In this document: piece by piece, positions 1 to 30,981 of the stretch
Numbering within the stretch: position 1 is the stretch's first letter
Layout of the letters: each line of letters begins with the position of its first letter
Virus record (IMG/VR): IMGVR_UViG_3300009691_000004
Location: 1 to 30,981 of that record
Direction: 5' to 3' (one strand)
DNA: 30,981 bases
Source of the DNA: a virus
Notes under the pieces: model-generated
What the model was told of the DNA's origin: nothing
Seen by the model: only the letters and a program-made list of their open reading frames with translations
Databases searched by the model: none
Made by a program: the position numbers and the translations under genes

Positions 1-2107
1 CACCGCCGCCACCTCCACCGCCATTGACGCTGCTCGCTATAGACTGTCCGCTTCCTCCTGTACCGGCAGAGACCGTATACGTCCCTGTATCTGATGTTAG
101 CGTTTTATATCCTGCAATTATTGTACCACCACCACCGCCGCCTCCTCCGCCACCGCTTCGAGTTGTACCGCCTGTGGCTGCGCTCCCGTTTGCTCCACCG
201 CATGAAAACGTAGAAGACACGTTATATGCTCCGGCGCATTCGATGATCAATACACCCCCTCCTTTCCCGCCATCGCCTCCACTGCCATTATCCGCGCCTC
301 CGCCGCCTCCTGCGCCCCCTGCACCGCACCATACCGGCACCACCCAACCGACCACTTGCCCAAGAGAGGTATAGCTTGCCCCCGCGCCAGCCGTGCCTCC
401 GGTCCCTTGCGTAGAGGGATTGACGCCTTTTGTTCCTTTCGCTCCGGCTGTATTAACGCTTATGTTCCCCAACCCCGTCGTACCGGCCGTTCCGTCGGTA
501 TCTGCCGCACCTCCGGTTCCGTTATTCCCTCCCATACTCGCGAGATTGATCGCGGGACTTGTTGACGATGTCGCGGTGAAGTTACCCGTCGTCTTGATTA
601 TCAAAAATGCTCCCGTGGATACCTTATTTGAAACTGTCAAATCTGCGGTGCCAGTCAAAGAGAAAGAGGTGTAATTTTTTACCAATACGCTCGCGCTTGC
701 CATCGAGAGTGTCGTTGTCCCTGATGATTGCGAAAACGCTCCGTCAGACCCATCGCCTCCGAATACTCCCTTTGTTACCACGACATACCCATTGACTGTA
801 AACGTCGCCGCGCTGTCGTCCCACTTAGCATAGGTACTCGTTGCGTCGTCTCCCATGATCACGTCTCCCGCATCACCGCCGGAAAGGACTACCTCGAAGA
901 TGACATTCCCTCCAGCTTCGATCGCCTGAAAACTGGTAGAGTCCATCGTGAATCTGTCACCCGACGCAGCAGTGCGGATAGTTGCACCGGTTACCGTACC
1001 GGCAGTGATGGTGCCGAGGTCGGCAGCAATGGCTGAAAGCTGGGATACATTCATTTTCGCGGCTGTGATTGTAGTAGCAGCGATATTCCCTGCAACAATG
1101 GATAGTGCGCCGATCTGCGCGCCATCTATAAGCGGCAATCCCCCATGAAATGGTATAAAAGACGCGGTAACAGTTTGATTTTGTGCTGTTCCCAAGAGTA
1201 CCTTGTTTGCTCCAACCGCAGTTGCATATGTCGTGGTTGTTTGAAGAACCGTAGAGGAAACATCGGGATCAATATAAATATAAGTGAGTGCCGTCATGTT
1301 ACCCGTATTGCCTGCGTCTATGGAAAACGTTCGTCCGTTAGAAAGAGAAATAGTTCCCGAACTCCACGCGATCGTGTCGGCATCCGTTACGGAGAACACA
1401 AGGCTATGCGTAAGCATGAGCAGAGAAATATCAGTGCTCGAATTATTCGGTATTGAAGAAATCGGCGTACCGGAAATCGCACCGCCAGTGATCGTTATGT
1501 CCGAAAAGGCCGCCACTCCTGCATTCGATATTTTGACCGAAGCGGCGGCATACGTACCGGCCGAACCCCACCAAAGATTACCCGCATTATCTATATGGAA
1601 AGACGTCGCATCAGTTCCACCGATGTCCAAATCACCGGTGCTCGTCACACGAAACGGTGCGGAAGAGTACGCACTGGACCCAAGCCACATATTCCCGGCT
1701 GTGCTGACATGAAACGAAGTCGAATCAGAACCGCCGATGTCTATAGAATCAACGGAAAGACCTCCAACGATAGTGAGATCAGTCCCGTTCCAGTTAATGT
1801 ATTCCGTCGTGTTGCCGAGATAGAACTTCATCAGCCCGTCAGAGGAATCGACACCGAGCCGATAACCGGTCTGCGTATTGTTGAACCCGGTCTTGCCGGA
1901 AAAAAGAACGCCCGCCTGCTGTTCGAGCGTCGAGACGAGCTCACCGGCGGTTACGTTCTTCGGCGCTACACCGCTCGTAAACACGTTTGAGAGTTCGGGC
2001 GTAGTGTCTTCAAGTACCGCGGGCTTCCGCACAATCTTAGTAAGCGTACGGTCGTAACCGAGATCAAGCACGCTGTATGATGTTTGTGATTCGTTCGTGT
2101 AGATCAT
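1..2107 (-). CDS. Large fibre/tail-tip protein with glycine-rich region, 3' end outside window
   Basis: An open frame runs leftward from an ATG at 2107 to the window edge, 702 codons with no stop, so the C-terminus is missing. It starts one base after the stop of the propeller-like gene. Residues about 125-185 hold two copies of a short repeat (GGSDSTSFH and GGTDATSFH, each followed by AGN-W-G). Around residues 325-400 is a run of the type common in phage tail and fibre proteins (IDGAQIGALSIVAGN, then LGTITAGTVTGATIRTA). From about residue 515 the chain becomes glycine-rich (AGGGGGADNGSGGDGG), as in Gly-rich phage tail tips. There are no membrane segments. I infer a virion surface or receptor-binding role, probably at the tail. 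The proline-rich frame on the opposite strand is only the shadow of the glycine codons. Confidence 0.8.
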   Translation of the reverse strand, partial: MIYTNESQTSYSVLDLGYDRTLTKIVRKPAVLEDTTPELSNVFTSGVAPKNVTAGELVSTLEQQAGVLFSGKTGFNNTQTGYRLGVDSSDGLMKFYLGNTTEYINWNGTDLTIVGGLSVDSIDIGGSDSTSFHVSTAGNMWLGSSAYSSAPFRVTSTGDLDIGGTDATSFHIDNAGNLWWGSAGTYAAASVKISNAGVAAFSDITITGGAISGTPISSIPNNSSTDISLLMLTHSLVFSVTDADTIAWSSGTISLSNGRTFSIDAGNTGNMTALTYIYIDPDVSSTVLQTTTTYATAVGANKVLLGTAQNQTVTASFIPFHGGLPLIDGAQIGALSIVAGNIAATTITAAKMNVSQLSAIAADLGTITAGTVTGATIRTAASGDRFTMDSTSFQAIEAGGNVIFEVVLSGGDAGDVIMGDDATSTYAKWDDSAATFTVNGYVVVTKGVFGGDGSDGAFSQSSGTTTLSMASASVLVKNYTSFSLTGTADLTVSNKVSTGAFLIIKTTGNFTATSSTSPAINLASMGGNNGTGGAADTDGTAGTTGLGNISVNTAGAKGTKGVNPSTQGTGGTAGAGASYTSLGQVVGWVVPVWCGAGGAGGGGGADNGSGGDGGKGGGVLIIECAGAYNVSSTFSCGGANGSAATGGTTRSGGGGGGGGGGTIIAGYKTLTSDTGTYTVSAGTGGSGQSIASSVNGGGGGGG

Positions 2108-2108
2108 G

Positions 2109-3536
2109 TCAGTTTTCGTACACTTCAACCGTAACAAAATCAAGTCCTCTTAATTTAATTTGTTCGCCAGTAGTACTGTCTGTTATCCGAAACTCAAAAA
2201 CATACGCAGTCAATGGCTGTATAAAGACTTCGCTTACAATATCCCCTAAGGTTCCAATGCTTTTCCAGTCACCGTAATCAAGCCGCGCCTGAAGTTCCGC
2301 GCCTCGCGTTCCATCAGAGTGAACGTAAATCTTTTCCGAGATTGTTTTACGTCGCTCTCGATACCCAAAATCAAATTCCGGCGACTGTAAAATATACGTG
2401 ATTGCATTTCCGTTATAGTCGCTATTCCCGGTATTAAGCTGCAATACCTGTCCGTTCGTGTCTCCACCGACGATCAATGTATCATTGTCACTACTGTACT
2501 GGTGCATGGCGCGGAACTCGTGTGCGTACTTCAGCACCGCCCACTGTTCGGTGTCTACCGTCAGCCGAACGACGACATTATTGTGTGTCTCCGTATAGCC
2601 ACGGTCAAAATTCACCGTAATATCGCCGATAGACCAGTACACGTTCTCGTTGTCGCTCCATCCATTTACACTCGCATAGAATGAGCTCGCTATTCCGTCA
2701 ACGATACGCTGTATCGGCCGCGATATCCGTTTCGGATATCCTCCGTTCGTCTCATAAAAACCGTTCGGTCCATAGAAGAAGTAATTTTTGCCTCGCGCGC
2801 GCACGACACTCTTATGCGACTGCGTGCCGATGTTCACGAGGTCTTCAGGAAACGACGAGTCGAAGTTCCACCGCTTGAGAGATCGCTGCTTGTAGAGCAT
2901 CAAATACCCCGGCACTTTATTGAGTGCCTGTATCGTTCCGCCGCCGTCCTCTTGCTCTGCCTGCAAGCTGCCGGAACCGGAAGCGGTCCAACTCACTGTA
3001 CCGGCAGAGGGAGACGACGGCGTACTCGTGTAGTAGATACGGTCAGTCACGGCACAGTACATACGATCCTTGAACTCAATCGGAAACTTCCCGCCGGCCG
3101 GCGCGTTTCCTACATCAAGGTTTCCGCCTCCCGACACCCAACTTCCTGACGCGAACGATTGCGAGGTCGCGCCGTTCATCATTATCGTGGTATTGAGGAA
3201 GGTCGCAAACTCTATGCTCGCCGTAGCGCTCAAGCCGCTTAAAGAAACAGCGCCAGTTACGGCGTTGTAAATCGTTCCGTTAAACGCCGCCATGAGGACA
3301 TTGCTTGCAACCGTCGTATCAAGATGCTGAAACAGTCCAAGACACGGATTCCCTGCAGAGAGTTGTGTCCCAACGATGTTCGTACCCTCACGCGAAACCG
3401 CCTCACCGAGTACTTTGTCAAAGAGCAGGTTCAGCGAAAACGGCACGGAATTCGGAATGGTGATATCAGAACTCACCTTTTGTATGTTCCCGGCCGACAC
3501 GTCTCGCCATCGAACTGTTTGCTGTAGCCGTGCCAT
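2109..3536 (-). CDS. Propeller-like tail/DNA-stabilisation protein (P22 gp10-like role suggested)
   Basis: 475 residues from the ATG at 3536, chosen because AAGGA lies 9 nt upstream; a longer frame from 3668 would overlap the preceding gene by 73 bp and lacks such a site. The chain is rich in short beta strands with recurring aromatic and glycine patterns: FKDRMYCAVTDRIYYTS near 155-170, YLMLYKQRSLKRW near 210-225, YFFYGPNGFYETNGGYP near 250-265 and VLKYAHEFRAMHQYSSDNDT around 335-355. This is the look of a beta-propeller hub. P22 gp10, a propeller-like tail protein of similar length (about 470 residues), also follows an adaptor protein, as here. The function is inferred from fold impression, length and position; direct homology is not shown. 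Confidence 0.65.
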   Translation of the reverse strand: MARLQQTVRWRDVSAGNIQKVSSDITIPNSVPFSLNLLFDKVLGEAVSREGTNIVGTQLSAGNPCLGLFQHLDTTVASNVLMAAFNGTIYNAVTGAVSLSGLSATASIEFATFLNTTIMMNGATSQSFASGSWVSGGGNLDVGNAPAGGKFPIEFKDRMYCAVTDRIYYTSTPSSPSAGTVSWTASGSGSLQAEQEDGGGTIQALNKVPGYLMLYKQRSLKRWNFDSSFPEDLVNIGTQSHKSVVRARGKNYFFYGPNGFYETNGGYPKRISRPIQRIVDGIASSFYASVNGWSDNENVYWSIGDITVNFDRGYTETHNNVVVRLTVDTEQWAVLKYAHEFRAMHQYSSDNDTLIVGGDTNGQVLQLNTGNSDYNGNAITYILQSPEFDFGYRERRKTISEKIYVHSDGTRGAELQARLDYGDWKSIGTLGDIVSEVFIQPLTAYVFEFRITDSTTGEQIKLRGLDFVTVEVYEN

Positions 3537-3595
3537 AGTAAATATCCTTAAATAACTTATCAATTGTTTGTGGTAATTTTCTTCTCTCCATACAA

Positions 3596-5050
3596 TTAGA
3601 TCTGCTCGAACTTCCCACGCGTCGCTGCGCGATAATCGATCTCGTTTATTTTCGGTGTCATCTTCCATCGCTGTCCCGAAACTTCAGTCCGTATCGCGGC
3701 CTTCAAAATATCTTGAAACATAACGAAGTCGCTATCTTTAAGATCAAGCGTTCCGTTATTGCGCCAGTACGCTTTCGCCTGCGCGAGAAGCCAGTGTTTT
3801 ACCGCGTCATAACGCGATGTATCGAGCGTGTCCGACTCACTGTCCACCATCGTCGCTTCCTCATAGTAATCTCCGACAATGTTCTTATTGATCCACGTCG
3901 CGTCCGCAAGCGGCCACCAGCGAAGCCTTCCCTGCCGTACGTTAAAAAACTTTGGTTTACCCTCGGTCTCGTTCTGCCACACGTTCTGATCCACTGCGTG
4001 CGCCGCACCGATAGCGCCGGCGCCCGTAGCGGGAACACCCGTAAGAACTCCTGCCGTTGCCGAGCGTGTTACTCCAGTGTAGGTGATCGCGTCTAGCGTG
4101 TTCGAGCTATAGATATTCACCGTTCCTGTTGCGGAAAAATCATACGAGTTGTCTATCTCAAGCGTTGTCCCTCCAACGACCGCAAGCGTCCGTACTTGCG
4201 TTCTCGCGACATCCTTCATCTGCTCGTCAAACTCCTTCTCGTCGAGCGGTGTGAGCGGTTCCGTCGAAGTGCCGATACGCACCTGCAAGATTGCCCTGTT
4301 GGTTTCATCATCATATATATCAGCGGGAAGCGCGAGATCAAACGTCCCTCGCGCGGTCTGACCGAACACATAATCTGAAAGGAGATATTTACTCCAATGC
4401 TTGAGTTTCCCCTGCATGTACCGCAGACAGGCGTTGATCTCATCTATCGCCGTCTGCTTCGAAAAACGACTATCCCACTCGTGTCCGAGTTTTCTACGGA
4501 CAAACTCAAGAATGTAGCCAACCTCATCCTCAGCGAATACAACGGCGATTGCGTTATAGGGTATCGGATCGCTATACCGATCGTTGACGGTATTGATCGA
4601 ATCCGAAAACCGATAGTAGAAAAATCCACTCGTGATCGTCGTATCAGAGTAAATGGTATCCGCCTGCGTTGGGTCAATGTTCGCCGCAGCCGCAAGAGCG
4701 GTAAGGGTTGCGTCATCACTATTTGCATCTACCTCCGTCGCAGCACGATAAAAACGCACCTGATTCCACGGAATGACGTATACAACCGTTCCGGCTGGGT
4801 GTGCCTCAACAAGTCCCGCAGCGACGAGCGTCACCGTATTTCCCGCTGGAGCGGTGAGTGCGTGCGTAGCAACGATCTCCGCATGTTCGTTTCCAACGCC
4901 GCGAAAGAGGAGAATATTATTGACTGCAACGCCGAGAATGGACTTAACCGTAATCGAGGTCGCGCCGGCGGCGGCGTCCGCGTCTAAAACGAGCTGCGGC
5001 GCATGAAGCGTCAGCCCGTTGATGTTTGCATGTATGAAATTTTTAGGCAT
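3596..5050 (-). CDS. Putative head-tail adaptor with N-terminal beta domains
   Basis: 484 residues; GAAGG 8 nt before the ATG supports the start. Residues about 20-165 are beta-rich (AAAGATSITVKSILG, then PAGTVVYVIPWNQVRFYRAA, ending SDTTITSGFFYYRFSDSIN and YSDPIPY), a module I associate with metagenomic phage virion proteins. A helical segment follows at about 175-230 (VGYILEFVRRKLG, TAIDEINACLRYMQGKLKHW), like the helical core of head-completion adaptors of short-tailed phages. The C-terminal part includes KPKFFNVRQGRLRWWP and a last helical stretch (YDAVKHWLLAQAKAYWRN). Its place just before the propeller-like protein fits a connector at the portal. The adaptor call is inference; a baseplate or other tail protein remains possible. 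Confidence 0.55.
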   Translation of the reverse strand: MPKNFIHANINGLTLHAPQLVLDADAAAGATSITVKSILGVAVNNILLFRGVGNEHAEIVATHALTAPAGNTVTLVAAGLVEAHPAGTVVYVIPWNQVRFYRAATEVDANSDDATLTALAAAANIDPTQADTIYSDTTITSGFFYYRFSDSINTVNDRYSDPIPYNAIAVVFAEDEVGYILEFVRRKLGHEWDSRFSKQTAIDEINACLRYMQGKLKHWSKYLLSDYVFGQTARGTFDLALPADIYDDETNRAILQVRIGTSTEPLTPLDEKEFDEQMKDVARTQVRTLAVVGGTTLEIDNSYDFSATGTVNIYSSNTLDAITYTGVTRSATAGVLTGVPATGAGAIGAAHAVDQNVWQNETEGKPKFFNVRQGRLRWWPLADATWINKNIVGDYYEEATMVDSESDTLDTSRYDAVKHWLLAQAKAYWRNNGTLDLKDSDFVMFQDILKAAIRTEVSGQRWKMTPKINEIDYRAATRGKFEQI

Positions 5051-5077
5051 AGCATTGCCTTCGTTTTTTTTTCTACA

Positions 5078-5368
5078 TTATACACTTTTCATTCCCGTCT
5101 CATGTTTCCTCATGTGCAAACGCAAATAATTTTTCGCCCGCGCGTCGCTGCTGCCGCTAAATTTGTCAGCACAGCCGGGAATCTCACAGACAACCGTAAA
5201 CGCTCCCGGAAACAATCGATCGCGGCACTCGTCACACATACCCTTCCGCAATTCCTCGACATGCTCTGTTGCCTTATCCGCTTCTGCAAGCAATCCGACC
5301 CTTGATCGCATTTCAACGGGAAGTTTCCCAATCTCATATAATTTTTGATAATTTGGTGAGGATGTCAT
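5078..5368 (-). CDS. Small cysteine/histidine protein with C2H2-like finger
   Basis: 96 residues, 1 nt after the stop of the gene before it. The N-terminal half is helical and charged (residues 1-45). C45 and C48 form a CxxC (MCDECRD). C61 and C66 (CEIPGC) followed by H85 and H89 (LRLHMRKHETG) give a Cx4C-x18-Hx3H arrangement resembling a C2H2 zinc finger, including an ETG after the last histidine. Such a finger would bind zinc and could bind nucleic acid or stabilise a small structural protein. It lies between fibre-type genes and the adaptor, so it may be a minor virion protein or an assembly factor. I do not recognise the family; zinc binding is inferred from spacing alone. Confidence 0.65.
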   Translation of the reverse strand: MTSSPNYQKLYEIGKLPVEMRSRVGLLAEADKATEHVEELRKGMCDECRDRLFPGAFTVVCEIPGCADKFSGSSDARAKNYLRLHMRKHETGMKSV

Positions 5369-5369
5369 T

Positions 5370-6095
5370 TTATGCTAATCCATTCCACGTCTTTACAGAC
5401 GCGATTGCTAACCCATCGACCGTTTTTACGCTTGCCTTCGCAAGACCTCCCCATGTTTTCATGTTTGCGGGGCCTGATGCGGCTGCTTTGAAACTTGCAA
5501 TCCGAGCCGCCATCGCTCCTGTTCCTGTTCCTCGTGTCCACGTGGGGTTCACCGCTTCGGCGGTAGTCTGAATAATATACGCCATGCTTCCTCCGTAGTT
5601 GTTCCCCGAACCGAACGCATTGCTGTTGGTTATGGTGAGACTTGAACCAATGGAGATCGTTCCACCATCACTATTGAAACCTAATGCAGCAATCACAAGT
5701 TCATTATTTTCTGAAGGCGTAATACTCCCCGTTGCAAGTGTGGATGCCCCCGTGCCTGTGGCTCCATTTTGTTGATCCGCAGGAGTGGTTGTCGCGACTC
5801 CGGAAAAAGCAGCAGCTCTGATTGAACAGTAGTTTTGAGAGGCAGTATTCGAGAATGTATGGCTCGTTCCCACCGTCGGGTTCGCCACATAATAAATAAT
5901 TGTTTTGACCGTAAGCGCGCTCGAAGTGAGCGCTGTCCATGTGTTACTCTTGCTGTCAGAAATGGTCGGTGTTGCGCCGCTGTCAACGGCAACACTAATA
6001 ACCAGGAAATTCGCTCCTGTTGTATCAATAGCCCCGGTCGTAACGGTATCTGCTGTTCCGGTAGCTCCTACATTTGAAACTAATGCAACCGCCAT
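5370..6095 (-). CDS. Beta-rich virion surface protein with C-terminal KTxxGLA repeats
   Basis: 241 residues from ATG 6095, 1 nt after the preceding stop; a TTG three codons earlier (6104) would overlap that gene. The body is a serine/threonine/glycine-rich beta domain (AVDSGATPTISDSKSNTW, then AAAFSGVATTTPADQQNGA, ELVIAALGFNSDGGT) of the type often seen as a jelly-roll module in phage and surface proteins. The last 30 residues repeat a KT-W/V-G/D/N-GLA motif three times (KTWGGLAK, KTVDGLAI, KTWNGLA). Similar short repeats end many metagenomic phage structural proteins. No Shine-Dalgarno is visible, so coupling to the upstream gene is likely. A fibre or head-surface decoration role is inferred from composition and position. 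Confidence 0.6.
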   Translation of the reverse strand: MAVALVSNVGATGTADTVTTGAIDTTGANFLVISVAVDSGATPTISDSKSNTWTALTSSALTVKTIIYYVANPTVGTSHTFSNTASQNYCSIRAAAFSGVATTTPADQQNGATGTGASTLATGSITPSENNELVIAALGFNSDGGTISIGSSLTITNSNAFGSGNNYGGSMAYIIQTTAEAVNPTWTRGTGTGAMAARIASFKAAASGPANMKTWGGLAKASVKTVDGLAIASVKTWNGLA

Positions 6096-6096
6096 A

Positions 6097-6795
6097 TTAT
6101 ACAACTGTTATATAGTCATTTGACGGATTAAAAAATAACTCATCGGCCGTAAGCGCAAACCCGACCCGACGAATAACATCATCGGTCCCGGACGGTTGCG
6201 CTACTTGAATATCTCCGGCGGTAGTGCTCACATATGCAGGCGCGCCCACGGTAAGCGCAGGAAACGCCGTGTCAGCGCGAAGTACGCCGAAAAGAAGCAA
6301 CGTCGTCGCGCTGCCGTCACCTGCCGCAGCCAAAACACACATCCCCAGCATTACATCTCCTGACGTCGACGCTGCATCTGCATCCGTAAGTTCCCACCGG
6401 CTATCAGCAACCGCCAAATAGCAGAGATCACCGAACGCAAGCGCCGCACCTGCAGTCCCCGCAATAGTAATACCAGTATATTTTCCATCAGCAGACCCGG
6501 CGGGGTCGAGGGCGATCGAGTTATTTTCCGCAAGCGTAATGGTGCCGCCAGTCGTAAAAGCGCTCGGAGTCGTGAGTGTCGGAGAGGTCAGGGTTTTATT
6601 CGTAAATGTTTCCGTCAGAGCCAGCGTCGCAAGTGTTGCTGTCGAGGACGGAAATGTTATCACCGCACTGCCCGCGCCGGTGATCGTTGCGTCGCCTCCG
6701 GTCACCGTCAGTTTACGCGCGGTGGTGCCGCCGGATATGTCGAAACCGTCAGCGTTTATCGTTACATCGAGATTTGTAGAATTACGTTTTGCCAT
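6097..6795 (-). CDS. Fibre-type virion protein
   Basis: 232 residues, 4 nt after the stop of the glycosidase-like gene. After a short beta-rich N-terminus comes a phrase common in phage fibre proteins (ETFTNKTLTSPTLTTPSAF), then SIALDPAGSADGKYTGITI and a compact C-terminal domain (AFGDLCYLAVADSRWELTDA, VMLGMCVLAA, LFGVLRADTAFPALTVGA) ending in DYITVV. The C-terminal domain recalls small capsid or fibre decoration modules in which a property flag changes over time, but I cannot assign a family. The terminal ITVV is shared with the 8835-9827 protein, suggesting a shared terminal strand or trimer cap. Its role in the virion is inferred from neighbours and composition. Confidence 0.65.
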   Translation of the reverse strand: MAKRNSTNLDVTINADGFDISGGTTARKLTVTGGDATITGAGSAVITFPSSTATLATLALTETFTNKTLTSPTLTTPSAFTTGGTITLAENNSIALDPAGSADGKYTGITIAGTAGAALAFGDLCYLAVADSRWELTDADAASTSGDVMLGMCVLAAAGDGSATTLLLFGVLRADTAFPALTVGAPAYVSTTAGDIQVAQPSGTDDVIRRVGFALTADELFFNPSNDYITVV

Positions 6796-6799
6796 AAAA

Positions 6800-8086
6800 T
6801 TACATTGTTATTGAACTAATCCCTGTCATCGACCCGACGCTCGACGACTGCGGTATAAGACTAACGTCGTCCTCCGGGGGCGTACCGACAGTCCACTTCG
6901 GCGTCACGGTATAGGTATCGAGCGCCGCTCCATTATACGTCACTCGAAACTCATACTGCGTCGACGTTACCGAGTCCGCAGTTGCCTTAATACACCACTC
7001 AAGTTCTGTATATTTTCCCGACCCAAGATCAAGCGCCGGAGCAGGATTCGAGGTCTCCAGTATTGTTCCTGCCTGAAAATCAGCGCCGGCAGTTTTCCCG
7101 GAAGGCGCGGTAAGTTGCGCGGTAGTGGCAGCGCCGTCCGCAAATTGTGTCGAGGCAGCAAGAGAAAAAGAAACCGCGGACGCTGGAGGGACATTATTAT
7201 CAATCGAAGGAGCAACATCAGTCGCAAACCGGTCACCGGTATCTTCATGGTTCGCCCAGTTGAAAGCTCCTTTCGGTGTACGGCCGTCAGAGACCAACGT
7301 ATCATAAGCAGTTACTGCATCGGCGAAACTCCACCGAGCAGAAGTCCCCGTCGCCGCACAGGAAAATCCTACACCGATATAATCCCGCGGAATCTGCGTG
7401 CTCACGCCGTCTACAGTCACCGCCGTATTATAATAATCAAGATAGTACCGGGCATTTGCGAGCGTATTGAGATCCGAAGGATCATAAAATTGCGGACAGA
7501 GCCAATCCAGTACACCCTCTTTGTATAATTTTGCAAGAAGCAACCGATCACTCGCCACCTGCGATCCGGCATTAGATGCCGGGTACGCAGCAGGCGGAGA
7601 TGTGAACATGAAATTAGTCCCGTAATACGACTGAAGCTGTTGCCCCGCATACGCCATCCATGTTGATTGAGCGGGGAACGACGAGACTCCTTCAAAATTA
7701 TTCCAATCAATACCGTCAAACGCCATTGTGGTTCCGGAACCGCCAAGCCCAGCGTTCATATCCTTGATACTTTGCACAAACGCATCGGCGCGCGCTTGCG
7801 TTTGAATGTATACCTGCCCGCCGGCGCCACCGACAGAAACAAGAATCTTCTGCCCTCGCGCACGACAAGTAGCAATGTCGGCATTCTGATTCGTGCCAAT
7901 CGTACCACCGGGCTTACGAAGAACTACCGCACCAGTAGTACCTCCAGCGACTTCACCGTCCGCCGGATACGCATGAAACATATTTATGATGTTGTATGTC
8001 GTCGGAAAATCCACAAGACGCTTGAACGGCGCCCACCAGACCCAGTAAAGCGCAACGGGATTCACCGGCATTCGTGTTGAAGGCAT
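6800..8086 (-). CDS. Virion-associated glycoside hydrolase, GH18-like TIM barrel plus C-terminal beta domain
   Basis: 428 residues. Residues about 10-290 read as a GH18 chitinase-type barrel: YWVWWAPF near strand 1, KILVSVGGAGG (80-90, the SxGG motif), FDGIDWNNFEG (123-133, the catalytic strand 4), FMFTSPPAAYPAS (159-171), LDWLCPQFYD (193-202) and KGAFNWANHED (272-282, the strand-8 tryptophan). In GH18 the motif is DxxDxDxE; here it reads DGIDWNNFE, with Asn in place of the third Asp and the Glu one residue later, so activity may be altered or lost. From about 305 to the end is a separate beta domain, possibly a carbohydrate-binding or attachment module. It lies among fibre genes, so I infer a virion enzyme or binder acting on N-acetyl sugar polymers of the host envelope. 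Confidence 0.72.
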   Translation of the reverse strand: MPSTRMPVNPVALYWVWWAPFKRLVDFPTTYNIINMFHAYPADGEVAGGTTGAVVLRKPGGTIGTNQNADIATCRARGQKILVSVGGAGGQVYIQTQARADAFVQSIKDMNAGLGGSGTTMAFDGIDWNNFEGVSSFPAQSTWMAYAGQQLQSYYGTNFMFTSPPAAYPASNAGSQVASDRLLLAKLYKEGVLDWLCPQFYDPSDLNTLANARYYLDYYNTAVTVDGVSTQIPRDYIGVGFSCAATGTSARWSFADAVTAYDTLVSDGRTPKGAFNWANHEDTGDRFATDVAPSIDNNVPPASAVSFSLAASTQFADGAATTAQLTAPSGKTAGADFQAGTILETSNPAPALDLGSGKYTELEWCIKATADSVTSTQYEFRVTYNGAALDTYTVTPKWTVGTPPEDDVSLIPQSSSVGSMTGISSITM

Positions 8087-8090
8087 ACTA

Positions 8091-8831
8091 CTATGTAGTT
8101 ATAGCGGTCCATGTGCTACCGCCGACTGCTCGATACTCTAAACGATACTGCTCCGACCCTCTGTTGAGCGTTGAGTTTAGCAACATACGCAATCGAGTAT
8201 TCGTCGTTTTTGGTTGAATGATATTCGTGTCCTGCGCGGCAAGCCACGTCGCGGCCGATTCGCTTCCATCGTCATTTCTGAACCGGAATCCCTCCTGCTC
8301 CAGTGTACCCGATGCGGCCGTCGTCCCGTTAATAACCAGATCGTCCCAATCTATTACGTTTCCAGTTGATGGAGAGTACACATAGATATTGAACGTAATC
8401 GTGCTCGTCACGGTCTGAAAACCGGCCCCGCTCAAGTCAATAGACACCGCAGTCCACGTTGGTCGCACCGTATCGAGATCAGCACCACCAAGAGATGCCG
8501 CAAAACTATCGACACTGGAACGCACCTGATATCCTCGCGGCGTACTCGATCCACCACGTGCCATGTTTATTGTGAGCGTCGTCAAACTCATACTGTTCCC
8601 AGACGTAGGCGTTATCGTCACGAAAAAATAAGAACCGTTTGTCACCGCAAGCGCAGCGCTCGTCGCTCCTGCGGTCGGACCAGCAGATGATACGTTGTCG
8701 CTATCATACCCGGCAGTCCCGCGCGTGAAAGACGCGAGGAGATTATTCGTCACGATTCCGCCTGAGATGTTTGCAGCAACAGTGGAAGCGGCAAAATCCG
8801 AAGTTAAATTGTATTGCAATAAAACTGCCAT
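8091..8831 (-). CDS. Beta-sandwich surface protein with two modules
   Basis: 246 residues, 3 nt after the preceding stop. Residues about 1-165 resemble a jelly-roll surface module (LLQYNLTSDFAASTVAANI, GYQVRSSVDSFAASLGGADL, TFNIYVYSPSTGNVIDWDDL), a pattern known from secreted bacterial proteins. Residues about 175-246 form a second module (EQEGFRFRNDDGSESAATWL, then RLRMLLNSTLNRGSEQYRLE ending YRAVGGSTW) that recurs in bacterial and phage surface proteins. Neither has catalytic residues I can identify. Placed between a fibre-like protein and the glycosidase, it probably contributes to host surface recognition. No Shine-Dalgarno is seen before the ATG. Confidence 0.62.
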   Translation of the reverse strand: MAVLLQYNLTSDFAASTVAANISGGIVTNNLLASFTRGTAGYDSDNVSSAGPTAGATSAALAVTNGSYFFVTITPTSGNSMSLTTLTINMARGGSSTPRGYQVRSSVDSFAASLGGADLDTVRPTWTAVSIDLSGAGFQTVTSTITFNIYVYSPSTGNVIDWDDLVINGTTAASGTLEQEGFRFRNDDGSESAATWLAAQDTNIIQPKTTNTRLRMLLNSTLNRGSEQYRLEYRAVGGSTWTAITT

Positions 8832-8834
8832 ACG

Positions 8835-9827
8835 TTAGACGACGGTAATGTTACCAATCGACGACATCACGGTCCACGTTGTGTTCGCAACCGTGCATAC
8901 GAGTTCAACGCAATCATACTGAAGCGTTCCCTCGATGTACCCGCCAACCCCTGTAGTCGAGGTAAGGTTTCCAAAATTGATATTCTCACTCGCATTCTGC
9001 GCCACTCGCCACAATCCCGCCCCCTTACCGACAATCCGTAAAATATCCCCGACTGCCGCGGTATCGGCAAGCGTCACAGTGACAAGCGCCGCATTATTGC
9101 AAATATACCCGCTATTCACCGCAGCTGTCTGTGACGTTCCCGTCACTTCACTCCAGGATATTCCCGTGCCAGTTGCTGTAATCGTCGTCGCGGTAATCGT
9201 CAGCCCACTTCCCGCTGTGAGCCACGTCACGGCTCCGAGCGAGTCGTCCCAAAACATGATCCTGTCTGCATCTGGATCCGCAAGCGACGCGCCCGTCCCA
9301 CCATCCGCAAGCGCTACGTCTGTTCCTCCGACAAAGTAGATTGCGGTACTGTTTACTGTGGGCGTAGACCCGAAGTTCACCACACCACCGGCAATCGTGA
9401 GCGCGTTCACGCCGTGTGAAATTGTCACATCGCCGGCATTGAAATTGATCACCGCACCCGAGGCAAGAAATAGATCGGACCACATGAGAGACGTAGTGCC
9501 GAGCGCCGCGCCGTCGCTTGTCGCGGGATTTATATTCCCAGACGATGTCACGCTCGACGGCGTGATCGCCCCGAGTGTGAGCGTAATCGCAGGAGTAGTG
9601 GTTGCGGTCGCCACCGAGCCGGACACGCCGTTTGCCGTGACGACCGACACGCTCGTGACCGTCCCCGACCCGGTTGACGAATTTACGACCACGCCGCCCT
9701 CCTTACGAAGCACCTCGCCCGCAGCCGAGTTCGCGAGCGCGCTCAACGCTTCGATGAGCGTAATTTCGGCACTAGTGAGTTCGCTACCGAGCGTTGGCGG
9801 GGTAAAATTTTCAAACCTGCCTCCCAT
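8835..9827 (-). CDS. Fibre protein with conserved C-terminal cap
   Basis: 330 residues, 4 nt after the coiled-coil gene. The N-terminus includes a helix (SAEITLIEALSALANSAAGE). A run of fibre-type phrases follows (GSGTVTSVSVVTANGVSGSV, PAITLTLGAITPSSV, SLMWSDLFLASGAVINFNAG, ADGGTGASLADPDADRIMFW). The C-terminal 110 residues (SWSEVTGTSQTAAVNSGYI, ILRIVGKGAGLWRVAQNASE, GGYIEGTLQYDCVELVC) match a terminal domain I have seen on many metagenomic phage fibres, ending GNITVV. This domain is probably a trimeric tip. The chain lacks an enzyme signature and is probably a tail or head fibre that binds the host. Recognition comes from memory of the pattern, not a search. Confidence 0.72.
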   Translation of the reverse strand: MGGRFENFTPPTLGSELTSAEITLIEALSALANSAAGEVLRKEGGVVVNSSTGSGTVTSVSVVTANGVSGSVATATTTPAITLTLGAITPSSVTSSGNINPATSDGAALGTTSLMWSDLFLASGAVINFNAGDVTISHGVNALTIAGGVVNFGSTPTVNSTAIYFVGGTDVALADGGTGASLADPDADRIMFWDDSLGAVTWLTAGSGLTITATTITATGTGISWSEVTGTSQTAAVNSGYICNNAALVTVTLADTAAVGDILRIVGKGAGLWRVAQNASENINFGNLTSTTGVGGYIEGTLQYDCVELVCTVANTTWTVMSSIGNITVV

Positions 9828-9831
9828 AAAA

Positions 9832-10491
9832 TTAAAGTTGCATTTCTCTGGTAATACCGGCCTCTTCGCGCAGCTTCTTCACACGCGCTTCATATTTCGC
9901 AATTTCCGCTTCTCGATGATTCAGGTATTGTTCCTTCTCAACAGCTTCGGCAAGCGCCGTCTGCCCGAGAGCGATAGTATCGGCGATCTCCTTCTTCAAT
10001 TCCTGTAAAGAAATCACGTCCTGCTGCAAAGCATTCTTCTCCGCAACCACGATGTCTACATTTGCCCGTTCTTCCGCAAGCGTTTCCCTTACAGCAGCAA
10101 CACGTTTCGTAACCGACGCAAATGTCTTTTGCCAGTTACGCACATCTTCCGCAAGAGATACCGCATAACTTTGTAAAGTTTCTAACTCCGTGCGCTTTCC
10201 ATCAACCGATTCCCCCGCTTTTTGCTCGGCGCGCGCAAGCGTGTTAATACTGCCAGTCATGGCTTGCACCACCTCGACTGTTTCCTGCCGAACCTCGCCC
10301 AAGTGTCTTTCCGCCGCAACTATTTCCGCAAGAAGCGTATCACGCTGCGTGCCAACCTCCGCGCACTCTGAACGTATCCGCTCAAGATCCGACATCACCG
10401 CGGCCTTCTCGATCCCAAGCCGAACAATCGCCTGATCATACTCAATCATACGCGTGTCTGGCGTGCCATTTTTAGTGACTATCAACGTCAT
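9832..10491 (-). CDS. Coiled-coil structural protein
   Basis: 219 residues, 3 nt after the stop of the gene before it. From about residue 18 to 212 the sequence is almost wholly helical, with heptad-like spacing and many Glu, Lys, Ala, Leu and Arg (AAVMSDLERIRSECAEV, AEIVAAERHLGEVRQETVEV, LREEAGITREMQL at the end). The short N-terminus (MTLIVTKNGTPDTRM) is extended. No catalytic motif is seen. A long coiled coil between a beta-rich protein and a fibre could be a stalk or linker for appendages, or an assembly chaperone. It is too short for a typical tape measure. Family unknown. Confidence 0.62.
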   Translation of the reverse strand: MTLIVTKNGTPDTRMIEYDQAIVRLGIEKAAVMSDLERIRSECAEVGTQRDTLLAEIVAAERHLGEVRQETVEVVQAMTGSINTLARAEQKAGESVDGKRTELETLQSYAVSLAEDVRNWQKTFASVTKRVAAVRETLAEERANVDIVVAEKNALQQDVISLQELKKEIADTIALGQTALAEAVEKEQYLNHREAEIAKYEARVKKLREEAGITREMQL

Positions 10492-10494
10492 AGT

Positions 10495-11058
10495 TTATGC
10501 CTGTAGATTCTTCTCAAACCATACCTCGACGCCCTCGCCGGAAACCGTCGCGTCAAGCCAGATGCTACTGATGCTCTCCACCTGCAACCCAATAGACTCG
10601 TTGTTGTCGAGTGAAACCCAGCCAGTACCGGTGTTAAGCGCCGTTGCGGAACTATACCCCACGGTGATATTCCCCGTGTTTGCGCTCTTCGCTTTGATGT
10701 TGACGCTGATGCCATCCGGCACCGTTTTCGGCGCTGTCAAGGTCACTGTTGCTCCGGCCGCTTCTGTGGCAAGGTCATTTCGAGCGAGTAATGTAATTGT
10801 TCCAGCAACAACAGACCCAATGGTGTATGTTCCGTCATTTGATGTTGACCCCGCAACGGTAATCTGATCCCCTGCCTGAAACCCGGCCACAAGAAAAAGA
10901 TTTGCCGAGTCGGTGATGGTATCGGCAGACGCATTATTTTCATTGAATGCGATCGTCGTCGCGCGACGCTTTACCGTAAGCGCCTCCGGTGTTCCCGAGG
11001 TTTGCACGTTAAATTGAAACGTGAACGGGATAGGAAGATTTTGTGTTCTTGTTGACAT
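10495..11058 (-). CDS. Beta-rich virion protein of unknown role
   Basis: 187 residues from ATG 11058 (MSTRTQNLPIPFTFQFNV). An in-frame ATG at 11127 would add 23 low-complexity residues read through a GC-rich hairpin, so the inner start is preferred; AAGGG lies about 12 nt upstream. The sequence is strand-rich: FLVAGFQAGDQITVAGSTSN, GTYTIGSVVAGTITLL (a motif seen in phage and prophage virion proteins), then VPDGISVNIKAKSANTGNI and a terminal domain GTGWVSLDNNESIGLQVES with IWLDATVSGEGVEVWFEKN. The last part resembles small decoration-type domains. A minor virion or appendage protein is likely from context; no family recognised. Confidence 0.6.
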   Translation of the reverse strand: MSTRTQNLPIPFTFQFNVQTSGTPEALTVKRRATTIAFNENNASADTITDSANLFLVAGFQAGDQITVAGSTSNDGTYTIGSVVAGTITLLARNDLATEAAGATVTLTAPKTVPDGISVNIKAKSANTGNITVGYSSATALNTGTGWVSLDNNESIGLQVESISSIWLDATVSGEGVEVWFEKNLQA

Positions 11059-11078
11059 ATATGTTAAGCCCTTGCTTC

Positions 11079-11123
11079 CCCCTCCCTGTTTTGATGATCC
11101 CGTCAGGGGGTCAGAGGGAGGGG
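11079..11123 (-). other. GC-rich intercistronic hairpin
   Basis: CCCCTCCCT (11079-11087) pairs perfectly with AGGGAGGGG (11115-11123). A second nested stem lies inside (GATCCC near 11095 with GGGGTC near 11107, one wobble). It lies in the gap between the giant repeat gene (stop 11161) and the next ATG (11058). No T-tract follows on either strand, so it is not a plain intrinsic terminator. It may protect or process the mRNA or lower downstream expression. Confidence 0.5.
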
Positions 11124-11160
11124 ACAAAAGCTCAATTATTTCACAAGTTAATAATCAAGA

Positions 11161-14100
11161 TTAAGAGACTGCATTGCTGAACGGAGTGATCTCTGTACCA
11201 CTTGCTTGCGAGTATCCTCGCACGAACCAATGATCAGAAGTCGCATCAACGAGTTCAAAGTATTCACCCTGTGCCGCGAGACCGGAAGTCGAGCGGTTAA
11301 GAGTGATCGTGTCGTCGTTGTCCGCAGCCCACCAAATATTCGGAGCAGTCGCGGTATCAGAGTCTTGGATAACGAACCCGCGCATCTCATCAGTAGCATT
11401 TGCCACCTGAATGATGTGGCTGTTCGATGTCGCAGTCACCGTAACCAAAAACCTATAGATCGCGCCTGACCCCGTTGCATCCGGCAAGGTAATCGTCGTC
11501 CCGCTTGCGGTATCAAGCGCAATGAGCCTGCCTTCGTGAGCAATAGTTACCGTCAGCGCCGAACCGCCCGCTACCAATCTGCCAGAGACATCATTCCATC
11601 GGTTGAGCTCTGTTGCCGTTGCCGCAAGACTCGTCGTTCCGTCATTGAGCGTCGTGTAGTTAAGCTGGCCGGTAACAGTAACCGCTTCATCGAATGTCGC
11701 CGTACCATCATCTACCTTGAGCGCCTCAACATTCGCACCGGTCGCACTGATGTAGACCGCGTATGCGCCCGCAGTACCAGCGCCCGTCGTTTGCTCAACC
11801 GCAAGAACGTTAGAAGTTGCACTCGGAGAACCCGTTGAGAGAAGCCGCACCGCATCCGCGCCAGCAACGAGGGCGCCCGTATGCGAAACATCGAGGACAA
11901 CTCCCTCACCGGAAGTGCCTGTACCCGCAGAAGATACGTAGATCGCCTGCCCCGCTACTGCAGTACCCATCGCGATGCTCAACGCGGATCCGGTCGAAGC
12001 GGCTGTCGCAAATGTCAACTGAATAAGGTTCGAGTCAAGAAGTCCTGTCTGGTTGACGAACAAAACGTGATCATCTGTTCCGCCATCAGTGCCCGTATTC
12101 GCAATATAGATAAGTGGAGCGGTTCGTATGCCTGCCGCATCAATAAGCATCGCATTACCCGCAAGGTCAGTACCCATGTCCACATGGATCGCGTGGCCCG
12201 TTGCGGCACCTGTTGCGTAGACAATATCGAGCACATTCCCTGTAGAGACACCAGTGAGGTTAATGTCAAACACATGACTATTTGAAGTCGACGTGTCGTC
12301 AATCTTAATGAGATCGTCTGTGCGCGTTCCTGCCGCGTCAAGAACGAACGCAGACCCTTCAACTGCAGTCGCCATGTCCACATGAATTGCTTCTCCTGTG
12401 GCAGCCGCAGAAAACACGATATCGAGCACGTTCCCGGTATATACACCGGAAATGTTAATGTCGAAGATATGCGAGTTTCCAGTGGAAGAATCGTCGATCT
12501 TGATAAGATCGTCCGTGCGGGCGCCAGCGGCAGTCAAGAGGATTGCAGAACCGGCTACATTGTCAGCCATCACTACAGAGATTGCTTCTCCTGTGGCCGC
12601 GGCCGAGAAGGTAATGTCGAGAACATTCCCCGTATAAACACCGGAAACATTAATATCAACAATGTTCGCGCTTCCTGTTGAAGAGTCGTCAATCTGAATC
12701 AAGTCATCAGTACGAGCACCCGCTGCCGCAATTAAGAGCGCAGCACCAGCAAGGTTCGTACCCATATCAATCTGCACCGCGTCTCCTGTAGAAGCCGCGG
12801 ACGAAAAAGCGATATCGATGATATTACCCGTGTAGAGTCCCGTAACGTCTATATCGATGAAGTCAGAAGCTGCAGCGCCAGTCATGGTGATGTCCGCATT
12901 AAGGAACGTGCCACCTGCACCGGACCCGAAGGTGCCGTCAAAGGTAACAAGGATCGTTTCTACGGTGCGTGCGCCGGCGTGATCAATCGTAAGCGCCTTG
13001 TATGCGACACCTGCGTCAAGATTCAAGTGAACCAGTGATCCTGTTGTCGCCGCGCCCGAGGTAGTAAGTGTTAATACACTTCCGGTGAATACGCCGCTCA
13101 CAGTCATCAGCATGATGCCGTCAACGCTTCCTGTTTCAGATGTAGTTACTTCTATAAGATTATCCGTTCGTGCGCCCGCGCCCGTAATATTGATAGCTGC
13201 GCCAGCTACGTTGTCAGCCATGACTACGTTAATCGCGTTTCCTGTATCGGCTGCCGAGTAGGTGATGTCGAGAATGTTCCCCGAACCAACTCCTGACGAG
13301 TTGATGTCAAAAACATGACCCGTACTGGTATTGGAGTCGGCAATCTCCATAAAGTCACCCGCTCCCGAACCATCATGGGTTATGGCAACCAAGTTCGCCG
13401 TTCGTGCCTCGTTACTGCCGTTGATCGTTATTGCAACACCACCCGTTGACGCATTTAAGTCGAGGTTGATAAGGCTACCGGTAAAAGTCGTCGAGGTCAC
13501 AATATCCAAGACATTCCCTGAACCGGCCCCATCAACGTTTATATCGATGTAGACAGCGGAACCAGTAGCGTCAGAACTCAACTCAACGTATGGTTGCGTG
13601 CGAACACCAGACCCTTCGACGTGAAGTGCGGTCATCGCAACAGCATTATCCAAGTTTACGAAGAATACATTACCGGTAGCGGCCGCCGAGCTTGCGAAAT
13701 CAAAGACATCGCCAGTGTACACGCCGGTCAAATCAACATCGATAATATCAGCGCTTCCAGTCCCCGCATCATCAATGTTGATGAGTGGCGCCGTTCGTAC
13801 TCCGGTTCCGCCGGACAAAAGAATCCCGTTTGTATCAAGGTTAGCCGAATTATCGAATACAATACTGATCGCAGAACCGGCAGGAGACCCCGCATATGAC
13901 CCCACAAAATCAAATCCAATCGTCGCGCCTGACCCTGAGGAATTGATATCCAGAACGCTGTGGTTACCCGTCGAATCATCCGTAAACTGAATATCCGCGC
14001 CAGTGCGAGCTGTTCCACCCGAATCAATATGAATCGCTCGGGCTGCAATAGCCTGATCCATATCAAGATAGATACCGCGTCCGGTTGAAGCGCCGGTGAA

Positions 14101-14463
14101 AAGAAATTCAAGTGCATCGCCTGACTTCGCTCCCGACGTGGTGATACGAAGCGTATCAAGCGCTCCGGTTGTCGGGTCAGTCAAGACAATCGCTCCGGCA
14201 TCCACCGTCACCGCTTGTCCGTTTTCGTATACGCCGTTCAAGTCTCCCACGGAACCAACCGCGGAAGTAAGAAGATTATATTCCGTCGTACCGTCCCAAA
14301 AACGTAACGAACTTGAACGACGATACAAAAGCATGTCGTTCGCGGAGGTCGGCGTTGTCGTGATGTTCGCATCAAAGCGAATCGCGCCAAGATCGCTTGC
14401 GCGTCTCTGGCGAATATTAAATCCACCGACAGACGCTGCTCTGCCTGAATCAAATGTAGGCAT
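11161..14463 (-). CDS. Giant repeat-built virion protein (about ten 65-residue repeats)
   Basis: 1100 residues. After an N-terminal segment of about 120 residues, the chain is built of repeats of about 65 residues. A typical unit is AGARTDDLIKIDDSSTG, then IFDINISGVYTGNVLDI, then AAATGEAIHVDMATAVEGSA. The Arg-Thr marker occurs ten times (ARTG, VRTA, VRTQ, ARTA, ARTD, ARTV, ARTD, ARTD, TRTD, IRTA). Regular short strands with D, G, T and N turns suggest a beta-solenoid. From about residue 940 is a different end domain (TSLAATATELNRWNDVSGRL, common in phage fibres, and IWWAADNDDTITLNRST). It follows the major capsid gene directly, so it may be a head fibre, a capsid appendage or a tail fibre. 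The DNA is also repetitive, with phrases recurring between 12.2 and 13.8 kb, so repeat gain or loss is likely. Confidence 0.75.
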   Translation of the reverse strand: MPTFDSGRAASVGGFNIRQRRASDLGAIRFDANITTTPTSANDMLLYRRSSSLRFWDGTTEYNLLTSAVGSVGDLNGVYENGQAVTVDAGAIVLTDPTTGALDTLRITTSGAKSGDALEFLFTGASTGRGIYLDMDQAIAARAIHIDSGGTARTGADIQFTDDSTGNHSVLDINSSGSGATIGFDFVGSYAGSPAGSAISIVFDNSANLDTNGILLSGGTGVRTAPLINIDDAGTGSADIIDVDLTGVYTGDVFDFASSAAATGNVFFVNLDNAVAMTALHVEGSGVRTQPYVELSSDATGSAVYIDINVDGAGSGNVLDIVTSTTFTGSLINLDLNASTGGVAITINGSNEARTANLVAITHDGSGAGDFMEIADSNTSTGHVFDINSSGVGSGNILDITYSAADTGNAINVVMADNVAGAAINITGAGARTDNLIEVTTSETGSVDGIMLMTVSGVFTGSVLTLTTSGAATTGSLVHLNLDAGVAYKALTIDHAGARTVETILVTFDGTFGSGAGGTFLNADITMTGAAASDFIDIDVTGLYTGNIIDIAFSSAASTGDAVQIDMGTNLAGAALLIAAAGARTDDLIQIDDSSTGSANIVDINVSGVYTGNVLDITFSAAATGEAISVVMADNVAGSAILLTAAGARTDDLIKIDDSSTGNSHIFDINISGVYTGNVLDIVFSAAATGEAIHVDMATAVEGSAFVLDAAGTRTDDLIKIDDTSTSNSHVFDINLTGVSTGNVLDIVYATGAATGHAIHVDMGTDLAGNAMLIDAAGIRTAPLIYIANTGTDGGTDDHVLFVNQTGLLDSNLIQLTFATAASTGSALSIAMGTAVAGQAIYVSSAGTGTSGEGVVLDVSHTGALVAGADAVRLLSTGSPSATSNVLAVEQTTGAGTAGAYAVYISATGANVEALKVDDGTATFDEAVTVTGQLNYTTLNDGTTSLAATATELNRWNDVSGRLVAGGSALTVTIAHEGRLIALDTASGTTITLPDATGSGAIYRFLVTVTATSNSHIIQVANATDEMRGFVIQDSDTATAPNIWWAADNDDTITLNRSTSGLAAQGEYFELVDATSDHWFVRGYSQASGTEITPFSNAVS

Positions 14464-14613
14464 AGAAGTGAATGGATACGGAGAAGTCGCCGGTACCCCT
14501 CGTGGTCACTAGCCGGGTAAAGGGTGAAATCTCCGATCCATGAAACCAATAAACTTTAATAAGTGACCCTTCGTTAATTCACTTCGTTTTTGGTTTATCA
14601 AAACTTGACAAAC
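14464..14613. other. Gap between major capsid gene and giant repeat gene
   Basis: 150 bp without a convincing reading frame. The half next to the capsid gene is AT-rich and the half before the repeat gene is GC-richer. I see no Shine-Dalgarno before the ATG at 14463 and no convincing terminator. It is longer than most gaps in this operon, so it may hold an internal promoter or an RNA processing site, but none can be defended by eye. Confidence 0.35.
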
Positions 14614-15597
14614 TCACACACTCGTGGCCGCGCTGCCGACAAGCCATTTATAGTCGAGCACACCATACGCATAGCTCGCACTCGATTTAGCTTTCCAATC
14701 GTCCGTATCGAATTCCTCGCCGTTGTTTCCGGGAGTTGCCATCGTAAACGTCGGCATTTCCGAAAACTCAAGGATCGCGTCCTTATGCTTCGTATCCATG
14801 AGCATCCAGTAGTACCGTCCAGTCGCCGATGGAGCACCGAGGTTCGACGTTGCAAGAAGCGGCAGTATGATGTGCCGATACTTGCCCTGATAGACGTTGA
14901 TCGCACGTTCCGCGGTATCCGGTGCGGTCTGCGAGCGCATAAACTCTGCAACCACATTCACGATCGCCGGATCATCCCCGGTCACAATCGTGTCCGGCTT
15001 CGGAACAACCTTTACGTCATTCATGTTCACCATGTTACGGAAGAGCCGCTCGCCCGCCTCAAGATTCGTGCGGTTAAACGCAAGCGTACCGTTTGAGTTA
15101 TCTACGGTTGTCGAGCTTCCGGTAATGGTATGCGAGTCGGAAAAGATCGCAAGCGCGTCTCCGGTCTGCGTGTTGACCGTCTCGCCGTCCATGTTCGTGT
15201 ACGTTGACCCCTGAAGGCCGAACGTAAACATATGCGTGAGGTCGAGCTCAATACGCATTGCGGTAGACTCACCAAGTCCGCGCATCTTTTTCTCGATTTG
15301 ACGATATTTATCGTACTTCCGCATCTCCCACGTCACGCTGTCTCTCAAACCGATACGACTCTTCGTAAGGTTGAGAGTATAGCCTTGCCGCGGTGATCCG
15401 ACAGTGTACGAACTACCCTCATCCTTCCTGCGAGCGAATCCGGGAGAATCGATGTGCGAATGCTCCGATGTAAGATTCTCGTTCGGCAGAATGTCATAAA
15501 GCTGCCGAGCGTTCTTCTCCACCGATTCGTACTCTTCTCTCCACTGGACAAGCGCGTTCTTTACAAGGTCGTTAAACTGTGTTGTAAGAATAGGCAT
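14614..15597 (-). CDS. Major capsid protein, HK97-fold type
   Basis: 327 residues, of usual length for the family. The N-terminal helix LTTQFNDLVKNALVQWREEY leads to an arm and E-loop-like region (ARRKDEGSSYTVGSPRQGYT). A spine-helix-like segment follows at about 90-118 (WEMRKYDKYRQIEKKMRGLG). Later parts include TGDALAIFSDSHTITGSST, a helix LAFNRTNLEAGERLFRNMVN, VKVVPKPDTIVTGDDPAIVN (P-domain-like strand and helix), YRHIILPLLATSNLG and a closing YYWMLMDTKHKDAILEF plus SSASYAYGVLDYKWLVG. The last segments match the end of many HK97-type capsid proteins. It follows scaffold and decoration genes in the usual order. An AAAGG lies about 10 nt before the ATG. Confidence 0.85.
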   Translation of the reverse strand: MPILTTQFNDLVKNALVQWREEYESVEKNARQLYDILPNENLTSEHSHIDSPGFARRKDEGSSYTVGSPRQGYTLNLTKSRIGLRDSVTWEMRKYDKYRQIEKKMRGLGESTAMRIELDLTHMFTFGLQGSTYTNMDGETVNTQTGDALAIFSDSHTITGSSTTVDNSNGTLAFNRTNLEAGERLFRNMVNMNDVKVVPKPDTIVTGDDPAIVNVVAEFMRSQTAPDTAERAINVYQGKYRHIILPLLATSNLGAPSATGRYYWMLMDTKHKDAILEFSEMPTFTMATPGNNGEEFDTDDWKAKSSASYAYGVLDYKWLVGSAATSV

Positions 15598-15670
15598 AAT
15601 AAAAGACCTTTCTAACTAATAAAGTCTTCGTTTATTGCCTCCGTTTTTTCTTACTTCGTTTTTTCACCTA

Positions 15671-16093
15671 CTATTCAAAAACAGTAGGCAACCTGCGTGA
15701 CATCTTCCCGACAACAAGCGTCGTCGAGATGAACTGCGTCACATACACATCGTTGTTCGTCGACGCGCCCACGTTCACCGATTGCGTCGCTTCCACATAG
15801 TCAACGTACTCGCCGACATCAGTGAGAGCCGCAGCGGTTGTGGTGGCGTCGAACAGGTACTCTGCATCCACGTTGCACACGAGTACCGGAACCTTATCGG
15901 TCGTCGTATCCGTTGCAGCAACCGTTTCCTGAATCAAACCAAGCAACGGAAAAGCTCCGCCAGCCGTGTAATCAACAACCCGACCCAAAGTCCCAAGCGC
16001 GACCGCATCATTGAACGTGAATGCAGTCGATGCGGTTTTCTGATACCACTCAAGGTGGCAGTCCCCGTTAGGACGAAATAATCTCATCGCCAT
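15671..16093 (-). CDS. Head decoration/stabilisation protein
   Basis: 140 residues between scaffold and capsid genes, the usual place for a capsid-stabilising protein. It is strand-rich: MRLFRPNGDCHLEWYQKTAS, FTFNDAVALGTLGRVVDYTA, VPVLVCNVDAEYLFDATT, ending FISTTLVVGKMSRRLPTVFE. The middle (GGAFPLLGLIQETVAATDTT and VGEYVDYVEATQSVNVGAST) resembles small head-surface proteins that sit on the capsid lattice. No catalytic residues are seen. The function is inferred mostly from gene order and size; the family is not certain. Confidence 0.68.
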   Translation of the reverse strand: MAMRLFRPNGDCHLEWYQKTASTAFTFNDAVALGTLGRVVDYTAGGAFPLLGLIQETVAATDTTTDKVPVLVCNVDAEYLFDATTTAAALTDVGEYVDYVEATQSVNVGASTNNDVYVTQFISTTLVVGKMSRRLPTVFE

Positions 16094-16100
16094 ACATTTA

Positions 16101-16156
16101 AGGCGACATCATTCCAGTCGCTTAAGGCGACCAAAACAGTGTCATTCCAACTGTTT
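16101..16156 (-). promoter_or_regulatory. Two tandem RNA hairpins with the same loop sequence before the decoration gene
   Basis: In the leftward transcript two hairpins follow each other. The first has stem AAACAG/CTGTTT (16134-16139 with 16151-16156) and loop TTGGAATGACA. The second has stem GCGAC/GTCGC (16103-16107 with 16117-16121) and loop TGGAATGAT. The stems differ but both loops contain TGGAATGA. The first overlaps the scaffold stop codon and the second ends 10 nt before the decoration ATG. A third GCGAC copy at 16127-16131 can pair with the same GTCGC. A protein-binding or translation-control site is possible. Confidence 0.5.
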
Positions 16157-16901
16157 AGATTTTAGTAACATCGATCACATTGTCCTTTGAAGGATCGATC
16201 TTGGCTACCTTCTCCGGATCAACGTGCATGGCCCGGGCCATTTCTTTTCCCTTCTCGGAAAGAATACCCGCGCCCCTCACTCCTTCGTTTCTGTCTCCTG
16301 CGCCGCCTGCGCCGTGGCCGGTTTCAAGATTCCCCTGAATCCGCCCCTCGCGCACACCGCGCTCATGCTCCGATCGAAGATACTCGTCCAGTTTCCCGGT
16401 CGAGCGTTTATGCAAAAGAAACGCCTCGTCCATTCGATCCACGATCTCACTCTCAGTGATTTCCCCACCCCGAAAAACAAGATTCGTTGCCAGCGCGTTC
16501 CACTGCACATCGTCAACGTACTCGGGGTGCATTCGTAAAAATGTACGCCGCGCGCTTCTCTCGTTTGCGTCTCGCAGAGCTTTTGTCGCGGCGGCCATCG
16601 CCGTCTCGCCGATTTTCTTCTCGTCGATAACATTCGCGGCCCCCTGACCTCCACCCTGCTCTCCGCTCTGATTACGCTCATCAGCCTTCTTGCGAAGCAA
16701 TCCCTCCCTATAGTTATCGCGCTCCTCCTCGATTTTCTTCAAATCGGACTTCTTTATGGTGACGGTTTCTTCGCCGTCCCCGGCGCCACCTCCGGCGCCG
16801 GCGGCTGCAGCGGCCGCATCAGCGGCAGCCTTATCGGCTGCGGCTTTCGCGGCGGCATCATCACCACCTGTCCCCTGATTGTTTGTTTGTCCGTCTGGCA
16901 T
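16155..16901 (-). CDS. Capsid assembly scaffold protein
   Basis: 248 residues from ATG 16901 (MPDGQTNNQGTGG); an in-frame ATG at 16928 adds nine residues and neither has a well-spaced Shine-Dalgarno. The N-terminal 45 residues are Ala, Gly and Asp low complexity, followed by a charged coiled coil at about 45-75 (VTIKKSDLKKIEEERDNYR), a Gly/Gln linker, helices (AMAAATKALRDANERSARRT, FLRMHPEYVDDVQWNALATN) and a polar Gly-rich stretch. The C-terminus has short charged helices (KEMARAMHVDPEKVAKIDPS). Disorder, coiled coil and a charged C-terminus are typical of internal scaffolds of HK97-type heads, and the place before decoration and capsid genes fits. Confidence 0.75.
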   Translation of the reverse strand: MPDGQTNNQGTGGDDAAAKAAADKAAADAAAAAAGAGGGAGDGEETVTIKKSDLKKIEEERDNYREGLLRKKADERNQSGEQGGGQGAANVIDEKKIGETAMAAATKALRDANERSARRTFLRMHPEYVDDVQWNALATNLVFRGGEITESEIVDRMDEAFLLHKRSTGKLDEYLRSEHERGVREGRIQGNLETGHGAGGAGDRNEGVRGAGILSEKGKEMARAMHVDPEKVAKIDPSKDNVIDVTKI

Positions 16902-16978
16902 ATTAGTAAAGGTTTTTTTAACTCGCATACCTCAACGAGCACTGCTAATAACGGAACAACGTAAACCATCTGTAGGGG

Positions 16979-17067
16979 GCTGCGTTCCGAGGACGGGCAT
17001 TTTGGAAAACGAAGTCAAACCAAAATGTTTTCCCGTCGTCGGAACGCAGCTACCTACTTATAGCTGC
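16979..17067 (-). promoter_or_regulatory. Long hairpin with a competing alternative stem before scaffold gene
   Basis: A 19-nt arm (16979-16997) pairs with 17032-17050 at 18 of 19 positions, and an inner stem CATTTTGG/CCAAAATG (16998-17005 with 17020-17027) extends it. A second perfect stem, GCAGCTA/TAGCTGC (17046-17052 with 17061-17067), shares GCAGC at 17046-17050 with the long hairpin, so the two cannot form together. In the leftward transcript the short hairpin is made first. No T-tract follows. It lies in the 194-nt gap before the scaffold ATG and looks like a regulatory or processing structure. Confidence 0.55.
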
Positions 17068-17095
17068 TTCGTTGTTTCTAGGCCTAATTATCAAA

Positions 17096-17530
17096 CTACT
17101 TTCCAGCCTCCTCGAACGCGCCGAGAAGCTCTCCAAATTCTTCAATGTTTGCAACCCATTTCTTCCCCCAGCCCTCACGATCAAATTGCGTCCTCAACGT
17201 CCTCATGCCCTCCTCGTCAATAGACACCTCCACGACCTCAACACCCTGCTCCTGATTATACTTCCGAAACTCCGCATTGTACGCATCAAGCGTCGACTGT
17301 ACCTCCGCCTCGGCAACATCCTTCGCAACCACACGAGCCGAAAGCACCTCCGCTTTCTTCACATACTCCAAATACCCACCAAGATGCTCCTTCAAAGCCG
17401 GCAAAATAGAACTGATCGTCGACTTGATCTCTCCTGTCGTCGGATAATCCTTCGGCGGTATATTACGAAGATTGTTATAGATCGTATAGACAAAGACCCT
17501 TTTTATTTTCAACGTTTTTTTGTCTGACAT
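17096..17530 (-). CDS. Small helical protein, unknown
   Basis: 144 residues, between a small basic protein and the scaffold. The N-terminus is basic (MSDKKTLKIKRVFVYTIYNN), followed by a central helical part rich in Ala, Glu, Val and Lys (EHLGGYLEYVKKAEVLSARV, AEAEVQSTLDAYNAEFRKYN) and a C-terminal acidic part (VEVVEVSIDEEGMRTLRTQF, EEFGELLGAFEEAGK). No motif identifies a family. Its position between portal and scaffold suggests a head-assembly factor or minor head protein. The frame is intact and the opposite-strand frame over it is a shadow. Confidence 0.6.
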   Translation of the reverse strand: MSDKKTLKIKRVFVYTIYNNLRNIPPKDYPTTGEIKSTISSILPALKEHLGGYLEYVKKAEVLSARVVAKDVAEAEVQSTLDAYNAEFRKYNQEQGVEVVEVSIDEEGMRTLRTQFDREGWGKKWVANIEEFGELLGAFEEAGK

Positions 17531-17556
17531 GATGATAAAAATAACGAACTAATAAA

Positions 17557-17751
17557 TTACGACCGTGCGCTTTTCTTAATCGTCGCGCCGCGCTTACGTG
17601 CCTTATTGAGCATGATCGCCACCCGCTGCTCCTCCGCCCGCTTCGCTCCATACTTCGCCTTCGTGTGCGCTAGAATCTTCGGCGGGTTCTTCTTCATCTC
17701 ATGCGCCACACCGCGCATAACTATCTTTGTTTTTGCTTTACTCATATCCAT
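17557..17751 (-). CDS. Small basic protein
   Basis: 64 residues from ATG 17751, with a second ATG two codons later (17745). It overlaps the end of the preceding gene by 14 nt, which suggests coupled translation. It is strongly basic (MKKNPPKILAHTKAKYG, then EEQRVAIMLNKARKRGA). The pattern Q-x-A-I-x-L-x-K-A-R-K-x-G-A recalls short uncharacterised proteins found in phages and bacteria in which a basic helix ends in ARKxGA. It may bind DNA or sit in the head interior. Function unknown. Confidence 0.55.
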   Translation of the reverse strand: MDMSKAKTKIVMRGVAHEMKKNPPKILAHTKAKYGAKRAEEQRVAIMLNKARKRGATIKKSARS

Positions 17752-18067
17752 CTGGTGATTTTACCGCTGCAGATTTTTTCTTCTCCTCGGCCGACTTCTT
17801 ATTCTCAAACGCCTTCTTCATTTCATCAAAGAGGTACAGCAACTGTAAACGTCTACCGACAAGAACCATGTACTCATCGCGACTCTTGCCAAACGAGAGC
17901 TCCTTCAAAATTCGCAAGTCCTCATACGCAAAATACGACCGCCACCCCCTGTCATCAAAACTTCTGAAAGCCCACTCTTCGACTGCCCGTTTATCGATCC
18001 GCTTATAGTCAATCTTCGCCGACCGATCAAGCATCCGCAGCAGCAATCCAATAATTTTTCGCTTCAT
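17738..18067 (-). CDS. Small charged protein downstream of portal
   Basis: 109 residues, beginning 5 nt after the portal stop. The first half is mixed helical and aromatic (RAVEEWAFRSFDDRGWRSYF, YEDLRILKELSFGKSRDEY) and the second half is a charged helix (LQLLYLFDEMKKAFENKKSA) with a lysine-rich tail. No family recognised. Tight spacing in the head-gene block suggests it is made with the portal. It could be a portal or head accessory factor. Confidence 0.58.
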   Translation of the reverse strand: MKRKIIGLLLRMLDRSAKIDYKRIDKRAVEEWAFRSFDDRGWRSYFAYEDLRILKELSFGKSRDEYMVLVGRRLQLLYLFDEMKKAFENKKSAEEKKKSAAVKSPDGYE

Positions 18068-18072
18068 TTTTT

Positions 18073-20121
18073 TTATTGTCCTACTATCTCGCTTAACTTA
18101 TTGTTCTGGTCCGACCCGGTGAGATCGCTTACGACGCCACCTCCCGCAGAACTTCCCTTACTTCTTCCAGCGACCGCGCCCGCAAGTTCAAGCCCCTTCT
18201 CCTGCGCAAAATCCATCGTCTTCGGCAGCTTGTAACGCCCCGCATCGTCGCCATACGTCTTTATCAAATCCCGGAAAAACAACTCCTTATTCTCCGCAAA
18301 ATATTCCGGAAAAGTTTTCTGCACCAAAGCGATCTTCTCAATCACCATCGCCATGTTGATCGCTTGTGAACTCTGCCAAAGCGTTTCCGGTACGATCTCA
18401 ATATCAAGCGAGAGATGCGAAAGTCGCCCGTATGACATGATGATCTTCTCGTACGGATGCCCGGCCTTGTAGTTACGCTCCTCCTCCGCCTCAACATCAA
18501 GCCGCAACGCCTTCCGATCCGCCATCTCTTCTTTTGAACGAAACTCAATACCGAGTGTTCCACGCGCACCATCCGAGAGCTCCGACTGCTCCACATTAAA
18601 CAAACGGTACTTCTCTGTAAGCTGACTCGCTCCATTCTCACCAACGATCTCAGTCAACTTCGGCACGGTATACGTCATCAGCACGTTCGGCACCCGCAAG
18701 CGATACTTTTGCAACCACAAACTTTCCATAAACATCGTAAATATGCCCTTGAGCTGTCGCGCGCGCTCGTCCGCGGCAACGGCCGCCCGAGCCGTGACGT
18801 ACTTCTGCGGCACGCCCTGCTGCTGCGGATCAAGTGTCGTGAGATCAAGCCCACGAGAGATCAGATCGATCATTTTCACGTTCGAGTCGCTCACGCCACG
18901 CAACTCCATCTGCTTTACTTGGTTGATATCGTCAACATAAATCTTCGTGTCCCCGGCAACCACCTCGTCCTCAAGATCAAGCATGTCCTTGTTCACATTT
19001 CCAACAAGGAGCGGCGGCACCATAGAACGATACTCTTTATCAAGCGCGGTGTTATAGAGCGTGTTCAATACGTCTCCCTCGCCCATCGCGCTGTTCGGCA
19101 AACTGTTTCCGTAAAAAAAGTCACTGTTCGCGAACGGCTCATAAATCGTTTTCGCAAACGGATAGATCGGCCGCCCATAATTGCGCCGCGTGATGTCGGT
19201 CCAAATCATCGGTCCGTTGTAAAGTTCAACGCCGTTCACGACAATCCGATACGTCCCAAGCCGGCCACGGTACTTGTTCATATACCGAGTAACCAAAAAT
19301 CCTTTTCCGGTCTTGATGCTCTCATTCCATGCCTTATGAAAATAGGTGTCGTGCTCGTCCGCCTTTATGTCCGAAAGATTCTTCACAAACCTCGCGTTCG
19401 GATATTTCCCAAACACTGCATCAAAACGTTCGCGGTCCGCATAATACGTCTCGTGTATGATCGCCGGCTGCTCCTGTATATCCCGTATGTAAAAATTCTT
19501 CACCAACAGGTGCATCAAAGACACCTCGTAAGAGTACGGCTCGCCGAACGATTCCGTCTTTCTGACCCGCTCCTTCACGTCGCCGGTCAGCAGATCAAAA
19601 CTCTCAATCTCAGCTTTCTCGTAGACGTTCTTCTGAATATCCTCACAACAGATTACCGTCCCATGCCCGACGTTGCTCCACGCCAAAAAAAACATCTCCT
19701 CCCGCGGATTCCCCTGATGGTAACTGTGCTGTACCAAACTCTTAATCACGCCCGCAGCAAAGTGATCGTACCGATCCTGCTCGTTCACCGCCTTAAACCG
19801 CATGTCCGGCAGATCGCGCGCGGCGGAAGCCAAGAGCGCCTTCGCCTTGTTCGCATACGCCCGAGTCGCAAAGTTTGCCTGCCACTCCTCCTTCCCCTGC
19901 GACTCCTTACTCAAAACATACGCGTTCAACCGCTTCTCACTGTCGTCAATAAACTCCCGCAACGTCCGGTCGTTAAACTGCACATACGGCTGCTTCCGAG
20001 CATTCACCATCTCCGCACGTTCGTCATAAACGAACTTAATCCGCGCCTTCTGCTCCTCAGTCGGTGCATACACCGCCGGCTGCCCTACATCCTCAAGGGG
20101 GATAGTAACTGTGTCAGGCAT
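18073..20121 (-). CDS. Portal protein
   Basis: 682 residues, in the size range of large portals such as P22 gp1 (about 725). It would form the dodecameric ring through which DNA enters the head. Signatures are the N-terminal helices (LREFIDDSEKRLNAYVLS, ATRAYANKAKALLASAARDL), the central region YEPFANSDFFYGNSLPNSAM with EGDVLNTLYNTALDKEYRSM (the stem and crown approach typical of portals), VPPLLVGNVNKDML, and VTARAAVAADERARQLKGIF. The C-terminal part (INMAMVIEKIALVQKTFPEY) is helical, and the last 40 residues are Gly/Ser-rich. It comes after terminase and before scaffold and capsid, the standard order. Confidence 0.85.
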   Translation of the reverse strand: MPDTVTIPLEDVGQPAVYAPTEEQKARIKFVYDERAEMVNARKQPYVQFNDRTLREFIDDSEKRLNAYVLSKESQGKEEWQANFATRAYANKAKALLASAARDLPDMRFKAVNEQDRYDHFAAGVIKSLVQHSYHQGNPREEMFFLAWSNVGHGTVICCEDIQKNVYEKAEIESFDLLTGDVKERVRKTESFGEPYSYEVSLMHLLVKNFYIRDIQEQPAIIHETYYADRERFDAVFGKYPNARFVKNLSDIKADEHDTYFHKAWNESIKTGKGFLVTRYMNKYRGRLGTYRIVVNGVELYNGPMIWTDITRRNYGRPIYPFAKTIYEPFANSDFFYGNSLPNSAMGEGDVLNTLYNTALDKEYRSMVPPLLVGNVNKDMLDLEDEVVAGDTKIYVDDINQVKQMELRGVSDSNVKMIDLISRGLDLTTLDPQQQGVPQKYVTARAAVAADERARQLKGIFTMFMESLWLQKYRLRVPNVLMTYTVPKLTEIVGENGASQLTEKYRLFNVEQSELSDGARGTLGIEFRSKEEMADRKALRLDVEAEEERNYKAGHPYEKIIMSYGRLSHLSLDIEIVPETLWQSSQAINMAMVIEKIALVQKTFPEYFAENKELFFRDLIKTYGDDAGRYKLPKTMDFAQEKGLELAGAVAGRSKGSSAGGGVVSDLTGSDQNNKLSEIVGQ

Positions 20122-20125
20122 ACTG

Positions 20126-20500
20126 TTATAAAAGTTTTAACTTAACCGCCTCCTCACGCGTGATCTCCTTCACCCGCGTGAGCTTCTCCACCGCTCTCAC
20201 TCTCTTACCCCAGAGCGGATCGAGCTTCCACCGTGCCGCCTCCTCGTCGTTCACCAACCGCGGATTGATCTGATTAAAATTATCAAGCACCGTTCTCCCG
20301 TGCAGGACAAGAACCGAAACGATCTCCCGCATGTGCGCGAGGAGCTTCTTCTTGTCGATGTCGCGCCACACCGCGTTCTCATTCACCGGAAAGGACAGCC
20401 CCCAGTTCATTCCCTCCCAACGCAGAGCCGCGGTCATGACCGTCGGCTTCCCGCCATACTTCTCAATCCAAAAATAAATAAACGGAACCACCGTGCTCAT
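20126..20500 (-). CDS. Small protein between terminase and portal, unknown
   Basis: 124 residues. Its ATG overlaps the preceding stop (ATGA at 20497-20500), showing coupled translation; the portal starts 4 nt after its stop. The N-terminus is aromatic (VVPFIYFWIEKYGGK), followed by LRWEGMNWGLSFPVNENA, a helix (DIDKKKLLAHMREIVSVLVL) and a basic C-terminal helix (LWGKRVRAVEKLTRVKEITR). No family recognised. Head-module context suggests a packaging or portal accessory role. Confidence 0.6.
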   Translation of the reverse strand: MSTVVPFIYFWIEKYGGKPTVMTAALRWEGMNWGLSFPVNENAVWRDIDKKKLLAHMREIVSVLVLHGRTVLDNFNQINPRLVNDEEAARWKLDPLWGKRVRAVEKLTRVKEITREEAVKLKLL

Positions 20501-20685
20501 ACTTTTTTACCCTCCATTTTTATATACCCGGCGTCAGTCATCGTTTTCACAAAATCCCATATCCGCGAGAGCTCGTTCACCGTCACGTCGCGCTCCTGCA
20601 GAATCACCTTCACCGTACCAGAAATATCATACTCGAACTCGACCTTCTTGCCTGCTGTATCAGAAATCTCAATTTTCCACGCCAT
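20497..20685 (-). CDS. Very small protein after terL, unknown
   Basis: 62 residues. A clear GAGGAT site lies 9 nt before the ATG and overlaps the last codons of terL. The N-terminal half is strand-like (MAWKIEISDTAGKKVEFEYD, VKVILQERDV) and the second half helical (VNELSRIWDFVKTMTDAGYI). This is one of the few genes here with a convincing Shine-Dalgarno. Function unknown; conserved small proteins at this place are often packaging accessories. Confidence 0.6.
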   Translation of the reverse strand: MAWKIEISDTAGKKVEFEYDISGTVKVILQERDVTVNELSRIWDFVKTMTDAGYIKMEGKKV

Positions 20686-20689
20686 AGTT

Positions 20690-22264
20690 TTAATATCCTC
20701 CCATAGTTACCGTTAAACCCCGACCGCCATCGCGCCTCTTCCGCTTCTCCGCGCGCTTCTTCCGCCGTGTCGCAAGGTCACCGTGCTCCGCCCGAACAAA
20801 TGTGAGCATCCCCGCGTCCGCAACGTCCGGGCTATCGATACCGTTCGCGCGCATCTCGTCTTTTGACATGATCCGCAAACGCCCCTTGCTGTCCGGCTTA
20901 TACTTGATCTTCGGCAACTGCATCATCCAATCGTCCCTGTGGCACTGGCAGAGCTTCCCCCCACGCTTCACCCATTCCCGAAAACGCCAATATGCCTCCG
21001 CCCTGATGTTCACAAACCGCGCAGCCTCAAGCGCAACCATGCCGACGTTCACCCCTCGTACGTTCTTCTGCTGGTAGTGAAGCGGATCAACCGCCCCGCC
21101 GCCGACACCGACATCGTCAATAAACGTGTTCTCCGGCACGACGCTGTTCTCCGTCATCAAGAACATCGTCCTGCCCGCGATCTCAGTCAGATTGTCCTGC
21201 CGGCTCTTCCCGAGCACCTCCATGTAGTTCATGCTCCGCATGTTCCACACCGTGTCGTTCGCCCCGCCCCGCGCCACGTCGTTTCCAATCCGCTTCTCCC
21301 CGATGTGCTTGATCTCCGGGTCCGCTACGATCGCCTTCTCCACGTCGTCCTCGCTAAAGAGCGCCGTCCATCCCTTCGCGTCAATGTCATCCGCCTCCGG
21401 AAACTTGTTCTCGTACATCACCCGGAAGTACGGCTTCTTCCGCATCTCCTCAATAAACTCCTTCCGTAACCGCCCCTCCGCAAGTCCAACATGATAATCC
21501 GCGTTGATCTTGTGGTACGCCGGGTCCTCATACGCTACCAGAAAATGCCCCCGCGTAAACGGATTCCCCACCTTCACCACAAAGTCGTTCGCTCCGGCAG
21601 AAAATCCCCCCACCATCCGCATCGCCTTCGCATCGCTCTCGTCCGAGATCAGCGCAGCCTCATCCATAACAACATTCGGAGACCCGAAACCCATGAGCGC
21701 ATTTCCCACATCCTCACTCTGCTTCAAACGAGACTCCGCCGACAAAATAAAAATCTCTCCAATCCTGTTGTCTCCCACACCAAACGTGAGCCGGTTCTTG
21801 CTCCGCTCGCGCCTGATCGCCTCCGCCGACTCGCCCTCCTTCAGCTTGAATCGCGACAACGTAAACTCATTATCAAAGATATGTTTAATGCAATATCCAA
21901 TGATGATCCGCGCCTTCGGCTGGCTCGGCGCAACCAAAACCCATTTCTCCCCATAGGTCGCTACTCTCGTCAGAACCGCCATCGAGATCACGTCCGACTT
22001 TCCAAACTGCGTGTGCGTCGCGATCCATATCCGGTTCCGTCCAACGTTCTCCCCTCTCGTAAAAATCGTCTCAAAGATCTCCTCCTGCGTCGGCGTGAGC
22101 TTGAACGGATTCCCGAAGTCGTCACGATACAGCGATTTTACGAGCTCGTACGTCGACGTCGTCGTCGCCAAATTCTCCCCCATCACTTCGAGCTTTGCCG
22201 GCACGAAGGACTTGGGCGGCAGGGGCTCTGCCTTCGGCAGCTCTAACGATGCTTGGCTCTGCAT
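20690..22264 (-). CDS. terL: Terminase large subunit
   Basis: 524 residues: the packaging ATPase and headful or end-cutting nuclease. Walker A is IATHTQFGKS (81-90), Walker B VVMDEA (198-203) with D201 and E202, and SAESRLKQSED (175-185) precedes it. The nuclease domain starts near 322: RIGNDVARGG (D329), FIDDVGVGGGAVDPL (D383, D384) and DSPDVADAG (D480, D483), the three acidic clusters of the RNase H-like fold. The C-terminal 30 residues are basic (RRKKRAEKRKRRD). The ATG at 22264 overlaps terS by 143 nt; an inner ATG at 22183 shortens but does not remove the overlap. Family call is firm; the start is less so. Confidence 0.92.
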   Translation of the reverse strand: MQSQASLELPKAEPLPPKSFVPAKLEVMGENLATTTSTYELVKSLYRDDFGNPFKLTPTQEEIFETIFTRGENVGRNRIWIATHTQFGKSDVISMAVLTRVATYGEKWVLVAPSQPKARIIIGYCIKHIFDNEFTLSRFKLKEGESAEAIRRERSKNRLTFGVGDNRIGEIFILSAESRLKQSEDVGNALMGFGSPNVVMDEAALISDESDAKAMRMVGGFSAGANDFVVKVGNPFTRGHFLVAYEDPAYHKINADYHVGLAEGRLRKEFIEEMRKKPYFRVMYENKFPEADDIDAKGWTALFSEDDVEKAIVADPEIKHIGEKRIGNDVARGGANDTVWNMRSMNYMEVLGKSRQDNLTEIAGRTMFLMTENSVVPENTFIDDVGVGGGAVDPLHYQQKNVRGVNVGMVALEAARFVNIRAEAYWRFREWVKRGGKLCQCHRDDWMMQLPKIKYKPDSKGRLRIMSKDEMRANGIDSPDVADAGMLTFVRAEHGDLATRRKKRAEKRKRRDGGRGLTVTMGGY

Positions 22265-22724
22265 TTCTCGTTTTTGTTTCCGCTAGATTTCTGATAATAC
22301 TCTCGATCACCATGACCCCGCGCTTCTCCTCGATGTGCTCCGTATGCTGCGCCGGCTTTCCGAGCACCCGATCAAGCGCGTACATGATTGCCTGCAAGTT
22401 CGGCGGCCGCTGATAATATCGAATCGGATCATTCGGTCCCGGGTTCGTCGTCGTCGTTATATAGACACCCTCTATCAAATCAAAAAGTTTATCCGTTATG
22501 TATTTACCCTTCCGCCCGATGCGCTTCACCACCTTATCCTCAAGCAACTCACGCACCTCCTTCCTCCGTCCGATCGCTTGCGACCCCATGATAAATCCGC
22601 GCGCCATGCTCTCGACATGCTTATCAGAAACATCAACAACATCGAGCTCGTCCAGAGGAACAGAAATCTGAACGCCGGCAGCGATCTCCTCCGGAGTTAA
22701 TCGCCGAACTTTTTGGGTATTCAT
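22122..22724 (-). CDS. terS: Terminase small subunit (probable)
   Basis: 200 residues, directly upstream of and overlapping terL. The N-terminal part (residues 1-60) has helices (VESMARGFIMGSQAIGRRKE, VRELLEDKVVKRIG). A central region follows (KYITDKLFDLIEGVYITTTT, YYQRPPNLQAIMYALDRVLG) with KPAQHTEHIEEKRGVMVIES, a motif often found at the end of small terminase proteins, where an HTEHIE-like stretch precedes the C-terminal segment. The last 45 residues, rich in Ala, Arg and Asp, are read through DNA that also encodes the start of TerL. It probably recognises the packaging site and recruits TerL. First gene of the late operon, 20 nt after a terminator. Confidence 0.75.
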   Translation of the reverse strand: MNTQKVRRLTPEEIAAGVQISVPLDELDVVDVSDKHVESMARGFIMGSQAIGRRKEVRELLEDKVVKRIGRKGKYITDKLFDLIEGVYITTTTNPGPNDPIRYYQRPPNLQAIMYALDRVLGKPAQHTEHIEEKRGVMVIESIIRNLAETKTRNAEPSIVRAAEGRAPAAQVLRAGKARSDGGEFGDDDVDVRARKIAVS

Positions 22725-22744
22725 AAATAAAAAAACAACTACGC

Positions 22745-22780
22745 AAAAAAGCCCGCAGCCGCTCTTACGAGCTGCGAGCC
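22745..22780 (-). terminator. Intrinsic terminator in the late leader
   Basis: In the leftward transcript GCTCGCAGC (22779-22771) pairs with GCTGCGGGC (22759-22751), nine pairs with one G-U, around an 11-nt loop, and six T follow (22750-22745). This is a textbook intrinsic terminator. It ends only 20 nt before the terS ATG and lies downstream of the promoter at 22888-22916, so transcription must pass it to reach the late genes. Confidence 0.8.
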
Positions 22781-22818
22781 TCTCTGCCGGTGATGGATTT
22801 GTATGCTGCTTTCTTCAT
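22765..22818 (-). CDS. Possible leader peptide ending in terminator loop
   Basis: A 17-codon frame (MKKAAYKSITGREARSS) starts in the loop of the second leader hairpin and stops with TAA in the loop of the terminator hairpin. A ribosome ending there would cover the terminator's 5' arm and could block its formation. There is no well-placed Shine-Dalgarno, although most genes here also lack one. Could be chance; low confidence. Confidence 0.25.
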   Translation of the reverse strand: MKKAAYKSITGREARSS

Positions 22819-22863
22819 GTCGAAAGCATCACACCCTAATCTTCGTATACAAGTCCGAAGATT
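22807..22863 (-). promoter_or_regulatory. Two perfect leader hairpins between late promoter and terminator
   Basis: Hairpin I: AATCTTCG (22838-22845) with CGAAGATT (22856-22863), 8 bp, loop of 10. Hairpin II: TGCTTTC (22807-22813) with GAAAGCA (22822-22828), 7 bp, loop of 8. Both would form in the leftward leader just after the start point, ahead of the terminator. The arrangement resembles cis-acting antitermination RNAs such as the put sites of phage HK022, which are two stem-loops, but the sequences are not claimed to match. Confidence 0.55.
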
Positions 22864-22887
22864 CTCCTCCACTACACCTGTGTCGGT

Positions 22888-22916
22888 ACTATACCGGCAG
22901 GAGGAACGCTAGTCAA
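22888..22916 (-). promoter_or_regulatory. Sigma-70-like late promoter, leftward
   Basis: TTGACT (-35, 22916-22911) and TATAGT (-10, 22893-22888) are separated by exactly 17 bp on the minus strand. Transcription would start near 22881 and run through the leader to terS. The -10 lies in the small palindrome CGGTA-CTA-TACCG, and the -35 is half of AGTCAA-GGTT-TTGACT (22911-22926); both could be protein sites. A 9/9 match to the DnaA box (TTATCCACA, minus strand) lies at 22927-22935, within the inverted repeat GTGGAT/ATCCAC. Confidence 0.72.
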
Positions 22917-22935
22917 GGTTTTGACTTGTGGATAA

Positions 22936-23010
22936 CTACATCCACCCCAGAAGAACAGCGAGGACGCTCAAGATCACCGGGACGCCGATGATCAACCAGA
23001 ACGCTCCCAT
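22936..23010 (-). CDS. Possible 24-residue membrane peptide
   Basis: A short frame from ATG 23010 to TAG 22936 encodes MGAFWLIIGVPVILSVLAVL followed by LGWM, a near-perfect single membrane helix. It lies 20 nt after the VRR-NUC stop and just upstream of the late promoter. No Shine-Dalgarno is seen. A hydrophobic peptide of this length could be a small holin-like, superinfection-exclusion or toxin-type peptide, or a chance frame. The strongly hydrophobic composition without charged residues is the only support. Confidence 0.3.
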   Translation of the reverse strand: MGAFWLIIGVPVILSVLAVLLGWM

Positions 23011-23030
23011 GAGTTCGTTGGGGCCTGCAG

Positions 23031-23372
23031 TTACGCGTGGGTATTTTGTCGACATACCGTTTTATACCACCATTCCTCGAATCCTGCAAGATCATGCGCG
23101 ACAAAGGAGAGACCGCCGGCATGAGTCACGTTTTCAAGAAACCCTGTTTGCTCGGGAGAAAGACGATCTTTGCCGATCTTTATCTCGATGGCCACAAGGC
23201 GACCTGCAGGGGGCAGGACAGCGAGCACGTCTGCCACTCCCTTCTTCGCCGAGGCCCGAAAGCTTGCGATCTTTGCATCGTAGACGCCGATCGAGGAAGC
23301 GCGCCATGCGTAGCCACCTGACCGGTAAACGCGATCTATAATCTGATTTGTCAATGTTGAGGCAGCGCTCAT
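23031..23372 (-). CDS. VRR-NUC domain nuclease
   Basis: 113 residues from ATG 23372; an in-frame ATG at 23411 adds 13 residues outside the domain, and neither has a Shine-Dalgarno. The family is a small PD-(D/E)xK nuclease common in phages. Visible signatures are an N-terminal helix (STLTNQIIDRVYRSGGYAWR), the motif KKGVADVLAVLP (catalytic Asp in VADV), then VAIEIKIGKDRLSPEQTGFL, where the ExK is EIK and the SPEQ-x-F segment follows, and a closing strand GGLSFVAHD. It probably acts on branched or single-strand-flanked DNA in replication, recombination or packaging. It is transcribed leftward, toward the late promoter. Confidence 0.85.
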   Translation of the reverse strand: MSAASTLTNQIIDRVYRSGGYAWRASSIGVYDAKIASFRASAKKGVADVLAVLPPAGRLVAIEIKIGKDRLSPEQTGFLENVTHAGGLSFVAHDLAGFEEWWYKTVCRQNTHA

Positions 23373-23470
23373 GTTTACATTGTACCAGAAGCGTGTTGGG
23401 TATGGAGACATGTTGGGGGTAAAAAGGCCAGAAAGAAAGGATATTTGACATGATAATATTTTCCTTTTCC

Positions 23471-23612
23471 TACCATCCTAGTAACCGGGGGGTGACACAA
23501 TACATACCTAAAGTTATGTATTTTTTTATATATGAACTGTAATAATACAGAGTAATTTAAGCAAAAATATATTTTGGGATATGAGTGTCACCCCCCGTTT
23601 ACTAGGACGGTA
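23471..23612. repeat. 28-bp inverted repeat around AT-rich nested palindromes
   Basis: The left arm 23471-23498 and the right arm 23585-23612 are inverted copies matching at 26 of 28 positions (core CTAGTAA then GGGGGGTGACAC). The 86 bp between them are AT-rich and contain two more perfect palindromes: AATACATA/TATGTATT (23499-23506 and 23515-23522) and CTGTA/TACAG (23537-23541 and 23546-23550). It separates leftward genes from the rightward RHH gene. An operator pair, a replication origin or a recombination site is possible. Confidence 0.7.
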
Positions 23613-23643
23613 GAAATACGTTGATTTATATGGGGGGGTCTCG

Positions 23644-23673
23644 TTGACGTGTATGGATATTTTATGGTATAAT
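23644..23673 (+). promoter_or_regulatory. Extended -10 promoter for the RHH gene
   Basis: TTGACG (23644-23649) and TATAAT (23668-23673) are 18 bp apart, and TGG directly before the -10 makes a TGn extended element. The start point would be near 23680. A ribosome site GGAGGGG follows at 23699, ahead of the TTG start at 23714. The right arm of the 28-bp inverted repeat ends 31 bp upstream of the -35. Confidence 0.75.
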
Positions 23674-23713
23674 TTTATGTTTTTCGTCAGCATGTCGCGG
23701 AGGGGTTGCTTTT

Positions 23714-24064
23714 TTGACATATCAAAGTTATGATAATATAGATATCACACTTATGAAGAAGTTAATCGACTTCCCGGACGTTGTTTTGAACAGAGTAAAT
23801 GAAATTCGTGACCGCGAGGGGCACAAAACTTTTACCGCGGCGCTTTTTTCGACTGTCGCGCAGTATTACGATCGGAAGTATTATTCAAAATATAAAGAAA
23901 AAGTTGGCACGATGACGTATCTTGAACCGGAACTTACTCCCGAGCAGCAGTGCGAACTGAAGGGGGGGAGTGTTCGGAAGAGTGAGGGGAACGTCATGTG
24001 TGTTTTTAGGATAAACGCATCCGCTACCCGGAGCGTTCCGATCGCGAGAACGGATTTGTACTAA
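23714..24064 (+). CDS. Ribbon-helix-helix DNA-binding protein (probable)
   Basis: 116 residues from a TTG start, chosen because GGAGGGG lies 8-10 nt upstream; an inner ATG at 23753 has no such site. Residues about 10-55 fit a ribbon-helix-helix: strand DITLMKKLIDFP, helix VVLNRVNEIRDREG, turn, and second helix TFTAALFSTVAQYYDRKYY. The rest (TMTYLEPELTPEQQCELKGG) is acidic and of unknown fold. Such proteins act as dimers on short repeated operators, as repressors or as replication and relaxosome partners. The inverted repeat upstream and the four ACCACCCT sites just downstream are obvious candidate targets. Confidence 0.65.
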   Translation: MTYQSYDNIDITLMKKLIDFPDVVLNRVNEIRDREGHKTFTAALFSTVAQYYDRKYYSKYKEKVGTMTYLEPELTPEQQCELKGGSVRKSEGNVMCVFRINASATRSVPIARTDLY

Positions 24065-24093
24065 AATTTTGGAGGCCGTCAAAAATTTCGAGT

Positions 24094-24164
24094 ACCACCC
24101 TAAAGTGACTTGACCACCCTTTCTGAAAGATCGGGTACCACCCTAAAAATAGTACGACCACCCT
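24094..24164. repeat. Four ACCACCCT sites in an imperfect tandem repeat (iteron-like)
   Basis: ACCACCCT occurs at 24094, 24113, 24137 and 24157, all in one orientation, with spacings of 19, 24 and 20. They form two imperfect tandem copies of a unit of about 43 bp (24089-24131 and 24132-24174), each ending GAAAGATCG- or GGAAGATCG-like. They lie 30 bp after the RHH gene stop. Such arrays are typical of replication iterons or of multi-site operators. Confidence 0.75.
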
Positions 24165-24530
24165 TTTTGGAAGATCGAGTGGTTTTTTGTGGTGCGCAGG
24201 TGCGTGTGAGGGGGACCCTTTTCACTATATAAAAAAATAATGGAGTCCCGATTTTTCGGTCTGGGGTTTTCTCGTGAAACAAGGTCGCACAATATATCCC
24301 AGACAGCACAAAACACATCACTGACTGACGGTAGAACGTAAGCGTGGCTCTATCACACGTCATCATAAAATGTTGTATGATGTTTGACTTTGCGTATAAT
24401 TTATCTTATACGCAAGTTATCCACTTGACAAAAAAAATCTAAAAGAACATACTGTTTTCAACGTGTAAAGGCCTAAAAATCGCGGCCACACGCATGGGTC
24501 GATCAATTATTAGATAATCATAACCACATC
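24165..24530. promoter_or_regulatory. Control region before the early genes: palindrome and promoter
   Basis: 366 bp without a believable gene. It holds an AT-rich stretch near 24225-24240 and a perfect 10-bp inverted repeat TTGCGTATAA/TTATACGCAA (24390-24399 and 24406-24415), with a TTGACT directly before it. A promoter-like TTGACA (24425-24430) and CATACT (24448-24453) lie 17 bp apart. A near DnaA box TTATCCACT (8 of 9) is at 24417-24425. Another small palindrome, ATTAT-TAG-ATAAT, sits before the ATG at 24531. I infer rightward transcription of the early genes from here, with the palindrome as operator. Confidence 0.5.
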
Positions 24531-25013
24531 ATGAATAACAAAAAGGGCAACTGGCCGCCAGTCAAAGACGCCGCAATAGCACGAAGCATCGAGCGATGCT
24601 TCCGTCTCGGATCAATGGATCACCTCACACTTGACGCTTACAATTTCGTCATTAATATGGACGGGTTTATTGCGCACTACAACATAAACGGCTTTCGTGC
24701 CTATTATAGCGACCTGCGAGACTTTGCAGATAAAATACTGCGCGGCGGTTTACTTGCAGGTTCCACACGCGAGGATGAAGCAGCTTATTGCATGGATGCA
24801 GATTTTATCAAAGAATACGGCGAGGCACGCTGTGCAAGTAAGGCGCGCGCTATAAAAGCGATCGTCTCCCTTACTCAAGGATACCGAGCGAAAACCGAGA
24901 CACAAGGCGCGCAAAACGATAAAAACGAAATCGAACTTTTGGCCGAGTGCGTCAAAAGAGCACGAGGAGATGCGACATTCGCGCGGCAATTTTTATCAAC
25001 GCTGCTGCGCTAA
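24531..25013 (+). CDS. Early protein, unknown
   Basis: 160 residues, first gene after the control region; no Shine-Dalgarno. The protein is mixed: KDAAIARSIERCFRLGSMDH, then LDAYNFVINMDGFIAHYNIN with aromatic residues, FRAYYSDLRDFADKILRGGL, and a helical C-terminal half (ARAIKAIVSLTQGYRAK, IELLAECVKRARGDATFARQ). No known motif or membrane segment. As the first early gene it could counter a host defence or alter host functions, but this is only position. Confidence 0.6.
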   Translation: MNNKKGNWPPVKDAAIARSIERCFRLGSMDHLTLDAYNFVINMDGFIAHYNINGFRAYYSDLRDFADKILRGGLLAGSTREDEAAYCMDADFIKEYGEARCASKARAIKAIVSLTQGYRAKTETQGAQNDKNEIELLAECVKRARGDATFARQFLSTLLR

Positions 25014-25045
25014 CACACAGCAACATCAAGGTTACCGCATAGCAT

Positions 25046-25095
25046 GGCTCTTGATACAGCGCGCAAACTGTACTTGCGCGCTGTAATGAGGAGCT
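25046..25095 (+). ncRNA. Structured RNA motif, copy A
   Basis: Outer stem GGCTC (25046-25050) with GAGCT (25091-25095, one G-U); internal loop TTGATA / TAATGAG; inner stem CAGCGCGCAA/TTGCGCGCTG (25057-25066 and 25074-25083), a perfect 10 bp with 7-nt loop ACTGTAC. The same architecture with different stem sequences occurs at 26153-26213 and 27110-27159. It lies 33 nt after the 24531 gene's stop. Changes in the outer stem and the internal loop keep pairing, which supports selection for RNA structure. Confidence 0.7.
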
Positions 25096-25138
25096 CATAC
25101 TTCTCTGGAGCTAGCGTCCAAAGTCGCTACTGCTCCTC
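25088..25138 (+). promoter_or_regulatory. Alternative stem competing with RNA copy A
   Basis: GAGGAGC (25088-25094), the 3' side of the outer stem of copy A, is also perfectly complementary to GCTCCTC (25132-25138). Inside is a further perfect hairpin TAGCG/CGCTA (25112-25116 and 25125-25129). The RNA can therefore switch between two folds ahead of the 25175 gene, as riboswitches and attenuators do. Confidence 0.45.
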
Positions 25139-25174
25139 TACTGGTCGAAGCATTACTAACCAAACAAAAAAAAT

Positions 25175-25726
25175 ATGTCAAAAAATTTCCAGATACTTGC
25201 AGGGGAGACACACGACGGAGAACTGTATTTTGTCGAAGTTGCGCCAGTAAGCGCGGAGCATACATATTTTGCTATAGGCGGCTTTACAGTGCGTCCAACT
25301 AAAAAAAGCGAAGCTTTGGAGCGATGCCGCGAACAACTAGAGGACGACGTGAAACTATGGCGGGGTGCGGTCGCGGCGGGTTATACGCAACTGGGACATC
25401 AAGACTGGGTGCAGTATGTACTGGCGACAGACGGCGAGCTTGCGGGTTTTGATAACTCGCTCTATGCAGAAGAACTGGAGGTGAACGGTGATCAATGGCT
25501 TTTTGAAAGCGGCAGTTGTGGGCAGCATCATGAGCAGAACTTGAAACGTTACTATATACCAGAAGTGTATTTTGATAAGTTGCTGGCCATGTGGAAGACG
25601 CATCACCTAAAAAAAGAAAATCCGCTGGGACTCACGGGACTACTGGATGACTTACGAGTAGAGGGCTGGACGCATAAGAATACACAGACGGCTTTTATCA
25701 CGGAAACGATAAAGAGCATTGAGTAA
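25175..25726 (+). CDS. Early protein, unknown
   Basis: 183 residues after an A-rich leader with no Shine-Dalgarno. A strand-rich start (MSKNFQILAGETHDGELYFV, THTYFAIGGFTV-like) is followed by a helix with many charged residues (SEALERCREQLEDDVKLWRG), then HQDWVQYVLATDGELAGF, and WLFESGSCGQHHEQNLKRYY near 108-128, where a Cys and paired His residues could bind metal. The C-terminal part is helical. No family recognised. It lies downstream of structured RNA copy A and its alternative fold, so its translation may be controlled by it. Confidence 0.6.
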   Translation: MSKNFQILAGETHDGELYFVEVAPVSAEHTYFAIGGFTVRPTKKSEALERCREQLEDDVKLWRGAVAAGYTQLGHQDWVQYVLATDGELAGFDNSLYAEELEVNGDQWLFESGSCGQHHEQNLKRYYIPEVYFDKLLAMWKTHHLKKENPLGLTGLLDDLRVEGWTHKNTQTAFITETIKSIE

Positions 25727-25803
25727 CAAAAAAAAACGACGCAGTATGTATGCGGCGCACAAAAGGTCGGTTTTTACTGGCTCGTTAAAAAACAAAAAAC
25801 ATC

Positions 25804-26151
25804 ATGACAGCAGTACAACTAACAGGGCTCGCTCACGAACTGCACAAGGCGATGCTTGTGCATAAACTCGCAGACAAAGACGCGGCCGATTGGTACGACA
25901 GGGTAGACAAGTTGAACGATTGTCTGGGCGAAGTCGGCGCAGAGGTAAATCTTGACTGGCACTGTACAGACATGGACGGTTATGTCGAGGTCTCTTACTG
26001 GAGCGCGAAGTTACGCCATAACATAACGCTTGACGCGGACGCATGGACTGAATACGAAACGCTGGAGGAATTAGCAAGAGAACTTGTACGCTACAACGAC
26101 AAGGCACGGACGCTAGAGGATCGAATACAACTGACGCCAGAGGTAGTCTAG
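25804..26151 (+). CDS. Small acidic early protein, unknown
   Basis: 115 residues; the leader is almost pure A with no Shine-Dalgarno. Helical start (LTGLAHELHKAMLVHKLADK), then DAADWYDRVDKLNDCLGEVG, a strand pair (EVNLDWHCTDMDGYVEVSYW) and a C-terminal helix (EYETLEELARELVRYNDKAR). The composition is acidic with several Trp. Small acidic early proteins of phages often act as DNA mimics or inhibitors; that is a general observation, not evidence here. RNA copy B begins 1 nt after its stop. Confidence 0.58.
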   Translation: MTAVQLTGLAHELHKAMLVHKLADKDAADWYDRVDKLNDCLGEVGAEVNLDWHCTDMDGYVEVSYWSAKLRHNITLDADAWTEYETLEELARELVRYNDKARTLEDRIQLTPEVV

Positions 26152-26152
26152 T

Positions 26153-26213
26153 CGGCTCTTGGTAGTGTGCGGAGTGCTCGCAAGAGCGGCACACGCACAC
26201 TAGCGAGGAGCTG
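26153..26213 (+). ncRNA. Structured RNA motif, copy B
   Basis: Outer stem CGGCTC (26153-26158) with GAGCTG (26208-26213, one G-U); internal loop TTGGTA / TAGCGAG; inner stem GTGTGCG/CGCACAC (26165-26171 and 26194-26200). Inside is a further hairpin GCTC-GCAA-GAGC (26176-26187) with a GNRA-type tetraloop. It starts right after the stop of the 25804 gene and lies 47 nt before the clamp-like gene. GCAAGG follows the outer stem, as in copy C. Confidence 0.7.
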
Positions 26214-26260
26214 CAAGGTCGAGCGGTGGCCAGTGTTAGCAACAAATAAAAAAAACTAGC

Positions 26261-26860
26261 ATGCTGTATAACAAAAACAATTTATCCGTTGCAAAAATCG
26301 CAAGCGTGAACGCTCTTAAACCAGAACTGGCAAGCGTACTTTTTACGAAGACGCACACGGCTGCTACGGACGGCTTTCGCTTGCTGGAGATGTCAGTAGA
26401 CGCGAGCGCGAACATTGAGGACTATCCGCAAGCGAACGGTGTGAGTGCCATGCGCGGGTTTAAGCCCTTTCTGGTAAACGCAAAGGCACTCGCGGAGGTA
26501 AAGCCGCCGACAAAAACGAGCTTGCCGATACTCCAGTATGTGGCGATCAAGCATGTGGATCAAACGCGCGTGGAGTTTGTAAGCATGACTGGAGACATGG
26601 AGGCACACGTTTCGACTGTGCGGCGTGTTGAGGGTGAGTTTCCGAACTATGAGCCGCTCTTTCCTGCGGGCGAACCAGTAGCGAGTGTGCGGGTGAACGG
26701 CGTATATCTTGCAGAGTTGGCGAAACTCATGGGAGACATGTTAAAACTTCAAGTTTTGGATATAGAGTTTTATGGCGCAGGCAAACCGCTTGTGCTCCAT
26801 GCCGAGAGCGAGCACGGGCGACAAAAGTCGAGAGCATTACTCATGCCGATAAGGATATAA
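26261..26860 (+). CDS. Shortened beta-sliding-clamp-like protein
   Basis: 199 residues, about half the usual DnaN length (about 370). Recognisable phrases of the bacterial clamp occur in order: KTHTAATDGFRLLEM near 29-43 (compare ATDGHRLA), FLVNAKALAEV near 70, STVRRVEGEFPNYEPLFPAG near 116-136 (compare the VDGRFPDY-x4-P that links domains 2 and 3), VNGVYLAELAKLMGD near 144, and ALLMPIRI at the C-terminus (compare YVVMPMRL). It seems to retain domain 2 and part of domain 3. It may form a ring of more subunits or act as a decoy or adaptor for host polymerase. It has an A-rich leader and no Shine-Dalgarno. Similarity is by eye and should be tested by structure. Confidence 0.65.
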   Translation: MLYNKNNLSVAKIASVNALKPELASVLFTKTHTAATDGFRLLEMSVDASANIEDYPQANGVSAMRGFKPFLVNAKALAEVKPPTKTSLPILQYVAIKHVDQTRVEFVSMTGDMEAHVSTVRRVEGEFPNYEPLFPAGEPVASVRVNGVYLAELAKLMGDMLKLQVLDIEFYGAGKPLVLHAESEHGRQKSRALLMPIRI

Positions 26861-26864
26861 AAAT

Positions 26865-27107
26865 ATGCGAACGCTAACATTGAAGCAAAAAAAGATGCTC
26901 GTGGCGTGGGCGAACATGCATCTGCGAAAAGAGTCTATGTTTGACAGGGCGGACGAGATTGACAGCGAGACATACGACGCAATCAACGCGGTCAATCCGT
27001 GTGAGATATTTTACCAGAACGCAAACCACCTCCTTGAGCAGTTGCGGCCGGTATACAAGAGAGGGTCGAGCGCGTTTGGAATTGTCGGGTGGCAAGTACC
27101 ACAATAG
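26865..27107 (+). CDS. Small early protein, unknown
   Basis: 80 residues, 4 nt after the clamp-like gene, with AAGGAT 8 nt before the ATG, so it is probably co-translated. A helical, basic start (LTLKQKKMLVAWANMHLRKE) leads to an acidic middle (MFDRADEIDSETYDAINAVN) and YQNANHLLEQLRPVYKRGSS, ending FGIVGWQVPQ. No motif recognised. Pairing with the clamp-like gene suggests a replication-related partner. RNA copy C starts 2 nt after its stop. Confidence 0.58.
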   Translation: MRTLTLKQKKMLVAWANMHLRKESMFDRADEIDSETYDAINAVNPCEIFYQNANHLLEQLRPVYKRGSSAFGIVGWQVPQ

Positions 27108-27109
27108 AT

Positions 27110-27159
27110 GGCTCTTGGTAGTGTGCGGGACATCACTTCCCGCACACTAACGAGGAGCC
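27110..27159 (+). ncRNA. Structured RNA motif, copy C
   Basis: Outer stem GGCTC (27110-27114) with GAGCC (27155-27159), fully Watson-Crick; internal loop TTGGTA / TAACGAG; inner stem GTGTGCGGGA/TCCCGCACAC (27121-27130 and 27138-27147), 10 bp, loop CATCACT. As in copy A the inner loop has 7 nt. GCAAGG follows the outer stem. It lies 2 nt after the stop of the gene before it. Confidence 0.7.
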
Positions 27160-27188
27160 GCAAGGAGACGTTATGAGAATGGGTTGTA

Positions 27189-27236
27189 TGAGGGTCGCTG
27201 ACACGCTACCCCTCAATCATGCAACTGCTGGCATGA
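27189..27236 (+). other. Two further hairpins after RNA copy C
   Basis: TGAGGG (27189-27194) pairs with CCCTCA (27210-27215), with weaker pairing inside, and TCATGC (27217-27222) pairs perfectly with GCATGA (27231-27236). They stand next to each other without a T-tract. With copy C they make a structured stretch of about 125 nt with no clear gene, perhaps one larger RNA. Confidence 0.4.
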
Positions 27237-27265
27237 CGCTCTAAACGGACGACTCGACACTGTGG

Positions 27266-27583
27266 ATGGCTGGATGCGTTGTCTTCAGTAGCCCCGTCTG
27301 GCGAAATATGGGGTGGCGATCCGGAATAGACGGGTACACTGCATATCGCGCTCGTCGCTGTGTGCTAGATGTCTTGAGCATCGTATCAAGGAGTAAATAT
27401 ATCGAGGTCGGTTGTGCGGTACCGGTAACAAAAGCCGCAAAGGTTTGCAAGCACCTTTTAATCGGCGCAGCTCACGTACAAGCGAGCGGTGCGGATTGCG
27501 AAAAATTGCGCTTTGACAACTCACGGCAACCGGTTATGCGGGGAGCAATCCGTAGCGTGGCCGATTTTGCTGTGAGTGAATGA
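27266..27583 (+). CDS. Hypothetical protein, doubtful
   Basis: A 105-codon frame between RNA copy C and the recombinase. The C-terminal 70 residues look more protein-like than the start (RSKYIEVGCAVPVTKAAKV, HLLIGAAHVQASGADCEKLR), so the true start may lie further in. No Shine-Dalgarno, no motif, and it is in another frame from the recombinase, so it is not that protein's missing N-terminus. It may be a real small gene or chance; the gap would otherwise be about 460 bp of non-coding DNA. Confidence 0.35.
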   Translation: MAGCVVFSSPVWRNMGWRSGIDGYTAYRARRCVLDVLSIVSRSKYIEVGCAVPVTKAAKVCKHLLIGAAHVQASGADCEKLRFDNSRQPVMRGAIRSVADFAVSE

Positions 27584-27621
27584 AAGCGCAATAGGGCTCT
27601 GCGGCCGGAAAATATCGAAGT

Positions 27622-28194
27622 ATGAAAAAACAAAAACGAGAAATAGTATTTTTGAAGCGCACGGATGTTGAGAAGATCATCAAGCGCATCGCGCCATACG
27701 GCGATCGCAATCTCCGTGACCGCGCGCTTCTTGAGACGCTTTTTTCTACTGGCCTTCGGATCAGCGAGGCGCTTGCGCTCCACACGACGGATTTTGAATG
27801 GGACACGACAGACTGGATGCGGGAGACAAAAGAACTTTCGATCATTGGGAAGGGTGGCCGGAAGCGGGTGGTGTTTTTCTCCACGCGTTGCCTCAAGGCG
27901 ATCCATGCGTATCTAAAAGCGCGCCGCGTGCGTGAGAGCGAGACCCGGGTTTTTCCGGTCAAGGTGCGAAACGCGCAGTATATCGTGAAGGTGCGGGCGA
28001 AGGACGCGGGACTCTCCAGCACGCTCACGCCGCATTCGTTTCGCCATAGTTTTGCGACTGATCTATTGCAGCGCGGAGTAAACCTGCTCTACGTCAAGGA
28101 GTTTTTAGGCCACGCGGACATTAGCACGACGAGTCGGTATCTGCACACCACAAACAAGGAGTTGTATGACTTGCATAAGAAGCTACACGTATGA
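27622..28194 (+). CDS. Tyrosine recombinase, catalytic domain only
   Basis: 190 residues, against about 300 for XerC/D; about the size of FimB/FimE (about 200). All catalytic residues are visible: R46 in STGLRISEAL, K77 in IIGKGGRKRVV, H138 and R141 in PHSFRHSFATDLL, H164 in FLGHADISTTSRY and the nucleophile Y173. The usual N-terminal core-binding domain is missing. It cuts and rejoins DNA through a 3'-phosphotyrosine, for integration, dimer resolution or inversion. No att site could be identified. Its last codon overlaps the helicase start (ATGA, 28191-28194), so both are translated together. Confidence 0.88.
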   Translation: MKKQKREIVFLKRTDVEKIIKRIAPYGDRNLRDRALLETLFSTGLRISEALALHTTDFEWDTTDWMRETKELSIIGKGGRKRVVFFSTRCLKAIHAYLKARRVRESETRVFPVKVRNAQYIVKVRAKDAGLSSTLTPHSFRHSFATDLLQRGVNLLYVKEFLGHADISTTSRYLHTTNKELYDLHKKLHV

Positions 28195-29807
28195 AGGTTG
28201 AAAAAAACGGAAACTATCTTGAAATATCGTTCGCGTATAATCCACAGCTCGTCTCATGGATGAAGACTTTTGAGAACCGTGTCTTTGACGCGCGCCGGAG
28301 AGTGTGGCTACTGCCGCTTGCAGGTTCTCGGGACGCACTTAAGCGTCTCGCGGCGCGCGGGTTTACGATCATGCCGGAGGTTGAGTTGGAGCTCAATCTG
28401 GACGCTTCGCGCGCGCGTGAGGCGGAGCGGATTGCCATGCTCTCGACGATTGAGATCGACTCTCCCTTGCCGCTCTTTCCCTACCAGAAGGTCGGGGTGG
28501 CGTTTCTCTCTACAATCGGTTCCGGGTTGCTTGGTGATGAGATGGGACTTGGCAAAACGGTGCAGGCTCTCGGCGTGTGCGAAGAGGTAGAAGCGCAGAA
28601 GGTGCTCGTGTTTGCGCCCTCGGCGGTGAAATGGCAGTGGGCGGGAGAGATCGAGAAGTTTATCCCGGGCGCATCGATTGCGGTGATCGAGGGTGCGGTG
28701 GACAAACGCGTTGAGATGTGGAAAAAAGAGGCGCGTTTCTATGTGGTGAACTATGAGTTGCTGCTGCGGGATTTCGGGATGATCAGCGCTCGTGTCTGGG
28801 ACATCATCATCGCGGACGAGGCGACGAAGATCAGCAACCCCACGACAAAACAGAGCAAGGCGATCAAGAAGCTGCGCGCGAAGCGTCGGATCGCCATGAC
28901 CGGCACGCCGGTCAGCAACAGGGCGAACGAGATTTGGAATATCATTGACTTTTGTCAGCCCGGTGCGTTCGGAAACTACTGGGCGTTCCTGAACCGATAT
29001 TGCCTCAAGAACCGGTTGGGCGGGATATTCGGGTATCAGAACATGGACGAGTTGGGGAACCGACTCAAGCGATACATGATACGGCGGCTCAAGAAGGAGG
29101 TGTTGCCGGACTTGCCGGCAAAGATTGTAACGGACATACCGTTTGATATGAGCAACAAGGAGCTGGCACTCTATCGGAATATCAAGAAGGAGATATTGTT
29201 CGAGATCGAGAAACAGGATATTTCGAAATTGCATACTCCGATGAGCATACAGTACACGTTGGTCAAGATGCTTCGGCTCCGGCAGCTTGCAGACAGTATG
29301 GAATTGCTCGGGCAGAATGTGCAGTCGTCGAAAATGGAGGTTTTGTGCGAATTATTGGAAGAAAACGTGCAAAATGGACGAAAGGCCATCGTTTTTACCG
29401 GTTTTTCGCAGATGGCGGACATTATTGAGCGCGAACTCATGGTTTGTGGGTACAGTCCACTCAAGATTTCCGGTTCGATCAAGGAGGAGTATCACGAGGT
29501 GGTGCGGAAGTTTAACGAGATTGAGGAACATAAGGTGTTGGTGATGACGAGCGCCGGGCAATTTGGCCTCAACATTCAGCGTGCCTCGGTTATTTTTCAC
29601 TATGATCAAGAATGGTCACTTGCAAAGATGGAACAGCGTGAAGGTCGAGCGCATCGCTACGGGCAAAAAGACACGGTACTGGCCTATAACTTGCTGGCAC
29701 GGGGCACGGTGGATGAGTATGTGAAACGGATACTCTTTGACAAGAAGAAACTGGCGGAAAGTATCCTCATGGACGACGTTATGGCGATGCTCCGTCATGG
29801 CGACTAA
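28191..29807 (+). CDS. SNF2-family DNA helicase/translocase
   Basis: 538 residues. The N-terminal 60 residues (FAYNPQLVSWMKTFENRVFD, RRRVWLLPLAG) resemble the small HARP-like module found before phage SNF2 domains. The motor has Q-like LFPYQKVGVAFL (95-106), Walker A GDEMGLGKT (115-123), Ia VLVFAPSAVKWQW (138-150), motif II DEAT (209-212), III MTGTPVSNR (236-244), V TSAGQFGLNIQ (453-463) and VI QREGRAHRYGQ (482-492), with arginines 486 and 489. This set is diagnostic of SNF2-type ATPases that move along duplex DNA without classical unwinding. Co-translation with a recombinase suggests a role in replication fork or recombination work. Confidence 0.9.
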   Translation: MKVEKNGNYLEISFAYNPQLVSWMKTFENRVFDARRRVWLLPLAGSRDALKRLAARGFTIMPEVELELNLDASRAREAERIAMLSTIEIDSPLPLFPYQKVGVAFLSTIGSGLLGDEMGLGKTVQALGVCEEVEAQKVLVFAPSAVKWQWAGEIEKFIPGASIAVIEGAVDKRVEMWKKEARFYVVNYELLLRDFGMISARVWDIIIADEATKISNPTTKQSKAIKKLRAKRRIAMTGTPVSNRANEIWNIIDFCQPGAFGNYWAFLNRYCLKNRLGGIFGYQNMDELGNRLKRYMIRRLKKEVLPDLPAKIVTDIPFDMSNKELALYRNIKKEILFEIEKQDISKLHTPMSIQYTLVKMLRLRQLADSMELLGQNVQSSKMEVLCELLEENVQNGRKAIVFTGFSQMADIIERELMVCGYSPLKISGSIKEEYHEVVRKFNEIEEHKVLVMTSAGQFGLNIQRASVIFHYDQEWSLAKMEQREGRAHRYGQKDTVLAYNLLARGTVDEYVKRILFDKKKLAESILMDDVMAMLRHGD

Positions 29808-30069
29808 TATGTTCGGCCACCACACGGTCAGATTTTGCAAGGTGTGTCATGTGCCGTTCCGAATCCAAAGGAGCGGCAACAATTTGGGCCTTTGTTACCC
29901 GCACCGCAAGGAGGAAAAGCGCCGGCGCGCCGCGCCACTCTTGGCGCAAGCGCGCGCCGAGACGCAGCGCCGGTACATGCTGGCGATGCTTAAAACACAC
30001 CCGGATCTCCCGGCAGAGGCCCTTGATCCGCCTCTACGTTTGCCGCGGCTTCGGCATTGTATTCCGTGA
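29797..30069 (+). CDS. Small zinc-knuckle protein
   Basis: 90 residues from ATG 29797, overlapping the helicase stop by 11 nt; a second ATG at 29809 is also possible. The N-terminal half has a CxxC and CxxH pair (FCKVCHVPFRIQRSGNNLG then LCYPHRKEE), C-x2-C-x14-C-x2-H, which should bind zinc. A basic helix follows (KRRRAAPLLAQARAETQRRY). It may bind nucleic acid as a helper of the helicase or recombinase. Its 3' end overlaps the convergent ATPase-like gene by 80 bp, so part of this frame could be fortuitous. Confidence 0.6.
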   Translation: MATNMFGHHTVRFCKVCHVPFRIQRSGNNLGLCYPHRKEEKRRRAAPLLAQARAETQRRYMLAMLKTHPDLPAEALDPPLRLPRLRHCIP

Positions 30070-30981
30070 GGATGTCGCCCTCAAGAGCTATACCCTCAAA
30101 ATCGTTCATGAGCTTCCGGTAATGCGGCTTAATGCTCCAGTTGTCTCCTTGCGGACCGGAGCGCTTGTGCCGGTTTGCTATCTCCAGCGCACAGAGGTCT
30201 TCGACGTGTCGACGCACGCTATTCGTCGGCAGGCCGAGTTTTGTCGCGATGCCGGTGGTTTCAATTTGCTCGTAGCGAGCAAGCTCCTGCATAACTTTCC
30301 GGCGCATGGTCGTCACCGAGTCGAGCGCGAGCTTGTTGACGAGTGCGGTGTCTTCCGGCAGCACAGCGAACGAGCCGGTTTCGTAATAGTTGATGATCTT
30401 CAGCGACTGGAGCACGGTCTGAAGTTGGCCAGCAAATCGCGTCGGCATTTCGGGAGGCAGGATTTCCGTCACTTCTTGGAGCGGGGATCGCCAGTTGCGA
30501 TCCACGTCGGAGCGCGCACGGGTGGCAAGCTCGGCAAGAGAGATGGTGTTCTTCCGCATCTCCTCCTCAAGGCGAGGAATTTCCGTCGGCATGGCGTTGA
30601 GTACGGCAAGGACGTAATCGTGCATCAGGACGGCGCAGAGTGCGCGGTTTGCGGTCATTTTTCCTTCTTCTTGGTTTGTCATGGTTCGCTCCGTCGCCGC
30701 TTCTCTGTTGGGTTGGAGGAGATTGTAAAAAATAAAGCGTTCGCCCATGGCGGTATACCGTTGCTTCAGGGAATGTATTTTGTGGGTTGCGCCGGCGATG
30801 ATCGTAATCTTACCCTTCCACGTGATCGTCTCTCCGGTCCCGAAGGATTTTGTATACGCGCCGTCGTATATTTCCCGGAACTGTCCCATGACGACATCGC
30901 GTTCTTCCGGATGTTCCGAGAGAAGAGAGGTGAGGTCTTTGAAGGTGACGATGCCGCTGCCGATCTCAAGAATCAAGGACG
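29990..30981 (-). CDS. C-terminal part of ATPase-like protein with winged helix, 5' end outside window
   Basis: The frame is open to the right edge; a TTG at 30976 is only an internal Leu. The first visible part (EIGSGIVTFKDLTSLLSEHP, then MGQFREIYDGAYTKSFGTGE, WKGKITIIAGATHKIHSLK, MGERFIFYNLL) matches the second half of an ATPase module I associate with phage and plasmid proteins that have LxxKDFT, LREIYDG and GKxGxIAG motifs. The middle is helical. Residues about 230-300 form a winged helix-turn-helix (RRKVMQELARYEQIET, IATKLGLPTNSVRRHVEDLC). It could be a replication initiator, primase-like ATPase or regulator. It is convergent with the helicase cluster. Confidence 0.65.
   Translation of the reverse strand, partial: SLILEIGSGIVTFKDLTSLLSEHPEERDVVMGQFREIYDGAYTKSFGTGETITWKGKITIIAGATHKIHSLKQRYTAMGERFIFYNLLQPNREAATERTMTNQEEGKMTANRALCAVLMHDYVLAVLNAMPTEIPRLEEEMRKNTISLAELATRARSDVDRNWRSPLQEVTEILPPEMPTRFAGQLQTVLQSLKIINYYETGSFAVLPEDTALVNKLALDSVTTMRRKVMQELARYEQIETTGIATKLGLPTNSVRRHVEDLCALEIANRHKRSGPQGDNWSIKPHYRKLMNDFEGIALEGDILTEYNAEAAANVEADQGPLPGDPGVF

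Follow-up and report, generated by a model that had tools for sequence, protein, structure and literature searches.

The intergenic hairpins of the early T7 mRNA (R0.3, R0.5, R1, R1.1 and R1.3) are processing signals for RNase III, an enzyme whose sites usually have little sequence in common. The lambda nut (boxA/boxB) and HK022 put elements are likewise RNA hairpins of phage early operons, and GOLLD, ROOL and other large phage RNAs are represented in Rfam. How phages of the Patescibacteria, a vast and mostly uncultured radiation, express their genes is hardly known.

The hairpin described here is a real, previously uncatalogued structured RNA family under selection, and it shares several traits with the T7 signals. 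Like these, it occurs in several copies between the genes of a polycistronic early region, after stop codons, and forms an irregular hairpin in which an asymmetric internal loop separates two stems and the tip is a small cap; the T7 sequence, folded here around its sites for comparison, gave a similar plan of two stems. With its 18–27 pairs it has the T7-type format, that of an intergenic, irregular RNA duplex about two turns long and interrupted by an internal loop. The apical TCGCAAGAGTG of one copy (L139b) is identical over 11 nt to the T7 R1.1 cap, an identity that may be due to chance or to convergence on a stable loop. Unlike in the T7 sites, however, the sequence of the hairpin core hardly varies, the distance to the stop codon is kept more tightly, and the internal loop and the lower stem differ. 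A search of T7 positions 800–7000 with our covariance model of the hairpin (R1), using no filters, gave a best E of 0.12 and no homology to the T7 sites; the hairpin is therefore proposed to work like the T7 signals, not to be one of them.

The window, i.e. the whole 30,981-base virus record analysed here, contains three copies (A, B and C) on the plus strand, exactly where the earlier note had placed them from the letters of the DNA. The copies and their neighbours are:

24531..25013, plus strand: 160-aa ORF without family match, upstream of copy A
25046..25095, plus strand: hairpin copy A, outer stem GGCTC/GAGCT, core TTGA/ATGAG, 12-bp inner stem, 7-nt loop
25804..26151, plus strand: 115-aa ORF without family match, stopping 2 nt short of copy B
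26154..26212, plus strand: hairpin copy B, outer stem GGCTC/GAGCT, core TTGG/GCGAG
26261..26860, plus strand: sliding-clamp (DnaN-like) gene after copy B (phrog_947, 1.5e-8)
26865..27107, plus strand: 80-aa ORF stopping 2 nt short of copy C
27110..27159, plus strand: hairpin copy C, outer stem GGCTC/GAGCC, core TTGG/ACGAG
27166..27600, plus strand: larger structured RNA with no convincing ORF (modelled core 27162-27242; 3' end approximate)
27622..28194, plus strand: tyrosine recombinase of the phage integrase family, following the larger RNA
28191..29807, plus strand: SNF2-type helicase

Copy B has a long inner stem with the apical sequence TCGCAAGAGCG and extends over 26153-26213 if one extra C-G pair is counted. 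Against the covariance model, copy A scored 51.6 bits (E 5e-13), copy B 48.8 bits and copy C 52.3 bits. The box GGCTCTTGRTA is found exactly three times in the record, always on the plus strand, and neither on the other strand nor in a reversed control. All three copies fold better than shuffled sequences (z of -6.0, -6.2 and -7.5 for A, B and C), with none of 200 shuffles folding as well. The earlier note had stated that the copies are not tRNAs and lack T-tracts; indeed, a tRNA search was empty, no T-tract follows the aligned copies and a terminator scan listed none at A, B or C. A simple intrinsic terminator, consisting of a GC-rich stem and a T-tract, was rejected because the aligned copies have no T-tract.

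In total, 19 clear copies were found in 11 phage or prophage records, namely A, B and C and 16 in ten others; G002 and G003 add two or three weaker ones. A first pattern search of IMG/VR, in which the two conserved boxes were fixed and the inner part was left free, gave seven stretches, four of which have long, well-paired inner parts of different sequence. The other three (L008-L010) represent a single shared chance sequence and were rejected because their inner parts are unpaired. A broader descriptor revealed extra copies in those phages, and nothing in 1.1 million shuffled bases scored as high. Further pattern scans and model R1 added L112, L139 (two), L172 (two), L209 and L301. When R1 was run against 380 Patescibacteria genomes one true copy was obtained (L169), i.e. 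one among the several hundred host genomes sampled, in searches which were filtered and can lose weak matches. A second match in these genomes (L170) looks like part of a coding gene and is without the core G; it was rejected, as were L059, L189 and other weak matches with unpaired inner parts. In addition, the minus strand of L025 contains damaged or recombined copies at 3142-3090 and 2528-2440, which have kept the 5' box and have an altered or replaced 3' side, and near them lies another hairpin, CCGGCNGATAGTCGTAAGNCCGG.

The consensus has an outer stem NGCUC/GAGCN (GGCUC/GAGCY) and a core UUGR/RYGAG. The outer stem continues via a fixed U-G and a U-A pair up to a fixed G-G mismatch. Beyond the mismatch come an R-Y pair, an R bulged out on the 3' side and an inner hairpin that varies in sequence and length. 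The total helix comprises 18–27 pairs around the asymmetric internal loop, with stems of -25 to -40 kcal/mol. Of the internal loop as first drawn, TTGRTA opposite TARYGAG, the R and Y form a real pair, and the flanking TA/TA belongs to the inner stem and is replaced by C...G in other phages.

The inner stem is free to change, and unrelated inner stems still pair throughout the 19 copies from 11 records. In the 19-copy alignment, two-sided changes are seen at 13 of 17 base pairs and 96.3% of cells are paired, counts that are biased upwards since some copies were chosen by a descriptor demanding inner and R-Y pairing. Free of that bias are the unselected pattern matches and the compensations in outer stem and core (GCUC/GAGC to GCGC/GCGC in G004, U-A to C-G in L169); the GCGC/GCGC change is also present in L301. 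The covariation score of the alignment was reached by none of 500 shuffles, and sliding the partner by 1–3 columns reduced pairing to 41–48%. The R-Y position covaries as a Watson-Crick pair (15 A-U and 4 G-C among the 19 copies), which bears out the remark that the loop change from GG to GA is matched by C to T on the opposite side, and a kink-turn reading of UUGA/UGAG was dropped on this account.

Rfam 15 gave no match at gathering score in the window or in nine homologous loci, and a relaxed threshold gave only chance matches (mir-784, Cgb105) far under the cut-offs. A description of the motif was not found in literature searches, which covered a small part of the T7 RNase III literature. 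The earlier note had let its proposal of an undescribed structured RNA motif depend on covarying homologues and on the absence of a known Rfam family; 19 covarying copies in 11 records exist, and no Rfam 15 family matches.

The fixed U-G pair is present in 19 of 19 copies and would be an A-C mismatch on the opposite strand, for which reason an action as sense-strand RNA is favoured. Every copy is sense-oriented relative to the preceding gene. This strand-specific pair and constant orientation, the placement at stop codons and the lack of an attC core argue against a DNA element, such as a recombination site, an attC-like cassette end or a mobile repeat, which is merely RNA-like. We regard such an element as extremely improbable, even though the copies do separate exchangeable small genes, an integrase gene is nearby, and the inner stems before the clamp gene in G003 and G004 resemble each other. 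As to integron attC sites, of which the bottom strand is recombined, their conserved RYYYAAC/GTTRRRY ends were, by eye, not common to the aligned copies, and the U-G pair favours pairing on the plus strand.

With regard to position, the hairpin begins at -2 to +9 nt relative to the end of a stop codon (ORFs of at least 50 aa) in 18 of the 19 copies, a spacing that only 2.9% of positions in these contigs have (P about 4e-27). The earlier note had put all three copies of the window just after a stop codon, which is true of B and C, each starting 2 nt after TAG, but not of copy A, the one exception, at 32 nt. The copies sit between successive genes, with up to three clear ones per phage, and the distance to the next start varies widely, several copies having no start nearby.

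Such tight and consistent spacing would also be expected of a 3'-end protector and ribosome-gated insulator that acts without cleavage, blocking 3' exonucleases or Rho after the last ribosome; a ribosome at termination would sit over the outer stem's 5' strand, and the stems are stable (-25 to -40 kcal/mol) with no T-tract. For a plain barrier, however, there would be no need of a conserved loop with a fixed G-G mismatch and a bulged R, or of a copy preceding a non-coding RNA, and we consider this explanation unlikely. A translational switch, in which a Shine-Dalgarno-like 3' GAGGAG would be masked by the 5' strand and released by a ribosome on the stop codon, thereby coupling the genes, is very unlikely. 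Most copies do pair GAGGAG with CUCUU directly after the stop codon, but in most the next start lies beyond Shine-Dalgarno range or none was found, six copies precede a non-coding RNA, and the variants GAGAGG and GAGGCG lose the Shine-Dalgarno match while keeping the pairs. The genes also have A-rich leaders without a Shine-Dalgarno-like signal, and masking was rejected. Among the functions offered by the earlier note, a regulator of the next gene fits poorly, given the widely varying next-gene distance and the six non-coding neighbours; for a mobile element nothing direct was found, and a processing signal fits best.

Many early genes have a leader box GGTCGR 30–49 nt before the start codon and none closer than 30 (21 cases against about 2 per 10-nt bin elsewhere). 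The box is followed by an A-rich stretch without a Shine-Dalgarno signal, and hairpin copies are often located between the stop codon and the box. It was seen at:

Window: 24497, 25143, 25765 and 26217
L172, minus strand: 3681, 3414, 2931, 2428 and 1789
L029: 18424 and 18856
L025, minus strand: 2028

Copy C ends about 7 nt 5' of the second, larger structured RNA. The roughly 450 bases between this copy and the integrase gene contain no convincing gene and instead form a structured RNA with P1, an internal loop GAGAATGG/TGCTGG, P2, more hairpins and a 3' loop CC-GGAATAGAC-GG. Of the 25 predicted pairs of the core 20 show compensatory changes, in an alignment of only six sequences. The RNA of the window scores 83.3 bits (E 8e-23) against the corresponding model, R2, which finds exactly six phages in 450 kb of related contigs (E 3e-17 or better) and gave no match in 362 Patescibacteria genomes. 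It is a large, structured phage RNA like GOLLD, ROOL and others, but unlike these it has no gathering-score match in Rfam 15, neither in the window nor at the homologous loci. Homologues are located at:

L022: 18315-18760
L112: 3612-4077
L411: 5310-5890
L029: 19809-20000, and L030: 9-340
L025, minus strand: 470-40

A hairpin copy lies upstream of the larger RNA in all six phages that carry it, 5–8 nt away in four of them. In G003 a 166-aa ORF (L025, minus strand, 970-470) separates the hairpin from the larger RNA, as if inserted; read by eye, this ORF looks like an HNH endonuclease. It is possible, though less likely than not, that the two RNAs constitute one system, in which the hairpin would be a new class of translation-gated element with its own protein or RNA reader, active after ribosome exit and defining the 5' end of the large RNA.

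The records that carry the hairpin are not of one kind. The window phage shares clamp, helicase and partly terminase/capsid-region genes with G002, G003, G394, G004 and L112, whereas the structural genes of G001, G009, G393, L172 and G236 are largely different; the motif thus crosses phage lineages. The sliding-clamp gene, for which phrog_3007 (labelled RusA-like) scores better (5.5e-12) than phrog_947, is conserved among the motif-bearing phages of the window's group. Some phages with a related clamp gene (G005, L164) are without the hairpin, which is therefore not essential everywhere. The hosts of the motif-bearing phages are probably Patescibacteria. The clamp gene has a 44% relative on a Parcubacteria MAG contig, and the L169 copy is close to genes for portal, terminase and capsid. 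Its contig, 79 kb in length, contains a release factor, tRNA-Thr, pheT and gyrB as well; since phage and such bacterial genes share the contig, this copy lies in a prophage of a Patescibacteria genome. Neither the clamp gene nor the 327-aa late gene has a relative among cultured phages, and the terminase has distant relatives only, under 30% identity.

Taken as a whole, a processing or insulation function is favoured. We tentatively suggest, at somewhat less than an even chance, that the hairpin is a site of processing and insulation within polycistronic mRNA of these phages, similar in action to the T7 RNase III signals and not homologous to them. The hairpin would be a cis-acting RNA element in the early/replication-region polycistronic mRNA of Patescibacteria phages, which could fold fully once the ribosome leaves the stop codon just ahead. 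An endonuclease, most likely host RNase III, would recognise the irregular helix of about 22 bp and cut at or near the conserved asymmetric internal loop. The upstream message would then keep a 3' stem right behind its stop codon, and the downstream unit would be freed, which is the leader of the following gene or, in the case of copy C, the 5' side of the large non-coding RNA.

For this explanation speak the selection on structure, the sense strand, the intergenic copies placed behind stop codons and before the large RNA, the helix of 18–27 pairs with its asymmetric loop, the cap shared by L139b and R1.1, and the presence of RNase III in the host phylum, where 53 of 59 sampled Patescibacteria genomes have it. 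From these we infer the cutting, its enzyme and site, and an effect on stability or translation. Against processing count the lack of a T7 model match, the absence from G005 and L164, the 32 nt at copy A and the nearly fixed UUGR/RYGAG, which is unlike usual RNase III sites and suggests a sequence-specific reader.

The main rival is that the hairpin is bound by a dedicated partner, either an RNA-binding protein from phage or host or an RNA polymerase complex, as in nut- or put-like antitermination or anti-polarity, where the conserved internal loop would be the recognition surface and the inner stem a scaffold only. Indeed, the conservation of UUGR/RYGAG goes far beyond pairing needs, and six to eight copies possess a second conserved piece at the tip: UCGCRAGAGYG is common to six copies from different phages (winB, G003d, G004b, L139b, L209 and L169), is looser in G002b and G004c and is absent from the remaining copies. 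In addition, the 5' strand of the hairpin, GCUCUUGAUA, recalls boxA (UGCUCUUUAACA), and repeated copies in an operon whose untranslated spacers are long could act against Rho. Unlike the boxA of nut sites, which is single-stranded, however, the boxA-like strand here is base-paired and varies together with its partner (GCGCUU, GCUUUU). In addition, no Rfam match was obtained, and the copies are placed behind stop codons, whereas nut and put usually occur once per operon near the promoter. A terminator scan of the early region gave 11 against 8.7 in shuffles, no clear excess. We hold a dedicated binder of this kind to be possible, though less likely than processing.

With this family, mRNA processing in these phages can be tested on cell-free transcripts, without culturing host or phage. 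It offers a model for searches, a rule of position (behind stop codons) and the larger RNA linked to it, and the motif model can help to flag Patescibacteria phages in metagenomes.

Two further repeats were observed in the window. Positions 12221-13545, inside a 1100-aa gene (11161-14463), contain repeats about 195 bases apart which are 64–81% alike, and the product of this gene is perhaps a tail or fibre protein of repetitive build. At 24112-24180, immediately upstream of the early region, two imperfect 25-base direct repeats GACCACCCTTTYTGRAAGATCGRGT lie 44 bases apart and are possible operator or origin repeats.
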